A stretch of 64,000 nucleotides of DNA, from positions 1-64,000 of the IMG/VR virus record IMGVR_UViG_3300026488_000018; one strand, written 5' to 3'. Position 1 is the first letter of the stretch, and each line of letters begins with the position of its first letter. The stretch comes from a virus. The position numbers and the translations under genes are program-made. The notes below the pieces were generated by a model. It was not told where the DNA came from. It saw only the letters and a program-made list of their open reading frames with translations, and did not search any database. This document shows, in pieces, positions 1 through 64,000 of this stretch.

Positions 1-39
1 CGTAGGGGTTCCGGGGTTCAAATCCCGGCCCCCGCACCA
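1..39 (+). tRNA. 3' part of a tRNA gene, probably tRNA-Leu (truncated by window start)
   Basis: The segment shows a T-loop TTCAAAT, a GC-rich T-stem, a seven-base acceptor strand CCCCCGC, discriminator A and an encoded CCA. The preceding CGTAGGGG resembles the end of a long variable arm as in Leu or Ser tRNAs, and an acceptor beginning GCGGGGG is typical of euryarchaeal tRNA-Leu. With a 7-nt loop the T-stem has one G-G mismatch; with an 8-nt loop it pairs perfectly. It is far more GC-rich than the genes that follow, so it may be a host tRNA used as an attachment site, or a viral tRNA fragment. Confidence 0.75.
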
Positions 40-63
40 TTATACTGTTTTGGGGTGGTTAAT

Positions 64-225
64 GTGTCGGATGTTGAGTTGGTTTCTATTGATTTATTGG
101 CGGGCAATAATATCGTTTTGCGGGTGGATGATGACAAGAAAGCGAAAGAATTTGTTAGGTCAATGTTGAAAGGTGAGTATATTGATATTGAGATAGGTGG
201 CGTTAGACTTGTTGTTTGGGTTTGA
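64..225 (+). CDS. Small hypothetical protein (53 aa)
   Basis: A GTG start at 64 follows GGGGTGG and opens a 53-residue reading frame ending in TGA. The product is acidic, soluble and beta-rich (begins MSDVELVSIDLL, ends GGVRLVVWV), with no recognised domain. It sits between the tRNA end and the zinc-finger gene. The evidence is ribosome-site spacing and coding-like composition only. Confidence 0.5.
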   Translation: MSDVELVSIDLLAGNNIVLRVDDDKKAKEFVRSMLKGEYIDIEIGGVRLVVWV

Positions 226-281
226 GGTTATGATGCTAGGAAAGGTGAGTTTTATGGAACAATTATTAGGAGGGAACGGTA

Positions 282-713
282 ATGATTGAGTTTAGGTGTA
301 GATTATGTGGTGAGAAGTTTGAAAGTTTTAAGGAAGTCAAAAATCATGTGCTTGAATGTCATAAGGTACCAGGTAGGAGTTTCAACATATCACCATGCAG
401 TTTTGTGCACATTCTAATGGATGAGAATGAGATTGAGAATTTCTTTAGCGCGCGGTATGGCCTGAAGGAATTTTGGATTGACGAAGTAATATGCAAACAC
501 AAATGGCTCGAGGTTGTATTGTTTTTTGATGTGAACCATTTGAAATGGAGCGAGATTGGCGAGATGCTAAGTAGGATGGAGGAGGATGGCATCAGGATTG
601 TTGATGTCAAGACTGACTGGGTTGATATTTACGGTTGCGACGAGGAATGGGGCCTTATCGCCCGGGTTTGGGTTGACATTGAGAAGGTGATAGGTGATGA
701 GAAGAAAGGCTGA
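282..713 (+). CDS. Zinc-finger (C2H2-type) hypothetical protein
   Basis: 143 residues. Residues 4-27 contain CRLCGEKF...H...H with C-x2-C and two spaced histidines, matching a classical C2H2 finger. The remaining 110 residues are an acidic alpha/beta domain I do not recognise. AGGAGGGAACGGTA precedes the ATG. The end overlaps the next gene. Small finger proteins of this kind are common in archaeal viruses and are often DNA-binding regulators; that role is inference. Confidence 0.75.
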   Translation: MIEFRCRLCGEKFESFKEVKNHVLECHKVPGRSFNISPCSFVHILMDENEIENFFSARYGLKEFWIDEVICKHKWLEVVLFFDVNHLKWSEIGEMLSRMEEDGIRIVDVKTDWVDIYGCDEEWGLIARVWVDIEKVIGDEKKG

Positions 714-1239
714 ATTGGTGTTAGTTGGCATCGGAGCATTTCTGATGTGGTATGCATTGGTAAGGGCAGGTGTTTGGCTTTGGTATCTTGTTTTTATGAC
801 TGGTGTAGTCGCCGGTATTGCCATGAGCGAGGGTATTAACGCAGTTGATGCTGTAGTTGTGATTCTGGCGTTCCCCGTTTTGTTGGCGGTTGATTTCGTT
901 AAGAGGTTCGACAAGTATAAGTATGACTTTGAGGAGTGGCAGTTTAAAAGGAAGTTAGGAGTAAAGAACGACTGGGATGTTGAATTTAAAGTTCAGGAAG
1001 TTCTCAAAAGAGATGGTATTAGTGTGGATAGAGCATATATTAGCCCAGCAGATGAGAGCGGTGAAGCTGAATGGGGCTGGCCAGGTATTGTTATTGATGT
1101 TGAATACGACGACGCAGAGAGGTTGAAGAAGGAGCATGGTAGTGAATGGTATAAGGTAGTCGAGAAGAGAGTCGCAGATGAGCTGGGTATTGATGTCAAT
1201 CGAGTCAAAGCATTTCAAGCAGAACCACAGTATTGGTAA
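697..1239 (+). CDS. Membrane-anchored hypothetical protein
   Basis: About 180 residues. Residues 5-65 hold two or three hydrophobic segments (LVLVGIGAFLMWYAL, YLVFMTGVVAGIAM, VVVILAFPVLLAV). They are followed by a charged soluble domain of about 110 residues. ATG 697 is preferred over GTG 694 because AGGTGATAG lies just upstream. The start overlaps the zinc-finger gene by 17 bases, so the two are probably co-transcribed. No family recognised. Confidence 0.7.
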   Translation: MRRKAELVLVGIGAFLMWYALVRAGVWLWYLVFMTGVVAGIAMSEGINAVDAVVVILAFPVLLAVDFVKRFDKYKYDFEEWQFKRKLGVKNDWDVEFKVQEVLKRDGISVDRAYISPADESGEAEWGWPGIVIDVEYDDAERLKKEHGSEWYKVVEKRVADELGIDVNRVKAFQAEPQYW

Positions 1240-1261
1240 ATGGTATGGGAGGTGATAGGTG

Positions 1262-1470
1262 ATGAAGGTTTTGATAACGAAAGCGAGTGATTTAATTTAT
1301 GAAGAGGTAAGGGAGTTTAAGGATTGAAACGAGTTGTTCGAATATCTTAAGAAACAGTATTCAAAATGGATAGTTGAGCTTGACAAGAAAAAATTATTTA
1401 TAATATGTATGCTAAAGAAAGTGAGTGGGTTGATGTTGAGGTAACAATGTATGATGATTGTGTAAAGTAG
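1262..1470 (+). pseudogene. Decayed small gene: in-frame stop plus frameshift
   Basis: From ATG 1262 (GGAGGTGATAGGTG upstream) a coding-like frame reads 21 residues to a TGA at 1325-1327. The same frame continues as NELFEYLKKQYSKWIVELDKKK. Near 1385-1410 the sense passes to another frame reading YAKESEWVDVEVTMYDDC and stops at TAG 1468. One stop and one indel therefore interrupt what looks like a single protein of about 68 residues. Confidence 0.5.
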
Positions 1471-1483
1471 AAGGTGATGAGGA

Positions 1484-1609
1484 ATGATAAGGTCAATTAA
1501 TCAATTTTTAAAGAAGTATTTACCGAGGTATCTTGAGGAGAAATTAAGTGGGAAGAAGTATGGTATTTGGAGGTGGAAAAATGAAAGTAAAGTTGATCGA
1601 TTACACTAA
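1484..1609 (+). CDS. Possible small basic protein overlapping thyX
   Basis: ATG 1484 follows AAGGTGATGAGGA and opens 41 residues (begins MIRSINQFLKKYLPRYLEEK). It overlaps the first 29 bases of thyX in another frame. The basic, helical composition is plausible, but no homologue is recognised and the frame may be fortuitous. Confidence 0.35.
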   Translation: MIRSINQFLKKYLPRYLEEKLSGKKYGIWRWKNESKVDRLH

Positions 1610-2309
1610 AAACCCACTTAAAGTTTTAACCCAAGCCACGTTGGTATCGTATTGGGATGAATGGAGTATTGATAAGTTGGATAAAATTACTGAGAAAGAT
1701 GCGGAGTTGCATATTCCACGGGTGTTGGGGTATGGACATGAGAGTATCTTGGAGCATATTAAATTAACGTTCGCGGTTGAAGGTTGTAGCAGGGTGTGTA
1801 CCCACCAGTTGGTTAGACATAGACACGCGAGTTTCGTTCAGGCGAGTCAGCGGTATCTTAAGTTGGAGCGAGACGGCGATATCGAGGAATTGTTTGTTAT
1901 TCCAGAGAGCATAAAAAACGACGCGGTATTGCATTCTAAGTGGAGAGAAATACTGGAACGGGTTATGGCGTTGTATGAGGAGAGCATTAGGAGAGGTATC
2001 CCCGCCGAGGATGCACGGTTCATCGTTCCCCAGGCTGTTAGGTCTAAGATTGTGGTGTCAATGAATATGAGAGAGTTCAAGCATTTCATTGGTTTGAGAA
2101 TGTGCGAGCGCGCGCAGTGGGAGATTCGTGAGTTAGCAAAGAGGATGTGGGAAGAGGTCTACAAGGTTGATGAGCTGAAGCCGATACTTAAATGGGCGAA
2201 GATTGGACCTAAATGTATTTGGTTAGGGTATTGCCCCGAGCGCGAGCTTATACCCCCCGGGTGCTGGAAGAGACAAAGAGAATGGTGGAATAAAGTTTGG
2301 AGCATTTAA
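1581..2309 (+). CDS. thyX: Flavin-dependent thymidylate synthase
   Basis: 242 residues. ThyX converts dUMP to dTMP using methylenetetrahydrofolate, NAD(P)H and FAD. The diagnostic motif is seen as RHRHASFVQASQRY at residues 79-92 (RHR-x7-S form), and the upstream GHESILEH segment is also typical. ATG 1581 is chosen because GGAGGTGG lies at 1569-1576; an upstream in-frame start at 1548 lacks this spacing. Viral ThyX usually supplies thymidine for viral DNA and fits the reductase and dUTPase genes elsewhere in the window. Confidence 0.95.
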   Translation: MKVKLIDYTKNPLKVLTQATLVSYWDEWSIDKLDKITEKDAELHIPRVLGYGHESILEHIKLTFAVEGCSRVCTHQLVRHRHASFVQASQRYLKLERDGDIEELFVIPESIKNDAVLHSKWREILERVMALYEESIRRGIPAEDARFIVPQAVRSKIVVSMNMREFKHFIGLRMCERAQWEIRELAKRMWEEVYKVDELKPILKWAKIGPKCIWLGYCPERELIPPGCWKRQREWWNKVWSI

Positions 2310-2413
2310 AAAGTGAAAGAACCGCTGTTAGTCTGTGGCGGTGGGTGGTGTTCGACTATTTTGTCATTAGAGGTTGCGAGGATTGGGCACTTTATGTGAA
2401 GGGAAATAGCGGA

Positions 2414-2448
2414 TTTAAATATTTTTCTTTTCAATATATTTTGACGGT
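2414..2448 (+). promoter_or_regulatory. Putative archaeal promoter upstream of tail-tip genes
   Basis: TTTAAA at 2414-2419 is followed by a pyrimidine-rich stretch and ATATATTTTGACGG, resembling other promoters here. The first convincing start is at 2579, implying a leader of about 135 bases. A 42-codon GTG frame (2345-2473) runs through the promoter and is probably not a gene. Confidence 0.5.
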
Positions 2449-2578
2449 ATATAAGCGGCATTCACTCGGTTAGAATTAGTTAAGATTGATGAATTGTGTC
2501 GCGGTGTTGAATCCAACGAGACTGCTATTACAGGTATTGTTTTTATTGCAAAAGCCTCGAAGTTTGGGTGGTGATAAT

Positions 2579-2818
2579 TTGAGTGGTAGTATGAGCACAA
2601 GGGAAGCGCTGAATAAGATTTTGAATAAGGGGTTTGAAGTCTATAACACTAAATTAGATTCGTACGGTTGCGTATTGAGCGGCGAAGAGAATGTCACGCG
2701 GAACTTCCAGGTTTTAGGGAAGTTGAGAGTTTTGGGCATTTTGGAATGCCAGAAGATTGATGTTCGCGGTATTGTTCAGGTTTTGGGTGAGGTTCATATA
2801 GGTGTATGGGGTGAGTGA
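2579..2818 (+). CDS. Tail-fibre associated small protein, paralogue-like to 39906-40190
   Basis: From TTG 2579 (GGTGGTGAT upstream; ATG 2591 is an alternative) it encodes about 79 residues. The C-terminal part is a run of short beta strands (VTRNFQVLGKLRVLGILECQKIDVRGIVQVLGEVHIGVWG) like the repetitive strands of viral fibre adaptors. The gene at 39906 has the same design and likewise sits directly before a fibre-type gene beginning VSEL. Its end overlaps the next gene. Confidence 0.55.
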   Translation: MSGSMSTREALNKILNKGFEVYNTKLDSYGCVLSGEENVTRNFQVLGKLRVLGILECQKIDVRGIVQVLGEVHIGVWGE

Positions 2819-3263
2819 GTTGTCCGGGGAAGTTTGGATGTATGATATGGATGGTGTTTTACAGAGAAAGATTGTTATAAATGATTGTTCGAAGAATATT
2901 GAAATACGAGATAGTACTGGGGCTAAAATTTTGGAAGTAGAGAGCCACGGTGATAGGCACGCTTATGGTGGAGCTGACGCGATTCCAGTCGAAGGGCTTA
3001 GGTTTAGCCAGTTAGCTAAAGTGTTAGGAACTGAAGCTACTGTTGTTGTTGCTGCTGGCGATTCTGCTGTTGTTCCGAAGGGTGTTTATATTGTTGCACA
3101 GAGTTCTACTGTTAGGGTTGAATATTCACCAGATGGGGGTACTACTTGGAGAATCATTTATCCCGAAGGCGTCGGCGGTTTGATAATTAGTGATGGGGAG
3201 AATGTTAGATTTAGTAATTCAGGAACTTCAGATGAAACTATGTATCTAATACCAATTCTTTGA
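2811..3263 (+). CDS. Tail-tip/fibre protein
   Basis: 150 residues, starting at GTG 2811 (VSELSGEVWMYD). The same GTGAGTGAGTTG start is used by the tailspike at 40201. The N-terminal half resembles the spike anchor region but the YDYI...AKNGRTG signature is absent. The C-terminal half reads as a beta domain with a YSPDGGTTW segment also found in the tail tube protein at 16040. A structural role is inferred from composition and neighbours. Confidence 0.55.
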   Translation: MSELSGEVWMYDMDGVLQRKIVINDCSKNIEIRDSTGAKILEVESHGDRHAYGGADAIPVEGLRFSQLAKVLGTEATVVVAAGDSAVVPKGVYIVAQSSTVRVEYSPDGGTTWRIIYPEGVGGLIISDGENVRFSNSGTSDETMYLIPIL

Positions 3264-3288
3264 TGTTTTCATTTTATAGGTGATTGAA

Positions 3289-3789
3289 ATGGCTATTGGT
3301 GATTCAAGAAAGCAATATTTAGAATATGTTGAGAAGTACTTAGAGTTGAATAGTAAATTTAGAATATGGAATCAATTAATGTATGTATTTTTGGTGGCAT
3401 TGAGTTCCCAGGTTGAGAATTTTAATGATATGCTTATTATTAGTGGTGACGAGTTGTTTGACTACATATATGACGGTGTCTATATATTTGATGGTAAATC
3501 GGGTGCTGTAGTTATTGGTCCGGGTGGATTTATTGAATTTAGAATTAATTTGAAAGATGAAACTGGATATGTTCCGACGAAGGCTTTGATTGCTGTTTCA
3601 CCAGAAAAAATAGTTAATTCGAGTATTAAAGCAGGCTTTCTTCCAACTTTGAAAGAAATAAATGATTTGGGTTATGTTGTCGTGATTAATGATATTGGTG
3701 ATGAGCTTTTGACTATTAGGATAGAGAATAATGGTTGTAAGAATATGTATGTGTTTAGTGTAGGAGTACTTACAAAGGGGGGTGCTTAG
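3289..3789 (+). CDS. Tail-associated protein, related to 37485-38006
   Basis: 166 residues. It begins MAIGDSRKQYLEYVEKYLEL, which parallels MGIGNPTLREYLSVLERY of the gene at 37485; both lie near fibre genes and continue as a beta-rich domain. ATG 3289 follows AGGTGATTGAA. The N-terminal helix probably docks to a shared partner. No enzyme motif is seen, and a structural accessory role is inferred. Confidence 0.55.
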   Translation: MAIGDSRKQYLEYVEKYLELNSKFRIWNQLMYVFLVALSSQVENFNDMLIISGDELFDYIYDGVYIFDGKSGAVVIGPGGFIEFRINLKDETGYVPTKALIAVSPEKIVNSSIKAGFLPTLKEINDLGYVVVINDIGDELLTIRIENNGCKNMYVFSVGVLTKGGA

Positions 3790-5182
3790 TTTGAAGTTTA
3801 TTTCAAAATTATCTTCAACTGGTGCCAGTTTTCCTGTTGGTTTTGAGTTTGCGCCCGATGGTTCACTTAGATTAACTGGTGATGCAACAGTTTGGAATGA
3901 CCAAATTACGAATAGAATATCGCCAGATGATAATATTGTTACGTATACGTTAGCGGAAACAGATTACGAAAGTTATACTGATTATGCAGTGTATAAAGGC
4001 AAAGTATGGGTTAAGGCTAATATAAAGCCTGGACAGACTGTTAAGTTTAAATTTATTAGGGATTCAACGGGTGCTGCTAATCCTAAAAATGTTTTTCTTC
4101 TGTATGACGATTTTAATGGTTATGATTACAGTTTATGGGATTATTCAAATTCATCTGTTTCTGGCAGTATTTTATCGGTGAATGGAGGTAATTTGGTTCA
4201 GGGAGCACAGACGAAGAATACTATTCCGTCAGGTGTAATTATTGAGTGGAATATGTATAGTGGTAATTACGATTTCGATAGTGGTATCAAGGTTGGTAAT
4301 TTGTATTTTATTTCGGATAGGGGCACCGGATATCATGCTATTAGTACCGGGTTTACGTATCCAGGTGGTTCGCAGACAGCTAATGCATGGAATGAATATC
4401 GGGTTATTCTTGAGTCGAATAGACAAACATTTGTGAATATAACCAATTCAAAAACTGTTGTTGCAAATTACACTTATAGTCCGGGAACATTACGGTTTGT
4501 GTGTGATTCAGATACTTCGTCAAATCCGTTGAGGGTTGATTATATTTGCGTTAGGAAGTTGTATGATGAAAATCAAGTTACAGTTACAGTTACAGAAATA
4601 ACGGATGGTTATGAGGTTGATATTACAAATACTGGTGCTGATGCGTTGGAGGAAGTTCAAATTCCGATAGATATCCCGGCTGATTACTATAAGGTTACGG
4701 TCACAAATACAAGCCCGGTTCTTGAGACTTATGCATTTCCACCGGGTGTTACTTCGAGTATAAAGTTCTTTACTCAGTTTAATCATAGCCCAAAGTACTA
4801 TAGTGATTGTGCGTTTCATATTCATACATATATACCACCAGATGCCGATTCTGGTACGGTAAAGCTTAGGTTGTCTTGGGAGAAGTTGCCAGTTGAGGTT
4901 ATCATAAATGATTCAGGTGCTAATGATTTGTTGAATTTTAATAAGAAACTTAGCGTTGTTACTAAGACTTTTACCATCACGGAGGACATGAAGGGTCGTC
5001 ATGTACTTCTTAATTTTGGTAGGATTGATAAAGTACATTCGTTGAGTCAGATTGTATTTCATAAATTAGAAAGACTTGGAGATGACCCAGAGGATACATG
5101 GTCACATCCACTTCCTGTGTTATATGTTGATTGGCATACGGAGATGGATAGTATTGGTTCACAGGATGAGTTTAAAAAGTGA
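3782..5182 (+). CDS. Large beta-rich tail/adhesin protein with lectin-like segment
   Basis: About 465 residues, starting at GTG 3782 or TTG 3791 after AAAGGGGGG. Residues about 105-265 (from FLLYDDFNGYDYSLWDY to LRVDYICVRK) read like a concanavalin/laminin-G jelly-roll domain: DDFN-x-W opening, WNEYRVILE and a closing DYICVR strand. The rest is also beta-rich. It is likely a receptor-binding part of the tail tip. The downstream T-rich gap ends this transcription unit. Confidence 0.6.
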   Translation: MLSLKFISKLSSTGASFPVGFEFAPDGSLRLTGDATVWNDQITNRISPDDNIVTYTLAETDYESYTDYAVYKGKVWVKANIKPGQTVKFKFIRDSTGAANPKNVFLLYDDFNGYDYSLWDYSNSSVSGSILSVNGGNLVQGAQTKNTIPSGVIIEWNMYSGNYDFDSGIKVGNLYFISDRGTGYHAISTGFTYPGGSQTANAWNEYRVILESNRQTFVNITNSKTVVANYTYSPGTLRFVCDSDTSSNPLRVDYICVRKLYDENQVTVTVTEITDGYEVDITNTGADALEEVQIPIDIPADYYKVTVTNTSPVLETYAFPPGVTSSIKFFTQFNHSPKYYSDCAFHIHTYIPPDADSGTVKLRLSWEKLPVEVIINDSGANDLLNFNKKLSVVTKTFTITEDMKGRHVLLNFGRIDKVHSLSQIVFHKLERLGDDPEDTWSHPLPVLYVDWHTEMDSIGSQDEFKK

Positions 5183-5360
5183 TGGTTGGTGTTAAAATTG
5201 ATTTTCTTGATTTAGTTATTATTTTTTGTAGATAGAAGAATGTTGTATTTTGGAAGCATTTTAATGAGAGTAGAATAGTGAAGGCGCGCATTTTAGATTT
5301 TATTGAATTTTTTGTGTAGGTAAATGATTAGGGTGGTGTAAGATAGGGGGTGATTAAACA
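5183..5360 (+). other. 178-base non-coding gap
   Basis: AT-rich gap between the tail-tip unit and an accessory cluster. It holds a T-run near 5220 (ATTATTTTTTG), which could be an archaeal U-tract terminator, and a weak TATA-like ATTTTAGATTTTATTG near 5290. No gene is convincing. Confidence 0.4.
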
Positions 5361-5771
5361 ATGAATAAGTTTTGGGATTATGCCGAGACAGAGATTGTAT
5401 GTGAACGCAAAGTTACCGAGCGCGGAAGGGAAAGAGCAGAGGAGATAAAAAAGTGGCTGAATGGGGTTCTTAGCAGAGACGAGGTTCTTGGTGTGGTTGG
5501 TTGGATTCAACAGGACTGTAAAGACCCAACCTGGGAGACTCCGATGTTTATTGTTTTCGTAAAGAGAGGAATGTTACCGGTTGACAACGATGACCCGTTT
5601 GAAGCAGCACGGTATTATGACTATGAGGCTGTGAAGAACCCCTGCCCCGGTATTGTTTGGAGCGTTGAAGAGGTTGATGAAATGCCGGAGTTTAGCGAGG
5701 ATGATATTGAGGAAATTTGCTGGTGCGGTATTGTCGAGAGTTTCACTGTTTGGGGGGGACGAAGATGGTAG
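5361..5771 (+). CDS. Hypothetical acidic protein
   Basis: 136 residues, starting at ATG 5361 after GGGGGTGATTAAACA. It is acidic and alpha/beta, with a helical N-terminus rich in R/E and four to five cysteines in the last half (QQDC, NPCPG, CWCG). The late CWC could bind metal, but no known zinc motif is complete. It overlaps the next gene by seven bases. Not recognised. Confidence 0.6.
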   Translation: MNKFWDYAETEIVCERKVTERGRERAEEIKKWLNGVLSRDEVLGVVGWIQQDCKDPTWETPMFIVFVKRGMLPVDNDDPFEAARYYDYEAVKNPCPGIVWSVEEVDEMPEFSEDDIEEICWCGIVESFTVWGGRRW

Positions 5772-6091
5772 TTGAACTGGAGTTGAGCGTGTTTGTTGAG
5801 GATGATAGGTTTAACGAGTATCATTTTGTGTTTGTAGGCATTGATAGTAATACAGCGGCAGATATTTTAGAGAAAGAGTTTGGGTTTTGCATTGAATGGC
5901 TGAACGGTATTGATTTTGATGTCTGGAAGAAGGTTAGTGATGGTGTGATGATTGATGGTGCAGTTTCCGGACTTGCAGGTTGTGATGGTTGTACTTGGAT
6001 TGTGAATGCTGATGAGTGGGTATTTAGAGCAGTGGTCGAGAGAATTCTCAAGGACGTGGAGGGTTTGATTGCAGAACCCAAAGCTTTTTAA
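5765..6091 (+). CDS. Hypothetical protein
   Basis: 108 residues from ATG 5765, chosen because GGGGGGGAC lies eight bases upstream. It begins MVVELELSVFVEDDRF and has alternating beta and helix with CDGC in the centre. It overlaps the previous gene by seven bases. No family recognised. Confidence 0.6.
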   Translation: MVVELELSVFVEDDRFNEYHFVFVGIDSNTAADILEKEFGFCIEWLNGIDFDVWKKVSDGVMIDGAVSGLAGCDGCTWIVNADEWVFRAVVERILKDVEGLIAEPKAF

Positions 6092-6112
6092 AGCATTGTG
6101 CAGTATTGTTTT
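6085..6112 (+). promoter_or_regulatory. Archaeal promoter (TTTTTAAA-N10-GTATT)
   Basis: TTTAAA at 6087-6092, exactly 10 bases, then GTATTG at 6103. The TSS expected about 27 bases after the box centre falls on the GGAGGTG ribosome site, giving a very short leader for the gene at 6126. Confidence 0.7.
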
Positions 6113-6125
6113 TGGAGGTGGTATT

Positions 6126-6290
6126 ATGAAGGTGGTTGTTGCGTATCTCGATTGGGACGGTTACGAGGTTTACAGGGAAGAGTACGATTTTAAGGATGTT
6201 AAGGGTGAACTCAGGAAGGTTGTTGAGGATATGCTCAGGAAGGGTGTTAAAGTCCATCAGATGGGCGATAGAATTGTGGAGGTGTTTTGA
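6126..6290 (+). CDS. Small hypothetical protein (54 aa)
   Basis: First gene after the promoter at 6085. GGAGGTGGTATT precedes the ATG. The product begins MKVVVAYLDWDGYEVYREEY and reads as a small beta-alpha-beta protein ending VHQMGDRIVEVF. Its TGA overlaps the ATG of the next gene. No family recognised. Confidence 0.65.
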   Translation: MKVVVAYLDWDGYEVYREEYDFKDVKGELRKVVEDMLRKGVKVHQMGDRIVEVF

Positions 6291-6520
6291 TGGTTTCTTT
6301 TATTTTAGGAAAGCGACGGTTCGGGCTGAGCGACGACGAGTTCGCGGTATTGTTTTTCTTGGATATTCTACTGGATACTGGAGTATTTTCAGATGAATTG
6401 ATTGATGAGTGGTTGAACGGTACGGATGAGTTTGTTTTTGAAGGCGACACTGCGCGGCGGTTTCTGATGTTATATGGCGTCTTCACTGGTGTGCGGCTGG
6501 GTATCGATGTCAAGGGGTGA
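6290..6520 (+). CDS. Small hypothetical protein (76 aa)
   Basis: ATG 6290 overlaps the preceding stop (TGATG). The product is acidic and helical (FGLSDDEFAVLFFLDILLD...FSDELIDEWLNG), suggesting a compact helical bundle. No domain recognised; membership of the small accessory operon is clear from spacing. Confidence 0.6.
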   Translation: MVSFILGKRRFGLSDDEFAVLFFLDILLDTGVFSDELIDEWLNGTDEFVFEGDTARRFLMLYGVFTGVRLGIDVKG

Positions 6521-6525
6521 TTTTT

Positions 6526-6705
6526 ATGGACAATTGTTGTGAACTTTACGCGAAGTGGCGGCGGGTTGCAAGAGAATTACATTCGCGTATAAAGATTGTT
6601 GATGGGAAGATCCCGAATGATGCGAAGATTATCATGGCTGAGTATAAAGCATTGTTTATCAAGATGATGTTAAACGGGTGTAAGCCGGAGGGGTGTGATG
6701 GTTGA
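6526..6705 (+). CDS. Small hypothetical protein (59 aa)
   Basis: ATG 6526 lies six bases after AGGGGTGA. The product is basic and helical (MDNCCELYAKWRRVARELHSR) with cysteines at both ends (NCC near the start, CKPEGC near the end), which could bind a metal. Its TGA overlaps the next ATG. Not recognised. Confidence 0.55.
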   Translation: MDNCCELYAKWRRVARELHSRIKIVDGKIPNDAKIIMAEYKALFIKMMLNGCKPEGCDG

Positions 6706-7751
6706 TGACCAAGATTTACATTCGCCCGGAGGAGAGACCAAAGTATGAGAGCAGGGGTGTTCGCGTTTACGAAGGCCCGAAAGGTGGCTTGTATGTTTTG
6801 AGTGAGGAACTCCCGGATGATTTAAAACGTGAGCTAGGTGAAAGCGCGACGGAAAACATTAGCGAGAAGTACAAGGAGTACGTTGTTCAAGCATTTAATG
6901 ATATTTTAGATAGGTGCGAATCAGTCCACCGCGGCGACGGTATTGTTTTTAAGTTGAAGGACGGCGATAGTATTATCGTCAAGGGTAATACGATTAAAGC
7001 AGGGAAGTGGATAGTTAAGGGTGATAGACTCGACGAACTGGTCGTTTCCTGGGCATTGTTAAGTGAAGCTGTCAGGGTATTGGAGAAGGGTGAAATTGAA
7101 CTTCCCCGGATTGAAGGTGGTTTGTTCGACGTCGGTGGTATTGCTAAGGTTGAAAGTTTAGAGCAGGCGCTGGCTTTGGTGAGCATTTCGCGCGGGTATG
7201 AGTTTATCCGTGATATCAACGAGGATGAGAGTATTGCTGACGCAGTTGAAATGTTTTTCGGCCCGTGGTTGACGCAGAATGTTTTCGAGTTCAGGAGCGA
7301 GAATGTTTCGGTTGATGAGCTGAGGAAGGGTGATTTCTGGCGCGGCGTTGCAAATTTTCTGAGCGTTTATTTTCAGGTGAAGCACGGGCTACGTATTGTT
7401 TTTGAATCGAGCGGGGATATTAAGAGGGCCGCGAATATTGATACTGCGGCGTATTACTGCAAGAGTGAGGTTCATCTCCCGGTTGATATCCCAGGGAAGA
7501 AGGAGTATGGTTATCGCGGTATTGTTTGGCACGAGTTTCAGCATGCGTTATTTGATTTGGTTGAGAGTGGACCGGTTGAGTTCTGGGCGTATCATATGGC
7601 TATGAGTGGGAAGTTAACTGAGTATGCAAAAACAAACGGCAATGAGGCTGCGAGCGAGGCGTGGGCTCTACTTATCGAGGGTAAGGCAGATGACGAGATT
7701 AAGGAGTGGTTTAAACGTTATGTAGAGGAGGTTAAATCATGGATTCAGTAA
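6705..7751 (+). CDS. GPxGG-motif protein with HExxH zincin-like site
   Basis: 348 residues. The N-terminus (about 6-40) is the module PEERPKYESRGVRVYEGP followed by KGGLYV; GPKGG is at residues 24-28. The same module occurs in the proteins at 29970 and twice in 61000. Near the C-terminus WHEFQHAL gives an HEFQH motif at residues 276-280, the signature of zinc metallopeptidases, followed by helical sequence with candidate third ligands. The middle is unrecognised. It may be a virion-associated peptidase, but position among small early-type genes leaves this open. TGATG coupling links it to the gene upstream. Confidence 0.6.
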   Translation: MTKIYIRPEERPKYESRGVRVYEGPKGGLYVLSEELPDDLKRELGESATENISEKYKEYVVQAFNDILDRCESVHRGDGIVFKLKDGDSIIVKGNTIKAGKWIVKGDRLDELVVSWALLSEAVRVLEKGEIELPRIEGGLFDVGGIAKVESLEQALALVSISRGYEFIRDINEDESIADAVEMFFGPWLTQNVFEFRSENVSVDELRKGDFWRGVANFLSVYFQVKHGLRIVFESSGDIKRAANIDTAAYYCKSEVHLPVDIPGKKEYGYRGIVWHEFQHALFDLVESGPVEFWAYHMAMSGKLTEYAKTNGNEAASEAWALLIEGKADDEIKEWFKRYVEEVKSWIQ

Positions 7752-7894
7752 AACGGTGCGCGAACTGTATTTTCCGTGTGAGATGCAAACGCGGCATTTA
7801 CTGCGTATTGCATGGTATTTGGGTTGGGGAGAGTGATGTTTGTTCGTCTTTCTGGGGCGCTGATGATTGGTTGAGTTTTGTTAGAGGTGATTGA
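7739..7894 (+). CDS. Small cysteine-rich (zinc-ribbon-like) protein
   Basis: ATG 7739 overlaps the end of the HExxH gene; GAGGAGG precedes it. 51 residues with five cysteines: CANC near residues 7-10, then single cysteines in VRCKRG, IYCVLHG and DVCSSF. This pattern suits a small zinc ribbon. No family recognised. Confidence 0.55.
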   Translation: MDSVKRCANCIFRVRCKRGIYCVLHGIWVGESDVCSSFWGADDWLSFVRGD

Positions 7895-7897
7895 CGG

Positions 7898-8218
7898 ATG
7901 GATGAGGGTGACATTGAAGTTGATATTAGCGTGTTACATGCGATGATTTTGGGTTTTATTCTGGGTGCAGTTCAGAGTTATGTGTTAGGTGTTAATTTCT
8001 GGGTTGGCGGATTCATTGGCGCACTGGTGGTTGGCGTTGTTCCGATACTGGGTGTGATTCCTATATTAGGCCCGGTGTTGGCGTATTTTGCGGATAAGTG
8101 GATATTTAACGTCACAGGATTCCCCACCCTGAGCTGGGTATTGTTTTTGAGCATAGGCTTGGCGGTGTTTAATACAATTGTGGTATTGTTTTTGCTGTTG
8201 GCGATATTTGGGGATTAA
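7898..8218 (+). CDS. Small membrane protein, three hydrophobic segments
   Basis: 106 residues. Hydrophobic segments are visible at about 12-42, 42-66 (VVGVVPILGVIPILGPVLAYF) and 79-104 (VLFLSIGLAVFNTIVVLFLLLAIF). The N-terminus is short and acidic. A holin-like role is possible from size, but there is no lysin next to it and the family is not recognised. Confidence 0.65.
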   Translation: MDEGDIEVDISVLHAMILGFILGAVQSYVLGVNFWVGGFIGALVVGVVPILGVIPILGPVLAYFADKWIFNVTGFPTLSWVLFLSIGLAVFNTIVVLFLLLAIFGD

Positions 8219-8225
8219 CTGGGTC

Positions 8226-8250
8226 TTTTAAACCACAGTGCGGTATTTTT
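8226..8250 (+). promoter_or_regulatory. Archaeal promoter of tailspike 1
   Basis: TTTAAA at 8227-8232, 10 bases, then GTATT at 8243, ending TTTTTATGG. The spike start ATG 8264 lies 37 bases after the box, the usual distance for this promoter type here. Confidence 0.7.
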
Positions 8251-8263
8251 TATGGTGGTTGTA

Positions 8264-9823
8264 ATGAGTGTGGGTTGGTCATATAGTCGTTGGGCGAGTA
8301 AGATTAAAGCTGACTTGGCTGAGGGCAAGTTTAGCAATGATGCTGGACAGACTGAAATTAACGGTTGGCATATTGGTGAGGCACCGATGAATGCTTATGA
8401 CTACATAGTTTATGGTAAGGATACCAATAACGATGGTATAGTTGATATTACCTATGCTAAGAATGGACGTACAGGGAAGATTGAATTTAGTGATACTGAT
8501 GCAAGTAATGTTATACAGAATGTGATTGATGAGGTGTATAATAATGGCGGAGGTAATATTTTTGTTAAGGAAGGAGTTTATAAGATAACGTCGACACTTA
8601 AGTTGCGTTCAGGGGTTACACTTGAGGGTGTAAAGTATAAATCTATTTTGAAGTTATATAATGATGTCGATTTAATGCATATAGTATCCGATAATTCTAG
8701 TGGTTCTGATATGTTTTATGTTTCTGATGTTGTTACCACGTCGCTTAAAAATATTGTGTTTGACGGGAATGATAGACAGTATAATACAGATTTGCTGAAG
8801 TTGAGTGGTGTTTGGTACGGAGCATTTGAGGGATTGGTATTTCAAAATCATGGAGGCATAGCGATACATTTCTATGGCCAGAATTCAAATATTAATAAGT
8901 TCGATAATATAGAGATATATAATTGCGGTAACACGACTAATATTACAACGATAAGTGGTGAACTTATAGGAACACCAATTATATATTTTGAACCAAAAAT
9001 ATCACCATATGAAAAGACAACTGATTTACAAGTAACAAATTTGTATGCTGAACGTAATTACGGAGGAATATTTATAGATGGAGAAGATGTTAGTAAGGCC
9101 GGTGTAACTCATTTACATATTGTTAATGCTCATATAGAAGAAACACCATTAAGTACGCTTTCTGTGCAATATGGTGCATTAGGTGGATATTTATATTATG
9201 CGTATATTAATAACATATCAATATCATGGACAGCTTGGAGTGGAATTAAAATAATAGATGGATATTATGTCAGATTAGAGAATGCAACATTCTACAAAAC
9301 TGGCAGCACAGCGATTTATGCTAATAAACTTGTTCGGTCAGGGTTAGTAAATATAAATTTTGTTAGTTATGGGGCAAATGATAGTAATGCGTATGCAGTA
9401 TACTCAAATGATTTGGGTGGAACATACATACAAGGTTATATTGCAGATTACGAGGGAACAAATAATACAGTATATCTTGGTAGTTACGGTGGAGGAATTA
9501 TAGTAATTGATGGTTATCCAATGACTGAAAGAATTGATTATGGTTCTCTAACAACTTTCAGGAATAGTGTTGTAGTCTCAACTAAGAGTTTTGGTAAAAG
9601 GAATTCGGGTATTGCAACTTTCACTGGTGATGGGAGCACGACGACATTTACAATAGTGCATGGTCTAGTTGATGCACCCAGTAAATACTTTGTGCAACCT
9701 CTAAGTGCTGATGCTAAAGCATACAGCTCGGTTAGTGCAGATACAACAAATATAACGATTACGTTTGACACTGCCCCAGCCAGCGGTGCTGAGCTGAAGT
9801 TTTACTGGTATGCCGAGGTTTGA
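8264..9823 (+). CDS. Tailspike 1, pectate-lyase-like beta-helix protein
   Basis: 519 residues. The N-terminal 75 residues carry the anchor signature shared by four spikes here ([17 protein letters not shown] then [12 protein letters not shown]). Residues about 85-430 are a right-handed parallel beta-helix of pectin-lyase type, entering with [14 protein letters not shown], with repeated LKNIVFDGN and NI-type turns. The last 75 residues ([18 protein letters not shown] ... FYWYAEV) match the end of the spike at 38206. ATG 8264 follows GGTGGTTGTA. It is likely a receptor-binding or polysaccharide-degrading spike. Confidence 0.85.
8392..8489 (+). repeat. Spike anchor repeat, copy 1
   Basis: DNA encoding the YDYI...[11 protein letters not shown] signature. 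The nucleotide sequence is visibly related to the copies at 11467, 38329 and 40332, so the anchors are diverged duplicates. Confidence 0.75.
9604..9823 (+). repeat. Spike C-terminal repeat, copy 1
   Basis: Encodes a 70-residue end domain ([27 protein letters not shown]) related to the end of the spike at 38206-39738. End domains of this kind often assist trimer formation. Confidence 0.7.
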
Positions 9824-9828
9824 TGGGA

Positions 9829-9860
9829 TTTTAAACTTCTCTTTTGTATTTTTATTGGTT
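9829..9860 (+). promoter_or_regulatory. Archaeal promoter
   Basis: TTTAAA at 9830-9835, 10 bases, then GTATTTTTATTGG from 9846. It precedes the start at 9868 by 38 bases. Confidence 0.7.
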
Positions 9861-9867
9861 GGGGCAT

Positions 9868-10137
9868 ATGAATTACAGGATTGTTCTGGAACCTAATATT
9901 AAGGTAGATGAATGGATTGAAGCCGGCGCATATGTAGAGTATCCGAGCGGTGAGATTAAGAAAGTTACGGGTTATTTAAAAGACGGTAGGATTATTGTCT
10001 ACATTGCAGACGAGGATATTCCGAAAGACGGCGCGTATATTTTTCAGGGTTACATATACAACGGTTCAGAGTATAATTACATCTCCAGCCCCGCGGTATT
10101 GTTTTTAAGGAGAGGTGGTTGTTATGATAAAGAGTGA
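9868..10137 (+). CDS. Baseplate/fibre accessory protein (Ig-like), related to 13237
   Basis: 89 residues. It begins MNYRIVLEPNIKVDEWIEAG and has the pattern P-SGEIKKV, DGRIIVYI, DIPKDGAYIFQGYI, reading as an Ig-like sandwich. The gene at 13237 shares this plan (KPSGVEVYW, DLDESGFYRIEA). ATG 9868 is favoured because it lies 38 bases after the TATA box. Its end overlaps the next gene. Confidence 0.6.
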   Translation: MNYRIVLEPNIKVDEWIEAGAYVEYPSGEIKKVTGYLKDGRIIVYIADEDIPKDGAYIFQGYIYNGSEYNYISSPAVLFLRRGGCYDKE

Positions 10138-10600
10138 TGCTGGTCTTAAGGGTGAGGTGCGTATTATTGTTAGGCGGAGTGATGGTTCTGTTGAAGAACA
10201 TTCCTTTCGGAATGTCATCACAGATGCGGGAAAAACATGGCTTCTTAAGTTGGGTTTTACGGATGAAACTGCGCGGTTTAGGTATATTGCGATTGGTACT
10301 GGAACAACTCCAGAGAGTTCTTCAGATACGGCGTTAGAGAATGAAATTGTTAGAGTTAATGCAGGTGTTGAATTTGTCACTATTGATACTAATAATGATG
10401 CAGTTCGCTTGCACGGGGTATTTGATTCGAGCGTTGTGAGTGGTTTGCAGAGTATAACTGAGGCGGGCGTATTTAATGACGCGAGTGGGGGCGTATTGCT
10501 GGCGCGGAGAGTATTTCCAGTTATTAACGTTGATTTTGATGCAGGTGATGTTCTTGAGATATTTTGGACGATTCAGTTAAAGTATCTGGGTGAGGAGTGA
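10124..10600 (+). CDS. Tail/baseplate protein
   Basis: 158 residues. The segment NVITDAGKTWLLKLGF ... YIAIGTGTTPESS ... ALENEIVR is a pattern I associate with tail fibre/baseplate proteins of tailed phages (N-x-ITDAGK, IGTGTT, L-x-E-x-R). The rest is beta-rich and ends WTIQLKYLG. AAGGAGAGGTGG precedes the ATG. It is coupled to the next gene by TGATG. Confidence 0.7.
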   Translation: MIKSDAGLKGEVRIIVRRSDGSVEEHSFRNVITDAGKTWLLKLGFTDETARFRYIAIGTGTTPESSSDTALENEIVRVNAGVEFVTIDTNNDAVRLHGVFDSSVVSGLQSITEAGVFNDASGGVLLARRVFPVINVDFDAGDVLEIFWTIQLKYLGEE

Positions 10601-11328
10601 TGGTGCTGGCATGGCTTAGGGGTGTTGATGATGCTAAACCGATTTTTCCAACGTACTTAGAGGCGTTTGTTCAGGCACTGAATGGGAAGTATGTTGTTAC
10701 AGGATTGGAAGTTACCTCGAGTGGCAATAACGATTTGGTTATTAATGTTGCGAGTGGCAAGGTTAAGTACGATATGATTGTTTACGATGTAAACGGAACG
10801 AGTTTTACCTTAACAGCAGCCCCCACGGGCACTGTTAGGTATGATGTCATTGTTTGGGATGGTGTAGACCAGGCCCTGAAAGTTTTGGAAGGCACGGGAA
10901 CGTTGAGTTTACCTAACGGGTTGGTTGTGAGTAAGACTGCGCGCCTGGAAGATACACAGATTCCGCTCGCGGTTGTGAGAGTGAATGGTACTAAGGGTTA
11001 TATTGATGATGGAGATATTTTCGATGCGCGCGTCAGCGTCGGGGATTTTGCAACGAATTTAAGAACGGTTGAGGTTAGTTCTGATTATGAGGCAAAATAT
11101 AACGATGCGATGTTGGTTGATACAAGCGCCGGTGATGTGACTATTGTCCTACCCGAGCCTCGCGATGATAACATTGTTCTTGTCAAGAAAACCAGCGCAG
11201 ACAGCAACGCAGTATTGATTATGAGTGTTAACGGCGAGTTGATTGATGGTGAAAATCAGATTGAGATTTACGAACAAGATGTGAGTTTGATGTTTTTTGG
11301 TTCGGGAGGTAAATGGGTGATTATCTAA
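10600..11328 (+). CDS. Tail fibre/baseplate protein
   Basis: 242 residues, beginning MVLAWLRGVDDAKPIFPTYL. The first 140 residues resemble phage receptor-binding/upper-baseplate proteins (GLEVTSSGNNDLVINVASG, YDVIVWDG, IPLAVVRV, DGDIFDAR). The C-terminal 80 residues form another beta domain (AMLVDTSAGDVTIVLPEP, ending FFGSGGKWVII), as in fibres that end in a stabilising domain. Confidence 0.7.
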   Translation: MVLAWLRGVDDAKPIFPTYLEAFVQALNGKYVVTGLEVTSSGNNDLVINVASGKVKYDMIVYDVNGTSFTLTAAPTGTVRYDVIVWDGVDQALKVLEGTGTLSLPNGLVVSKTARLEDTQIPLAVVRVNGTKGYIDDGDIFDARVSVGDFATNLRTVEVSSDYEAKYNDAMLVDTSAGDVTIVLPEPRDDNIVLVKKTSADSNAVLIMSVNGELIDGENQIEIYEQDVSLMFFGSGGKWVII

Positions 11329-11340
11329 GGGGGTATTGTC

Positions 11341-12576
11341 ATGGCTGAGATTAAGTTTTGGGACGATGGTATTGTAAAGAAGAAGATTGCGTACAACCCA
11401 AATGTCGGGCAGTTAGGTGTAACTGTTGATGATAATGAGTGGAAATATTTTGATGAACCAGTGCAAGGTTATGATTACATCATTTTCAAGGATGATAATT
11501 ATGTTTATGCCAAGAATGGTAGAACAGGAAAGATTGAATTTAAAGGGGAAGCAGGAGTGGATGATGCGAAAGTGATACAGAATGTATTCGATATAGTTAC
11601 TGAAAACCAGACAATATACGTAAAAGGAAATTTTAAAATATCTACAATAATTCAGGTTAAGACTACATCAATAATTGTTTTTTCAGGTAAGCTAATAGCA
11701 AACGCAGACACGGGTGCAATTTTGAAAGTTTTATCTACAGCTCCAAAAACTATCTTAATTAACCTGTATATAGATGGTAACAACAGAACTTTCGACACAA
11801 GAGGTATTAGAATAGAAGCTACGGATGTAGTACTATTTAATCCACGTGTTGAAAATTGTTTACGGCATGGAATACAAGTATATCACTCATCTCGGACAGT
11901 TGATAATGGGGCAATAATTAATCCTTATGTAAACAATTGTGGAAGTCAAACGGGAGAAGCGAATATTCACATATATAGAGCAATTGGGTACAAAGTCATT
12001 GGTGGATACTCAGCTAACAACCAAGCAGATAACGGACTGTACTTTGCTGAGAGTTATGATTGTATTGCAAAAGGAATTGTTCTTGAGGGTAATGCAACAA
12101 ACGGGGTTCACTCGAATGCAAATGAGTTGGGTAAGGGTAATGTGTTGATTGGAGTTATAGCGAGAAACAATACTAATAGCGGAATTTTGAGTGATTATGC
12201 AGATGAGATAATAGGATGTAAGTGTTACGGAAATGACCACGGGGTATCAGTAGGTTATGGGACAAAAGTCATAGGCGGGGAGTTTTATAACAACAATACT
12301 CATGGGATTTTTAGATATGCCAGTGAGACAATAAGAGCAGATATAACAATTTTAGGAGCTACTTGTAGAAACAATGGTTACGATGGGATTCGCCTCTGGA
12401 ATGTAACACATTGCAAGGTTCTCGGGTGTAATGTGATTGACAACGGAGCATATGGCATACACGGTGCTGGTGGTGAAGACTACTTAATAATTACAAATAA
12501 CATTGTAACAGGAAATACATCAGGAGCGATTTCAGTTGGTGGCTCAAACAATGTTATAGCAAACAATATAACGTAA
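11341..12576 (+). CDS. Tailspike 2, parallel beta-helix protein
   Basis: 411 residues. It carries the anchor signature in shortened form ([24 protein letters not shown]). From about residue 75 a right-handed parallel beta-helix follows, with many [22 protein letters not shown] and NNIVTGN turns, as in polysaccharide-degrading spikes. It stops after the helix (NNVIANNIT) without the end domain found in spikes 1 and 3. GGGGGTATTGTC precedes the ATG. Confidence 0.8.
11467..11541 (+). repeat. Spike anchor repeat, copy 2 (shortened)
   Basis: Same anchor signature as 8392 but lacking the NGDGIVD turn, so it is internally shortened. Confidence 0.7.
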
Positions 12577-12721
12577 AATGACCCATTGTAATGCTGACGG
12601 GGTATGAATGATGCTATGTTAGCATATAAGAAATGAATTTGGGGTGTTAGTTAAATGAAGTCATATATCGGCGAAGGCAAGTTGTTAGTTTAAGTTTTTA
12701 ATTTTCTTTTCAGTATTTTTA
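12577..12721 (+). other. 145-base gap with stem-loop and possible gene remnant
   Basis: It contains a perfect 6-bp inverted repeat ATGCTA-TGT-TAGCAT at 12611-12625. An ATG at 12654 gives only 12 codons (MKSYIGEGKLLV), reminiscent of spike N-termini such as the one at 40201, perhaps a remnant. The promoter at 12695 occupies the end. Confidence 0.35.
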
Positions 12722-12722
12722 T
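12695..12722 (+). promoter_or_regulatory. Archaeal promoter-like element
   Basis: TTTTTAAT at 12695-12702, 10 bases, GTATTTTTATTGGG from 12713. It lies closer to the apparent start (12722) than other promoters here, so that start is doubtful. Confidence 0.55.
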
Positions 12723-13240
12723 TGGGTGAGAAAAAAACGGCGGAGCATTGGTGGTTTACGTATAACGATTTTACAGATACTAATTTCGGTGCGGTATATA
12801 GTAGTAGTATGACTGAGTTCGATAGTGTAAGTGGTGCACATGAGTTTTCAGTGAGGGATTTTAACAAGAATTTCAAGGCATCTATGGATATAAATGACGT
12901 TGATTTTATTAAACATGTTAAGTTGTGGATGAGGGGTTATAGGCAAACAGTGTTTGGTGACGGTTTCACGTTAGGGTTATTTGGCGGGTATCGTGTATTA
13001 CCAGGTAAGATAGATTTAATTGGAATAAGAACGAAAATGCCCAGGAGACTGAAGGTTAATTATGATAGTGTAGCATGGTTAAGAGATATACAGGTATCGA
13101 GAATTGGCAAGATTTTAGAGGCGAAGGGTTTATATATTGTAGATGCAAATATATATACGAGACTATTATGTCTGTTTAAAGAAGTGAGAAAGAGGGTTAG
13201 AATGGCAGTGCGGATGTTTCTGCGGAGGGGATGGAGATGA
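12722..13240 (+). CDS. Hypothetical tail-region protein
   Basis: Up to 172 residues. TTG 12722 is nearly on the expected transcription start; a later ATG at 12809 would give 143 residues. The sequence begins GEKKTAEHWWFTYNDF, has a beta-rich middle, and ends strongly basic (FKEVRKRVRMAVRMFLRRGWR), which suggests nucleic-acid or membrane contact. Not recognised. Confidence 0.5.
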   Translation: MGEKKTAEHWWFTYNDFTDTNFGAVYSSSMTEFDSVSGAHEFSVRDFNKNFKASMDINDVDFIKHVKLWMRGYRQTVFGDGFTLGLFGGYRVLPGKIDLIGIRTKMPRRLKVNYDSVAWLRDIQVSRIGKILEAKGLYIVDANIYTRLLCLFKEVRKRVRMAVRMFLRRGWR

Positions 13241-13557
13241 AGCGACCAGTGATATACGCAGGCAGCTACGGTATTGATATTTATGCTGATGTTGGCGATG
13301 CTATTGAATGTAAGTTCAGGGTTATTAAGCCGAGCGGAGTAGAAGTTTACTGGGAATGCACACGAGATGAAAACGGACTATGGTATTATAGAACAAAAAA
13401 AGGCGATTTAGATGAGAGTGGATTTTATAGAATTGAGGCTGTTGTCAAGGAGGATGAATGTTCAGACGAAAAATTTATAAACTTTGGTGGGTTTAATGTA
13501 TCTGAAAGCGAGTTGGTGATATACAATGAGAGAAAGTTTAATCAAAGAATTTGGTGA
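13237..13557 (+). CDS. Ig-like accessory protein, related to 9868
   Basis: 106 residues from ATG 13237 (GGAGGGG seven bases upstream; ATG 13231 is too close). It reads as an Ig-like beta sandwich: GSYGIDIYADVGDAIECKF, KPSGVEVYWEC, LWYYRTKKGDLDESGFYRI. The layout matches the protein at 9868. It is probably a structural accessory. The end overlaps the next gene. Confidence 0.55.
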   Translation: MKRPVIYAGSYGIDIYADVGDAIECKFRVIKPSGVEVYWECTRDENGLWYYRTKKGDLDESGFYRIEAVVKEDECSDEKFINFGGFNVSESELVIYNERKFNQRIW

Positions 13558-13750
13558 ACAATGGTATTCTGAGCACTGGCCATACGTGCATTATGTTTAT
13601 TCGATGACGAAGAACGCGAGAGATAACGGGTTTAAGGATTGGATGATAGAATTCAAGGTGGGTAACACAACATTCACAGGTATTGTTAGGGATGAGGCGA
13701 AGGTGATAATTGAGAAGGAGGATAAATTTGTCGAGGAGGTGATAGGATGA
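13526..13750 (+). CDS. Small hypothetical protein (74 aa)
   Basis: ATG 13526 lies inside the end of the previous gene. The product begins MRESLIKEFGEQWYSEHWPY and has an alpha-beta layout with aromatic clusters. It ends EEVIG and overlaps the next start. No family recognised. Confidence 0.5.
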   Translation: MRESLIKEFGEQWYSEHWPYVHYVYSMTKNARDNGFKDWMIEFKVGNTTFTGIVRDEAKVIIEKEDKFVEEVIG

Positions 13751-14028
13751 TGGTTCGTGGTGTAGAGGTTAAGTTTTTAGGTGAAGATGGAAATATTGTT
13801 CGTAAGCATGTTATGGTATTCTTTAGAGCTATTGATGAGGAATATTTAGACAAGAATCTTAAGGAGCGCGGTTTTGTTAAAAAGTTTGGTACGTGGGTTA
13901 AGGGAAATATTGTAGTTGAGAAAGTTGATTATGAGTTTAGTTATTCGACTGTTAGTCATGTGGATTTTGGATTTATATTGGATTTGCTAATGAAGAACAG
14001 AGAGCGAAAACATGAGGAGGCGGGTTGA
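13747..14028 (+). CDS. Small hypothetical protein (93 aa)
   Basis: ATG 13747 or 13750 overlaps the preceding stop, with GAGGAGGTGATAGG upstream. It is a basic alpha/beta protein, beginning MMVRGVEVKFLGEDGNIV and ending with a charged helix (LMKNRERKHEEAG). No family recognised. Confidence 0.55.
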   Translation: MMVRGVEVKFLGEDGNIVRKHVMVFFRAIDEEYLDKNLKERGFVKKFGTWVKGNIVVEKVDYEFSYSTVSHVDFGFILDLLMKNRERKHEEAG

Positions 14029-14155
14029 AACAGGGCACGAAATTTAGTTTGTTTGGTTTTACGGTTATATTTCATTTTTGCTACGTGGTAGACGGGATAC
14101 AACAACCAGCGGTGTTTGTTTAAGGAATTGTTTGAATAAATGGAGGGGTGGTATT

Positions 14156-14431
14156 ATGGAGGTTTATGTTGTTGTTGAGGGGGATGTTATTCTCGGCGTA
14201 TTTACAAGGGAGGATGTTGCAAAGGAAGTTGTTTCTATGATTGGCGATGACGATGTCTGGTATGAGAAACATGAGATAGATTCCCCGGTTTACGTGTATG
14301 ATTGTGGTGAGTTTAGGGTTGGTGTCAGGCATGACGAGGGGGAGGAGTGGATAGTCCGCATAGGTCCAGGCAAGAAGTATGTATGCAGGAAGATTTATGA
14401 GTGGAGGGGGAACGAAGATGAATTGGATTGA
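14156..14431 (+). CDS. Small hypothetical protein (91 aa)
   Basis: GGAGGGGTGGTATT precedes ATG 14156. It begins MEVYVVVEGDVILGVFTRED with the layout K-VY-V-x-GD-x-I-x-GVF-S/T-x-E-x-A seen in a widespread family of small phage and prokaryotic proteins of unknown function. Two cysteines are present (YDCGEF, YVCRKI). The end overlaps the transporter gene. Confidence 0.6.
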   Translation: MEVYVVVEGDVILGVFTREDVAKEVVSMIGDDDVWYEKHEIDSPVYVYDCGEFRVGVRHDEGEEWIVRIGPGKKYVCRKIYEWRGNEDELD

Positions 14432-15113
14432 TTTCATTATCTGGGCAATTATCACACTGGGCATTGTTTTAGGCGGTATTGTTGCTTCTCGGTGGTTTGG
14501 ACGGGGTGTGTTTTACGGGCTTTACGCGGGGCTTACTGTTGTGGCGAATATAATTGCAGTGAAGTTGATTACGATAGGGAGTTTTGTTGTTCCAGCTGCG
14601 GTGTTAGTATATAGCGCAACCTTTCTCGTGACTGATATTATTGATGAAGTGTGGGGTAGGAAGGAAGGTTATAGGGTTGTTATGACGGGGTTTATTACAA
14701 ACATTGTCGCAGTTATTGCAATATGGCTAGCAGTTCACTGGCAAGCTGCCCCGTTTGTGTCAGAGGATTTTACCAAATCGTTTAGCAGTGTTCTCAGTAT
14801 GGCTCCACGCATAGTTGGCGCGAGTGTTGTGAGTTATTTGATTTCGCAGAATCACGATGTTTGGGCGTTCCATTTTTGGAAGGATAAAACTGGTGGCAAG
14901 TACCTTTGGCTAAGGAATAATGCGAGTACAATAGTTAGTCAGGCAATTGATACGATTGTGTTTATAGGTCTTGCGTTTTATGGAGTAGTCCCAACCGATG
15001 TATTGTTTGATATGATACTGGGACAGTATGTGGTGAAAGTTCTTATAGCCCTGACCGACACACCGTTTGTTTATTTGGGTGTATGGGTGACAAGGAAGGT
15101 GTATGACATATGA
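14418..15113 (+). CDS. yhhQ: YhhQ/VUT-family queuosine-precursor transporter
   Basis: 231 residues with about six membrane helices. Family signatures are visible: TDIIDEVWGRKEGYRVV, a central LVTD, and NNASTIVSQAIDTIVF. YhhQ proteins carry preQ0/preQ1-type 7-deazaguanines across the membrane. ATG 14418 follows GGAGGGGG. A viral copy fits the FolE/QueD/QueE/QueC set at 53-56 kb and suggests that import and synthesis both feed 7-deazaguanine use. The start overlaps the preceding gene and the end overlaps the next by four bases. Confidence 0.9.
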   Translation: MNWIDFIIWAIITLGIVLGGIVASRWFGRGVFYGLYAGLTVVANIIAVKLITIGSFVVPAAVLVYSATFLVTDIIDEVWGRKEGYRVVMTGFITNIVAVIAIWLAVHWQAAPFVSEDFTKSFSSVLSMAPRIVGASVVSYLISQNHDVWAFHFWKDKTGGKYLWLRNNASTIVSQAIDTIVFIGLAFYGVVPTDVLFDMILGQYVVKVLIALTDTPFVYLGVWVTRKVYDI

Positions 15114-15381
15114 AGAAGCTCGAATCTCGTCTTTTTTCTTATTTTGATTCCGGTAAACGTGTAGTTGAAGTTGATGATTATGATGAGTTGGAACACGAAG
15201 TGATTAAAAAATCGAGAAGACTGATAACCCAACAGCCCCGTATTGTTACAAAGGCCGTATTGGTAAGTTGAATGTAAAGGTGTATTGCGAAATAGATGGC
15301 GATGGGGTAAAGTGGATTAGATTGTATCGCAGGGATAAGATTGTTGATATCTTTCCAAAGAGTGAAGATGACGATTTTTAA
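15110..15381 (+). CDS. Small acidic protein interrupted by a frameshift at an A6 run
   Basis: ATG 15110 opens 53 codons ending at TGA 15269-15271, but sense is lost after residue 34. If one A is added in the A6 run at 15206-15211 (or the ribosome slips back one base), a single protein of about 90 residues results: MKKLESRLFSYFDSGKRVVE ... VIKKIEKTDNPTAPYCYKGR ... IFPKSEDDDF, ending at TAA 15379. The downstream frame is clearly coding-like. This may be a sequencing or assembly error, a mutation, or programmed slippage on AAA AAA. Confidence 0.5.
15206..15211 (+). other. Putative frameshift site (A6)
   Basis: Homopolymer where the reading frame of 15110-15381 changes by -1. Zero frame is ATT AAA AAA TCG; the restored frame reads AAA AAA ATC GAG AAG. 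Confidence 0.4.
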
Positions 15382-15403
15382 ATGTTTGTGCAGTATTTTT
15401 TAC
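15375..15403 (+). promoter_or_regulatory. Archaeal promoter of the tail operon
   Basis: TTTAAA at 15377-15382 overlaps the stop of the preceding gene. After 10 bases GTATTTTTTACAG follows from 15393. The next start is ATG 15420. Confidence 0.7.
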
Positions 15404-15419
15404 AGTAAGGTGAGTAAGT

Positions 15420-16043
15420 ATGGATGGAGCAGATATTGTATACTTGACTCTTTTGGATATGTTTGACGGTGTTTCGTTTGGAAAAACTATTCGTGTTGAT
15501 TATGTTTATAATCAGAAGAGGGCAGATGTGAGGGACGCAGATTGGGTGTTTGTATATGAAATTTTTTCTAACGTGAATTGGCTGGGGATTAATACGAATA
15601 CATATGATATTGTTTCGCGTGTTGCTATTGACGTTCGAACGGCGGATAAGCAACGTTACGCGATGCTGAAAAAACATATTTTGGATTGGTTCAGGAGCGC
15701 GAAGTACGAATTTAATGGGGATGATGAACCTGTTGAGTTGAGAGAATTCGACGATTTTGTTGAGTTTAAGCATGATGGTGCATATGTTGTTAGTGTTCGG
15801 TATCTTGGGAGTGATGAGTTAGCGCGTGGCGATTACGTTAAATTGGTATTTGATGATGGTACGTTTATTACAGGCTGGGTGTGGGGCATTTATAACGGCA
15901 GACTAGTGATTTTTCAGCGCCGTGGTATTTTCTGGATGGTGATGATTGATTCGATAAACGAGTTGAGTGATAAGATGAAGGGGTTGTATAGGTTTGTTAT
16001 TAATGTTAGAGTTAGAATGTTTATAGGGGTGTGTTGTAAATGA
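15420..16043 (+). CDS. Probable tail terminator/completion protein
   Basis: 207 residues. It is the first gene of the tail operon, immediately upstream of the tube protein. The N-terminal 110 residues have the alpha/beta layout of tail-terminator/minor-tail proteins (YEIFSNVNWLGINTNTYDIVSRVAIDVRT then KHILDWFRSAKYEF). The C-terminal half adds beta strands (FDDGTFITGWVWGIYNGRLVIF) and a basic tail. The assignment rests on position and layout. Confidence 0.5.
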   Translation: MDGADIVYLTLLDMFDGVSFGKTIRVDYVYNQKRADVRDADWVFVYEIFSNVNWLGINTNTYDIVSRVAIDVRTADKQRYAMLKKHILDWFRSAKYEFNGDDEPVELREFDDFVEFKHDGAYVVSVRYLGSDELARGDYVKLVFDDGTFITGWVWGIYNGRLVIFQRRGIFWMVMIDSINELSDKMKGLYRFVINVRVRMFIGVCCK

Positions 16044-16840
16044 CGGTTTTTACAGGTAATAAAGGTAGTGTTGTATATAGTATAGATGGTGGCACTACAT
16101 GGAAAAATTTTGGAACGGGTGTAAGCATAAATAATGTCAGTTTGAGGAGAGAGATTATTCAAGTGACTGGTGTTGGCTGTAGAAAACCTCAGGCGCTGGT
16201 GGGTGGTCGGTATAGCGCATCATGGAGTATTGATTTTAATCCAACAGACGGAAAAATTAAGGAAATTATAGATGATTTGGGGTTACTGGGAGTAAATCCA
16301 ACGAAGTTTAGTCTCAAAATGGAAGTTGATGGTATATCATACATTTCGAATGATACGTATGCGTCGAGATTAACGTTGACGAGCAGAATAGGTGAAGTTG
16401 TGCGCGGCACGATTGAGGGTGTGGCAATGGATTTTTTAGTTGGGACTGGAAACGGTGATATAAATTGTGATCATGGTTCACCTATAACGTTTGTGGATAG
16501 CAGTGTTAGTGTTGATGGTGAAGACGCCGGTTATGTTAGGAGTGTGAGCATAAATATAAATTCAGCTATTGAGCCAGTGTACACACTCGGTACCGAGTAT
16601 TTTCAGGATGTTTATGGGAGAGTTATAACGCTTTCGGGTAGGATGAGTATAGTTTTGAATTCTATAGGTATGTATACGAAGTTTAAGAGCGGGAGTGATG
16701 TAACATTTAGCATTAGGATGGGTAGTAATACTTTGACGTTCACACCAAGTAAGATAGAAGAGGTGGGTACTAGTATTAGACCCGGTGAAGTTGTAGAAAT
16801 GTCGCTGGCATTTGTGGGTAAGGATTTAACGGTGGTATGA
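16040..16840 (+). CDS. Major tail tube protein
   Basis: 266 residues, nearly all beta. It begins MTVFTGNKGSVVYSIDGGTT. The pattern of a repeated beta domain (SASWSIDFNPTDGKIKEII ... LTLTSRIGEVVRGTIEGVAM, then SVSININSAIEPVYTLGTEY ... ITLSGRMSIV) matches siphovirus tube subunits, with a possible internal duplication. Upstream terminator and downstream gp10-like, chaperone and tape-measure genes support the call. No sheath gene is seen, which argues for a non-contractile tail. Confidence 0.75.
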   Translation: MTVFTGNKGSVVYSIDGGTTWKNFGTGVSINNVSLRREIIQVTGVGCRKPQALVGGRYSASWSIDFNPTDGKIKEIIDDLGLLGVNPTKFSLKMEVDGISYISNDTYASRLTLTSRIGEVVRGTIEGVAMDFLVGTGNGDINCDHGSPITFVDSSVSVDGEDAGYVRSVSININSAIEPVYTLGTEYFQDVYGRVITLSGRMSIVLNSIGMYTKFKSGSDVTFSIRMGSNTLTFTPSKIEEVGTSIRPGEVVEMSLAFVGKDLTVV

Positions 16841-17250
16841 TGATTGATATTATTGTAAAAGATGAGCAAATAAAGGGACTGGTTGAATACACGTTGAACC
16901 GTTTAAGTGAGAGGTTTAAGGTTATATTGGAGAATAATATGGAGTCTATTGGTGGGTTTGAACATGTTAGAGAAAGGAATTTAGTTGTTATTGATAAACC
17001 AGCGTTTAGTGTTCGTATCGTAGGTGTTGATGTCCCTTATGCAAGGTACGTTGAGTTTGGAACAAGACCTCATATGCCCCCGGTTGAGCCGTTGATTAGG
17101 TGGGCGAAGAGGAAATTTAAGGTTGATGATGAAGAGGCGAAGAAAATTGGATGGTCTGTTGCAATGACTATTAAAAAGAAAGGAACTAAACCGCACCCGT
17201 TTTTTAGAAAGAGTATTGCTGAATTTATTGATGGAGGTGGTAAGTTATGA
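16837..17250 (+). CDS. HK97 gp10-like head-tail/tail completion protein
   Basis: 137 residues. The conserved core VPYARYVEFGTRPHMPPVEP and the closing KKKGTKPHPFFRKSIAEFI are the typical signature of HK97-gp10-like proteins (Y-A-x-Y-V-E-x-GT ... H-PFF-x-x-AI). These proteins help join head and tail or complete the tail. Start and end overlap the neighbouring genes by four bases, as in a tightly coupled morphogenesis operon. Confidence 0.85.
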   Translation: MMIDIIVKDEQIKGLVEYTLNRLSERFKVILENNMESIGGFEHVRERNLVVIDKPAFSVRIVGVDVPYARYVEFGTRPHMPPVEPLIRWAKRKFKVDDEEAKKIGWSVAMTIKKKGTKPHPFFRKSIAEFIDGGGKL

Positions 17251-17558
17251 TGGAAGTTGTTGAGATTGAAAAGGATGGTAAGATGTTTAAGTTTTATGTG
17301 GGGGAGCTTACTTGGGGAGATATTCAGGATATAAAGGATGAATGTTTTATTGTTAAGGGCCCGAATGATATTGAAGTTAAGACCGGTAAATTACAGCTGA
17401 TGCTCCTACATAAGAGTATTAGGAAGGTTGAAAATGAGAATGGTAGAACTGTGAAGTGGACTATTAATGATACTCGTAATCTTTCACCTAAGGATGCGGC
17501 GAAGATATTCGAGGTTGCGGATAAAATAAACAATTTCGAGGACTTGTTTCGGTATTGA
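17247..17558 (+). CDS. Tail assembly chaperone, upstream frame (gpG-like)
   Basis: 103 residues. Position between gp10-like protein and tape measure identifies it as a tail assembly chaperone. It contains GELTWGDIQDIKDEC and DTRNLSPKDAAKIFEVADKI, typical of these small helical proteins. The frame ends FEDLFRY-stop at 17556. A second coding frame continues without a clear independent start, so a longer fusion product is likely. Confidence 0.65.
   Translation: MMEVVEIEKDGKMFKFYVGELTWGDIQDIKDECFIVKGPNDIEVKTGKLQLMLLHKSIRKVENENGRTVKWTINDTRNLSPKDAAKIFEVADKINNFEDLFRY
17530..17558 (+). other. Candidate programmed frameshift window (G/GT type)
   Basis: The downstream frame is closed by TAA at 17527-17529 and the upstream frame ends at TGA 17556-17558. 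Any shift must therefore occur in this 29-base overlap. The required change is +1 (or -2). The window includes TTT CGG TAT TGA. Confidence 0.5.
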
Positions 17559-17589
17559 TAAGAAGTTAGAGCAGGATATTGAGGATTGG

Positions 17590-17808
17590 ATGTTATTTGA
17601 TGCGAATCCAACTGATGAGGTGATGAGGTTATATGTTTATTACATTTTTGCACGGAAATTTGGCTGGACGCCAAACGAAGTTGACCAACTCCCTCACCGT
17701 ATTGTCAAAGGGTTGATTGTTATGCTTAGAGCAGATGCGAAGAGGAAGGAGTTGGAGATGAGTGAGAGGGAACTTATGAGTTCGTTGGGTGAGTTGTATG
17801 GCATATGA
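17590..17808 (+). CDS. Tail assembly chaperone, downstream frame (GT-like extension)
   Basis: From ATG 17590 it encodes 72 residues (begins MLFDANPTDEVMRLYVYYIF); the open frame extends upstream to 17530. It is a helical protein with KFGWTPNEVDQLPHRIVKGL, like the second part of tail chaperones. It could start at ATG 17590 (GAGGA upstream) or be made by +1/-2 frameshifting from 17247. It overlaps the tape measure start. Confidence 0.6.
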   Translation: MLFDANPTDEVMRLYVYYIFARKFGWTPNEVDQLPHRIVKGLIVMLRADAKRKELEMSERELMSSLGELYGI

Positions 17809-18781
17809 GTTGGAAGTTGAATTGAAGATTGATGTTGAGAAAGTCAGACAGAATATTAGTGAGGCGGTGAAGCCAATTTATGATGCGATGGGAAAGAAAA
17901 CTGAAACAAAGAAATCTGGTGGTGAGTCGGGTGATAATATATTGAGAGCGATTCGGAAGTTTTTTGAGAGTGGCCCCGGTGGAATGATTACGTCTATTGC
18001 GAAGTTGATAGGGTTGGGCGGTATTGCCGGTTTGGCTGTTAAATTTAGTGAGTTTTCGGGTTATATGCAGGCAACGTTACGGTTGTTGGATACGTTTGTG
18101 AATTTGTTATTTAAGCCGATAGCCGATTTATTTGGTGCAGTATTAATGCCAATGTTGATACCCGTTATAAAGTTGTTAGCGAAATTTTTGCCAATATGGA
18201 ATGATGTTATGAGGAAATGGATGCAGGGTATTGGAAAAACTGGCTGGGGCGGTGCTATTGAGTTAGCGTCAATTGGTGCTGGGTTTATGTTAGGCGGTCC
18301 AGTTGGTGCATTAGTTGGTGCATTTTTACCAATGCTAATAAATTGGATTATTAAGTCTGTTGATTGGAGTAGGTTTTGGCAAATTATGATTGACCAGATT
18401 CAACCACTCATTGACGAATTTAAGATGTTGAAGATTGTTATAGGTGATTTTATAGATTGGCTGAAGGGGCTAATACCGGATTCGGTTAAGGATTCAGTTA
18501 AGAAGGCGTGGGATGCTGCTTTTAACGCAGTTAAAGATGTGGCAGAGGGCGCAAAAAGAGCGGGTGGGTATTTACTTAGTGCAGCTGATAGAGAGATTTT
18601 TGCTGAGCTTAGGGGTGAGAGGTTTGTACCCCACAGTACTTGCCCGGTTCCTGGTATTAGTGTTGAGAATACGCCCAGTTATTTGACACGGTATGAGATA
18701 AATATTAATGTTGATAGTGTCGACATGGAAAGGTTGGCGGAAGTTGTTAGGAATGAAATTACAGCGATGGGTGATAGGTAA
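17798..18781 (+). CDS. Short tape measure protein
   Basis: 327 residues, placed after the chaperones and before the hub. It has an N-terminal amphipathic helical region, then long hydrophobic segments (about residues 65-130 and 150-185: LIGLGGIAGLAVKF, LFGAVLMPMLIPVIKLLAKF, GAGFMLGGPVGALVGAFLPM), as usual in tape measures. It ends in a small domain. By the general rule of about 0.15 nm per residue the tail would be near 50 nm. ATG 17798 is used; it overlaps the chaperone stop. Confidence 0.7.
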   Translation: MAYELEVELKIDVEKVRQNISEAVKPIYDAMGKKTETKKSGGESGDNILRAIRKFFESGPGGMITSIAKLIGLGGIAGLAVKFSEFSGYMQATLRLLDTFVNLLFKPIADLFGAVLMPMLIPVIKLLAKFLPIWNDVMRKWMQGIGKTGWGGAIELASIGAGFMLGGPVGALVGAFLPMLINWIIKSVDWSRFWQIMIDQIQPLIDEFKMLKIVIGDFIDWLKGLIPDSVKDSVKKAWDAAFNAVKDVAEGAKRAGGYLLSAADREIFAELRGERFVPHSTCPVPGISVENTPSYLTRYEININVDSVDMERLAEVVRNEITAMGDR

Positions 18782-20961
18782 TGGCTAATGTTGTATTGAA
18801 TTTTAAAGATGTTTTTGATTATAAGTATAGCGCGAAGATTGGAGGTATTGAACAAGCAAGTTTTGGAACCAGGACAGCTATTAATGTGGGTGATATAGTA
18901 TCCATAATATATGACGGAGCGGACGTTCGGTATTATAACGGCACAGATTGGGTATCAACAAACAGAATTTTTTATGGTATTGTCAGAAAAGTTAAAAGAG
19001 TTAGGTATGTTTATTATGTTGAAGCACAGGGTTTTTACGGGTATTTAAATGATAGGCATATAAAAACTGTTTACACATTGGGGAGTAGTGTAACGGCCGG
19101 TACGGTAATAAAAAAAGTGTTGGATTATGTGTATGGTGGTGGATGGGGTGATAGTCATCTCATAATTATTGGGAATGATTTGGCTATAACGAGTAGTGTT
19201 GTTGATATGAGTTTGGATGATACAGTATTGAATGTTATAAAAAATATTGCGTATTATGTCGGAGCAAGGGTTATATTTTGGCAAGATTTGATTTACTTGG
19301 TGTATCCCGATGGCGAGAATTCATTTGTGAATAGTGATTTTGTTGCTGGTTATGATAATACATCAAATTTTGTATTGAATATTGACGAATACAATGTTGT
19401 TAATGAAGTGATTGTTGAGGGAGCAAGGGGAGCATTTCAACACATGATTGAATATGATATTGATTTAAGTACGACCGATGAGGTAGAAGTTTATTTTTTC
19501 AGACCAGACCCGGCACCAGATAATATTTTGAGGGTAACGCTAAATGGTAGAGATATACCCCTTGACAGGGTATCGAAAGTGAATGACAGGAAGTATATTG
19601 TGAATATTGTTGGTTATAAGGATTTAACTTATTCGAAGTGGCGATATTATAATGATATAGAGATAAGGAATAAAACTGGTATAACAGGAGATGGAGTTGT
19701 TGTTAGGTTGGATTTAATTAATTTGAATGAAATAGATTATAGTGCAATGAACACAGTGTCAGGTATGCCAACTGATTTGAGATTTACACAACTTACATCG
19801 AACGGGGAGATTGAGTTGCCATATTATGTTGACGATAATTTAACTGATATGTCTAATAATAAGTTGGTTGTTTGGGTAAGATTGCATTATTTATCTGATT
19901 CTGCGGTTGTAAGGATGTATTATGGGAATAGTGATGCTTTGAGTTTGAGTAATTTGGATGCAGTTATGCCGAGGATATTTGATTATCAATTTAATATTGG
20001 CTATGGAAATGTGAGTGAATACATTGCGGGGGAACAGGGTCAATATAATGTCAATATATCTGAGGGTGACCCCATAGAGATGTATGTTAAAGTTGATTGT
20101 ACGTCGGATTCGGGCGTTTCTAAGGCAGCGGTTGAGTTTTATGGTAATTACAATTATTATGTTGTTTCGGGTGAGCTGGAGAATGGTAGTTTCGGTGGTA
20201 ATTTGTCTACACAGAACAGCGAAGTAGAGGTTTATTATGTGGGAGACAATTCATGGAGTACGATAAGCAGTAATGATACGGCTAACTCGAGTGTTAGTAT
20301 TCTAAAAGATATTATTTTCGGAGACTATACAGGTAGTTTGATTGTGCGTACTGCATTTTATGGTTTTTGTGGTTCTACGTATGTCGCAACTGGTGAGGCA
20401 ACTGGTAGGATTTTTTATGTTAGAGCTGCGCGGTATGCATACGATATTGATATTAATGTTTCACAAAAAATGAATACGAATTACGGGGTATTGAAGATTT
20501 ATTATACATATAGTAGGCCTTATATAGGTGTAGCGTGGGATTTTAGTAATGTTAGTTCACCGAAAGATGTTAGATCAATTAAGATTCGGATAGGTTGGAT
20601 TAATTCTGACGAAGTGGCGACTGATATTGCTAATAAGATTTTGCAAAAGTTTAAGATGAATAATGTGAGCGCATCATTTGAGACATTGTTAGGTAAATGG
20701 GTTAGGGACATGCACGGATGGAATATTGGATTTAATGTTGCTATTAATACGGGTAGTGTGGTTTATGCGACCAGTGTATTGAGCATCGACGTTGAAAATG
20801 GTATTGTTAAGATTAACGCGGGGAGAAGGTTTAGGTCGTTATCACAGTATATTTCGTATTTGAATAGTAAGATTAAAATGGTATCAGCGTTCGACGCGAA
20901 GAATTTCCCGTATGTTGTTGAGGATATTGCGAATAATAATGTTGAGATTAGATGGTGGTGA
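18781..20961 (+). CDS. Tail hub/tip protein with embedded DUF2341-like domain
   Basis: 726 residues. Residues 1-210 resemble tail-hub proteins of long-tailed phages (FGTRTAINVGDIVSIIYDGA, IFYGIVRKVKRV, AGTVIKKVLDYV). Residues about 285-400 match the DUF2341 pattern: SKWRYYNDIEIRN, MPTDLRFTQLTSNGEIELPY, VWVRLHYLSDSAVVRMYYGN. This domain is usually found in archaeal and bacterial surface proteins. Residues about 400-570 are further beta domains, and the C-terminal 170 residues return to hub-like sequence. The insert may bind the cell surface. Confidence 0.7.
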   Translation: MANVVLNFKDVFDYKYSAKIGGIEQASFGTRTAINVGDIVSIIYDGADVRYYNGTDWVSTNRIFYGIVRKVKRVRYVYYVEAQGFYGYLNDRHIKTVYTLGSSVTAGTVIKKVLDYVYGGGWGDSHLIIIGNDLAITSSVVDMSLDDTVLNVIKNIAYYVGARVIFWQDLIYLVYPDGENSFVNSDFVAGYDNTSNFVLNIDEYNVVNEVIVEGARGAFQHMIEYDIDLSTTDEVEVYFFRPDPAPDNILRVTLNGRDIPLDRVSKVNDRKYIVNIVGYKDLTYSKWRYYNDIEIRNKTGITGDGVVVRLDLINLNEIDYSAMNTVSGMPTDLRFTQLTSNGEIELPYYVDDNLTDMSNNKLVVWVRLHYLSDSAVVRMYYGNSDALSLSNLDAVMPRIFDYQFNIGYGNVSEYIAGEQGQYNVNISEGDPIEMYVKVDCTSDSGVSKAAVEFYGNYNYYVVSGELENGSFGGNLSTQNSEVEVYYVGDNSWSTISSNDTANSSVSILKDIIFGDYTGSLIVRTAFYGFCGSTYVATGEATGRIFYVRAARYAYDIDINVSQKMNTNYGVLKIYYTYSRPYIGVAWDFSNVSSPKDVRSIKIRIGWINSDEVATDIANKILQKFKMNNVSASFETLLGKWVRDMHGWNIGFNVAINTGSVVYATSVLSIDVENGIVKINAGRRFRSLSQYISYLNSKIKMVSAFDAKNFPYVVEDIANNNVEIRWW

Positions 20962-20966
20962 TGAAC

Positions 20967-21419
20967 ATGGCATGGGTGTGGATTCATAGAGAGTCTGAGA
21001 ATGACCCGAGTACACAGGGTATTTATTTCATTTTAACGGGTGAAACGTTTAACATAACAAAAAATGTTTTTCAGGTTGCAATACCGGATGAAGATGCGTC
21101 GAATGCGACTGATTTAGGGCAGGGCTCGTATGTGATGAGTTTGGGTGGGAGTAGGAAGAGTTTGAGGATATCTGGTAGGTATAAGGGTAGCGATTTTATG
21201 GATGCTGTTAATTTTTATAACAAGGCAAAAGGGTATATTAATTCAATAGGCATAGAAGAGAAGGTTATTGTTGATGTTTTTAGTGTTGAGCCGACAGCAA
21301 CTAATGTACCACTGTATTCATATGACGGGGTGATATCTTCTAGTGTGCTTAGTTTATTACAAGGTGCACCAGCGATAGTGTCAATAGATTTGACTATATA
21401 TGTGGGACAGGTGTTGTGA
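20967..21419 (+). CDS. Tail tip protein
   Basis: 150 residues from ATG 20967 (GGTGGTG six bases upstream). It is beta-rich, beginning MAWVWIHRESENDPSTQGIY. It ends SIDLTIYVGQVL. It follows the hub gene directly, so a small tail-tip component is likely. No family recognised. Confidence 0.55.
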   Translation: MAWVWIHRESENDPSTQGIYFILTGETFNITKNVFQVAIPDEDASNATDLGQGSYVMSLGGSRKSLRISGRYKGSDFMDAVNFYNKAKGYINSIGIEEKVIVDVFSVEPTATNVPLYSYDGVISSSVLSLLQGAPAIVSIDLTIYVGQVL

Positions 21420-21462
21420 TATTTTTATTTTTTGGTGTTGTATTATTATTGGTGATACGTAA

Positions 21463-21873
21463 GTGACGAACAATGATGCAGATATATTGGAAATTAGATA
21501 TAAGATGCAGTTGCTCGAAAAACGTGTAGATAATTTAGAAGAGCGTATTTGGGATAAAATGGATGGTGTGGAGAAAGGTATAAATGAGTTGAAAAGTGAA
21601 GTGCGCGAGATGATGGATAAATTTGTTTCTATAGAAAAGGAACTTGTGGAAAAAACTGTGAAGTATAACGGGTATGAAAACATGTTTGCGACGAAGAGTG
21701 AATTAAATGCACTGGAAGATAGGATAGACAAGCTGGAGGTAAAGGTAGAGAGTTATATCGCTTCAACAAAGAGTTTTGAAGAGGGGAAAAACTTTATTGT
21801 TGAACATTGGAGCGAGATTTTAGGTTTGATATTAGCATTGCTAATATTAATTGACAAGATAAGGGGCGGATAA
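21463..21873 (+). CDS. Coiled-coil protein with C-terminal membrane anchor
   Basis: 136 residues from GTG 21463. Residues 8-105 show heptad repeats (ILEIRYKMQLLEKRVDNLEE, ELNALEDRIDKLEVKVESYI). The C-terminus is one membrane helix, ILGLILALLILI. This layout is like the XhlA-type proteins located after tail genes and linked to lysis. That function is inferred from layout and position only. Confidence 0.6.
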   Translation: MTNNDADILEIRYKMQLLEKRVDNLEERIWDKMDGVEKGINELKSEVREMMDKFVSIEKELVEKTVKYNGYENMFATKSELNALEDRIDKLEVKVESYIASTKSFEEGKNFIVEHWSEILGLILALLILIDKIRGG

Positions 21874-21876
21874 TGT

Positions 21877-22170
21877 ATGTATGTGTATTGCTACGCCTGC
21901 GTTGAGCGGTGGTGTCCGAGGAAGACGATTGTTTATATCCCAGATGATTTTGATTTTAATGACGAACGATTTAAATATGCAGGAAACAATAGTTATGTGT
22001 GGAGGATAGATAATAGGCGAAGCATCACAGTGTACTTTATGAAGTATAATAGGTATCCCAGTGTAAGCGGCACCGGTATTGATTTTTTGGAGAGGTGGAT
22101 AGATGATACTGCACGTTGGTTAATGGGTGTTGGTGATAATTTATATCCGAGTTCATGGAAGTGGGAATGA
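21877..22170 (+). CDS. Hypothetical protein (97 aa)
   Basis: ATG 21877 follows GGGGCGG. It begins MYVYCYACVERWCPRKTIVY, with three cysteines in the first 13 residues (CYACVERWC), which could ligate a metal. The rest is alpha/beta with many aromatics. It overlaps the next gene. Not recognised. Confidence 0.5.
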   Translation: MYVYCYACVERWCPRKTIVYIPDDFDFNDERFKYAGNNSYVWRIDNRRSITVYFMKYNRYPSVSGTGIDFLERWIDDTARWLMGVGDNLYPSSWKWE

Positions 22171-22460
22171 TGTTTATATTATTCAGAGTTTTTCACAGGT
22201 CGATGTTAAATCAGATGAATAATTTCCATGTTGATGATTTGAATAGTGTAATAGCTGAGTTGGAGGAATTGGGTTTTAAACGTTTAAGTAACAGGACGTG
22301 GGGTTTGAGCTTACCATGTGATACATATATTTATGCAATGGTGTGGCCAGAAGTTGTTTTCGTTTCAGGGGAGGAGAAGGATATTTGGAAGTTTTTATAC
22401 AATATATGCACGCAGTATTGTTCGAATAAGTATGATTGTTCTAAGTTTAAGGACGAATAA
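22170..22460 (+). CDS. Hypothetical protein (96 aa)
   Basis: ATG 22170 (or 22167) overlaps the preceding stop; GGAAGTGGGA lies upstream. The product is alpha/beta (MFILFRVFHRSMLNQMNNFH) with a cysteine-rich end (YNICTQYCSNKYDCSKF). It is followed by a promoter. No family recognised. Confidence 0.5.
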   Translation: MFILFRVFHRSMLNQMNNFHVDDLNSVIAELEELGFKRLSNRTWGLSLPCDTYIYAMVWPEVVFVSGEEKDIWKFLYNICTQYCSNKYDCSKFKDE

Positions 22461-22490
22461 TTTTTAAAGTTATTTGTTGTAGTATTAGCG
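22461..22490 (+). promoter_or_regulatory. Archaeal promoter
   Basis: TTTAAA at 22463-22468, then 13 bases and GTATTAGCG. GGAGGTGA at 22493-22500 precedes ATG 22505. Confidence 0.6.
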
Positions 22491-22504
22491 TGGGAGGTGA
22501 TATT

Positions 22505-22744
22505 ATGAAGGCGATATTCGTTGGAAGCAACGGTATGTTTGGTATTGAGCTTTTTAGGGAGGATTTCCCAAAGAAAAGTGAAATTGTGAAGGTTTATAAT
22601 ACCATACATGGAACAAATTATAAGGCGAAAGATTTTAAAAGAATGAAAAAGAGGGAAATAAGGAAATATGTGAATTATGAGAAAGGTCAAAAGGTTATCG
22701 GGTATTCGACGGAGGATGGGCGTATTATAGTCCTCCTCCAGTGA
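22505..22744 (+). CDS. Small basic hypothetical protein (79 aa)
   Basis: GGAGGTGATATT precedes the ATG. It begins MKAIFVGSNGMFGIELFRED and has a strongly basic centre (KAKDFKRMKKREIRKYVNYE), ending in beta strands (IGYSTEDGRIIVLLQ). A nucleic-acid contact is possible. Not recognised. Confidence 0.55.
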   Translation: MKAIFVGSNGMFGIELFREDFPKKSEIVKVYNTIHGTNYKAKDFKRMKKREIRKYVNYEKGQKVIGYSTEDGRIIVLLQ

Positions 22745-22770
22745 TTTTTATTTTTTGGAGGTGGTGTTGT

Positions 22771-23136
22771 ATGGTTGAGTGGGTTAATCTTACAGGGCAT
22801 ATAGTTAGAGTTTATGATGAGAGTGGTAAAAAACTTTTGATGGAGTTGTACCCCGCCGGAAAAACTGTTAGAGTGGTTTCAAAGATAATAGGTCGAAAAA
22901 CTGTGGGCGGTATTCCAGTAGTGAAGGATGTTTATACTGAAGTGATAAATCTTCCGGCGCCGAAGCCGGGTGTTATGTATATTGTGTCAACGCCAGTCCT
23001 CGAGTATTTGAAGGAGATGGGAATTTATCGCCCCGATGTTGTTGCACCAGACACAGGACAAGACAGCGTCGTGTATCGCAAGGTTAAAGGAGGGTATAAG
23101 AAGATTGGCGTTAGACGTTTTAGGGGGTGGTGGTAA
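22771..23136 (+). CDS. NLTPH-type phage protein of unknown function
   Basis: 121 residues from ATG 22771 (GGAGGTGG upstream). It opens MVEWVNLTGHIVRVYDESGK ... YPAGKTVRV, resembling a common plasmid/phage family whose members start with N-L-T-P/G-H-x-V-x-V-Y. Its centre carries LPAPKPGVMYIVSTPVLEYL, also typical. The C-terminal tail is basic (YKKIGVRRFRGWW). The function of the family is not known to me. Confidence 0.6.
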   Translation: MVEWVNLTGHIVRVYDESGKKLLMELYPAGKTVRVVSKIIGRKTVGGIPVVKDVYTEVINLPAPKPGVMYIVSTPVLEYLKEMGIYRPDVVAPDTGQDSVVYRKVKGGYKKIGVRRFRGWW

Positions 23137-23351
23137 TGAAGTTTTGGGTTAAGTTTGGTGTTGATGATAGTGATGTTATTATTCTGGAGATAGATGTTCC
23201 AGTGGAGGGTGATGAGTTTAGGTTTGACAAAGTAAATGTGATGAACGTTGCAGTGGCGAAGGATTTAGACCCCGATGTTGTCAGGTTTGTATTCGATGTT
23301 GGTAAAACGCTGGTTGAGGAGGTGAATATGGATGAGTTGGCTTCCGAATAG
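23136..23351 (+). CDS. Small hypothetical protein (71 aa)
   Basis: ATG 23136 overlaps the preceding TAA, with GGGGGTGGTGG upstream. It is an acidic beta-alpha protein (MKFWVKFGVDDSDVIILEID) ending in a helix (VGKTLVEEVNMDELASE). It overlaps the next gene. No family recognised. Confidence 0.5.
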   Translation: MKFWVKFGVDDSDVIILEIDVPVEGDEFRFDKVNVMNVAVAKDLDPDVVRFVFDVGKTLVEEVNMDELASE

Positions 23352-23616
23352 TGATTATGGTGTTCAATTGATGGTCGGTAGGTGGATTGACGCAATGAAT
23401 AGATTTGGTGCAGTTAATATTTGTTTTTATCCAGAGAAGAAGAAGGTAACTGTAATGATAAGACAAGATAAGGTTGAAGATTTTGAAAAATGGAACGGGT
23501 TTATAAAAACAGCTGTTACAAAGAAGACGGTTGGCAGGAATAATAGGATTGTGTGGTATACATTTTACTTGCCACGACTGTTATCTGAATTACAGCAGAG
23601 GGGGTTCAAGGGGTGA
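23332..23616 (+). CDS. Hypothetical protein, paralogue of 52745-52978
   Basis: 94 residues. The segment GRWIDAMNRFGAVNICFYPE then KKKVTVMIR corresponds to EMIDCMVENGAVNFILVPKK in the gene at 52745, so the two are diverged copies. The pattern is helix, strand, turn, strand. GAGGAGGTGAAT precedes the ATG. Function unknown. Confidence 0.5.
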   Translation: MSWLPNSDYGVQLMVGRWIDAMNRFGAVNICFYPEKKKVTVMIRQDKVEDFEKWNGFIKTAVTKKTVGRNNRIVWYTFYLPRLLSELQQRGFKG

Positions 23617-24143
23617 TATTTGCTTTCATAGATGTTGAAACAACTGGATTGGATTGGAATAAACATTCTATTGTACAGTTAGGGTACGTTGTGAGTGATG
23701 AAAGGGGCAATATACTTGCGGACGGCGATTTTTTGGTTTATCCAGGAGATGAATTTATTGTATCAAAGGATGCATTAAGTGTTAATAATGTTAACGTCAG
23801 GGAGGCATTAGAGCAGGGTAAAAGCGCAAAGGAAGTGTACGAATTCTTTAAGCAATTCAAAGAAAGCCCCAACCACGGTATTGTTTTTTCAGGATGGAAT
23901 GTATGTTTTGATTGGTTGTTTGTTAAGACATGGTTTGAGCGGAATGGATTGGATTTTTTTGATGTATTTGCGAAATCAATGGTTGATGTAAAAAGTTTGT
24001 ACATTTCGAGGTATAAAAGGATTGATAATTTGAAGAATGCTGCACGGCGTTTGAATATAAACACGCCGATTAGCAATTGGCACGATGCTGGTTTCGACGC
24101 ATTTGTTACCTATCTTATATGGAAGAGGCTGGAGGGATTATGA
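23613..24143 (+). CDS. DEDDh-type 3'-5' exonuclease (DnaQ-like)
   Basis: 176 residues. The exonuclease motifs are in order: ExoI FIDVETTGLDW (D7, E9), ExoII FSGWNVCFDW with the conserved Asp, and ExoIII ISNWHDAGFDA giving His and Asp. Such proteins degrade DNA or RNA 3' to 5' and often proofread or process ends. It starts at GTG 23613, overlapping the previous gene. The polymerase at 47304 has its own exonuclease domain, so this is an additional activity. Confidence 0.85.
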   Translation: MIFAFIDVETTGLDWNKHSIVQLGYVVSDERGNILADGDFLVYPGDEFIVSKDALSVNNVNVREALEQGKSAKEVYEFFKQFKESPNHGIVFSGWNVCFDWLFVKTWFERNGLDFFDVFAKSMVDVKSLYISRYKRIDNLKNAARRLNINTPISNWHDAGFDAFVTYLIWKRLEGL

Positions 24144-24472
24144 TGAGGATTAGAGAGTTCCGGTATATAATAGGTCTGAAAAGGAAGAAGCAAGACCTTG
24201 TTATAGATGGAAGAGTGTCGTTTTTTGTTGATGAAAAAGATGAAGAATATACTGTTGTTAGTATGAGTCCACCGATGCTTAGATATAAGGTTAAGAGTGA
24301 AGGTGAAGTGGATAGGGTTATAGATTATTGGTGGAGCTTATTCCAGAATAGACTTAGGAAGTTTATGGGTTCGAAGACGGTTATAAGTTATGCTAATTTT
24401 ATGGAGGTGCCGAGGTTTGAAAATCATGAACAATCTCAAACTGGGGAAGGAACTTCTGGAGATACCGGATGA
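24140..24472 (+). CDS. Hypothetical protein (110 aa)
   Basis: ATG 24140 or 24143 follows GGAGGGATT. It is basic at the N-terminus (MMRIREFRYIIGLKRKKQDL), then alpha/beta. The last 19 residues (ENHEQSQTGEGTSGDTG) overlap the next gene and have poor composition, so the natural end may be earlier. Not recognised. Confidence 0.5.
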   Translation: MMRIREFRYIIGLKRKKQDLVIDGRVSFFVDEKDEEYTVVSMSPPMLRYKVKSEGEVDRVIDYWWSLFQNRLRKFMGSKTVISYANFMEVPRFENHEQSQTGEGTSGDTG

Positions 24473-24731
24473 TGTTGATGTGACTTATGATTATAGCAGA
24501 GGGGAGAAATTTCCCAATGGTACGTATTACCCAAATGCAAATAAGATTGTGGTATCAGGGACAGAGGTAAGTTTTGAACGCTGGGGAATTATCGAAATTT
24601 TGTTACACGAGAAAGTCCATTGGTATCGTTTCAAACGCGGGGATAAAGATTGGGATAAACATGATGGAGAGTTTTGGCTTCTTTACGGGAAGTTTTACGA
24701 AGATTTGATGCGAAAGATTTGTAAAGAGTGA
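24417..24731 (+). CDS. SprT-like metallopeptidase-type protein
   Basis: 104 residues from TTG 24417, which has GGAGGTGC at the proper distance (ATG 24426 is the alternative). ILLHEKVHWYRFKRG ... DWDKHDGEFW gives HExxH followed by a third histidine about 17 residues on, the arrangement of the SprT/Wss1-like zincin family. Such proteins can act in protein turnover or DNA-protein crosslink repair. It is shorter than cellular SprT. Confidence 0.65.
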   Translation: MKIMNNLKLGKELLEIPDDVDVTYDYSRGEKFPNGTYYPNANKIVVSGTEVSFERWGIIEILLHEKVHWYRFKRGDKDWDKHDGEFWLLYGKFYEDLMRKICKE

Positions 24732-24758
24732 TGTTGTAATATCGTTGGGGTGGTTACG

Positions 24759-25097
24759 ATGGAGGGGCGTATTAGTATTAAGGTTTATATGGATGGTTAT
24801 GACGATGGTATTACGAAAGGGGAGATTGTGGGGCATTATAATGCACTACTTGATAACATAGCAAACAGGTTGACAGAACACGGTATTATTATCGATAAGT
24901 CGAAAGCGAGCGCAGGAATAGATGGTGATAATGTTGTTTTTAAGCTGAGTTATAAGGCGGTTTTTCTGAGGAATTTTGATAGTAATGAACTTTTTAGAAT
25001 TGTTATGGATGAACTACGCGCTGCTGTTGATGAAGAAAATCTAAGTGATTATTATGTAGATGCTGATGTATCGATAACACTTAAGAGGGATGTTTGA
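24759..25097 (+). CDS. Hypothetical protein (112 aa)
   Basis: ATG 24759 follows TTGGGGTGG. It has an alpha/beta layout (MEGRISIKVYMDGYDDGITK, a long helix HYNALLDNIANRLTEHG, then strands and a helix). It ends DADVSITLKRDV. The stop overlaps the next ATG. No family recognised. Confidence 0.55.
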   Translation: MEGRISIKVYMDGYDDGITKGEIVGHYNALLDNIANRLTEHGIIIDKSKASAGIDGDNVVFKLSYKAVFLRNFDSNELFRIVMDELRAAVDEENLSDYYVDADVSITLKRDV

Positions 25098-25459
25098 TGA
25101 AGAAGGAGATTGAAGTTAAGGTGGGTGATTATTCTTTTGTTTTTTACGGTGACCCAAAGATTTTGGAATTTATAGTTGAAACGCTTGAACTAATGAGCAT
25201 GAAGAATAAAGACTATTCGAGGAATAGTGATGATAATTTTGCCACGTTTAGACTGTACAGGTTAGCAGGAATTCGCCCCGAGCAGGGTATTGTTGCAAGG
25301 ATGATTGATAAGATTGCGCGCATCGGGAATTTGATTAATGCTGATGACATAGCGGTGAAGGATGAGAGTATAGAAGATACACTTAGGGATTTGATAGCAT
25401 ACTCCGCAATTTTAGCGGCATATTTGAAAGATGAGTATGGTGGTGAAGATGAAGATTAA
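25097..25459 (+). CDS. Nucleotide modification associated domain 1 (DUF1599) protein
   Basis: 120 residues. The core MKNKDYSRNSDDNFATFRLY ... GIVARMIDKIARIGNLI ... SIEDTLRDLIAYSAILAAYL is the characteristic pattern of DUF1599 (NKDY, NF, DKxxR, D-T-x-x-DL-x-Y). The family, named Nmad1, was linked by others to modified-base systems. It could act on modified nucleotides in this virus, in line with the 7-deazaguanine genes. TGATG couples it to the preceding gene. Confidence 0.75.
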   Translation: MKKEIEVKVGDYSFVFYGDPKILEFIVETLELMSMKNKDYSRNSDDNFATFRLYRLAGIRPEQGIVARMIDKIARIGNLINADDIAVKDESIEDTLRDLIAYSAILAAYLKDEYGGEDED

Positions 25460-25802
25460 AGATGTTTTAAAGATGCCTATAAGAGTGGGTGTTAGGAAAG
25501 TTGATGGAAAATTCCTTGTAGGGAAAGGACGGTATTTTGTAGTGTTAGAGGGGAATTGCGACCATGCAGTGGCAGTGAGCAGGAACCCATATGTTATACC
25601 CCTCGGTATTTACAAAGGCGACGATGGAATGGGTGTTTTTGTTGAAGTTGACATTTATGGGTTTAATAGGGTGGATTTGGAGGAATCGCTGGAGGTGAAT
25701 TGTTATGACAATCTCAAGAGGGGTGATAGTGCAAGCAGTAATAGACGGGCTAAGAGAAAGAAGAGGAAAGTACATAGCGTCGAAGAAGATAACGCCGAGT
25801 GA
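25449..25802 (+). CDS. Hypothetical protein with basic C-terminus
   Basis: 117 residues from ATG 25449. It is beta-rich (DVLKMPIRVGVRKVDGKFLV ... FVEVDIYGFNRVDLEESLEV), then a basic tail NRRAKRKKRKVHS. The final 98 bases overlap the next gene in another frame, so the tail may be a read-on beyond a lost stop. Function unknown. Confidence 0.5.
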   Translation: MKIKDVLKMPIRVGVRKVDGKFLVGKGRYFVVLEGNCDHAVAVSRNPYVIPLGIYKGDDGMGVFVEVDIYGFNRVDLEESLEVNCYDNLKRGDSASSNRRAKRKKRKVHSVEEDNAE

Positions 25803-26370
25803 ATATGTTGATTCGCTGATTTGGGGGTATTATGCACTGAAATATGAAAGCCCGTACAGTGGAATAGCCGAACAACTGAAGCCGGAATTCAGGGAATTTA
25901 GACGGCATCTACCAGATTGGATGCTGTATTATTTTGGATGGAAGAAGGATTATGATTTGAGTGACTATGATACAGGAGATATTGTTGAGATTGCATTTAA
26001 GATTCTCACTGGATGGACAATGAGCAAGAATGTTATTAAAGGTGGAAAGTTGAGATATGGGCAGAGAATATATGTCGAGGAGGATTTCAGGAATATTTTC
26101 GAGATTTCGAAGTTTATGGTTGAGGATACGATAAATGATTTTAACGATATCGACGATTTAAAACCAGCTATACAATGGTTGAACATACTTAGTTGGACGG
26201 AGTATTTTGTAAACGATGTTAATGAAATATATGACCAACTAGTTTCAAAGCTGCACGGCACCGATGATTCATGGGTGAGAGTTACTTTGTTTGGTGATAA
26301 GAACAGGGCGGAGAATGTGTTGTATAAGGATTATAAGGCATGGATTATTTGGAGGGGTGCGGTGAGATGA
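25705..26370 (+). CDS. Hypothetical protein (221 aa), upstream of helicase
   Basis: ATG 25705 has GGAGGTGA at 25691-25698. The protein is mainly helical and rich in aromatic and acidic residues; conspicuous stretches are LIWGYYALKYESPYSGIAEQ and the late WIIWRGAVR. It overlaps the helicase start by four bases, suggesting coupled expression. I see no catalytic motif and no similarity to TGT/DpdA. Confidence 0.6.
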   Translation: MTISRGVIVQAVIDGLRERRGKYIASKKITPSEYVDSLIWGYYALKYESPYSGIAEQLKPEFREFRRHLPDWMLYYFGWKKDYDLSDYDTGDIVEIAFKILTGWTMSKNVIKGGKLRYGQRIYVEEDFRNIFEISKFMVEDTINDFNDIDDLKPAIQWLNILSWTEYFVNDVNEIYDQLVSKLHGTDDSWVRVTLFGDKNRAENVLYKDYKAWIIWRGAVR

Positions 26371-28328
26371 TTCCGGTTTCTAACCTTTCATTTTTTGTTG
26401 ATGAGAGGATTGTTAAGATTTTGGAGGATAACGGTTTTACGTATTTGTATAATTTTCAGTTCGAGGCAATAAAGAGAGGACTTGCGAATAATATTATCGT
26501 GAATATTCCAACTGGGGGCGGAAAAACTCTTGTTGCCGAAGTTTTGATGATTGATTATTTGTTGAAAAATAAGGGAAAGAAAGTTGTGTATGTCGCACCG
26601 CTGAGGAGTTTAGTGCGTGAGAAGTGGAATGATTTTAAGAAGTGGTATCCACTGGGAATTCGTGTTGGGATGGCGATGGGCGATTATTGGTTATCGGAAG
26701 GGTCGCTGAATAATAAGGATATCATTGTAACAACGTATCCGAAGTTTGTGTCATTAATTAATCACAGGGAGAGTTTTTTAGATAAAGTGGGGATGATTGT
26801 TATTGATGAGTTTCACACGATGTCACCAGAAATAGAAATCATCGGTGCGTTTGCAAAGATGTATAATTGGCGTGTTGTCGCACTGAGTGCTACGGTCGGC
26901 AATATCGAACAGTTGGCGGATTGGTTAGATGCTGTTATTTACAGGTCAGCAGACAGACCAATCAAACTTAGCGGCGGTATTGTTTTGAAGGGTAATATTA
27001 TATGGATGGATGGAAGAGTGGAGAGAAAAGGAAGTAATTGGATTGATGTTGTTAAAGATTTTGTTTTAAATGGGTTGAGCGTTTTAGTTTTTACTAACGG
27101 GCGAAGAAAAGCTGAGAAGTATGCTAAAATGATATCAATGGAATTACCGGTTATGAATGAGGATGTAGTTGTCCAGAATATAAGTGATTTTGTTGATATG
27201 GTTAGAAGAGGAGTTATGTTTCATCACGCTGGGTTAAATAACAAAGAGCGAAGTGAAGTTGAAGATTTATTTAGAAGCGGTATTTTGAGAGTATTGGTCG
27301 CGACGAAGACGCTTGCGATGGGCGTAAATCTCCCAGCCGACGTGGTATTGATTAAGGATGTTGTAACAATTGATGGGAAGAATGTTAAATATTTGGATGT
27401 GATGGATGTTTGGCAGATGCTTGGGCGCGCCGGGCGCAAAGGCAAAAGCAAGGTGGGCATTGGTTTGATATACGCAGGTAAAAAGAGTATGGTTTCAAAG
27501 TTGATAGATAGATATTTTGAGGGGAAAGTTGAAGATGCTAGGCCGAGTTTGTTTAAGATACTGTCTGATGCAGTTGTATCGTTTTTAGCATATAAAGGTA
27601 GAGCAACAATGGAGGATATTTTAGATTTTGTGGATTGTACTTATACAGGGAGTATTAATGATAACGTGTTATTAGTAGCAACAAGAGTTATTGATACTCT
27701 CCAGCGTGATAACATTATTCGTTTAGTTGGAGATTATTATGTGTTGACAGATGATGGTAAATTGTTAGCGAGACTATTTATTAGCAAGGAAACATTCGAT
27801 AAGTTTAAGAATGCTCAGGTGAACGATATATTTGATGTGTTATGGAATGTAGTAAATGCGAAAGAGTTTAGTTTGCCGAAAGTTAGCAAAAATGAGTATG
27901 CGAAGTATGAGCATATTGGGTGGATTTATGGTTTCAATGTTTATAAGTTGGACGAGAGTACTTTGTCTGTTGCAAAGGCAATAGCAATTATAATGGATTG
28001 GATAGATGGGGCGGAATTGAGGGATATTGAGAAAAAGTATAAAGTGGGATATGGCGATTTGAAGATTATGTTGGAGACAGCGGAGTGGTTAAGTTACGCC
28101 ATTTATAAGGTGAGGGAGTTTTACAAATTGGATGGTGTTGATATTTGCTCGGATATGGTTTGGATGGTTAAGTATGGCGTACCGAGGGAGTTGGTACCGT
28201 TTGTAAAGAGGAGAGGCATTGGCAGGAAGAGAGCATTTCAGTTATTTGAAATAGAGAAGGCGAAAAGAAACGAGAACAAGCACTCCCAACGCGGTATTAT
28301 ATCTTATTGGGTTATGGGTGGTGGATAA
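26367..28328 (+). CDS. Superfamily 2 helicase, Hel308/Ski2-like
   Basis: 653 residues. The motifs are in order: Q-like FTYLYNFQFEAIKRG, Walker A PTGGGKT (residues 48-54), motif Ia APLRSLVREKW, DEFH box (147-150), motif III LSATVG, motif IV LVFTNGRRKAEKYA, motif V VLVATKTLAMGVNLPA and motif VI WQMLGRAGRKG. The C-terminal winged-helix/ratchet-like region follows. Hel308-type proteins unwind stalled forks 3' to 5'. It uses DEFH where many Hel308 proteins have DExH. Likely role: replication or recombination. Confidence 0.9.
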   Translation: MIPVSNLSFFVDERIVKILEDNGFTYLYNFQFEAIKRGLANNIIVNIPTGGGKTLVAEVLMIDYLLKNKGKKVVYVAPLRSLVREKWNDFKKWYPLGIRVGMAMGDYWLSEGSLNNKDIIVTTYPKFVSLINHRESFLDKVGMIVIDEFHTMSPEIEIIGAFAKMYNWRVVALSATVGNIEQLADWLDAVIYRSADRPIKLSGGIVLKGNIIWMDGRVERKGSNWIDVVKDFVLNGLSVLVFTNGRRKAEKYAKMISMELPVMNEDVVVQNISDFVDMVRRGVMFHHAGLNNKERSEVEDLFRSGILRVLVATKTLAMGVNLPADVVLIKDVVTIDGKNVKYLDVMDVWQMLGRAGRKGKSKVGIGLIYAGKKSMVSKLIDRYFEGKVEDARPSLFKILSDAVVSFLAYKGRATMEDILDFVDCTYTGSINDNVLLVATRVIDTLQRDNIIRLVGDYYVLTDDGKLLARLFISKETFDKFKNAQVNDIFDVLWNVVNAKEFSLPKVSKNEYAKYEHIGWIYGFNVYKLDESTLSVAKAIAIIMDWIDGAELRDIEKKYKVGYGDLKIMLETAEWLSYAIYKVREFYKLDGVDICSDMVWMVKYGVPRELVPFVKRRGIGRKRAFQLFEIEKAKRNENKHSQRGIISYWVMGGG

Positions 28329-28329
28329 T

Positions 28330-29187
28330 ATGAAGTGTCCGTTATGTGGGGGAAGGGTATTCAAGTATGACGCGACACGGGATGAAGTTTATTGTGTTAA
28401 TTGTGGATATGTTTTATCAACATCAGAAAAAATGGAGTTTATAGCGGAAATGAGTCAGAAAACACGGCGAGCAGTTGAGCCCCCCGGAAGTGTATTTAAC
28501 GGTAGCGGGCGATATCGAAGATTAAGCAGGATTAATAACAAGAATGATTTGAGCACGTATCGGATTTTAGTTTTACAGAAAGTAAAAAACGTTGTTAGAA
28601 ATCTTAGGTTACCAGATGTTGTTTATGAGTGGGTGGCAAGAGAACTGAAGTCTCATGATTGGAATTGGTATTCCGGTTTAGTAGCCGCATTGCTGTGGAT
28701 AGGTGCATTTAAGCACGGGTATTATATTGAAGTGTATAAGATTGCAGAAGAATTTGAAGTGAGCGTTAAATCGGTTAGAAAATGGTATAGGTTTTTATTG
28801 AATAATGGTTATGATATGGTGATGGCAACAAGTTCTAAAATTTTGGAGAATAGGCTGAGAAACGGGGATGAAAGTTATTGTGTGAGATGTTGTGTGAGGA
28901 AGATGTATAGTATGTTGGGGGATATGGCCATATCAAAAGGCCTATCACCAGGATTATATATCGACAGTCTGTTTTTGTTATGCAAACTGTATTGTGATAC
29001 GGAAGGGAGATATACCAGGTTGTATATTGATAATAGGCATAATATTTCGAGTTATAGAACGAGTGTTAAGAGGGTTTTTGATAAATTGGGTTTGGATAGC
29101 ACCAGACTTAGTGTTAAAAATGTAAAAAGTGAAATGGAAAGGTTATTGGGGGGTGTATGTCGTGACAGCGGTGATGAATCCGGCTGA
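28330..29187 (+). CDS. tfb: Transcription initiation factor TFB-like protein
   Basis: 285 residues from ATG 28330 (GGTGGTGG upstream). The N-terminal zinc ribbon is CPLCGG ... CVNCG (residues 3-24), followed by a B-reader-like basic stretch (SQKTRRAVEPPGSVFNGSGR). Two cyclin-like repeats follow (about 75-175 and 195-280). TFB bridges TBP-DNA and RNA polymerase in archaea. A viral TFB could redirect the host polymerase to viral promoters. Unusual cysteines (SYCVRCCVRK) lie at the repeat junction. The end overlaps the next gene. Confidence 0.8.
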   Translation: MKCPLCGGRVFKYDATRDEVYCVNCGYVLSTSEKMEFIAEMSQKTRRAVEPPGSVFNGSGRYRRLSRINNKNDLSTYRILVLQKVKNVVRNLRLPDVVYEWVARELKSHDWNWYSGLVAALLWIGAFKHGYYIEVYKIAEEFEVSVKSVRKWYRFLLNNGYDMVMATSSKILENRLRNGDESYCVRCCVRKMYSMLGDMAISKGLSPGLYIDSLFLLCKLYCDTEGRYTRLYIDNRHNISSYRTSVKRVFDKLGLDSTRLSVKNVKSEMERLLGGVCRDSGDESG

Positions 29188-29647
29188 ATGGGAAGAGAGG
29201 GTTATTGTTAAGAGAAGTGAAAATACCAAAAGAGCGCAGAATGGTGTTGATTTGACTGTTTATAAAATAATGAGGCACAAGAGCCCAGCGTATTTGTATG
29301 AGGATAAATCGAAGATAGTTCATTCGGAAAAGGAAGAGGTTAAGCCAGATGAAAGCGGAATGATTTATCTTGAGCCGGGTGTATATGAAATTTGGTTCGG
29401 TGAAGTTGTTGAAATTCCCCCGGGTGCAAGCGGTTTCATTCTTCAGAGGAGCACGCTGAGTAGGAATGGGGTATTTATTCGGAGTGCATGGTATGATAGC
29501 GGGTTTAGAGGAAGAGCTGAGGCACTCATGATTGTCGGAAATCCGGTTTATATTGAGCTGGGGATGAGGGTAGCGCAGTTGATTTTGTTTGAGAGTGATG
29601 AGGCTGAGCTTTACAACGGAACGTACAAGGACCAGGACGTGGATTGA
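29162..29647 (+). CDS. dUTPase/dCTP deaminase family protein
   Basis: 161 residues from GTG 29162 after TTGGGGGG. The trimeric dUTPase/Dcd fold is visible: NGVDLTVYKI, ILQRSTLSRNGVFIRSAWYD, SGFRGRAEALMIV and GMRVAQLILFE. Enzymes of this family remove dUTP or convert dCTP to dUMP, so with ThyX it supplies dTTP. RSTLSRNGV favours a Dcd-like or bifunctional member, but the exact activity cannot be fixed by eye. Confidence 0.85.
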   Translation: MTAVMNPAEWEERVIVKRSENTKRAQNGVDLTVYKIMRHKSPAYLYEDKSKIVHSEKEEVKPDESGMIYLEPGVYEIWFGEVVEIPPGASGFILQRSTLSRNGVFIRSAWYDSGFRGRAEALMIVGNPVYIELGMRVAQLILFESDEAELYNGTYKDQDVD

Positions 29648-29676
29648 TTTTTAAACTTTTCTTTGCAATTTTTTAT
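29648..29676 (+). promoter_or_regulatory. Archaeal promoter
   Basis: TTTAAA at 29650-29655, then CTTTTCTTTGCAATTTTTTATGG. GGAGGTG at 29677 precedes the GTG start at 29689. Confidence 0.65.
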
Positions 29677-29688
29677 GGAGGTGTTTCT

Positions 29689-29964
29689 GTGGAATATTAC
29701 GAGAATGAAATAATAGTTGGCTATTTTAACGTCGGCAAACCACTGATAATCACCCGAGTATTGAATACAGACGGTGAAGTTATAGACGGTTTTTTTAGGT
29801 TTTATTTAGATGGAGACGTTATTTTTGAGATGGATGTTGGCGATGTGGTTTTGATGAGTGATATTTTGAGGGATAACGCAAAAGACTTGTACACAGAGAT
29901 GATTAACGGTGCGGTGTCTCTTTCACAGGATAACGGTTTGAAGGATGATAATATGTATAGGTGA
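29689..29964 (+). CDS. Small acidic hypothetical protein (91 aa)
   Basis: First gene after the promoter; GTG 29689 lies six bases after GGAGGTG. It is beta-rich and acidic (VEYYENEIIVGYFNVGKPLI ... GFFRFYLDGDVIFEMDVGDV). It precedes the large GPxGG protein. No family recognised. Confidence 0.55.
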   Translation: MEYYENEIIVGYFNVGKPLIITRVLNTDGEVIDGFFRFYLDGDVIFEMDVGDVVLMSDILRDNAKDLYTEMINGAVSLSQDNGLKDDNMYR

Positions 29965-29969
29965 TAGTG

Positions 29970-32150
29970 ATGAGCCGAAATAAAGAAAGTGCTAGCGCCG
30001 CTGATGCGAATGCAATTTTGGCGAAATATAAAATATCTGTTACCGAGTGTGATGATGTCCCCGCCGAAGAGAGGGTTTATTTAAGTGCTGTTGATTTGGA
30101 GAGATGGGTTAGAAGATATGGCGCAACCGGGTTATGCAGGGGTCCAAGAGGCGGTATTTTTGTTAGGCTTAGTGATTATAAAAAATTGGGTGGGGCGTTA
30201 CAATCTAGTGGGGAAATCGATGAAGATGTTGCACTGAAGAGGTTAGAGAAGAAAAAAGTTAAAGTGGAATTTATCGAAAGTGGTAAATATGATGCAGAAG
30301 TTTATGATATTTTGGGTCAGAATTATATTGTAGCAAAGAATTTTGACATATTTAGTAATGTAATGCAGAAGAAATATTCTGGAAATGGGAAGGAAATAGC
30401 TGCAGCAATGCTGAGAGATATGATTAATAGGTTGTACGGAATGTCTGAAGGCGATATGTTTTTAAGTCAGGATTACAGTAACGTTGATATTAGAAATATA
30501 CACCTGATTGAGAATGGAGTAAAGAGTTTTTACGGGCTGATGATTTTGTCGATGCCGGACGAACTGTTTAATATAATGTGTAAATATGCAAAGACATTAA
30601 AAGATAATGGCAGTGTATCTGCTTCAGTCTTTACTAGAGATGAACAAGAGTATTTGTACAGCATATTTAATGTGAAAAATTGGCAACTAATAGATTTTTC
30701 ATTGAAGAAGTTTTTGTTTACAGGTTATAGTGCGTTTAGTAGATGTGATGATGTGAGTAATATTAGGAGTAATTTGGGTGATGATGTCTGGGATGTTTTG
30801 AGTGGATTGAAAAGTGTTATGGATATAATAAAGGATGATTCCTTTAGTTTGTACAATTTTGGGTTTTTCTTATCGAAGTTTGTAATGGTTAGAAAAAGTA
30901 AAGGGAAAACAACAACAATTTTGAAGACTGATAACATAGGGAATGTTTGGGAAGATTTTTTCAAGTTTAAAAAGAAAGGATTTCTATTGGTTCGTGTTGG
31001 AGATGATTTGAAGAATGCTGTTGATGGTGATAAAACGTTTGTAGAGACTATAGTTAAACCAAGTTTTGTGATATACGGAATTTTGAGAGGCGCAGGCGTT
31101 AGTAGTAAATCAGCATGGGCAGTTTCGAAAGGCGTTAGTGTTATGGCACAGCGAACATACGGCAATTTTAACGGGATTGCACCATATTTGGATTGGTATT
31201 TGCAGAAGTTTGTGACAGGGAACGGACGACCAGTGAGAGTTCCAAATAAGTTTTCTCCAGGGATTGGGAAACTTATAAAGGCGTTGGATAATTTTGTAAC
31301 CCCGATGGATTTGGGTATTTATTTGAACTTTGTGAGAAATTATGTAAAAGAGAGGCACGGTGAACAGGTTGAAGTATATAGGAATTTAAATTTGTTTGAG
31401 GGAAGTATATTTTTAGCAAACAATATCGCCAAAGTAGCCGACAGAGTATTGTTTAAGGATGAAAAGAGAGGGGAGAAGTATTTGAATGCATTGATGAAAG
31501 ACGGTAATGTTATCAAAGGTTATACGTTGTCGACGAGTGTTAATAGAAATGATGTTGAAAAGTTTTTGCAGAGGGGATGGACGAGCGGCGTGTTGGCGAA
31601 GGCAACTATAAAGAGTGACAGCGTTGTTGGCGGGTATTTTGTTGCGGGTGGAGGTTATGTGGATGATTCAGAATTGACAGTTGAAGTTTCACATGATGGA
31701 ATTAAGTTTGAGACAGTTACGATTATACCAAAGAGACCATTGGAAAGGGGCGTATTAAGTCTGGCAGGAAAGGCGGAGAAACCTGAATTGGGCGATTATG
31801 TTAGAGATTTTATGAACTCACTAATATTAGGGATATCACAGGTATCATATGGAAATGCAGATTATGATGAGTATATTGACGCTATATTAGGGGGACTATA
31901 TGTTTATCATAAGGTGGGTGAAAAGCTGTATGGGAATGAATTTATTGAGAAAATAAAGAATGAACATCTGTGGAATAGGGTATTTGAGGCAACTATTATC
32001 GGGATTGGTGGTAACAGAACGATAATTCCAAGCGGGAGCAAAGGTAAATACAGACCATTAAGTGTTTTAAAGTGGAAAGATAAGTTGGTGAGATTTTATA
32101 AGGATATAGGTTTGAACGATGTCGCAGATATAATAGAGAAGGTGGTCTGA
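29970..32150 (+). CDS. GPxGG-motif protein with ADP-ribosyltransferase-like C-terminus
   Basis: 726 residues. Residues 30-75 carry the shared module (PAEERVYLSAV ... GLCRGPRGGIFVRLSDYKKL; GPRGG at 58-62). Residues about 460-590 resemble an R-S-E class ADP-ribosyltransferase: EVYRNL with R471, GYTLSTSV with STS at 521-523, then GGGYVDDSELTVEV where D566-S567-E568 stands at the ExE site. The middle 350 residues are helical and unrecognised. It lies just upstream of the portal, where phages keep minor head proteins with toxin-like domains. A virion-delivered enzyme is plausible; the DxE variant leaves activity uncertain. Confidence 0.55.
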   Translation: MSRNKESASAADANAILAKYKISVTECDDVPAEERVYLSAVDLERWVRRYGATGLCRGPRGGIFVRLSDYKKLGGALQSSGEIDEDVALKRLEKKKVKVEFIESGKYDAEVYDILGQNYIVAKNFDIFSNVMQKKYSGNGKEIAAAMLRDMINRLYGMSEGDMFLSQDYSNVDIRNIHLIENGVKSFYGLMILSMPDELFNIMCKYAKTLKDNGSVSASVFTRDEQEYLYSIFNVKNWQLIDFSLKKFLFTGYSAFSRCDDVSNIRSNLGDDVWDVLSGLKSVMDIIKDDSFSLYNFGFFLSKFVMVRKSKGKTTTILKTDNIGNVWEDFFKFKKKGFLLVRVGDDLKNAVDGDKTFVETIVKPSFVIYGILRGAGVSSKSAWAVSKGVSVMAQRTYGNFNGIAPYLDWYLQKFVTGNGRPVRVPNKFSPGIGKLIKALDNFVTPMDLGIYLNFVRNYVKERHGEQVEVYRNLNLFEGSIFLANNIAKVADRVLFKDEKRGEKYLNALMKDGNVIKGYTLSTSVNRNDVEKFLQRGWTSGVLAKATIKSDSVVGGYFVAGGGYVDDSELTVEVSHDGIKFETVTIIPKRPLERGVLSLAGKAEKPELGDYVRDFMNSLILGISQVSYGNADYDEYIDAILGGLYVYHKVGEKLYGNEFIEKIKNEHLWNRVFEATIIGIGGNRTIIPSGSKGKYRPLSVLKWKDKLVRFYKDIGLNDVADIIEKVV

Positions 32151-32151
32151 A

Positions 32152-32409
32152 ATGTATAGCGACACGTATTTATACCCAATAGGTGATGATGATTGGGTTT
32201 TTAGTAAAATTACGAACGCGTTGGATATTAGTATTGTTGATAGAGAGGAGTTTAGAGTGTTTGAAGTTGATGAGTTAATTTTAACGGAGTTGATATATTT
32301 GAATCCGTTAATACCAGTGTTTACAGATGGGCGCGGGTATTATGTCGTTGCTAAAAAGGGCAGTGAAGAAGAAAAAATGTTGGAGGTGTTGATTAATGGG
32401 GTTGTTTGA
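32152..32409 (+). CDS. Small hypothetical protein before the portal (85 aa)
   Basis: ATG 32152 follows the GPxGG gene by one base. It is acidic alpha/beta (MYSDTYLYPIGDDDWVFSKI) and overlaps the portal start by 14 bases. It is probably co-translated with the portal. No family recognised. Confidence 0.5.
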   Translation: MYSDTYLYPIGDDDWVFSKITNALDISIVDREEFRVFEVDELILTELIYLNPLIPVFTDGRGYYVVAKKGSEEEKMLEVLINGVV

Positions 32410-34471
32410 TTTCTTTTTGAATAGGCGTGAGATTAAGAAAAACGGTGATGAACCGGAGGTGGAAATAGAATTTGCGAAGGATGGAACATTTAATGCATTA
32501 ATGTATGCAGGAACAGATAATTTGTTTGATATAAAGGGTCCACTCGATTTTAGGGGGATAAATAAGAGTGCTGTTCAGGCGGGCGTAAGCGGGTTAGCGT
32601 TAGTCCCAATTTTACCGTTTAGTTACGAGTATGTAGAAAGCCTTTATTACAATAGCGATATACTGAGAACGGTTATAACGGTATTGTTGAATGAGACGTT
32701 CGGGAATGGGTTGAGTGTTAAACCGAAGTTTACGAAGAAGTGTTTGGTATGCGGTGCAACGTATGATGAGGATGTCGATGTGTGTGAGGCTTGTGGGTCA
32801 CATAGATTGGTGGGCCCCAATGAGAATGAACGGAAAATTTTAGAGAAGTTCATAGAAAAGGCGAATATTAATAATCAACCCTTGATTGATGTGCTGAGGG
32901 ATTTAGACCACAATTTGAATGTATTTGATAACGCGTATTTGATTGTTAGAAAGAAATACGAGTATAATGACAATGGTGATTTGATAGCAGAAAAACCACT
33001 TGAGATATACAGCGGTGACCCGAAGCGTATTTATTTGGTTATGAGTAGTGATGGTCGTCCGGGTCTTACGCGCGATGGTAAGAATATGGTTTTTGTCTGT
33101 CCTGAGCACAGAGATGAGCCAGTATTGGTTCCAGTAGAGAAGTTATTGGAAGACCCTGATTATATTCCAAGGTGTCCGAAGTGCGGGCGGAAGATGCATA
33201 AGGCTGTAGCAGTTTATGATGTAGGAGGAAGCAAGTATTTTTTTATTGATGGTGAAATTCTTCATTTGAAGAAGTTTACGCCCGGTATTGGATACGGGTA
33301 CCCGCCGATAATTACACTGTTGAAGAAATTGCTTATATTGATTAAGCAGGATTCGTTTATTTTAATGGCTTATCATATGCAGAGACCGCCGCGCGGGCTC
33401 CTTGTGTTGAGAGCAGATAGGAATGCTGTTGCTAAGGCATTTATGACTGCGCGCAGTGAGGCTTATAAGAACCCATGGAATATTGTGCCGTTGGTTATTT
33501 CAGGCCCGGAGAAGGTTGTTGGGAAACGTGTAGTTGAGTGGCTTGATTTGAGTTATAAACCAGATGAAGTGACATTTACCGCGTATCGCAATGAGGTAAG
33601 ACGCGTTGTTGCAAGTATGTGGCAAATTAGCCCAATTTTCCAGGGTGAGGTTAATACTGGTATTTCTAATGAGGGGTTACAAGTTACGATAACAAATAGA
33701 GCGATTATGCGTGAACAGGCTTTGATAAATAATGTGTTGAAGTGGCTGGTTAAGCAGTTGAAGGTTAATGATTGGGTTATAGAGTTAAATCCCAATGAGC
33801 CAATGGATATTTCACGCAAGCTCGACAGAATACGCCGCCGTATTGATATAGTAAAGGAGCTGGAAGAGCTCGGGTATGAAGTTGAGTTAATCCCAACGGG
33901 TGTTGACGGTATTGACTTTAAGTTCGATGGGAAGATTGAACCAAGTAAGAGGTTGAAGAGAGCGATTGAATTGTATGCAAAGAGGAAGGGGTATAGGATT
34001 AATGTTGATGATTTTATTGAAGTAATTGATGTTCTGCCGAAGGTAGGTTTAACGTTTGAGTCGTTTAAGAGGTTAATGTTGCTTGCTGAGTTGGTTGGCG
34101 GGGTTGAGAACATTATTAGAAATGTTGAGCAGGTGTTGAATATTCCACCGCTTGAGCAGATTTTGTATAGGATAAAGTATCCAGACGCTGCGAGTAATTA
34201 CGAGCAGGGTGGTGTACAGATGCTGCAAGATAACCAACAAGAAGTATTATCCCAGGAGCAGGGTATTGAAGAGAACAATGAAGGGGGTTCGTTAACGTTT
34301 GAGGATTGGCTAAATGAATTATTAAATGAAAGTGACGAAGTAGAAGGACAGCCAGCAGAGAGCGGTGTTAAAATGTTTAATTCAGAGGAGGGTGAGAAGT
34401 TTGAGGGGCAACCTGAGATGAATAGAAAGGAGATGCCCGGTATGGAGCATCTATACGAGAGAAGAGAGTGA
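32396..34471 (+). CDS. Portal protein with zinc-ribbon insertions
   Basis: 691 residues. Portal features are FSYEYVESLYYNSDILRTVI, VWEIYSGDP-like wing strands, LHLKKFTPGIGYGYPPIITL, MAYHMQRPPRGLL and VRRVVASMWQISPIFQGE. Two cysteine clusters are inserted: CLVCGATYDEDVDVCEACG (residues about 118-137) and CPEH ... CPKCGRKM (about 238-265), each like a zinc ribbon. The C-terminal 80 residues are acidic and low-complexity. The portal forms the DNA channel of the head. Ribbons in a portal are not something I know as standard. Confidence 0.8.
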   Translation: MGLFDFFLNRREIKKNGDEPEVEIEFAKDGTFNALMYAGTDNLFDIKGPLDFRGINKSAVQAGVSGLALVPILPFSYEYVESLYYNSDILRTVITVLLNETFGNGLSVKPKFTKKCLVCGATYDEDVDVCEACGSHRLVGPNENERKILEKFIEKANINNQPLIDVLRDLDHNLNVFDNAYLIVRKKYEYNDNGDLIAEKPLEIYSGDPKRIYLVMSSDGRPGLTRDGKNMVFVCPEHRDEPVLVPVEKLLEDPDYIPRCPKCGRKMHKAVAVYDVGGSKYFFIDGEILHLKKFTPGIGYGYPPIITLLKKLLILIKQDSFILMAYHMQRPPRGLLVLRADRNAVAKAFMTARSEAYKNPWNIVPLVISGPEKVVGKRVVEWLDLSYKPDEVTFTAYRNEVRRVVASMWQISPIFQGEVNTGISNEGLQVTITNRAIMREQALINNVLKWLVKQLKVNDWVIELNPNEPMDISRKLDRIRRRIDIVKELEELGYEVELIPTGVDGIDFKFDGKIEPSKRLKRAIELYAKRKGYRINVDDFIEVIDVLPKVGLTFESFKRLMLLAELVGGVENIIRNVEQVLNIPPLEQILYRIKYPDAASNYEQGGVQMLQDNQQEVLSQEQGIEENNEGGSLTFEDWLNELLNESDEVEGQPAESGVKMFNSEEGEKFEGQPEMNRKEMPGMEHLYERRE

Positions 34472-34473
34472 GG

Positions 34474-34502
34474 TTTTTATATTTTCTTTTTGAAATAATG
34501 TT
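34474..34502 (+). promoter_or_regulatory. Archaeal promoter
   Basis: TTTTTATATTTTCTTTTTGAAATAATG with TTTATA at 34476. ATG 34515 lies 39 bases downstream, the usual distance. Confidence 0.55.
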
Positions 34503-34514
34503 GGTGGTGATATA

Positions 34515-37151
34515 ATGGAAGAACTGAAAAAAATTGATATTCTGGGGAGTAGTAACGATAGATTGATTGCGGGTTGGGCGAGCGTTGAGGTTGTAGATAG
34601 GCAGGGACAGATTGTTCCAATTGATGAACTAAATAAGGCGCTTTTGAGGTATAGTATTAGAGGCGCACCGCTTAATTATGGGCATAAAAACCACCAGGTT
34701 GGGCGTGTTATTAATTGGTATATAATGAAACACCCGAAGACGGGTAAGTGGGGTGTTTACATTATAGGCTACATATTTAGCGGTGAGAAGATATATGATG
34801 TTGTTTGGGAGGCGATTAAAGACGGAACTCTAACAGGTTTCAGCATTGCCGGTATTGCAAATAGGAAGGAGTATGATATTGTTGATGGGAGGAGTGTTGA
34901 GGTGTTGAGAGATATCACAATTACAGAGATAAGTGTGGTTGAGAAGCCAGCGAACCCCGAAGCTCTTATTGAGGAGATTAATAAGTTTGCTAAGAGCGGA
35001 GATGATTCGGTTATCCGTATAATGGGTGCAAGTTTTACTAAGGGTATTATTGATGATGCGGTTAATGTTGCCAAGGAGAACGGTGTTAACGAAGAAATTG
35101 TCGCTGATATAGTCGAAGAGGCACTGAGAAAGTTCATCTGCGGTATTGCCAAGCAGTATGACAGCAAGGTGATGGCAGTATTTGATAATGAGAAGGATGC
35201 GTTTGCGTATGCCATTGAGAAGGGAGGATTTGTGATTCCGAGTTATGATGGAAAGTTTTTAGTTGTAAGAGATAAAGCACATTTTGATGTTAAGGAAGAC
35301 GAGAAGATGTATATAGAAGAGTTGGATATGGGCGTAGAGAAGGTTAAAGTTGATGTTGATATGAAAGATGAAGAATTTGAGAAGAGTGAGGGCCCGGTTA
35401 CAGTTAGTTCAGAGGGAATGATGAACCCTACTTATGGAAGCAAGTGGTTAAAGAATAAGGACGAGAAGTCGAATGTGATAGGCGAAGTGATTATGAATCT
35501 TATCAGGATTAAGAAAGAGTTTAAGGATAATGAGTCGGTGTATTATTTGATTGATGATATGATTTTTAAGCTGCACGATTTGGTTGGTGGTGATGAGATG
35601 GTTAAAAGTATTGAAAGTGATGATGATTTGAGGAGAATTTTGGTAGGTCTCCTCGATGAGGCTAAAAAATTGAGGGGATTTGTGTATAAACATACAGAAA
35701 GTCTGGCATATAAAGGTATGGCTGATGATATTGTTAAGACGTTTGAACATCTGATTGAGGAACTTGATAGCGGGCAGATTGAGGTTGCTAAGGGTGAACT
35801 TACAAAGGATGAACTGTTGAGAATATTAAGAGGAATTCTTGATGAAGCAAAGAAGATTGCTGGTTTTATTAGAGACCACACTGAGAGCGGGGCATACAGG
35901 GGAATGGCTGAAGACGTTGTAAATGGTTTAAGGGCGCTCATTGGCGACGTTGAACGCAGTATTATTCAGGTTAGGAAGGATAGTGGTGTAGCTGATGATG
36001 ATATGAAGATTAAGGAAGAAGCAGAGAAGCTTAAGACAAAAATCGAGGAGATAAACGAGGTGTTTAGTAAGCAGGATGAGGGCAGGAATAGGATGATGAT
36101 GATGTACGGAAGTATTATGCAGAGCATTGTCGATGAATTGGAAGCTATAATCTTTTATGCTGACGTCGCGGCAATGTTTGATATGTTTGGGTATGACGAA
36201 ATTGCGGCGAATGTGAGGAGTGTTATTAGTGAGGAGCTAGAGCATGTTAGGGAGTTTACGGCGATGCTCGAGAAACTTGCTATTGGCGATAAACCAATTA
36301 AGGAAATTGAAACAAATGAGGAAGTTGCAGTTCCCACCCCCGACCAGGGTATTGTTGAAGTGAGCAAGAAGGAAAGAGGTGAGCACAAGAAGTGTATGGA
36401 GCGGTATTATAATTTTGAAGAAGGCCATTTCAAGGGTAGAGAGGGAACGGGTGAAAGGTTCGATAATTGTGTAAAAGCCCAGATGCATTGTAATGGGAAG
36501 AGTAGAGAAGAGGCTGAAAAGATATGTGGTATGATTGCTCGCAGGAAAGGTTATGCTGGCGGAAAGAAGGTTAAGAAGGGTAAGATTGATGAAATAAAAG
36601 CGAGACTTGAAGAAGTTAGAAAGGCGGCGAAGAAGAACTGTCGGAAGCGGTATTATGATGAAGATAGAGGACATTTCCGCGAGATGACTTGTCCAGATGA
36701 CCCAAATGAGAAAAGTAGGTTCTGTGGTTGTGTCAGGTATCAGATGAACTGCAATGGTAAGTCTTTGGAGGAAGCTAAGGAGATATGCGGATATATAAGG
36801 TTCCATGTTAAGAAGAGTGTTGAAACTGAACTTAATATGCTTCTTGTGAAGCTGAGGGTTGCAAAGGCAAGGAAGACTGGGCACCGTAAGGGTAAGACTG
36901 AAGCACAGCGTCGAAGGGAGAGAAAACAGCAAGGTCCTGGTCGTCCTAAAGACCCTTGTCGACAGCGTTTTGTTGATAAGAATGGTTTTTACAGAAAGAT
37001 GACTGACCCAAAGAACCCAAGTAAACCCGCGAGCGAGTTTTGGGGGTGTGTGAGATATGCAATGGAATGCAAGAAAATGTCATACGAAGAAGCGAAGAGT
37101 TGGTGTGGTAAGGCGAAGTACGATGCTGTTGAGGGCGGCGGTGAGGCGTGA
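34515..37151 (+). CDS. XkdF-like prohead protease fused to helical repeats, ferritin-like and Cys-rich repeats
   Basis: 878 residues. Residues 1-160 are a prohead serine protease of XkdF type (LIAGWASVEVVDRQGQIV, NYGHKNHQVGRV, GTLTGFSIAGIA, TEISVVEKPANP). Residues about 360-490 are two related helical repeats (LLDEAKKLRGFVYKHTESLA then ILDEAKKIAGFIRDHTESGA). Residues about 528-590 resemble a ferritin-like bundle (ELEAIIFYAD ... SEELEHVREF). Three cysteine repeats follow near residues 625-675, 708-760 and 813-870, each of the form C-x-x-R-Y/F ... CV-x-x-x-M-x-C ... EEA-x-x-x-CG. Fusion of the protease to such parts is unusual; they may stay in the capsid or act as an internal scaffold. Confidence 0.75.
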   Translation: MEELKKIDILGSSNDRLIAGWASVEVVDRQGQIVPIDELNKALLRYSIRGAPLNYGHKNHQVGRVINWYIMKHPKTGKWGVYIIGYIFSGEKIYDVVWEAIKDGTLTGFSIAGIANRKEYDIVDGRSVEVLRDITITEISVVEKPANPEALIEEINKFAKSGDDSVIRIMGASFTKGIIDDAVNVAKENGVNEEIVADIVEEALRKFICGIAKQYDSKVMAVFDNEKDAFAYAIEKGGFVIPSYDGKFLVVRDKAHFDVKEDEKMYIEELDMGVEKVKVDVDMKDEEFEKSEGPVTVSSEGMMNPTYGSKWLKNKDEKSNVIGEVIMNLIRIKKEFKDNESVYYLIDDMIFKLHDLVGGDEMVKSIESDDDLRRILVGLLDEAKKLRGFVYKHTESLAYKGMADDIVKTFEHLIEELDSGQIEVAKGELTKDELLRILRGILDEAKKIAGFIRDHTESGAYRGMAEDVVNGLRALIGDVERSIIQVRKDSGVADDDMKIKEEAEKLKTKIEEINEVFSKQDEGRNRMMMMYGSIMQSIVDELEAIIFYADVAAMFDMFGYDEIAANVRSVISEELEHVREFTAMLEKLAIGDKPIKEIETNEEVAVPTPDQGIVEVSKKERGEHKKCMERYYNFEEGHFKGREGTGERFDNCVKAQMHCNGKSREEAEKICGMIARRKGYAGGKKVKKGKIDEIKARLEEVRKAAKKNCRKRYYDEDRGHFREMTCPDDPNEKSRFCGCVRYQMNCNGKSLEEAKEICGYIRFHVKKSVETELNMLLVKLRVAKARKTGHRKGKTEAQRRRERKQQGPGRPKDPCRQRFVDKNGFYRKMTDPKNPSKPASEFWGCVRYAMECKKMSYEEAKSWCGKAKYDAVEGGGEA

Positions 37152-37180
37152 TTTAAATATTTGTTTCCAATTTTTATTGG
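37151..37180 (+). promoter_or_regulatory. Archaeal promoter
   Basis: TTTAAA at 37152-37157 overlaps the end of the protease gene, followed by TATTTGTTTCCAATTTTTATTGG. ATG 37190 is 38 bases downstream. Confidence 0.65.
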
Positions 37181-37189
37181 TGATGAATT

Positions 37190-37480
37190 ATGAATGAAGG
37201 TATTAAGTCACTGGAAAAACGAGGTGCTAAGAGGTTTGTATTGTGGTTGGTATATTTGATTTTCGCCTTTATGTGGAATGTAAATAACGTTGATAATTTC
37301 TATAGCGGTGCGGGGTTGAGTTTGATTGCATTATCAGTGTTTACTGTAATCGATGAGAAAATAAAAGAGGGATATTTCTTTGACCCGAAGGATTTGAAGG
37401 GTAAAGGGTGGACACACGAGAAACTGGTATTCTGGTCCGCAGTTTTCGGCGCGGTATTGCTTATGATTGGTGGGGTGTGA
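37190..37480 (+). CDS. Two-helix membrane protein (96 aa)
   Basis: Hydrophobic segments FVLWLVYLIFAFMWNV (about 17-32), GLSLIALSVFTVI (about 44-56) and LVFWSAVFGAVLLMIGGV at the C-terminus. The middle loop is charged. Size and topology suit a holin or envelope accessory, but nothing specific is recognised. Confidence 0.6.
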   Translation: MNEGIKSLEKRGAKRFVLWLVYLIFAFMWNVNNVDNFYSGAGLSLIALSVFTVIDEKIKEGYFFDPKDLKGKGWTHEKLVFWSAVFGAVLLMIGGV

Positions 37481-37484
37481 TGTT

Positions 37485-38006
37485 ATGGGGATTGGAAATC
37501 CTACTCTTCGTGAATATTTGAGTGTATTGGAGCGGTATGGGAGTTATATGGGCAGAAAAATTGATGAGGGTAAGTTGTTTAAAGTGTATAGACGTGTGCA
37601 AGTTAATCCAAACGGAAGTTATAATCTTTACATCGATAATTCGACAAGCGATAGCGATGTTATAATTTCAATTCTTATTATTGAGGCTGATGGTAAAGCA
37701 AGTATAAACGTGTATAAGGACGTTAATATTAATAGTTATGGAAGCGAGGTTACACCGGAACCATTTGTTATAGGAGATGAATTGACGATTGCGACGAAGT
37801 TCTATGAAAATGTGGATTATAGTGGTGGGGTTCTTATTGATGGTGGACAGATTCAGTCTACACGGGGCAGACGCGGTATTGGCGGAGACCAGGAGTTTAA
37901 TGTGTTTTTTAAGATAAGAGCCGGGAAGTCTTTATTGATTGAAGTTGAGAATTTGGATTCTGTTAGTATTAGAGTTGATGTTAAATTAATTGCTCATGAG
38001 GGGTGA
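37485..38006 (+). CDS. Tail-associated protein, related to 3289-3789
   Basis: 173 residues from ATG 37485. It begins MGIGNPTLREYLSVLERYGS, parallel to MAIGDSRKQYLEYVEKYLEL at 3289, followed by a beta-rich body (GSYNLYIDNSTSDSDVIISI ... EFNVFFKIRAGKSLLIEVEN). It precedes the spike genes as its relative lies among tail-tip genes. A structural adaptor is inferred. Confidence 0.55.
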   Translation: MGIGNPTLREYLSVLERYGSYMGRKIDEGKLFKVYRRVQVNPNGSYNLYIDNSTSDSDVIISILIIEADGKASINVYKDVNINSYGSEVTPEPFVIGDELTIATKFYENVDYSGGVLIDGGQIQSTRGRRGIGGDQEFNVFFKIRAGKSLLIEVENLDSVSIRVDVKLIAHEG

Positions 38007-38206
38007 TGGTATTGAACGTTAAAGAGATTGCTGAGCTGGTGGCTCTGGTCAGTGACGATATAGCGGCGCTGGTATTAATAATCGTTGGTTCGTATATTGC
38101 TATTAAGATGGATTATGATAACGGCAGCGCGTTGATTAGTTTGGGTGTTGCGTATTTGTTTGGTAGCCACGTTCCTAAAAAGCCTAAGTCCCGGGGTGAG
38201 AATTAA
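38006..38206 (+). CDS. Small membrane protein (66 aa)
   Basis: ATG 38006 overlaps the preceding stop (TTG 38012 is possible). The segment IAALVLIIVGSYIAI, then a short loop and LISLGVAYLFGS, gives one or two helices, ending in a basic tail (VPKKPKSRGEN). It is holin-sized. Not recognised; the stop overlaps the spike start. Confidence 0.55.
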   Translation: MVLNVKEIAELVALVSDDIAALVLIIVGSYIAIKMDYDNGSALISLGVAYLFGSHVPKKPKSRGEN

Positions 38207-39738
38207 TGGTTGGCAAGTTGAGATTGTATAATGATAATAGGACGAAACTACGCGAACTGTATTATGATGATACTAAAGGTATTGGAATGAGGGATGAGGT
38301 CGGTAATGAGTATGACATTGTTAGGGGGGCTTATGATTACATTATTTATGGCGAAGACATTGATGGCGATGGTATAGTAGATGTTGTCTATGCGAAGAAT
38401 GGACGCACGGGGAAGATTGAATTTGAGGGTGAAACAATATCGTATATATTAGATAAAATTTTCAATGTTAGTGAAAAGATAAACATATTATTGAGAGATG
38501 GCGTTTATGTAGCGGATAGCACTATTAATATATCGAATAAGAATACTGTGCATATTGAGGGTGTAGGTGATGTGAGAATTGAGTGGCGCGGGAGTATGGA
38601 TGATTTAAAGATTGTGAGGGTTGAAGATGTAGATAAATTTATTATTAGAAATATAGTGTTTGCAAATGTTCCACAATGGGGAGTATCGATTGGTCCGGCT
38701 TCAACGAGTAAGGGTAAGTATGCTATAGTTGATGGTGTTAGAGTGTATGGTTCTGGATACTATACATTGGGGACGGCATTGTCAATTTGGAATTATGAGA
38801 ATATTATAGTAAATAATTGTTATGTGTATGGAATGGATGATGTTATACAAATAAAGTCAACATCAAGAAAAATCAGTAATGTTTATATCATTGATAATGT
38901 TTTTGTTGATGGACGAGTAGAAGTTGGATTATCTGAAATTGATATTGATAATGTTTTTGTTGCAAATAATGTATTTGTTTCGGATAGTGAACCAACATAT
39001 TTACGTTTAGAACCGAAGTTAGGGAATGTTGTTGTCAGTTCGAATATATTTGTTGCCGTCAATGAAACACATTCATATGCTGTTAGGGTTGAACGTAACG
39101 GTGTTAATGGAGAAATTTCGAATATTAATATTAGTGGGAATGTAATTGATACATATTATTTGCCAGCGCTGTATATCAATGTTGAAGATGGGATGAGCGT
39201 TGGGACGGTTAAATTTTCTGATAATATTATTAGTGGAGTTGTTGAAACAGGTATGATACATGTAGAGAATTATGGTACGTTTGATACATTAGAAATTGTT
39301 AATAACATTTTTAATTATAGTGATAGTATTTACAACCCAAGTGTAAAGATTTATGGTGATAACCCCATAAGGTTTGTAAAAATTTGTGATAATAAATTCA
39401 AATGCACATCATCATATGTGAATATTTTTGATAGAATAATTAATATACCAGAATTTTTGTTTTTGTGTAGGAATATCGTTGAATCATTTGATGGTGAAAT
39501 ATTTAGGACTGAAAACAGTGGTACTACAACTTTCTCTGGTGATGGTACTACTACTCAGTTTGTAATAGCACATGGTTTAGTCTCGATGCCAAGTAAAGTT
39601 CAAGTCACTCCAATGAGCGCCGATGCGGTAGGTCCGTTTTATGTTACCGCAGATGAAACTAACATTTATGTGAACTATACTACTGCCCCACCAAGCGGAA
39701 CAAACAATATTAAACTAAGCTGGTACGCAGAGGTGTGA
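38206..39738 (+). CDS. Tailspike 3, parallel beta-helix protein
   Basis: 510 residues. It has the anchor signature ([31 protein letters not shown]), a long beta-helix (about residues 85-425; repeated ISNVYIIDNVFVDG, VFVANNVFVSD, GNVVVSSNIFVAV), and the end domain shared with spike 1 (TTFSGDGTTTQFVIAHGLVS ... LSWYAEV). ATG 38206 overlaps the preceding stop. It is likely a receptor-binding spike. Confidence 0.85.
   Translation: MVGKLRLYNDNRTKLRELYYDDTKGIGMRDEVGNEYDIVRGAYDYIIYGEDIDGDGIVDVVYAKNGRTGKIEFEGETISYILDKIFNVSEKINILLRDGVYVADSTINISNKNTVHIEGVGDVRIEWRGSMDDLKIVRVEDVDKFIIRNIVFANVPQWGVSIGPASTSKGKYAIVDGVRVYGSGYYTLGTALSIWNYENIIVNNCYVYGMDDVIQIKSTSRKISNVYIIDNVFVDGRVEVGLSEIDIDNVFVANNVFVSDSEPTYLRLEPKLGNVVVSSNIFVAVNETHSYAVRVERNGVNGEISNINISGNVIDTYYLPALYINVEDGMSVGTVKFSDNIISGVVETGMIHVENYGTFDTLEIVNNIFNYSDSIYNPSVKIYGDNPIRFVKICDNKFKCTSSYVNIFDRIINIPEFLFLCRNIVESFDGEIFRTENSGTTTFSGDGTTTQFVIAHGLVSMPSKVQVTPMSADAVGPFYVTADETNIYVNYTTAPPSGTNNIKLSWYAEV
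38329..38425 (+). repeat. Spike anchor repeat, copy 3
   Basis: Encodes the same YDYI...[11 protein letters not shown] anchor as 8392; full-length form with the DGDGIVD turn. Confidence 0.75.
39517..39738 (+). repeat. Spike C-terminal repeat, copy 2
   Basis: Related to 9604-9823 (TFSGDGTTT, HGLVSMPSK, SADA, WYAEV). The beta-helices between the anchor and this end differ between spikes 1 and 3. Confidence 0.7.
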
Positions 39739-39905
39739 ATAAGTGGCTATCTATACTAAATTGCGTATTACTTATGATGAGTTGAAGGTTGTATAATTTA
39801 ATTTGAAGTAATGCGGGTGGGTAGTAAAGTTAACCGGGGATGATGATTTTATTGAGGGTGCGTTTTTAACTCTTTTTTATGTATTTTTATCAGGGGTGAT
39901 AGTAA
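39739..39905 (+). other. 167-base gap with possible gene remnant
   Basis: GTG 39744 gives 17 codons (VAIYTKLRITYDELKVV) before TAA, and a second in-phase-looking piece reads LTGDDDFIEGA near 39829. These may be remains of a small fibre gene like the one at 39906. The promoter at 39863 follows. Confidence 0.3.
39863..39892 (+). promoter_or_regulatory. Archaeal promoter
   Basis: TTTTTAAC at 39863-39870, 10 bases, GTATTTTTATCAGG from 39881; ATG 39906 follows AGGGGTGATAGTAA. Confidence 0.6.
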
Positions 39906-40190
39906 ATGAGTTATATTCCATTGAAGAGGGTTTTGGATGTTCTTAATTTGTTTAAGTTTGATAAGGAGAGTTATGTAAAAACAAGCGTTAGGCCGAAATT
40001 GGAGGTTCATGATGAGGAAATTGCAAGTGATGAGGTTTTGGCTGTTGCAAGCGGAGACGAGGTGGCGTTTAATAATTTGAAGGTTGATGGACGCATGATT
40101 GTAAAAGGCGCAGTGGATGTTGTCGGTGACATAGAGATAACCGGAACACTGGACATAATCGACGACGGTATTGTTAATGTCGGTTTGTGA
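39906..40190 (+). CDS. Fibre-associated small protein, paralogue-like to 2579-2818
   Basis: 94 residues. It begins MSYIPLKRVLDVLNLFKFDK and ends with short beta strands (NNLKVDGRMIVKGAVDVVGD ... GTLDIIDDGIVNVGL), a repetitive pattern like the protein at 2579. Both precede a gene starting VSEL. It may link spikes to the virion. Function inferred. Confidence 0.55.
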   Translation: MSYIPLKRVLDVLNLFKFDKESYVKTSVRPKLEVHDEEIASDEVLAVASGDEVAFNNLKVDGRMIVKGAVDVVGDIEITGTLDIIDDGIVNVGL

Positions 40191-40200
40191 GGTGATTGCT

Positions 40201-41616
40201 GTGAGTGAGTTGAGATTTATCGGCGAAAGTGGAACGATTCAGAAAAAGTTTGTGCTAGATGAGGTTAACAATCAGCTTAAGATGGTTGATATCCCGAGCG
40301 GAAAGGAGGTTTATTTGAACCAACCAGTGAATGTGTATGATTACATAATTTTTGGCGAGGATACAAACGGCGATGGCATCGTGGATATTATCTATGCTAA
40401 GAATGGCAAAACAGGAGAGATTGAATTCGAGAGTGGTAACGCGAGAGAAGTTGTGCAGTATGCGTTGGATAATGGGAGAAATGTGTATGTTGCTAATGGA
40501 AAATATTATATTGATTCAACAATAAAGATGTTATCTGATAGAGTTTTAGTGTTCGAGAGTAGAGATGCAAAATTTTATACGGATAGTGCAATTACTATGG
40601 TTGAAATAAGTAGTGTTGGGTATGACCCAGATATTGGCATATATTCAACAAAGGGTATTTTTGGTGGAACTCTAGATGGTGGAGGAGTTGCAAATCTTGT
40701 AAAGATTGTTGACGTAGAGGAGGCGATAATAAGAGGAACCGCAATGATTAATTTTGTTGATGGTATTGAAATAACAGCTCAAGATTATTGGAGTGAATGG
40801 ACAAAGATAGAGGATGTGATATTTAGGAACTATTCTGGTTGGGCAATAAAATATACGCCTACGTCAGGGAGTGGAACAGACAGTAGGGGTGATTCATATC
40901 TAGCAAGAATTAGAGCAGACCCTCTGGGAGGTGGAGGAGGGTTAATAAAGGTGGAGACAGGTGTAAACGCAGGAAGCATGGTGGCAGTAGATTTGGTCTT
41001 TTTTAATAGAGGACAGTATATGATATATAGCGATGGGAGATTAGATGAAAGTGTTTTTATAAAAGTGCGGATGGAAGACCATTCTCCTAGCGGTAAAGAG
41101 TTGCTGTATTTTGATAATAATCATATTGGATATGTGGAAATGATTTCAGTTGGTATTGGTCCGATGTTGCTTGGTAATTTTACTGATTATTTTGTATGTA
41201 ACCAAGGTGGTGTTGAGATAATTAATAGAGATACTCAATATATCATTGGCGTTGGTAGATACAAATATATTGTAGGAGCACAAGGAGATACGAGAATAAC
41301 ATTTGCTGGAAATGCTAACATGACCTCAGGTAACTGGGTGTTTGATGTTAGGGATGATATAGTGAGTAATAAGTCGTTATTCCACATTACTCACGGCGGA
41401 GCTGTATATCTTGGTGCACAAGATTATTCAGATACAGTAGTAATGAATAGGTTGAGGTTTGCGAGCACAACACGACCACATTTTAATATCGTAGCAAGAA
41501 ATACTCCCCCGAGTAATCCCGCGGTTGGAGATATATACTTAGATGATGGAACAAATACAGCAGATGGTAAGCCTCATTTTAGGTATTGGGATGGAACACA
41601 ATGGGTGGACTTGTGA
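40201..41616 (+). CDS. Tailspike 4, beta-helix protein with fibre-type C-terminus
   Basis: 471 residues from GTG 40201. The anchor signature is YDYIIFGEDTNGDGIVD, YAKNGKTGEIEF. Residues about 80-400 are a pectin-lyase-like beta-helix with fewer regular turns than spikes 1-3. The last 45 residues (NTPPSNPAVGDIYLDDGTNT ... FRYWDGTQWVDL) match a common phage tail fibre end (G-D-I-Y-x-D ... YWDGTQW), different from spikes 1 and 3. Confidence 0.85.
   Translation: MSELRFIGESGTIQKKFVLDEVNNQLKMVDIPSGKEVYLNQPVNVYDYIIFGEDTNGDGIVDIIYAKNGKTGEIEFESGNAREVVQYALDNGRNVYVANGKYYIDSTIKMLSDRVLVFESRDAKFYTDSAITMVEISSVGYDPDIGIYSTKGIFGGTLDGGGVANLVKIVDVEEAIIRGTAMINFVDGIEITAQDYWSEWTKIEDVIFRNYSGWAIKYTPTSGSGTDSRGDSYLARIRADPLGGGGGLIKVETGVNAGSMVAVDLVFFNRGQYMIYSDGRLDESVFIKVRMEDHSPSGKELLYFDNNHIGYVEMISVGIGPMLLGNFTDYFVCNQGGVEIINRDTQYIIGVGRYKYIVGAQGDTRITFAGNANMTSGNWVFDVRDDIVSNKSLFHITHGGAVYLGAQDYSDTVVMNRLRFASTTRPHFNIVARNTPPSNPAVGDIYLDDGTNTADGKPHFRYWDGTQWVDL
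40332..40428 (+). repeat. Spike anchor repeat, copy 4
   Basis: Encodes the anchor signature with small changes (AKNGKTGEIEF in place of [11 protein letters not shown]). Confidence 0.75.
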
Positions 41617-41717
41617 GGTAATGGTATATGGTATTGGGTTGGATGAAGAGTACTAATGATGACAATCTAATCTTTCCTATTTATATTGGTTTTACAGTCT
41701 AGGCTATTTTTTCTTCA

Positions 41718-41758
41718 TATTTAAATGAATGTGGTGAAATTTAAATGGTAGGTTTCAC
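41718..41758 (+). promoter_or_regulatory. Tandem archaeal promoter of the capsid operon
   Basis: Two TTTAAA boxes (41720-41725 and 41740-41745) lie upstream of ATG 41772. The first is at the better distance for the ribosome site GGGGTGA (41759). A T6 run near 41707 may end the preceding spike transcript. Confidence 0.55.
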
Positions 41759-41771
41759 GGGGTGATTGTAT

Positions 41772-42305
41772 ATGCCTGAGGAAGAGAAGGTTGAGGTTAT
41801 GCCCACCGAGGAGGAGCAGACTCTGCCTGTTGAGGATAATAAGGTTGAAACTAAGACTGATAATGAGATTGAGGAGATTCTTGAGAAGATTCAGGATATA
41901 GTTGCTGAGCTTGCTGACCTTGTTGCACAGGCAACTCAGCTTCAGGCCAGTGATGTTAACATTAGCGAGGAAATCGAGGAGAGCCTGAAGGGTATTGTCA
42001 GAGCGGAGCTTAATGCGTTTAAGGATGAGATTGTTAAGGCTGTTAAGGAAGAGCTCATTTCGCTCGGTATTCCTGAGAGTTATAGTGAGCTTAAGAGGAA
42101 GGATGAGGAGAAGGCTCCGGAGGGAACTGATAAGGTCGAGGTTAGTGAGAAGGAGCTTGGTAAGCTTGAGCCGGAAGTTCTTAAGGCTGCGCCGAAGAAT
42201 GTTACCGGCGGGGAGGATGAGCTTTCTGTTAGAATGATGATTGTTGAGAAGATTATGAAGGGTGAGATTAAGAACCCGTTTGAGGCTTACAAGTATATAA
42301 GGTGA
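41772..42305 (+). CDS. Scaffold-like protein before the capsid gene
   Basis: 177 residues, very acidic and helical. It begins MPEEEKVEVMPTEEEQTLPV and has coiled-coil sequence (IEEILEKIQDIVAELADLVA). Location immediately upstream of the major capsid gene, charge and helical content suit a scaffolding protein. The C-terminus ends EIKNPFEAYKYIR. Codons differ from most of the window: leucine is often CTT and the gene is less AT-rich, as in the capsid gene. Confidence 0.6.
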   Translation: MPEEEKVEVMPTEEEQTLPVEDNKVETKTDNEIEEILEKIQDIVAELADLVAQATQLQASDVNISEEIEESLKGIVRAELNAFKDEIVKAVKEELISLGIPESYSELKRKDEEKAPEGTDKVEVSEKELGKLEPEVLKAAPKNVTGGEDELSVRMMIVEKIMKGEIKNPFEAYKYIR

Positions 42306-42310
42306 TTTAA

Positions 42311-43486
42311 ATGGTGTGGAGTGTTATTTCTGAAAAGGAGATAGCTGCGTTTTATGCTGGTGGAGATAGTATATTTAACGGGGCGTTCGATATTGCTAAA
42401 GCCGATGGTACCGTTAATTCTGAGCTTATTCCTAATTATCGTAACATAGTTTATGGTCCGCGCATTTGGAGAGCTCTTAACGTTGAGAGTAATGCGTTTG
42501 GTATTCTTCCTAAGACGACTTGGCCGAGCTCTGGTTGGCGTGTGAAGACTGATTTTGCTTACCAGAGCAGTGAGATTGCTATTGGTGAGACTGACAGCTT
42601 TGGTACTCCGAAGTATCCGCCGATACAGGTTGTTAGGGCGCAGCCAAAGATAGCGCTTGTTACGTTCGAGATTAGCGATGTCATGGAGGCGCTTGCTGAG
42701 GTTTCGCAGGATGACGTTGTTGGTACCGCGGAGCAGCTTCGTGTCGATATGGGTACTGAGTTTGTTAAGATGGTTAATAGGGAGCTTCTTAGGAAGGTTA
42801 TTGGTAGCGCCACTGATGGAAGTGATTCTGAGGGTTCTGAGCCTGCAACGAGGTTTACTTCGCTTGATAGGGCTGTCGCGAGCCATGCGGAGGCACAGGC
42901 TTTTGGTTCCCCGGAGAGTGCGACTGTTTACGGTATTGACAGAGCGAGCGCTCCTTGGATGGATTCAGTTGTTAAGTTCGACACGAATGGTCTCGAACTT
43001 ACGGATGAGCTGATAAGGCAGACTCTCGCTGAGGTTAAGAAGAATGGTGCTAACACTAATGTTATACTCACCGGTTACGATACTTATGCGAAGCTCCTCG
43101 GTATTTACATGAACTTTGTTAGGTATCTACCGGCTATGACTGAGACGCAGGTTCAGTTCGGTGTTAACGGTATTCAGACTGCGAAGGGTATTGACGCGGG
43201 TGTGAAAGTTGCTGCCCTTTATGGAATTCCAGTGATACAGTCTGTTGATGTTCCAAGTGATGGTAACGGTTATCTGCAGAGGATGTATATGCTTGACCTT
43301 ACTGACCCCGAGGGATATGGAATACCGCGCGGAAGTTTCTCAATACTTAGGCCGCCGAGCTATCTTGAGAGCAACAACTTCGTCCTGATGCAGAAGGTTG
43401 TAAGGCGTGGAGCGTACTATATGGCGGGTGAGCTGACTATAAGGCTGCCGCGCATGAACGCGAAGATAAGGTCAATCCTCGAGTGA
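42311..43486 (+). CDS. Major capsid protein (HK97 fold)
   Basis: 391 residues. It has an N-arm, then a P-domain strand region (KYPPIQVVRAQPKIALVTFE), a spine-helix region (TAEQLRVDMGTEFVKMVNRE), an A-domain (NTNVILTGYDTYAKLLGIYM, GVKVAALYGIPVIQSVDVPS) and the closing LTIRLPRMNAKIRS. This order is typical of HK97-like capsid proteins of archaeal tailed viruses. Codon choice (CTT, CTC leucine; more C) differs from neighbours, as expected for a highly expressed gene. Strong context: scaffold upstream and connector downstream. Confidence 0.85.
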   Translation: MVWSVISEKEIAAFYAGGDSIFNGAFDIAKADGTVNSELIPNYRNIVYGPRIWRALNVESNAFGILPKTTWPSSGWRVKTDFAYQSSEIAIGETDSFGTPKYPPIQVVRAQPKIALVTFEISDVMEALAEVSQDDVVGTAEQLRVDMGTEFVKMVNRELLRKVIGSATDGSDSEGSEPATRFTSLDRAVASHAEAQAFGSPESATVYGIDRASAPWMDSVVKFDTNGLELTDELIRQTLAEVKKNGANTNVILTGYDTYAKLLGIYMNFVRYLPAMTETQVQFGVNGIQTAKGIDAGVKVAALYGIPVIQSVDVPSDGNGYLQRMYMLDLTDPEGYGIPRGSFSILRPPSYLESNNFVLMQKVVRRGAYYMAGELTIRLPRMNAKIRSILE

Positions 43487-43707
43487 TTTCGTGTTTTCTC
43501 ACTATTTATTTTTCTTGAATTTTGTGGATTTTAGTTCTGTTTTTGAGTGATACGTTTTAGAAAAGCTTCGGTGAATTTATAGTAAATTACGCGACAGTGT
43601 TGGCTGTTTATATGTAAAACAGAAAATGATTTTTGATGACTTCGCAGCAGATTATTCACAGCGTTGCTTTTTAAATCTTTTTGCGGTATTATTATTGGTG
43701 AGGAGGA
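43487..43707 (+). other. 221-base gap after the capsid gene: T-rich end and promoter
   Basis: The first 40 bases are T-rich (GTTTTCTCACTATTTATTTTTCTTG), a likely archaeal terminator of the capsid transcript. The middle has no convincing gene. The last 40 bases are the promoter described at 43668. Confidence 0.5.
43668..43698 (+). promoter_or_regulatory. Archaeal promoter
   Basis: TTTAAA at 43670-43675, 10 bases, GTATTATTATTGG from 43686. The GTG start at 43708 is 38 bases after the box. Confidence 0.7.
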
Positions 43708-44472
43708 GTGAGATTTGATGTTCCGTATGATAAGCTTTATGTGACTCCTGATGAGATTAGGGCTTGGCTTGGTCTGGAGGATGAGGAAAAACTTAGTGAT
43801 GAAATTCTGGTTGATTTAATAATGGAAAAGATGGAATATGTCGACAATATTACCGATACAACTTGGAATGGCCGTATTAGAAAGGCAAGGGAGATTCATG
43901 ATATTGGTAAATGGAAGGGTGGTTTCTGGTGGGGCGCTGGTGTTGAGATTCCATTAGCAAAGAGGTTTATTCGCGCGTTTGAGAAGATTAACGTGTTGTG
44001 GACAACAATTTGGGAGAACTTTGTTGTTACGCGCCGCGAGGGTCGCAATATCGGTGACTGGTGGGCTGATTACGATAACGGGGTATTGTATTTAAAGGCT
44101 TGGGTGATTTATCAGGGTGGTCGTGAGGTTGTTGTTGAGTACTATTATGGTTCAGATAGACTTCCGTTTGAGATAAGGGAGTTGACTAAGCTTTTGGTTA
44201 TTCGCGATTTGATTTGGCGTGATTTCTTTGCGTTTGCGATTCCAGACGGAGCAAACGCTTCTCTTAGATATAGGGAACTTTTGGACCAAATTAATGACCG
44301 TATTTTGTATCTTGAGGAGTTGTATAGAAGTGTTAAACCCGCACAGGTGGTTGTCAAAGAATTAGGTGAATTTAGTGAGTTACCGGATATTCCCAAGTGT
44401 TGCGGTATGGATGCGGAGGAAGAAGGTTCAGGTGGTGAGTCTGGTGTAAACACTTCATACGGAGGGTGGTAA
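43708..44472 (+). CDS. Head-tail connector (gp6-like)
   Basis: 254 residues from GTG 43708 after GGTGAGGAGGA. The opening YVTPDEIRAWLGLEDEEKLS ... LIMEKMEYVDNITDTTWNG is the usual start of head-completion/adaptor proteins that dock under the portal. A beta insertion follows, then helices (FEIRELTKLLVIRDLIWRDF). A cysteine pair (KCCGMD) lies near the end. The position after the capsid gene supports the call. Confidence 0.7.
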   Translation: MRFDVPYDKLYVTPDEIRAWLGLEDEEKLSDEILVDLIMEKMEYVDNITDTTWNGRIRKAREIHDIGKWKGGFWWGAGVEIPLAKRFIRAFEKINVLWTTIWENFVVTRREGRNIGDWWADYDNGVLYLKAWVIYQGGREVVVEYYYGSDRLPFEIRELTKLLVIRDLIWRDFFAFAIPDGANASLRYRELLDQINDRILYLEELYRSVKPAQVVVKELGEFSELPDIPKCCGMDAEEEGSGGESGVNTSYGGW

Positions 44473-44473
44473 A

Positions 44474-44824
44474 ATGAAAAAAGATTTGGTTATTATTCCT
44501 CCGGGGGCAAAAAAGGCGGGTAACGTTATAATCGAGATGAAGAGGAGTTTGGGTGATTTTAATTATATTTTGGTGGACTATAATATAGACGATTTTTCGG
44601 ATGAAAATAAGGTTAGAAGGGGAATTAAAGTTCTCAGAAAAAAGATATTAGGCGAAATATTTAAGAATCCCCCTCGAAGAATCATATTATACGCGAGCGG
44701 TTCATGCTGGTACATTGCAGTGATTGCGACGGTATTGTCTAATGCAGGTATTGATTATGAAATTTGGACGTTTGAGCGGAAGGTGGATAAACCAGTTAAG
44801 ACGGTGGAGGCGAAAGATATTTAA
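44474..44824 (+). CDS. Small alpha/beta protein, Rossmann-like
   Basis: 116 residues. Alternating strands and helices are visible: DLVIIPPGAKKAGNVIIEMK, FNYILVDYNIDDF, RRIILYASGSCWYIAVIATV, IDYEIWTFERK. The SGSCW turn after a strand could bind a ligand. It follows the connector by one base. No family is recognised and no function is proposed. Confidence 0.55.
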   Translation: MKKDLVIIPPGAKKAGNVIIEMKRSLGDFNYILVDYNIDDFSDENKVRRGIKVLRKKILGEIFKNPPRRIILYASGSCWYIAVIATVLSNAGIDYEIWTFERKVDKPVKTVEAKDI

Positions 44825-44846
44825 ACTAACTTCGCGGTATTGTTTT
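44819..44846 (+). promoter_or_regulatory. Archaeal promoter
   Basis: TTTAAA at 44820-44825 overlaps the preceding stop; 11 bases later GTATTGTTTTTGG follows from 44837. ATG 44862 is 42 bases after the box. This copy includes the full CGGTATTG motif. Confidence 0.7.
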
Positions 44847-44861
44847 TGGAGGTGTTAGGTT

Positions 44862-45110
44862 ATGTATAATGAAGATAGTGCGTTTGCTCAGTTTTTAAGT
44901 GAGTTGGGTGTGCAAGTTTCGATGGTTGCGCGGTATGGCGGGGTATTGATTATTTACCCAACTGATACAGACGTGAAGATTTTGTATATTAGAGACGAAA
45001 AGGATTTAAATAAGGCGGTGAGTAAAATTAAAGCAGAAGTTGTTTGGCTTGATGAGGATAAGCTCAGGAGGGAGATGTTGAATGCCAAGGATTTTGAAGG
45101 AGATATTTAG
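44862..45110 (+). CDS. Small hypothetical protein (82 aa)
   Basis: GGAGGTGTTAGGTT precedes the ATG. It is alpha/beta (MYNEDSAFAQFLSELGVQVS ... GGVLIIYPTDTDVKILYIRD). Its end overlaps the SWIM gene start. It opens the replication operon. No family recognised. Confidence 0.55.
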   Translation: MYNEDSAFAQFLSELGVQVSMVARYGGVLIIYPTDTDVKILYIRDEKDLNKAVSKIKAEVVWLDEDKLRREMLNAKDFEGDI

Positions 45111-45268
45111 CCCCAAGCACGGCGTATCATTTTTTCGAGGTAGAGGGTCGGAATGGTTGGTATATCGTTGAATGGGACATTTTGAATGATTTTTGGTGGT
45201 GTTCTTGCCCTGGGTATATGTACAGAAAGAAATGTTCGCATATTGATTATGTTAAGGGGGAGGTTGAT
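45082..45268 (+). CDS. SWIM zinc-finger protein/domain, frameshifted and in frame with the RecA-like gene
   Basis: ATG 45082 (GGAGGGAGATGTTGA upstream) opens MPRILKEIFSPKHGVSFF, but that frame stops at 45171. In the +1 frame the sequence continues EVEGRNGWYIVEWDILNDFW, then CSCPGYMYRKKCSHIDYV. This is a complete SWIM motif C-x-C-x8-C-x-H (codons at 45200, 45206, 45233, 45239). Removing one T from the T6 run at 45130-45135 joins both parts. No stop separates the SWIM from the RecA-like ATPase that follows, so a fusion protein is possible. SWIM proteins partner Rad51/RadA paralogues in eukaryotes and archaea. Confidence 0.65.
45130..45135 (+). other. Putative frameshift site (T6)
   Basis: The coding sense passes from the frame of ATG 45082 to that of the RecA-like gene here (+1 shift, or one surplus T). 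Confidence 0.45.
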
Positions 45269-46246
45269 ATGGTTATAAAGTTAAGTGAGATTCTTAAGGG
45301 TAGTAGTATTAGGGAGTTTGATAGTCCGATTAAGGCGTTGAATGAAATATTTGGCGGCGCACCGTTTACAGATTCAGCGATTTTTGGTATTGTTGCGGCA
45401 TATAAGGCGGGTAAAACCCTGATGAGCATTGAACATGCTTTTTATTTTGCGAATAAGGGGTATAATGTTTTATACATTGATACAGAGGGGTCAAGCAAGA
45501 CGATGTTTAAAAAGTGGGCACCAGTATTTATGGAGAAGTACGGTTTGAGCGAGGAAGAAGTTGATAGAATTGTAATTGAAGATGTTAGGTCATTGAAGCA
45601 CTTGATGAACTATCTCGGGTATCGCATTCAAATTTATGTTAAGAAATCAAGTGGTAAAAAGAAAGGCGATATTGATGAAGATGTTGAGCCATTTGTGACG
45701 AATAAGAAGGGCGATGGTAAGACCGAGGTTAATCTTGAGCGCGTTGATGATAGAGGCCGTATTTGGTATGATGTTAAGAATTACAATATTGATTTCATTA
45801 TTCTCGATAGCATGAGTAATCCATTTAGACCAGTATTTGGAAATAGACAGCAGGATAATCCGACGAAGTCGCAGATTGAGGCGGCGATTATTCAGAAGTT
45901 AATTGAACTGCAGGAGGAATTTAATGTTGGTGTTATTGTTACGCTACAGGCGAGTTGGAATCCGGCTGATAGTTATGCGAGTATTACCCAGACGAGAGCA
46001 AGAGGTGGGTTTAGTGTGTATTACAACATAAAGAGAATGGTTTTTATGAATGCGCGTGATGCATCTGGATTTAGAAGTTACAGAAAGATTTGGCTCGTTC
46101 GCAGTGAAGACGCTGAACCGTGGAGTAAGGTAGGTGTTGTTAAGATTACAGACATGGGTTATGTGGATGTTCCGGTCAGTGAGTGGAAGGATGTGTTTAC
46201 ACCATCGGAGCTCAAATTAATTGATATCGACTTTGAGGGGGAGTGA
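45269..46246 (+). CDS. RecA/RadA-like ATPase
   Basis: From ATG 45269, which has GGGGGAGG six bases upstream, it encodes 325 residues; the frame is also open upstream through the SWIM domain. Walker A is AAYKAGKT (K at residue 49). YNVLYIDTEGSSKTMF is the typical strand with the Glu region, and Walker B is IDFIILDSMS. ASWNPADSYASITQTRARGG lies where loop L2 is expected. RadA/RecA-type ATPases form filaments or mediate strand exchange; KaiC-like regulation is less likely. A lysine-rich insert (KKSSGKKKGD) follows Walker A by about 85 residues. Confidence 0.85.
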   Translation: MVIKLSEILKGSSIREFDSPIKALNEIFGGAPFTDSAIFGIVAAYKAGKTLMSIEHAFYFANKGYNVLYIDTEGSSKTMFKKWAPVFMEKYGLSEEEVDRIVIEDVRSLKHLMNYLGYRIQIYVKKSSGKKKGDIDEDVEPFVTNKKGDGKTEVNLERVDDRGRIWYDVKNYNIDFIILDSMSNPFRPVFGNRQQDNPTKSQIEAAIIQKLIELQEEFNVGVIVTLQASWNPADSYASITQTRARGGFSVYYNIKRMVFMNARDASGFRSYRKIWLVRSEDAEPWSKVGVVKITDMGYVDVPVSEWKDVFTPSELKLIDIDFEGE

Positions 46247-46249
46247 TGT

Positions 46250-47332
46250 GTGGATGATGAGGTTATCACAAGAGAACTTTTCTTGTGGATGCGCGCTCAT
46301 CACGGTTTTCCAATTTTTCCCCGCGAGGTAGGACGAAAGATAAACAATCAAGTACCACGATGGGTTGCAGATGAGCTTGATTTCTGGGAGTTTTGGGAGA
46401 GGTGGAATGTTGATAAATATGCGAATATTTTTAGCCAGAGACAGAAGACTATAAGGCTATATGATACAATTTTGTTCGATATAGATTATCACAATGGCGG
46501 GGGGTTCCAAGAAATAGAGAAAGCTTATGAGTATTATGTGAAAGTTCACGACATGCTGAGAGATGCCGGTATTGTTTCTACGAGGGTGTATTTTACAGGA
46601 AGGGGGTTTCATGTTTATGTAGATTTTCCACCAACGAGGTTGGAGTTTTATCCAAAGGTGATAGATGAGTGGGTATTGTCAACTATCGGTGAAGAAATTT
46701 TAAAGTTTGTTGACGTTAGAGTGTTAGGTGATAGAAATAGAATGGCAAGACTTCCATTTAGTGTGAATAGTTCAACAGGAATGATGATGCTAAGGATTGA
46801 TGATTTATGGGATTTGGATACTATTATAGACAAGAATTTGGAGTTGTATGTTCCGCGGGTAAAGGATTTTGATAATGATTGGTTAGGCGAAGAATTGAAG
46901 GATATTGATGAGAAGATAGGCGAAAAGTTTAAAAATGTAAGAAGAGATAATGTTGTTAGATTGGAGGATTTGAAATTAGATAAATTGGATGATTTGCCCC
47001 CGTGCATTAGAGAGGGTATTGAACGTTTAGCTGCAACAGGAGAATTAGAGTCGACGTGGCGAATGCATATTGCAACATTTTTGATGCGTGTTTGGGGCGT
47101 CGAGAGAACGGTTGATGTTTTTAGACTGGCAGATGATTTTAATGAGGCAAAAACAAGGTATTTCATCAATTATTTTATGGAACACGATTATTATCCACTG
47201 AGTTGCAAAAAAGCCAGGGCACTGGGTATTTGTAATACGAAGAAGTGTGTATTTGAGGATTTAACTGGAGGATGGTTAGGGGCGTTACTTATTGGAGGGG
47301 ATAATGATGAAAAAGATAACAACGAACGGTGA
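46250..47332 (+). CDS. Archaeo-eukaryotic primase fused to a PriL-like Fe-S domain
   Basis: 360 residues from GTG 46250. The catalytic AEP part shows ILFDIDYH (D77, D79), YFTGRGFHVYVDF (G-R-G-x-H, H121) and RVLGDRNRMARLPFSVN. The C-terminal 110 residues resemble the PriL Fe-S domain: LPPCIREGIERL ... ADDFNEAKTRYFINYFMEHD ... SCKKARALGIC, with cysteines at 252, 319, 328 and 333. Thus a single chain may combine PriS and the PriL cluster domain. Primases make the starting primers. It overlaps the DNA polymerase start by 29 bases. Confidence 0.8.
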   Translation: MDDEVITRELFLWMRAHHGFPIFPREVGRKINNQVPRWVADELDFWEFWERWNVDKYANIFSQRQKTIRLYDTILFDIDYHNGGGFQEIEKAYEYYVKVHDMLRDAGIVSTRVYFTGRGFHVYVDFPPTRLEFYPKVIDEWVLSTIGEEILKFVDVRVLGDRNRMARLPFSVNSSTGMMMLRIDDLWDLDTIIDKNLELYVPRVKDFDNDWLGEELKDIDEKIGEKFKNVRRDNVVRLEDLKLDKLDDLPPCIREGIERLAATGELESTWRMHIATFLMRVWGVERTVDVFRLADDFNEAKTRYFINYFMEHDYYPLSCKKARALGICNTKKCVFEDLTGGWLGALLIGGDNDEKDNNER

Positions 47333-49505
47333 ACTTACGTATTTTACTGTTAATAGGGATGATGATGTTTTTGTCCGAGTGATGGGTATTGAAGATGGTG
47401 AAGTTTTTATAGTTGACGCGCCAATTAGAGATTATTTGTTTATAGATAAGGATATATCGCAAAGTGTTAAGGATAAAATCAAGAGTTTAGGAGGTATTTT
47501 TGTTAATGTTGATATGCGTACAGGTGATGAATATAAGAAGCCAGTTGTTAAAGTGGAACTTAGCGAACCAAGTGCAAACGAGTATGTGTCAAGATTAGCG
47601 AAGTTGCACAATGTTGGAGTTTATGAGGATGGTATAAGTTTTACGCGCAGGCTGTTTATTGATGAGATTGCGCAAGTTAAGTATAGGGATTTTGTGTTTT
47701 TTGATATTGAAACTGACAGTAGTTTTGGATTTCCTAAGGAATATGGCAAGTACCCGTTTTTGAGTATTTCTGTATGGGCAAGTGATGGTTCGTGGAGTGA
47801 TTGGTTTTACATAAAGGATTATGATTCGGAACAGGATATGCTGAGGGATTTTATAGCACTGTTACAGAAGAAGAAAATAAGTTTTGTTGTTGGGTGGAAT
47901 GTTGATTTCGATTATTTCCATACGAAGGAGAGATTGAAGTATTTTGGCATGTATGACGAAATGCGGTATTGGCGATTGGTATCAAGATTGGATTTAATGG
48001 AGCAATATAAGAAGGCTCGCCCCGGGTTGGGGAGTTACAGTTTGCATAATGTTAGTATTGAGGAGGGATTTTCGAGGATTAAGGAAATGACTAAGCTACC
48101 ACACGAGATGACGAGGCAGGAGTTGTATGAATATAACATGTATGATAGTGAGATTTTACAGTTGATTAATGATAGGTATCAACTTGTTGACGTTGCAAAA
48201 GAGGTTGCTCATTATGTTAATTTACCAATGAGTGCAGCTCAATCTACTGTTGCGCGATTGGAAACTAAGATGTTTAGACGGTTACACGAACTGGGTTATG
48301 TTGGCGTAAGAAGAAATGTTAATGTTGGTGATGTTGATTATCAGGGTGCAATTGTTTTAGACCCAGTTCCCGGTGTTCACAAAAATGTTATTGTTATAGA
48401 TTTTAGGTCACTGTATCCCACAACGATTATTAACAAGAATATTGATATTCGTGGGTTCAACGGCGAGGTATTTCCATATGTAGTGAAGGAAGCGCTGGAT
48501 AATAGGTTGAAACATAAACTCAAGTGGAAGGAATATGAAAAGAAGGCAGAAGAGTGTAAAGAGGGGGGTGACGACGAGTGTGCGAAGGAATATGAACGAT
48601 TAGCTTTTATTGAGAAGTTGAAGAGTGACGCTCTTAAGATTGTTGTGAATGGTTATTATGGTGCGAATGCAAACAAGTATTATTATTTCTTCGACCCTGA
48701 TGTTGCGGCTGCAATTACAGCAGGCGGCCGAGAAATGCTGATGAAAACCAAAAAATATTTGGAGGATGTGTGGAAATTCCAAATAATTTATGGCGACACT
48801 GATTCATTGTTTGTGAAAGTTGATGACGCATTTAAGGGTAAAGATGTCGATAAACATGAGATTGAGGAGTTCGCGGAGATTATTGCAGCAGATGTAAATG
48901 AATATGTTAAGCCATGGGTAGTTGACGTTGACAAGTTAATCCGCCGTATTATCTTTTTGAGCGATAAAAAGGGAAGGGGTATTAAGAAGAGGTATGCGTA
49001 TGTTGATTTTGACGGGAAGATTAAGATTAAAGGATTGGAAGTTGTTAAAGGTGATTGGCCAAAGTTGACGAAGTGGCTTCAGATGGAAATATTGAAGAAG
49101 ATTTTGTTGGAAGATGCGAGTAGAAAGGATATAATGTTATTTGTCAAGGATGTGAAGCGCAGGATGTATAATGGCGAGTTCGACGAATGGTTGATTATAA
49201 CGAAGAATCTATCAAGAGAAGTTCATGAGTATGACCAGGGTAGGAAGTTACCTCCGCATGTTACTGCGTATATTAAGGCTGAACAACGTGGAACACCATT
49301 TGCAACGCGCCAGGTATCGTTTGTTTGGACTGTAGGGAAAGAGCGCGGTGTTCCCGAGCCGGAGCCGGTTGTGAGAGTGAGTGATGTAAAGAAGTATAGG
49401 CTTGATTATGATTATTATTGGGAGCATGTTATTTATCCGCCAGCAAAGAGAGTTATAGATAGCGTTTATCCCGTAAATATGTCGATTTTGAATTGGATTA
49501 AGTAG
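47304..49505 (+). CDS. polB: Family B DNA polymerase
   Basis: 733 residues. Exonuclease motifs: FFDIETDS (D134, E136), VGWNVDFDY and YNMYDSEIL. Polymerase motifs: A DFRSLYPT (366-373), B KIVVNGYYGANANK, C YGDTDS (496-501). A complete proofreading replicase of normal length for viral/archaeal PolB. ATG 47304 is chosen with GGAGGGG upstream. It overlaps the primase gene, so the two are probably translated together. No intein is seen in it, unlike the reductase. Confidence 0.95.
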   Translation: MMKKITTNGELTYFTVNRDDDVFVRVMGIEDGEVFIVDAPIRDYLFIDKDISQSVKDKIKSLGGIFVNVDMRTGDEYKKPVVKVELSEPSANEYVSRLAKLHNVGVYEDGISFTRRLFIDEIAQVKYRDFVFFDIETDSSFGFPKEYGKYPFLSISVWASDGSWSDWFYIKDYDSEQDMLRDFIALLQKKKISFVVGWNVDFDYFHTKERLKYFGMYDEMRYWRLVSRLDLMEQYKKARPGLGSYSLHNVSIEEGFSRIKEMTKLPHEMTRQELYEYNMYDSEILQLINDRYQLVDVAKEVAHYVNLPMSAAQSTVARLETKMFRRLHELGYVGVRRNVNVGDVDYQGAIVLDPVPGVHKNVIVIDFRSLYPTTIINKNIDIRGFNGEVFPYVVKEALDNRLKHKLKWKEYEKKAEECKEGGDDECAKEYERLAFIEKLKSDALKIVVNGYYGANANKYYYFFDPDVAAAITAGGREMLMKTKKYLEDVWKFQIIYGDTDSLFVKVDDAFKGKDVDKHEIEEFAEIIAADVNEYVKPWVVDVDKLIRRIIFLSDKKGRGIKKRYAYVDFDGKIKIKGLEVVKGDWPKLTKWLQMEILKKILLEDASRKDIMLFVKDVKRRMYNGEFDEWLIITKNLSREVHEYDQGRKLPPHVTAYIKAEQRGTPFATRQVSFVWTVGKERGVPEPEPVVRVSDVKKYRLDYDYYWEHVIYPPAKRVIDSVYPVNMSILNWIK

Positions 49506-49513
49506 GATAAAGC

Positions 49514-49541
49514 TTTATAAATGAGTTTGTGGTATATAGGT
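49514..49541 (+). promoter_or_regulatory. Archaeal promoter
   Basis: TTTATAAA at 49514-49521, 10 bases, GTATATAGG. GGAGGTG at 49543 precedes ATG 49557. Confidence 0.65.
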
Positions 49542-49556
49542 TGGAGGTGTTTGTTA

Positions 49557-50351
49557 ATGGAGAGGCCTTCTGTGGAGGAAATTAGGAAGTTTCTTAGGGA
49601 GAATTACGGTCCCGAATGGGAGGACAGGATTGAGCTCGGGTATAAGTTGTGGGAAAAGAGGTATGGGAAGAGGAATTATTCCGGAAGCATAAATACAAAT
49701 GCAAGGTACACACCAATACATGTAAGTGAGCTTAGGGATAGAATACTCGCAGAGATTGAGGGTATTGTCATTGAGAAGGATGAGTTTTCGTATTGGGGTT
49801 GTCCGGTATGTTTTAGGAGTGCGAATAAGGGTTGCCAGCATTTGGACAATGGTGAAGTTGAGCCGGTTGTTTTGACTGTTGAGAAGATGGTTGTAAATGA
49901 TGGTACGGGTGATTTAACTGTATCAAAGATTTTTAAGCCGGACGAGCCGAATATAGTTGAGAATATTTCGATAGGTGATTTGATTAAGGTCCGCGGGTAC
50001 GTGCGTATTAATGGCGACGAGAAGAGGCTGTATCTTAATGAAGTTGAGATAGTGAAAGCAGTTCCGAGAGATGAAGAAGATGTTGATGTTCAGGTGAGGG
50101 GGAATCTTACTAAGCAAGATGATGTCTCAAGTGGAGAGACACAACAGTCAAACAATCAGTCAACGGTAATTCGTATAGATGATTTAGCCGAGCCACTGAA
50201 AGGCTTTCTGCGGTATCTCTCCAATACGGGTGGTATGAAGAAGAGTGTTGCTGAGGCTGTTATGGACAGGAAGGGGCTTACATGGGATGATGTGAAGGAT
50301 TATGTTGAAATTAAGGATGATACAGTTGTTCTTAAGGAGGGTATAATATGA
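49557..50351 (+). CDS. RPA-like OB-fold protein with zinc motif
   Basis: 264 residues. Residues 65-170 read as an OB fold (ELRDRILAEIEGIVIEKDEF ... GDLIKVRGYVRINGDEKRLY) with an inserted zinc motif CPVCFRSANKGCQH. Archaeal RPA proteins combine OB folds and a zinc finger and bind single-stranded DNA. The N-terminal 55 residues are helical (IRKFLRENYGPEWEDRIELG), as in some archaeal RPA. The C-terminal region has a winged-helix-like end after a low-complexity linker. Position after PolB supports a replication role. Confidence 0.75.
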   Translation: MERPSVEEIRKFLRENYGPEWEDRIELGYKLWEKRYGKRNYSGSINTNARYTPIHVSELRDRILAEIEGIVIEKDEFSYWGCPVCFRSANKGCQHLDNGEVEPVVLTVEKMVVNDGTGDLTVSKIFKPDEPNIVENISIGDLIKVRGYVRINGDEKRLYLNEVEIVKAVPRDEEDVDVQVRGNLTKQDDVSSGETQQSNNQSTVIRIDDLAEPLKGFLRYLSNTGGMKKSVAEAVMDRKGLTWDDVKDYVEIKDDTVVLKEGII

Positions 50352-51190
50352 ACTTTGAACAATGGCTCGAGAGGAGGTATATTTCTCATTTTATGATGGA
50401 TGCAATTGATTGGGACCGCACGGGTGAGCACGTTACGGATTATGCTCACCCTTGTCCCCGTCAAATTTATTACAAGTTGATTATGCGTAGAAAGGACCCA
50501 ACGATAGAGAAGAGGTTAATAGATGAGAGCAAGGCTAACATTTTTTGGCTGGGTAAGAAGTATCACGAAATACCACTGAGTAACGTTGTATTTAAGAATG
50601 GTAGAATAACTGTTGTTAACGATGTATGGGAACATTATACCGTGGAAGATACAGATGAGGGGTTTAAGGTTTATGATGACAATGGGTTGTATCTTGGTAT
50701 TTGGGGCCATGAATTTCCAATTTATGATGAGGATTTAAATATTCAGGGAAGAATTGATGACCTTGTATGGTTCGACGGGAAATTGTATATTGTAGATAAG
50801 AAGACTGCATCATATATTCCAAGTGAACCGTATGAGCAGTATAAGAATCAAGTCAGAATTTATGCAGGCCTTTTGCACAAGAATGTTGGTATTGATGCTG
50901 ATGAGGGGGCGATTTTGTTTATTCGAAAGAAGGATATGGTTACGCGCGCTTTCACGTTTGAATTGGGTGATTTGGATAAACTATATGAGTGGTTTAAGGA
51001 TAGGGTGTTAACTATTCGCGAGATGATTGAGAAGAGGGAGTTACCCGGGAAGGTTGAGGGGAAATGGTGCCAATGGTGTGATTTTAGAGGTTTATGCGAG
51101 ATGGATGCAGTAGATGTTCCGCTAAATATGGATAAACTTTATTACAATAGACCAAAACAGTCAACATTGTTAGAGGTGGTGAAGAAGTGA
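50348..51190 (+). CDS. Cas4-like PD-(D/E)XK nuclease with Fe-S cysteines
   Basis: 280 residues. The nuclease core is GRIDDLVWFDGKLYIVDKKT (D ... D-x-K), followed by YKNQVRIYAGLL, the conserved Q-x-x-x-Y helix. One cysteine near residue 37 (HPCPRQIYYK) and three near the C-terminus (WCQWCDFRGLC) form the four-cysteine Fe-S set of Cas4/AddB-like exonucleases. Stand-alone viral Cas4 proteins are common and act in DNA end processing. There is no CRISPR array here. Both ends overlap neighbours by four bases. Confidence 0.85.
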   Translation: MNFEQWLERRYISHFMMDAIDWDRTGEHVTDYAHPCPRQIYYKLIMRRKDPTIEKRLIDESKANIFWLGKKYHEIPLSNVVFKNGRITVVNDVWEHYTVEDTDEGFKVYDDNGLYLGIWGHEFPIYDEDLNIQGRIDDLVWFDGKLYIVDKKTASYIPSEPYEQYKNQVRIYAGLLHKNVGIDADEGAILFIRKKDMVTRAFTFELGDLDKLYEWFKDRVLTIREMIEKRELPGKVEGKWCQWCDFRGLCEMDAVDVPLNMDKLYYNRPKQSTLLEVVKK

Positions 51191-51948
51191 TTATAGTTGA
51201 TAAACAAGAGGTTGCTGGGTTGAAGCGGGCAATTAATGCAGTTAAATCGGATAATAAAAAGCACGATAGACAGCAGAAACTCGATGCATTACTTAGTATT
51301 GCTGATGAGGTTAAAGATTTGAGGGTTGACTATATTATTATTGGGGAGGAGAAGGCGTATTGTTGTGAGAGAAAAGAGATTTCTGATATGCTTGGAGCTT
51401 TGCGCGAGGGAAGGTTTTGGAACCAGCTTAGGAATTTACATATTGAATGTGAAGAAATTAGAAAGAAGTACGGTGTGGAAGCTTATCCAATTTTAATATT
51501 GGAAGGTAATGAATATGCCCAGATGAGGAAGAAGCGAGGGAGGTTAACATATAACCAATGGATTGGAATACTCGCCGGCATTGCTGAGATGGGTATTGGA
51601 CTTATTAAGACAGGAAGTTTTGATGGGACAATTAGCGCATTGAAGTTGTTGGATAAGAGGGTGGGGAAGAGTTCCACGAAGTATAGTAGAGTTCCAATTA
51701 AGAAGGAATTATTTAACTCAATTGACGAGGAAGCTGTACATATGCTAGGTGTTATTAAGAATGTTGGAGTAAAGAAAGCATTGAAGTTACTTAGGAAGTA
51801 TGGTTCAGTTTATGATGTTGTTATGCTTGATGTTGATACTCTAAAAAAAGAACTCGGTCAGAAGACTGGTGAACATGTATATGAGGTAATACATTTCAAT
51901 TTTAAGGAAAATAAAACTCTCGAGGATTATGTGAAGAGAGGTGGTTGA
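51187..51948 (+). CDS. XPF/Mus81-type (ERCC4) nuclease
   Basis: 253 residues from GTG 51187. The N-terminal half has IIVDKQE, RVDYIIIGEE and CCERKEISDML, where the canonical ERKxxxD signature reads ERKEISD. The C-terminal half is a helix-hairpin-helix pair (HMLGVIKNVGVKKALKLLRK, LKKELGQKTGEHVYEVIH). Members cut branched DNA at forks and junctions. It follows the Cas4-like gene with a four-base overlap and likely serves replication or recombination. Confidence 0.85.
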   Translation: MIIVDKQEVAGLKRAINAVKSDNKKHDRQQKLDALLSIADEVKDLRVDYIIIGEEKAYCCERKEISDMLGALREGRFWNQLRNLHIECEEIRKKYGVEAYPILILEGNEYAQMRKKRGRLTYNQWIGILAGIAEMGIGLIKTGSFDGTISALKLLDKRVGKSSTKYSRVPIKKELFNSIDEEAVHMLGVIKNVGVKKALKLLRKYGSVYDVVMLDVDTLKKELGQKTGEHVYEVIHFNFKENKTLEDYVKRGG

Positions 51949-51949
51949 G

Positions 51950-52261
51950 ATGCGTGTTATTGAGCTGGAGGGGGAGTATAGATATGAGTATCCATTTTTA
52001 GTGCGAGGTGTTAGTGGTAGAATGGAGTTTGTGTTTAAGGGTTTTAACCCACCGGCTTTTATTGGAGATATGATGGAAGAAATATGGAACACGGAGTATG
52101 TGAATGTCATTGATATGGAAAATAAGATAAAGAACATTGTTGTTAAGTATGTCAGTGATGATATAAGTGAGTTTAGCGTATCTTTTGTTTATGGAAATAG
52201 AACTGACGTATTTAGGTGGGTGGTTGATTTTGATGATATGGGGGACGAGGAAGAAGATTGA
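51950..52261 (+). CDS. Hypothetical protein (103 aa)
   Basis: ATG 51950 follows GAGGTGGTTGAG. It is a beta-rich acidic protein (MRVIELEGEYRYEYPFLVRG ... VSFVYGNRTDVFRWVVDF). It ends DEEED and overlaps the next gene by 29 bases. No family recognised. Confidence 0.55.
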   Translation: MRVIELEGEYRYEYPFLVRGVSGRMEFVFKGFNPPAFIGDMMEEIWNTEYVNVIDMENKIKNIVVKYVSDDISEFSVSFVYGNRTDVFRWVVDFDDMGDEEED

Positions 52262-52742
52262 TTTACAGTTAGGTGAGGATGATTATGTTGGTCTAATGAA
52301 TGTTAGTTCTGAACACGGGTTTGAGGTAACTAAAGATTATGTTGGCAATTTAGATGATGAGTTGGCGCGGGTACCGTATTTCGGGGTTGTTCAGGAGAAT
52401 GATGGCTGGGATAATGATGAGCCACATGTAATTTTTTCCAGGAATGGCCAAATATTTTTTGCCTTTGGTGAGCCAAAATACATGTTGGAAAGAATAGTAA
52501 GGAATGTGTTAAAAGGTGGTTATAAAAAGTTCGCGAATATTAATACAGATTATAATATGGCTTTAGTTGTGGGTAGCCAAGAAGACGGTAGGATTAAACA
52601 CGTTTATTTGGTTCACAATGCAGGCAGAATGTTTTATAATGACTGGATATATTCAAACGCTACAGTGACTGCTGACATGAAAGAACTGCTCCCGCGTATT
52701 GTTTATGATTGGTGGAATGACGTTGTTGTATGGAGGTGGTAA
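52233..52742 (+). CDS. Glutamine-amidotransferase-like paralogue lacking the nucleophile
   Basis: About 169 residues from ATG 52233 (GGTGGGTGG upstream). The C-terminal half parallels the class II amidotransferase at 54018: MALVVGSQEDGRIKHVYLVH ... FYNDWIYSN ... RIVYDWWNDVV, against FALVFVFAKGNRVERVIMAR ... YYNEVFYSS ... GIVYDWWNDEV. The N-terminal MCGIVGF with catalytic Cys2 is missing; the gene starts differently. It may be a regulatory or structural partner, or a decayed duplicate. Confidence 0.55.
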   Translation: MIWGTRKKIDLQLGEDDYVGLMNVSSEHGFEVTKDYVGNLDDELARVPYFGVVQENDGWDNDEPHVIFSRNGQIFFAFGEPKYMLERIVRNVLKGGYKKFANINTDYNMALVVGSQEDGRIKHVYLVHNAGRMFYNDWIYSNATVTADMKELLPRIVYDWWNDVVVWRW

Positions 52743-52744
52743 TA

Positions 52745-52978
52745 ATGATAGGGAAGGGAATTTTTAAGATTGATGATTATATAAGGTTTGGAGAGATGAT
52801 AGATTGTATGGTTGAAAACGGCGCAGTTAATTTTATTTTGGTTCCAAAGAAGAATATGTTGGTTGTTGCGTGTAGACTGAGGGATAAGGATAAAGTGATT
52901 AAATGCGCAGAGGATTTTAGCATTGATGGTATTACAGTGAGAGGCGGAATGTCGTGGATAAAGATTAAACTGGGGTGA
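52745..52978 (+). CDS. Small hypothetical protein, paralogue of 23332-23616
   Basis: 77 residues; GGAGGTGGTAATA precedes the ATG. EMIDCMVENGAVNFILVPKK then NMLVVACRLRDKDKV corresponds to the gene at 23332. The pattern suits a small alpha/beta domain. Its place between the amidotransferase paralogue and QueC does not prove a pathway role. Confidence 0.5.
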   Translation: MIGKGIFKIDDYIRFGEMIDCMVENGAVNFILVPKKNMLVVACRLRDKDKVIKCAEDFSIDGITVRGGMSWIKIKLG

Positions 52979-52983
52979 AGTTA

Positions 52984-53178
52984 ATGGTTTTCGCTGATGT
53001 TAGATTTAAGCGAAACGGACATGTTAAGTTTTATACAGATGGGGATAATATTGTTGCAGATTTAGGGGTTATTAAGTTGTATAAGAAGATGAATGGAAGT
53101 TCTTTTAGAGAGTTGATACATGAGTTTGCTGTTGATATGGACGATGAGATTGTTGAGGAGGTTGTTGTAGATGAGTAA
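52984..53178 (+). CDS. Small hypothetical protein (64 aa)
   Basis: ATG 52984 follows GGGGTGAAGTTA. It is beta-rich at the start (MVFADVRFKRNGHVKFYTDG) and ends in an acidic helix (DMDDEIVEEVVVDE). It overlaps queC by eight bases. No family recognised. Confidence 0.5.
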   Translation: MVFADVRFKRNGHVKFYTDGDNIVADLGVIKLYKKMNGSSFRELIHEFAVDMDDEIVEEVVVDE

Positions 53179-54004
53179 GGTTGTTATGGGACTTAGCGGA
53201 GGATTGGATAGTGTAACTTTGATGCATTATTATGCTAAATTGAAGAATTGGGAAGTATACCCAGTATTTTTCTATTATGGTCAGAAGCATGGTGTTGAGT
53301 GGAGGTATGCAAAGGAGAATGTTAAGATTTTGCAAGATGAAGGGTATAACGTCCACGACCTTATAGGAGTTGATATGAGCTTTTATAGCGACTTTATAGC
53401 AGGGTATTCTAATTTGGTTGAAGGAGGAGATGATGTACCAAGACTTGAAGATGTTTTGGGGGAGCCGAATGTTCCGACTTATGTTCCTTTTAGGAATGCA
53501 ATATTTGCGATGTTGCTTGCGGGTTATGCAGAATCTCATGGCGCAGAGTACGTGTCACTTGGTATTGAACAAGTTGATGCTTATTCGGGGTATTGGGATA
53601 CGACGCTGGAATTTGCGAGAAGGGTGGATGAGGTGTTTGAGCTTAATAGACAAAATAGGATTCACTTGATTGCACCGTTTGTGACACTCGATAAGGCAAA
53701 GGAAATAATTATCGGATATAATATTGGTGTTGATTATAGTAAGACTTGGACGAGTTATAAGGTTGCTGGTGTAGATGAAGATGGGAATCCGATAGCATGG
53801 ACAGATGCGCCAAATTCGAGGGAGAGAATACTCGCATTTGCAAAAGTGGGGTTGAGAGACCCAATCAAGTATGACAGGGAGATAGATTGGGATAAGCTAA
53901 TTGAGATGTATCAGAGATATGATGTTAAGAGGGATTTTAAGAAAGTGTTATCCGAAGTTGAAAAGAATTTGGAGTGCCAGTTAAGCAAGAAATGGTATTG
54001 TTGA
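53171..54004 (+). CDS. queC: QueC-like 7-cyano-7-deazaguanine synthase, zinc cysteines lost
   Basis: 277 residues. The PP-loop SGGLDS (residues 9-14) and the family segments FFYYGQKHGVEW, VPFRNAIFAMLLAGYAE, ISLGI-like YVSLGIEQVDAYSGYWD and GLRDP are present. QueC makes preQ0 from carboxydeazaguanine, ATP and ammonia. The usual C-terminal zinc site (Cys after TW, then C-G-x-C-x-x-C) is replaced: TWTSY (193-196 region) and WTDAPNSRER (210-219) contain no cysteine. The only late cysteines are in ECQLSKKWYC at the end. Start overlaps the previous gene; the amidotransferase follows. Confidence 0.85.
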   Translation: MSKVVMGLSGGLDSVTLMHYYAKLKNWEVYPVFFYYGQKHGVEWRYAKENVKILQDEGYNVHDLIGVDMSFYSDFIAGYSNLVEGGDDVPRLEDVLGEPNVPTYVPFRNAIFAMLLAGYAESHGAEYVSLGIEQVDAYSGYWDTTLEFARRVDEVFELNRQNRIHLIAPFVTLDKAKEIIIGYNIGVDYSKTWTSYKVAGVDEDGNPIAWTDAPNSRERILAFAKVGLRDPIKYDREIDWDKLIEMYQRYDVKRDFKKVLSEVEKNLECQLSKKWYC

Positions 54005-54017
54005 GGGGGATTGTACA

Positions 54018-54653
54018 ATGTGCGGTATTGTTGGTTTTAAGGAGTATGTTTCTAATTTTATGGAGGTTTTGGAGAGGAATTCACAGCGTGGTGGGTATTC
54101 TTTCGGCTGTGTCATGTTTGATAGTGGGGCAGATGTTATAAAGGCAAGACATGACAGGTGGAAGGATTTGATAAAAGATGTGAAGTTTCCATTTTTTGCC
54201 CAATTTAGGGCACCAACAACGGGGGAACAGGATGAATTTAGGTGGGACGAAAATTATCCACTAATTTTCGAAAAAGATGGGTATGATGTTTATGTATTTG
54301 GTAATTGTGTAACGAACGATGAATGGTTTAAGAGAGTGAAGGATGAAGATAATAATAACGACATTTACTATATAGGCAAAAATGTTTTAAACAGGGGTTG
54401 GAGTTATTTAAGTGAAATTGAGGGTGTGTTTGCACTGGTGTTTGTGTTTGCTAAAGGAAACAGGGTTGAAAGGGTTATAATGGCGAGGAATACGTATCCG
54501 CTGTATTACAATGAAGTGTTTTATAGTTCGGTTAAATTTGAAGGCCAGAAACCACTGCGCAACGGTATTGTTTATGACTGGTGGAATGATGAAGTGATAG
54601 ATGAATTTGAGCCATGGGATGTTCCATATTTGCTTGAGGAGGTGTTTGGATGA
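54018..54653 (+). CDS. Class II glutamine amidotransferase (Gat of Gat-QueC type)
   Basis: 211 residues. It begins MCGIVGF, so Cys2 becomes the N-terminal nucleophile. Further class II features are NSQRGGYSFG, FPFFAQFRAPT and VYVFGNCVTNDEW (N-G/N for the oxyanion). In many archaea this domain is fused to the N-terminus of QueC and makes archaeosine from preQ0-containing substrate. Here it is a separate gene directly after queC. It therefore points to a 7-amido/formamidino-7-deazaguanine product rather than plain preQ0. It overlaps queE by four bases. Confidence 0.85.
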   Translation: MCGIVGFKEYVSNFMEVLERNSQRGGYSFGCVMFDSGADVIKARHDRWKDLIKDVKFPFFAQFRAPTTGEQDEFRWDENYPLIFEKDGYDVYVFGNCVTNDEWFKRVKDEDNNNDIYYIGKNVLNRGWSYLSEIEGVFALVFVFAKGNRVERVIMARNTYPLYYNEVFYSSVKFEGQKPLRNGIVYDWWNDEVIDEFEPWDVPYLLEEVFG

Positions 54654-55366
54654 TTCTTACAGAGCCAATTGATGAGAAGTTGGATAAGATACCATTGAGT
54701 GAAGTGTTTGAGAGTATTCAGGGTGAAGGTCCTTTTATGGGCCGTAGAGCATTATTTATACGCTTTGCCGGTTGTAATTTGGCAAATGTTTGCAAGTCAT
54801 GTGATACAGATTTCCGGGCGCGTATGTTTGTCACTAAGGAGTGGATTGTTCAGAGAATAATGGATTATGTTAATAAGGGCGGATGGCTTGTTGTATTTAC
54901 TGGCGGTGAACCAGGACTGTATAAGCATGTTATAGATGATATTGTTTGGGAGGTTAAGTGTAAGTCACCCAAGGATGTTCAGTTTCAAGTAGAAACGAAC
55001 GGTATTATTAAGATGGGCGATGAGTTTATCGTGCAGGGCGGTATTGTTGTTGTTAGCCCAAAGAAGGGGTTTGAGGAGTACGCATTGAAGAATTACGCTG
55101 GTAAGAATTATGCTCATTTCAAGGTTGTTGTTGGTGCTCCTAAAGATGACCCAGCATTCTGGAGTTGTGATGAAGGCGAAGGATTTATAAATAAGTTTTT
55201 GGAAGAACATTCAAAGAGTAACGTTTGGGTGATGCCGTGGGGTGGAGATGAAGAAACTTTGAAACGGACGAGACGTTGCGCTTGGGAGATGGCTGTCAGG
55301 TTGGGTATTAATTATTCGGATAGGCTTCACGTTGTTACGTATGGTGAAAGTATTTCGGGGGTGTGA
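54650..55366 (+). CDS. queE: QueE-like 7-carboxy-7-deazaguanine synthase (radical SAM)
   Basis: 238 residues. VFESIQGEGPFMGRRALFIR and FRFAGCNL-type opening, CDTDF, VFTGGEPGLY and QVETNG are standard QueE segments. The radical SAM cluster motif reads C42-x5-C48-x2-C51 (GCNLANVCKSCDT), where most radical SAM enzymes have Cx3Cx2C. QueE converts carboxytetrahydropterin to carboxydeazaguanine. GTGTTTGGATG couples it to the amidotransferase. Confidence 0.9.
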   Translation: MILTEPIDEKLDKIPLSEVFESIQGEGPFMGRRALFIRFAGCNLANVCKSCDTDFRARMFVTKEWIVQRIMDYVNKGGWLVVFTGGEPGLYKHVIDDIVWEVKCKSPKDVQFQVETNGIIKMGDEFIVQGGIVVVSPKKGFEEYALKNYAGKNYAHFKVVVGAPKDDPAFWSCDEGEGFINKFLEEHSKSNVWVMPWGGDEETLKRTRRCAWEMAVRLGINYSDRLHVVTYGESISGV

Positions 55367-55368
55367 TT

Positions 55369-55848
55369 ATGGAGAGTGTCAATGGTTTTAAGATTGTGGA
55401 TAATGAATATCTTGAGTGGAGCGATGATTTTGATTCAGGGCATTTCTTGTTTTTCGATTATCCAAGTAAATGTAGAAGACCACATGGACATTCGTTTGAA
55501 ATAAAGGTTAAAATTTGGGGGGTCCCGAACGAGAACGGTGTAATTTTTGATTTTAATCACCTAAAGGAAATAGTGAAAGAACTCGACCATAAGATGTTTA
55601 TACCCGAGAGAGCAGTGGTTAAGAGAGAAGATGGTTTTGTTGAAGTTGTCACACAGAATGGTGGGTATTTGAAATTGCCAGAGAACGAGGTTATTATCGT
55701 GCCGTATAAGAATGTAACGAGCGAATTTTTAAGTAGGTTTGTTTTGAGACTTATTGCTGAAAAGGCGGGTTATAATGTTAACCACATTGAGGTTTGTATT
55801 AAGGAAGATAAGAGAAGTATGGTCTGTGCTGAGGCTTATAGGGGGTGA
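55369..55848 (+). CDS. queD: QueD 6-carboxytetrahydropterin synthase
   Basis: 159 residues from ATG 55369. The zinc ligands and catalytic cysteine are visible: H25 (SGHFLF), C35 (SKCRRP), H39 and H41 (HGHSFEI). VIFDFNHLKEIV and LDHKMF are also typical. QueD forms carboxytetrahydropterin from dihydroneopterin triphosphate made by the downstream cyclohydrolase. It has an insertion of about 25 residues after LDHKMF, as in many QueD proteins. Confidence 0.9.
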   Translation: MESVNGFKIVDNEYLEWSDDFDSGHFLFFDYPSKCRRPHGHSFEIKVKIWGVPNENGVIFDFNHLKEIVKELDHKMFIPERAVVKREDGFVEVVTQNGGYLKLPENEVIIVPYKNVTSEFLSRFVLRLIAEKAGYNVNHIEVCIKEDKRSMVCAEAYRG

Positions 55849-55854
55849 GTTGTT

Positions 55855-56457
55855 ATGAGTAATGTTAAACCAAGGGAAAGGGTTGTTGAAGCCATGAGGG
55901 TTCTTGTTGAGACTCTTAATAAGGAGTATGGTTGGTTTAATAAAGAAGAGCTGGAGAATACCCCAATAAGAGTTGCGAAATTCTTTGAAGAGTGGTATCA
56001 GATGGCAAAGGAAAATGTTGAGGAGCATATAAAGACATTTGAGACGACCTATGACGGGTTTGTTATGGACACACATATTCCGGTTATTGGAATGTGTAGT
56101 CATCACATGCTTCCTATTATCGGTGAAATGCATATTGTTTATATACCAGGTACTGATGAAGACGGGAAACTTAAGGTTGTTGGACTTTCGAAGCTTAGTA
56201 GAATTGCAAAGAGACATATGTATCAGCCCATGATTCAGGAGGAGTTTACGGAGAAAGTTCTTAATGATTTGATTGAAGAGATTAATCCGATGTGGGCTAT
56301 GGTGGTTGTGAAAGCTCAACATGATTGTAAGAGGATTCGTGGTGCAAGAGATATTAATTCAGAGATGATTACCGTTAGAATTTGGCCTAATAACGAGAAG
56401 GGGCGCGAACTTGAAAAGAAGGCTATTGAGTATTTGAAGCTCGCTGGCGTTCTTTGA
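55855..56457 (+). CDS. folE: GTP cyclohydrolase I (FolE type)
   Basis: 200 residues. Zinc ligands are seen at C81 and H84 (MCSHHMLP) and C158 (QHDCKRIRGARD); VVGLSKLSRIAKRHMYQPMI and QEEFTEKV are the family motifs. It converts GTP to dihydroneopterin triphosphate, the first step of the deazaguanine path. Most euryarchaea use a different cyclohydrolase for this, so a viral FolE of bacterial type is notable. GGGGGTGAGTTGTT precedes the ATG. Confidence 0.95.
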   Translation: MSNVKPRERVVEAMRVLVETLNKEYGWFNKEELENTPIRVAKFFEEWYQMAKENVEEHIKTFETTYDGFVMDTHIPVIGMCSHHMLPIIGEMHIVYIPGTDEDGKLKVVGLSKLSRIAKRHMYQPMIQEEFTEKVLNDLIEEINPMWAMVVVKAQHDCKRIRGARDINSEMITVRIWPNNEKGRELEKKAIEYLKLAGVL

Positions 56458-56513
56458 GGCGTAAAATACACCCAAGATTTTTGAATTTTTGTTTTATTTT
56501 TTACACATTGTAT

Positions 56514-56544
56514 GTTAAAAACTTTTGTCGAGTATTGTTATTGA
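56514..56544 (+). promoter_or_regulatory. Archaeal promoter of the reductase gene
   Basis: TTAAAAA at 56515-56521, 10 bases, GTATTGTTATTGACGG from 56532. The upstream T-runs (56478-56502) probably terminate the que operon. Confidence 0.6.
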
Positions 56545-56565
56545 CGGTTATCAGGGGGAGATATA

Positions 56566-59500
56566 ATGGTCGAGTATATTAAGAAGAGGGATGGAAGAAT
56601 TGTTAAGTTTGACAGAAGTAGAATTGAAAATGCTGTCAGGAAGGCTTTTCTTGATGCCAATAATGGGTATGATGAAAACGACGTGAAGAAAGTTACTCGC
56701 GCCGTGCTGTATCGCATTACTCAGTTGTATGGCGAGGATGATATTCCAAGCGTGGAAGAGATTAACGATATTGTTGAAATAACACTGATGAAGCACGGGT
56801 ATTATGATGTTGCGAAGAAGTTCATAATGTATCGCAAGAAGAAGGAAGATGAGCGCAAGGAGAAGATGCGTATTTGGGGGCTTAAAGAGTGGGTTGATGA
56901 CCCCGTTCTAAAGAAGTTTAGTATTAACGCGTTGAGGGTTCTCGCTTCGCGGTATCCAATTAAGGACGAGAATGGTAATATTGTTGAGCTCCCGAGTGAG
57001 ATTTTCAGACGTGTTGCTGTTGGTGTTGCTATTGCCGAGATGTTGTATGATAAGAAGGTGTTTGATAAGAACGGCGGTCACAGAGCGCGGTATCCAGAGG
57101 TTTTTGAAGGTGAAGAGCTCGAAAAGCTTGGGGTGGAAATTTTTGGGTATAAACTGAATCGTTATATGTGGGAGAGGCTTTATGAGAGGTTTAAGGAACT
57201 TGCCGATGAAGGCAAAATGAAGGTTTCTTGGGAGCAGTTTGTTGAGCTGGTTAAGGATGGTAAGATTACTAAGAATGCGGAGAAGTATGCTAAAGAGTGG
57301 TATGAGTTAATGGTTAATCAGTACATGATGCCTAACACGCCAACGATTAGCAATGCAGGAAGACCGTTTTATATGTTATCAGCATGTTTTGTGAATTATT
57401 TAGAAGATAGTTTAGAAGGGATTATGAAAACAGCCCATGATATAGCAATTATAAGTAAGTATGGTGGTGGTAATGGAGTTGATTTAACTGTGTTGAGGCC
57501 AGAAGGGGATAAGGTTTCGAAGACAAGTGGCGTGAGTTCGGGACCCGTTTCGTTTCTGCATATGTTTGATGCTATTAGTAATGTTATTAAAGAAGGTGGG
57601 ATAAGGCGTTCAGCTGGCATGGCTGTTATGCAGTATTGGCATCCAGACATTGATAAGTTTATTTATGCAAAGAAAGATAACGATGGTAAGAGTGTCCTCA
57701 CCACGTTTAATATCAGTGTTGGTCTTTGGGAGGAGTTCTGGGAGAAACTTGAGAAGGGTGAAGAGTTTGAATTGATTAATCCGCGCGATGGTTCTGTCTG
57801 GGGCAAGAAGGATGCGAGGAAGTTTTTTGAGGAACTTGCTTATATGGCTTGGGCGAAGGCTGACCCCGGTGTGCTGTATTTTGATAGACACAATCAGTAT
57901 AATATTATGCGTGAGAAGTGGGGCGATATTACCGCGACTAATCCGTGTCTAACTGGAGATGCTTTGGTTGTTACCCCCGCAGGTCTAAAGAGAATGGACG
58001 AACTGAGAGAGGGAGATATGGTTTACGTTGGTAACGGGAAGTTTGAGAAGATTGTGAAGTTTTATGATTTAGGTGAACAAGACGTGTACCGTATTGTTAC
58101 AAGGATGGGGTTTGAGATTAAAGCGACGGGTGACCACAGGTTTATGACGAGTCGTGGTGTTAAGAGAGTTGATGAGATGAAGGTCGACGACACAGTATTT
58201 GTTTGGATGAATTGGAAGAGGCAGGAGTATGGTGTTGGTGAATTTGTTCCAGATGTAATTGTTAAGATTGAATATGTTGGTAAGGAGCGTGTTTACGATT
58301 TCGAAACTGATGGCAATAAGTGGTTCTTTGCGAACGGTATTTATAATTTGGATTGCGGTGAAGAAGCTTTGTATCCTTACGAGGCATGCAATTTACTGAG
58401 TATTAATCTGTGGAAGTTTGTAAAGGAGGATGAAAATGGTAATAAGTATTTTGATTGGGATGAATATGCTAAGGTTATTAAGAGCGCCGTGAGAATGCTT
58501 GATGATGTAATTGAGGTGAATAAGTATCCTCTTCCGGAGATTAACGAGATGGTAAAGAAGACGCGGCGCGTTGGTCTTGGCTTTATGGGTATTGCTGAGG
58601 CACTGTTTGAGCTGGGTATTCCATATAATAGCAAGGAAGCATATGATTTAATGAAGAAGTGGGCGGAGACTAACCAGTATTTTGCCATGGTAGAGAGCGT
58701 TGAGCTTGCAAAGGAGAGAGGTGAGTTTCCGGCGTTTGAAGAGAGCGGTTATGTTAGGGGAGAACTCCCCGTCGCTGGGTATTATGAAGTTCCAAGAGAG
58801 GAGTGGAATTATGATTGGGATGGTTTAGTTGAAGAAATAAAGAAGCATGGTATCAGGAATGCGTTTCTTACTACTGCGCCCCCAACGGGTTCGGTTTCAA
58901 TGATTGCTGATACTTCAAGCGGTATTGAACCACAGTTTGCGCTTGCGTATAAGAAGAGTGTTACAATTGGTGAATTCTACTACATCGACCCAGTATTTGA
59001 AAGAGTGTTGAAGGAGAGAGGTATTTACTCGGATGATTTAATTAAGAAGATTGTCGATAACGGTGGTTCAGTGCAGGGTATTGAAGAAGTTCCAGAAGAT
59101 ATTAGAAGAGTGTTTGTTACGGCAATGGATATTCATTGGATGGACCATATTCTGGCGCAGGCGGTATTCCAGTTGTGGACTGATGTGAGTATTTCAAAGA
59201 CGATTAATATGCCCGAAAATGCAACGGTAGAGGATGTTAAGGCTGCGTATTTGATGGGTCATTATCTCGGGTTGAAGGGTGTCACAGTGTATCGCATGAA
59301 CAGTTTAACTTATCAGGTATTGTCAACGGAGAAGAACAAGAGGAAAGAGCCAGAGATGAGCGATTACGCGAAGGAGACATTCGAAAGAATTTTGAATGAA
59401 CACGAATGGTTAAAGTCGTATATCAACCTCGAAGAAATTAGTGGTTATAAGTTAAAGCAGAAGAACGGTGGATTGTTTTTGAATGTTGGTTTTGAGTTTC

Positions 59501-59763
59501 CAAGAAAAGAACCGACCCCCCAGCAGGGTATTGATTTGAGTAAAGTGGGCGAGTTGATTGAGAAGTATGCTAAGAGTGGAGAGAGTATTGTTGATGATGA
59601 TGTATTTAAGGCAATTGATGAAGAACTTCGTAAAAAAGGCCTACTTGGCACCGCGTATTGTCCAATATGCTGGGAGAAGGATAGGGTATTAAGCCCAGTT
59701 GTGTTCGAGGCGGGGTGTAAGACGTGTAAGAGATGTGGTTGGAGCGCTTGTACAGTTGCTTAA
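56566..59763 (+). CDS. nrdJ: Class II (B12-dependent) ribonucleotide reductase with mini-intein
   Basis: 1065 residues including a 136-residue intein. An ATP-cone opens the protein (KRDGRIVKFDRSRIENAVRK). MPNTPTISNAG, LSACFVNYLEDS, GGGNGVDLTVLRPEGD, GGIRRSAGMAVM and TAPPTGSVSMIADTSSGIEP are catalytic-domain signatures. The C-terminus has CPICWEKDR ... CKTCKRCGWSAC, a cysteine-rich end typical of NrdJ. No small subunit gene is present, in agreement with class II. The intein splits TNP from CGEEALYPYEACNLLS, an active-site region often used by inteins. It supplies dNTPs. Confidence 0.93.
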   Translation: MVEYIKKRDGRIVKFDRSRIENAVRKAFLDANNGYDENDVKKVTRAVLYRITQLYGEDDIPSVEEINDIVEITLMKHGYYDVAKKFIMYRKKKEDERKEKMRIWGLKEWVDDPVLKKFSINALRVLASRYPIKDENGNIVELPSEIFRRVAVGVAIAEMLYDKKVFDKNGGHRARYPEVFEGEELEKLGVEIFGYKLNRYMWERLYERFKELADEGKMKVSWEQFVELVKDGKITKNAEKYAKEWYELMVNQYMMPNTPTISNAGRPFYMLSACFVNYLEDSLEGIMKTAHDIAIISKYGGGNGVDLTVLRPEGDKVSKTSGVSSGPVSFLHMFDAISNVIKEGGIRRSAGMAVMQYWHPDIDKFIYAKKDNDGKSVLTTFNISVGLWEEFWEKLEKGEEFELINPRDGSVWGKKDARKFFEELAYMAWAKADPGVLYFDRHNQYNIMREKWGDITATNPCLTGDALVVTPAGLKRMDELREGDMVYVGNGKFEKIVKFYDLGEQDVYRIVTRMGFEIKATGDHRFMTSRGVKRVDEMKVDDTVFVWMNWKRQEYGVGEFVPDVIVKIEYVGKERVYDFETDGNKWFFANGIYNLDCGEEALYPYEACNLLSINLWKFVKEDENGNKYFDWDEYAKVIKSAVRMLDDVIEVNKYPLPEINEMVKKTRRVGLGFMGIAEALFELGIPYNSKEAYDLMKKWAETNQYFAMVESVELAKERGEFPAFEESGYVRGELPVAGYYEVPREEWNYDWDGLVEEIKKHGIRNAFLTTAPPTGSVSMIADTSSGIEPQFALAYKKSVTIGEFYYIDPVFERVLKERGIYSDDLIKKIVDNGGSVQGIEEVPEDIRRVFVTAMDIHWMDHILAQAVFQLWTDVSISKTINMPENATVEDVKAAYLMGHYLGLKGVTVYRMNSLTYQVLSTEKNKRKEPEMSDYAKETFERILNEHEWLKSYINLEEISGYKLKQKNGGLFLNVGFEFPRKEPTPQQGIDLSKVGELIEKYAKSGESIVDDDVFKAIDEELRKKGLLGTAYCPICWEKDRVLSPVVFEAGCKTCKRCGWSACTVA
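57946..58353 (+). other. Mini-intein in the reductase
   Basis: 136 codons (residues 461-596). Block A is CLTGDALVVTPAG with DELREGD; block B is FEIKATGDHRFMT. The C-terminal blocks are VYDFETDGNKWFFANGIYNLD before Cys+1. No homing-endonuclease motifs fit in this length. The last intein residue reads as Asp, preceded by Leu, instead of the usual His-Asn. Confidence 0.85.
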
Positions 59764-59775
59764 TTAGGCTAAAGC

Positions 59776-59806
59776 TTTTTAAACTTTTCTTTTGTATTAT
59801 TTACGG
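59776..59806 (+). promoter_or_regulatory. Archaeal promoter
   Basis: TTTAAA at 59778-59783, 10 bases, GTATTATTTACGG from 59794. ATG 59815 is 37 bases after the box. Confidence 0.7.
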
Positions 59807-59814
59807 TGGTGTAA

Positions 59815-59988
59815 ATGTATGTAGTTGAGAAAGACGGTAAGGTGGTAGGCGCGTTTAACGCTTACAATGTGTTTTTCATTGATGAAGTGCTTAAGATGAA
59901 TTTTATCGAGATTGCTAATAGGTACGGTATTGATGAGGTTATAATGTGGCTCAGAAAACTGGGGTATACTGTTAAGGAGGTTGATTGA
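59815..59988 (+). CDS. Small hypothetical protein (57 aa)
   Basis: First gene after the promoter; GGTGGTGTAA precedes the ATG. It is an alpha/beta protein (MYVVEKDGKVVGAFNAYNVF) ending in helices (FIEIANRYGIDEVIMWLRKL). The IE-I/L-A-x-x-YG-x-D segment recurs in the gene at 60818. Its stop abuts the next ATG. Confidence 0.6.
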   Translation: MYVVEKDGKVVGAFNAYNVFFIDEVLKMNFIEIANRYGIDEVIMWLRKLGYTVKEVD

Positions 59989-60630
59989 ATGGGGAGGTTT
60001 TTGTTTGTTAGTGATTTACATGTGAATGACGAAAATTATGAGCGGACTTTGGAAGGACTGAATAACATAGTATCGAAATATGATGTCGATTTTATAGTTA
60101 GCGGGGGCGATAACGGTGAGGTGGATAATAATTTTCTGGATAGTCTGAATGCTTGCTTTTATTCGATATATGGTAACCATGATACGATTGAGTGGGTGAA
60201 AGATTTTAACGGACATTGGCTACATGATGGTATGCATGTGATTGGTGATTTTTCACTGTTGGCATGGAATGGGATTTTTGGGTTTAGTGAAAAATACCCC
60301 AAGTGGTACCATCGTAGCTTAGATGATTTTATTCGTTTTGGGTATAGCTGGGCTAACGCAAGACCAGATGTGTTTGTAAGTCATGAGATACCATACTATA
60401 ACAGGTTTGGCAAGCAAGTACAGGAATATTTGAGTGTTATGAATTACGGTGTAAAGATGATAAAGCCGAGAGTATGGCTTAATGGCCACATCCACAGAGG
60501 CGTTATAATAGACAGAGACACATTCCAGGGTATTGTTTATGTGAATGTCGAGAGTAAGGGAAAGAAAGTTAGCGGTGTTATCGTTGAAAAAGATGGTGAT
60601 GAAATTAATATAACAATTGTAGAGGGATGA
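59989..60630 (+). CDS. Calcineurin-like metallophosphoesterase
   Basis: 213 residues. Motifs are in order: VSDLHV (residues 7-12), VSGGDNGEVD, YGNHDTIE, VSHEIPYY and NGHIHRG. This is the full metal-binding set of the family. Substrate is not predictable; phage members act on nucleotides, RNA ends or phosphoproteins. GAGGTTGATTGA precedes the ATG, adjacent to the upstream stop. Confidence 0.85.
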   Translation: MGRFLFVSDLHVNDENYERTLEGLNNIVSKYDVDFIVSGGDNGEVDNNFLDSLNACFYSIYGNHDTIEWVKDFNGHWLHDGMHVIGDFSLLAWNGIFGFSEKYPKWYHRSLDDFIRFGYSWANARPDVFVSHEIPYYNRFGKQVQEYLSVMNYGVKMIKPRVWLNGHIHRGVIIDRDTFQGIVYVNVESKGKKVSGVIVEKDGDEINITIVEG

Positions 60631-60633
60631 CGG

Positions 60634-60831
60634 ATGACTGTGGTAGTGTATCGTTGGTATTATGGTGAGTATAAAGAGTTGTTTAGGATTACAGGCAATA
60701 AAGTGTCGAATGAGTATGGAGAGATGTTTTTGAGAGAATTAGGGATACCAATGAATGAGGATGCGGTATTTAAGAGTCTTAAATCGAATGGGGTTTATTT
60801 AGTTGAAAGGGTGGGTGATGAGAGTGATTGA
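60634..60831 (+). CDS. Small hypothetical protein (65 aa)
   Basis: ATG 60634 follows GAGGGATGACGG. It begins MTVVVYRWYYGEYKELFRIT, with an alpha/beta layout, ending YLVERVGDESD. It overlaps the next gene. No family recognised. Confidence 0.55.
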   Translation: MTVVVYRWYYGEYKELFRITGNKVSNEYGEMFLRELGIPMNEDAVFKSLKSNGVYLVERVGDESD

Positions 60832-61000
60832 GGTTGTACGTATTATCGGTGATAAAGTTATTCCTCTTTTTACTGTTGATGGTGATGAGTTTAGTAATAT
60901 AGAGCTTGCGCGCGAGTATGGGTTTGACGGCATGGATGAAGAGAAAATCAAGAAGCTTCTCTGGGATAATCCATATCTTAATTATAGGGAGGTGGAGTGA
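60818..61000 (+). CDS. Small hypothetical protein (60 aa)
   Basis: ATG 60818 lies inside the end of the previous gene (GGGTGGGTG overlaps it; GTG 60824 is possible). It begins MRVIEVVRIIGDKVIPLFTV and continues NIELAREYGFDGMDEEKIKK, like part of the protein at 59815. The stop overlaps the next ATG. Confidence 0.5.
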   Translation: MRVIEVVRIIGDKVIPLFTVDGDEFSNIELAREYGFDGMDEEKIKKLLWDNPYLNYREVE

Positions 61001-63345
61001 TGCAGGGTGCAGAAAAATTCCAAGGGAAGTCTTATTCAGAAGTTCCACCCGAGTATAGGTATTATGTTGATGAAGAAGAGGAGAGTAAATTTAGGGCAAT
61101 GGGTGTTCCTATATATGAGGGTCCACATGGTGGGAAGTTTATAGATAGACGCGATTTGATTAGACACGGTGAGAGAAATCCAATTGAAGTGTCAAGTACG
61201 AATATTATTAAGTTGAAACAGTATTACGACGCTTTATTGGAACGAGGCAGTATTGATTCGGATGAGATGAAGAATGTGATAGCGGCGTTGAATTGGGTAA
61301 GATTTAAGGGAATGGCCCGCAAGGTGGGTGATTTGAGTGTTATTGATGATAAAATTGCTAAGGTCGAGAAATTAGATATAAATTCGTTAAATAGGGATAT
61401 TTTGTTTAAAGTTCAGTTTAAGGACGGAACATACGCGTATATGAAGAAGCTTTTTCCTGATGAAATGATAGAGGTTAGGGTTGCCGGTATTACAGGACAT
61501 ATTGTTAGTAATATGTTGGAGAAGATTGTTGAAAGTGATGTTTTGAAGAAGCTATTACCGAAAGGGCGTTTGGTTAATTACAACGGCGATTGGTATTTTA
61601 TGACAGATGAAGTGTATGGTGTTTTGGGTGTTAACGCGAGGGATAAGCTGAAGGATATTGATTTCAATAGTGACGACATGATAGATTTGATGGCGGGTTT
61701 GATTGTAATTGGGTTAGGTGATTTACATTTTGCTAATGTATTCTATGAGCCAAACGCAAAGATAATAATTCCATTTGATTTTGATTTCGCAGGAAGTAAC
61801 ATTAAAATTACAAATTTTGGACCACTTGATTTTATTGCGAGGGTTGATAAGGATAAGTTTAAGGATTTGGATTTCAGGAAACTTGCCGATAAAGTTGTTG
61901 AAAAATTTGAAAAATATAACGGTGAACTACGTCAGTATTTGTCAGATGAAGAAGATGTATTGAAGACGTATATTAATGCAGATGAGCGGGACGTTGATTT
62001 TGCGATTGAGAGTTTTTATGAGTGGTTTAATAGACTTGGAAAAATTGTTCAGATGTATAAGGATGGAATGATAAATGGTTTTGGGATGTTAGTTAATGTT
62101 GGTTCGGCGAGACCAAAAGTTAATATTAGGGCGTTTATCGGCGATGATTTATTTAATGAGTTGATAAATGATTTTTCGAAAGCCGCAAAGGTACCGGCTG
62201 AGTATAGGTTGTATATTAATAACTGGCAGGCCCAACGATTTAGGCGCAAGGGTATTAAAGTTTACAGAGGCCCGCGTGGTGGGCTGTATGTTGATATCAG
62301 AGAGTTAAAGAATAGAGGTGTTAATACAGACGAAGTTAAGGTGGTTGAGGAGTTTAAACCGGAGTTACTGGAGGATTCTAAGAATTTGAATGCTATTATT
62401 GCCAGGGTTGCAGAAGAACCAAAATTACGTGTGGCCGTTGTTAACGAATTGAGGAAGGGTATTGATTACATGATAGAGAAACTTATTGATTACAAGTTAG
62501 GGCAGAATAGGGAGGAGTATTTGTTACATTATCGCAGAGCAGTGAATGCAGCATTTGTGCTAAATGCGTTGAATGGGAAAGCAATGGCGAATGATATGAA
62601 CAACGATAATTACAAGGTGGTATCGTTTAGTGATGTTGGTGCGCAACCGGGTGTTATAAATGTGACATCGATGTTTATAGGAGAATTTCTGGATGGGTCA
62701 CATATTTTTGCAAAGGAGTTGACGGATGATGCCGAGTGGGTTGTAAATAATTATGTTGCCCCAGCGTTGATTAAGGTATTGGTTGGTCGCGAGTATTCGG
62801 ACTTTATTCCAACACCGCGTATTATAGTGAAGGATGGTAGAGTGTTTGTTGGGACGAGTGAGGTGTATGGAGTTACTGGCATGGATTTAATGGGTATTCA
62901 AGATATTGAGTTAAAGAACGTGGATAGGTTCATGGATTTTCTCGCCGCTCACTATGTTGTTGGTTTGGATGATAGCCACGAGTCAAATTACTTCATAGAT
63001 CCAGAGAACGGAGTATTTGTACAGTTTGATGTTGATTATGCGTTTATGAGGGGTGGAACGGAGCTTCATATAGGTACTATGGTGGAAAAATTAGCAGAGT
63101 GGTACGGTTTTGATGCAACGGAGGTAAAGAGAAGAGGGATAGAGAAGTTGTTACAAAAAGAAAAGGAGATAATGTTCACTATAAGAGCGTTACGCGCGTC
63201 GTTAGATGTTTATGATATGCCCGAGGATAAGAAGGAGATAATGAAGAAGGGTATTGATAGAGCAGGCGCGTTTATGTTTGAACTTATCAGGAAAGCAAAG
63301 AAAGACCCAGACGAAGCTATACGGTATTTGGACAGCAAAATTTGA
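61000..63345 (+). CDS. Tandem GPxGG plus kinase-like protein, candidate virion effector
   Basis: 781 residues made of two similar halves. Each half starts with the GPxGG module: VPPEYRYYVDEEEESKFRAM ... GPHGG (41-45), and VPAEYRLYINNWQAQRFRRK ... GPRGG (424-428). Each then has a kinase-like domain of PI3/4-kinase or HipA type. Half 1 has TYAYMKKLFP as a possible ATP-lysine strand, GLGDLHFANVF (D241, H243, N246) and PFDFDFAG (D260, D262). Half 2 has HIFAKELTD, GLDDSHESNYF (D658, H660, N663) and QFDVDYAF (D677, D679). It lies just upstream of terminase genes. Lipid, protein or small-molecule substrates are all possible. Confidence 0.6.
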   Translation: MQGAEKFQGKSYSEVPPEYRYYVDEEEESKFRAMGVPIYEGPHGGKFIDRRDLIRHGERNPIEVSSTNIIKLKQYYDALLERGSIDSDEMKNVIAALNWVRFKGMARKVGDLSVIDDKIAKVEKLDINSLNRDILFKVQFKDGTYAYMKKLFPDEMIEVRVAGITGHIVSNMLEKIVESDVLKKLLPKGRLVNYNGDWYFMTDEVYGVLGVNARDKLKDIDFNSDDMIDLMAGLIVIGLGDLHFANVFYEPNAKIIIPFDFDFAGSNIKITNFGPLDFIARVDKDKFKDLDFRKLADKVVEKFEKYNGELRQYLSDEEDVLKTYINADERDVDFAIESFYEWFNRLGKIVQMYKDGMINGFGMLVNVGSARPKVNIRAFIGDDLFNELINDFSKAAKVPAEYRLYINNWQAQRFRRKGIKVYRGPRGGLYVDIRELKNRGVNTDEVKVVEEFKPELLEDSKNLNAIIARVAEEPKLRVAVVNELRKGIDYMIEKLIDYKLGQNREEYLLHYRRAVNAAFVLNALNGKAMANDMNNDNYKVVSFSDVGAQPGVINVTSMFIGEFLDGSHIFAKELTDDAEWVVNNYVAPALIKVLVGREYSDFIPTPRIIVKDGRVFVGTSEVYGVTGMDLMGIQDIELKNVDRFMDFLAAHYVVGLDDSHESNYFIDPENGVFVQFDVDYAFMRGGTELHIGTMVEKLAEWYGFDATEVKRRGIEKLLQKEKEIMFTIRALRASLDVYDMPEDKKEIMKKGIDRAGAFMFELIRKAKKDPDEAIRYLDSKI

Positions 63346-63391
63346 TGTTTATTATAAAGAGTAGGAATGAATATCTAATGGGGGTATTGAA

Positions 63392-63655
63392 ATGGAGGAC
63401 GATGTTATTTTTACTGAGATTGAAAAGGTGATAGAACAGAAGAAGAAACGATACGAGCGGGCTCTACTTGAAGAGGAGGAAGCAGGTAGAACGTTAACAA
63501 GAGTTACAGATTTAGAGAATTCTCTTATTGATGCGTATATTAAGTACCTCAGGATGAAGTATTGGGTGAAAGAACATAAAGTTGTTGCAAGTAAAGATGC
63601 TTTACGCGAGATTGACGAATTTTTTGAACTTGTCGAACAGGATGATACTGATTGA
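63392..63655 (+). CDS. Small coiled-coil protein, possible small terminase subunit
   Basis: 87 residues; GGGGGTATTGAA precedes the ATG. Highly charged and helical (FTEIEKVIEQKKKRYERALL, LIDAYIKYLRMKYWVKEHKV). Position just before the large terminase subunit suggests the small subunit, but there is no helix-turn-helix that I can recognise. Confidence 0.45.
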   Translation: MEDDVIFTEIEKVIEQKKKRYERALLEEEEAGRTLTRVTDLENSLIDAYIKYLRMKYWVKEHKVVASKDALREIDEFFELVEQDDTD

Positions 63656-63756
63656 TAGTTGCGAGGATAACTGATGGATGGGCTGTTAGCGGGATTACTA
63701 AGAGTGGCGGTGTTTGTGAGAAGAAACCGGAATCCTTATGGAGGGAATATGTATGA
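63652..63756 (+). CDS. Possible very small protein (34 aa) before terminase
   Basis: TTG 63652 overlaps the preceding stop, and the frame ends in a TGA overlapping the terminase ATG. The product reads IVARITDGWAVSGITKSGGV and so on. The overlap at both ends is typical of real genes here, but length and the TTG start make it doubtful. Confidence 0.35.
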   Translation: MIVARITDGWAVSGITKSGGVCEKKPESLWREYV

Positions 63757-64000
63757 GCAAGAAAGTTGTTGTTGATGAAGAATATCTAAAAAAGAAAGAA
63801 AAACTCAGGGAGTATGCCAGAAAACATCCAGTCGAGTTTTTTAAATGGATTACAGGGTTTGAACCTCGCCCGTTTCAGAAAAAATTTATGAAGACTAATA
63901 AGAGGCGTGTTATTGTTGTTACATCACGTCAGATTGGAAAATCGGAAGTTACTGCAGTTAAAGCAATTTGGAAAGCATGGTTGTTTGATAATCAATACAT
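63753..64000 (+). CDS. terL: Terminase large subunit, N-terminal part (cut by window end)
   Basis: 82 residues are visible from ATG 63753 (GGAGGGAATATGT upstream). HPVEFFKWITGFEPRPFQKK and VVTSRQIGKSEVTAVKAIWK are the usual opening of TerL; TSRQIGKS is the Walker A-like ATP site. TerL pumps DNA into the prohead. The nuclease part lies outside the window. Confidence 0.9.
   Translation, partial: MSKKVVVDEEYLKKKEKLREYARKHPVEFFKWITGFEPRPFQKKFMKTNKRRVIVVTSRQIGKSEVTAVKAIWKAWLFDNQY

What the first reader, a model, noticed from the sequence alone, without database searches (positions are those of the whole stretch)
61000..63345. Two GPxGG modules and two PI3K/HipA-like kinase domains in tandem in one viral protein
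Seen: each half of the 781-residue protein has the same plan, a GPxGG module, a lysine-bearing strand, G-L-x-D-x-H-x-x-N, and an F-D-x-D motif about 14-16 residues later. Known: D-x-H-x-x-N plus a metal-binding D-x-D/DFG-like site is the catalytic layout of PI3/4-kinase-like and HipA-like enzymes. Inference: an internal duplication created a two-kinase virion protein, perhaps injected with DNA to phosphorylate host targets.
Basis: partly seen in the sequence, partly recalled or inferred. Interest (0 to 1): 0.85.

Follow-up and report, generated by a model that had tools for sequence, protein, structure and literature searches.

The report
Tandem kinase-like archaeal virus protein
A tailed virus of archaea encodes one protein with two copies of a kinase-like enzyme, each carrying a short tag that related viruses put on head proteins and on quite different enzymes, so it is probably packed in the virus head and delivered into the host cell.

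Summary
The ORF at 61000-63345 (781 aa) is an internal duplication: its halves align over module and kinase region (BLASTP E 4e-21), and both keep K, E-V-Y-G, G-L-x-D-x-H-x-x-N and F-D-x-D. No sequence library recognises it, and Pfam PI3/4K, HipA and APH models all fail. AlphaFold models from a two-row alignment are poor (pLDDT 45-49). Even so, Foldseek returns almost only kinases for half B and PI3K/Vps34/PI4K first for half A. A PI3/4K-like domain fused to a neck-like protein in halovirus HSTV-2 shares the catalytic loop. I call it a divergent PI3/4K-like kinase with moderate confidence; activity is untested. The stronger finding is the GPxGG module. It recurs in six related IMG/VR records beside portal genes. 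There it is fused to a portal-MuF protein, ADP-ribosyltransferases (one protein has module+ART twice), a metallopeptidase and an amidoligase. The virus itself has two more: module+HExxH and module+ART-like. It resembles Pfam's PBCV basic adaptor, which sits on two kinases packaged in chlorovirus particles. Best reading: a head-packaged, tag-bearing double kinase delivered with the DNA. This is a new variant of phage-delivered effectors. Delivery and targets are inferred.

The parts
61000..63345 (+). 781-aa protein: (GPxGG module + kinase-like domain) x2
   Evidence: ORF; Shine-Dalgarno and TGATG overlap; halves paralogous E 4e-21
61036..61170 (+). GPxGG module A (residues 13-57)
   Evidence: module profile A3, E 3e-23
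61351..61869 (+). kinase-like core A: K149, EVYG 204-207, catalytic loop 238-246, D260/D262
61711..61791 (+). catalytic loop and DFG-like stretch A: GLGDLHFANVFYEPNAKIIIPFDFDFA
   Evidence: matches HSTV-2 gp16 loop
62188..62319 (+). GPxGG module B (residues 397-440)
   Evidence: module profile A3, E 1e-25
62617..63099 (+). kinase-like core B: K572, EVYG 621-624, catalytic loop 655-663, D677/D679
62962..63042 (+). catalytic loop and DFG-like stretch B: GLDDSHESNYFIDPENGVFVQFDVDYA
6702..7751 (+). second tagged protein: GPxGG module + HEFQH metallopeptidase-like domain
   Evidence: module E 6e-19; HEFQH motif; no Pfam hit
29961..32150 (+). third tagged protein: divergent GPxGG module + ART-like motifs (VYRNL, YTLSTS), directly upstream of the portal gene
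   Evidence: module E 4e-7; motifs; no family hit
32396..34471 (+). portal protein, used as the context anchor
   Evidence: phrog_18178, E 8e-39; 43% identical to the portals of module-bearing relatives
63738..64000 (+). start of the large terminase gene (63738-65153 in the record), next major gene after the kinase gene
   Evidence: Terminase_6N/6C

Best explanation
The protein is a virion-head effector of an archaeal tailed virus made of two PI3/4K-like kinase domains, each preceded by a ~45-residue GPxGG module. The module acts as a loading tag that places enzymes inside the head, by binding the portal/MuF complex or the DNA. The kinases then enter the archaeal host with the DNA and phosphorylate host components early in infection. 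Shown here: the duplication, the motifs, the module shared with a portal-MuF protein and with several enzymes, and its genomic context. Inferred: the kinase fold (moderate), head packaging (moderate), and delivery, activity and targets (weak).
For: Halves paralogous, E 4e-21, with all catalytic positions kept in both. Half-B model: b-b-b-a-b-b-a-a-loop-b-b order; nearly all PDB top-50 hits are kinases, E 3e-3 to 2e-2, prob up to 0.96. BFVD hits include an unnamed viral protein at E 6e-5, prob 1.00, a Caudovirales portal protein and the HSTV-2 PI3K/PI4K protein. Half-A model: PI3K-gamma, Vps34 and PI4K among the top hits. HSTV-2 gp16 shares the catalytic loop (pairwise E 0.003-0.004) and lies between capsid and tail genes. 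Module profile E 1e-19 to 1e-27 in related viruses, fused to portal-MuF, ART x2, ART, metallopeptidase and amidoligase beside portal genes. PBCV-1 A278L and A282L are DNA-associated virion kinases with the basic adaptor, about 400-530 copies (PMC3281028). MuF/portal fusions to effectors and T4 Alt are precedents (PMC5512222).
Against: Both models have mean pLDDT below 50, and no PDB match reaches E 0.001. PF00454, PF07804 and PF01636 are all negative on this genome. No kinase-bearing relative was found, so conservation rests on two paralogous copies. The module in this protein is below the PF08789 cut-off. The gene lies next to the terminase gene, not in the portal block. There is no proteomics.
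Confidence: 0.5

Rival explanations
1. The domains are kinase-like but act inside the virus-making cell, phosphorylating capsid or DNA-binding proteins during head assembly or packaging. Delivery into a new host is not involved.
For: The gene is adjacent to the large terminase gene. In PBCV-1 the adaptor-bearing kinases bind virion DNA, and the authors suggest a role in DNA condensation.
Against: The same module carries ARTs, metallopeptidases and an amidoligase in relatives, a typical effector list (PMC5512222, PMC5576092). HVTV-1 gp115 joins a weak module to zeta toxin and ART domains.
Confidence: 0.25
2. The kinase-like domains are catalytically dead or structural (neck or connector scaffold), the motifs being relics.
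For: Very divergent; no family HMM matches. In HSTV-2 the comparable domain is an extension of a neck-like protein.
Against: Lys, EVYG, D-x-H-x-x-N and D-x-D are all kept in both halves at 25-28% overall identity. Two active sites would not be expected to survive without selection.
Confidence: 0.17
3. The domains are small-molecule kinases (APH, fructosamine or lipid kinase type) used in metabolism or DNA modification, and the module is an unrelated linker.
For: The catalytic loop resembles APH loops; fructosamine-3-kinase 3f7w is among the fold hits. The virus has a 7-deazaguanine gene set nearby.
Against: PF01636 is negative. The module is shared with head proteins and with enzymes that do not act on metabolites.
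Confidence: 0.08

Closest known systems
PI3/4K-like domain protein gp16 of haloarchaeal tailed virus HSTV-2 and its close relatives (annotated phosphatidylinositol kinase in HRTV-2/11 and HCTV-6/15)
   Same: Archaeal Caudoviricetes; similar catalytic loop (D-x-H-x-x-N plus a D 13-14 residues on); gene lies between capsid and tail genes
   Different: One kinase domain fused to a neck-like N-terminal domain; no GPxGG module; only catalytic-loop similarity to this protein
PBCV-1 virion kinases A278L and A282L (protein kinase + PBCV-specific basic adaptor, PF08789)
   Same: Kinase plus a GPxGG-type adaptor in one viral protein; packaged and DNA-associated (PMC3281028)
   Different: Eukaryotic-type Ser/Thr kinases in an algal NCLDV; single kinase; the adaptor here is sub-threshold except in the relative G157
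MuF toxins and polyvalent proteins of phages (PMC5576092, PMC5512222), including T4 Alt
   Same: Effector enzymes (ART, metallopeptidase, zeta toxin, kinases) joined to portal/MuF or packaged in heads
   Different: Here the common part is the GPxGG module rather than MuF; the polyvalent kinases described there are a truncated Ser/Thr/Tyr family; no tandem PI3/4K-like pair is described in the passages read
G157 776-aa protein (IMGVR_UViG_3300033149_002836)
   Same: Same plan, module-enzyme-module-enzyme, next to a portal-MuF-module gene
   Different: The two enzymes are ART-like, and the two do not match each other in BLASTP

Membership tests
PI3/PI4 kinase (PF00454) | Match to the Pfam HMM | tested here: not met
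   No match at E<=10; HSTV-2 gp16 itself scores 25.5 against a cut-off of 27.1
PI3/PI4 kinase (PF00454) | D-x-H-x-x-N catalytic loop, DFG-like Asp 13-14 residues after the Asn, Lys on the third N-lobe strand | tested here: met
   Both halves
PI3/PI4 kinase (PF00454) | Bilobal kinase fold | tested here: inconclusive
   Kinase-dominated fold hits and kinase-like strand order on pLDDT 45-49 models
HipA kinase (PF07804) | Match to HipA_C | tested here: not met
   No match at E<=10; controls ring
APH / fructosamine kinase (PF01636) | Match to APH | tested here: not met
   No match at E<=10; 13 of 14 controls ring
PBCV basic adaptor (PF08789) | Match above the curated cut-off | tested here: not met
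   15.4 bits against 20.4 for module B; the relative G157 passes at 21.3-23.2; 6 of 8 module sequences match at E<=1
MuF / polyvalent phage effectors | Enzyme joined to a portal, MuF or other head-packaging domain | tested here: inconclusive
   No MuF in this protein; its module is fused to portal-MuF in G157 and to a portal in G158
MuF / polyvalent phage effectors | Packaged in the virion and delivered | not testable with these tools
   Needs virion proteomics

The most novel reading that the evidence does not exclude
The GPxGG module is a general head-loading tag: a short portable domain that archaeal tailed viruses put on any enzyme to be packed and delivered (kinase pair, ARTs, metallopeptidases, amidoligase, zeta toxin), and the same tag serves kinases in chlorovirus particles.
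Probability: 0.4. Interest if true: 0.8.

Novelty: new variant of a known kind. Interest (0 to 1): 0.63.

Why it matters
Few head-delivered effectors are known for archaeal viruses, and a packaged double kinase would be an unusual one. If the module is a loading tag, it gives a sequence handle to list candidate delivered proteins across archaeal tailed viruses, and a simple test: fuse it to a reporter and ask whether heads take it up.

Tried and rejected
Pfam, PHROGs, NCBIfam and PDB sequence searches of the protein gave nothing. Searches for kinase relatives in IMG/VR, GTDB genomes, phage and plasmid records gave none. A degenerate catalytic-loop DNA pattern found no contig. A search of 156 genomes of a phylum whose RNR gene was 44% identical gave one weak hit outside the kinase core, taken as chance; the host stays unknown. 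HipA membership was rejected. Two short GPxGG matches, L014 and L015, are GC-rich 58-aa stretches taken as chance. HGTV-1, closest by TerL, has no module. hhalign of the two-row profile against HSTV-2 gp16 is weak (E 0.011).

Full report
What is there. The window lies in an 89,720-base IMG/VR virus record. The ORF at 61000-63345 encodes 781 aa. It starts at an ATG that overlaps the upstream stop codon and follows a strong Shine-Dalgarno sequence. The next major gene, at 63738, encodes the large terminase. The virus is an archaeal tailed virus. Its terminase is nearest to halovirus HGTV-1 at 29%. Its portal is nearest to the portals of a Methanomassiliicoccales virus and of the HVTV-1 group. 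It also has family B polymerase, an archaeal-type large primase subunit, a Rad51-family protein, an ERCC4 nuclease and an archaeal-type helicase.

The duplication. The halves 1-396 and 397-781 align over 296 residues at 25% identity, E 4e-21, running through the module and the kinase region in the same order. Both keep K149/K572, E-V-Y-G (204-207/621-624), G-L-x-D-x-H-x-x-N (238-246/655-663) and F-D-x-D (259-262/676-679). The loose motif is absent from every other ORF of at least 60 aa in the window, and two copies arise in 5e-6 of shuffles.

Is it a kinase? Sequence libraries say nothing, and PF00454, PF07804 and PF01636 do not match. With only two sequences, AlphaFold gives poor models (pLDDT 49 and 45, pTM 0.41 and 0.45). 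The predicted element order in half B is nonetheless that of a kinase: three strands with the lysine on the third, a helix, two strands, helices, a catalytic loop, two strands, then D-x-D. Foldseek against the PDB returns nearly only kinases for half B, E 3e-3 to 2e-2, among them PI4KIIIbeta, ATM, MEK1, ROCK1, CDC7, BRAF and a fructosamine kinase. For half A the top hits are PI3K-gamma and Vps34, not significant (E 0.7 and above). In the viral library the best hit is at E 6e-5, prob 1.00 (an unnamed 829-aa protein). The list also holds a Caudovirales portal protein and the PI3K/PI4K-domain protein of HSTV-2. That HSTV-2 protein (gp16) lies between capsid and tail genes. It scores just under the PF00454 cut-off. 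It aligns with both halves over the catalytic loop, pairwise E 0.003-0.004. Its first ~130 residues recur in many haloviruses (about position 10,000 in most) without the kinase part. I conclude a divergent PI3/4K-like kinase, at about 0.75; activity is untested.

The module. A DNA pattern for the GPxGG stretch found the same ~45-residue module in other IMG/VR viruses, and a profile gives E 1e-19 to 1e-27. A portal search added two more records. Its companions are: portal + MuF + module (G157, 857 aa), with MuF-type head families at E 1e-11 to 1e-12; module + ART twice in one 776-aa protein, the next gene; portal + module + HEYLH metallopeptidase, then module + ART with a DRAT match at E 2e-4 (G158); module + amidoligase, phrog_2443 at E 2.5e-5 (G159; G160 and L047 are near copies); and module + ART-like in L049. 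The ART of G157's second unit and those of G158 and L049 are related to one another. Assignments resting only on motif are the metallopeptidases, this virus's own ART-like protein, and the first ART of G157. This virus has two more tagged proteins, at 6702-7751 (HEFQH) and 29961-32150 (ART-like, directly upstream of the portal). HVTV-1 gp115 carries a weak module before zeta toxin (3e-20) and ADP-ribosyltransferase (1e-8) domains, and gp116 carries two.

What it works like. Six of eight module sequences match Pfam's PBCV basic adaptor weakly, and G157 passes its cut-off. In chlorovirus PBCV-1 that adaptor sits on two kinases, A278L and A282L, which are DNA-associated and present at roughly 400-530 copies per virion (PMC3281028). 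Phage effectors joined to portal or MuF, and T4 Alt delivered from the head, are established precedents. The simplest reading is that the module loads enzymes into the head and that this one delivers a kinase pair. Loading and delivery are inferences; no virion data exist here.

Limits. Kinase conservation rests on two paralogous copies, because no kinase-bearing relative was found. The models are poor, the host is unknown, and most relatives are contig fragments. Membership in PI3/4K or in PF08789 is not claimed for this protein, since the HMM tests failed.

Noticed in passing
window 53171-56457 and L004:6945-7694 (record 66945-67694): Likely 7-deazaguanine set: QueC (1.6e-34), a radical SAM protein and FolE-like GTP cyclohydrolase; the later gene reads by eye like a DpdA/TGT-type protein (no Pfam hit). 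Probable DNA modification.
   Followed up: partly
window 56566-59763: Ribonucleotide reductase gene that appears interrupted by an intein (CLTGD...NLD before CGEEAL); read by eye only.
   Followed up: no
window 59989-60630; L004:5982-6563; L044:6129-6935: Calcineurin-like phosphoesterases: one just upstream of the kinase gene, one after the terminase, and one between the module-amidoligase and portal genes of relative G159.
   Followed up: partly
L043:7406-9733 (G157): A 776-aa protein with two modules and two different ART-like domains, the same plan as the double kinase.
   Followed up: partly
L050:10647-12119 (HSTV-2 gp16): Deposited as hypothetical protein in HSTV-2 but a PI3/4K-like domain fused to a neck-like N-terminal domain; related haloviruses carry the N-terminal part without the kinase.
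   Followed up: partly
L017:7185-8426, L044:2198-3439, L049:12993-14387: A conserved ~414-465 aa gene, ATP-grasp-like by eye, sits just downstream of the MuF or module-ART gene in several relatives; role unknown.
   Followed up: no
window 1-64000: Constant strong GC skew (about +0.32 to +0.49 in every 4-kb bin), with essentially all long genes on the + strand.
   Followed up: no
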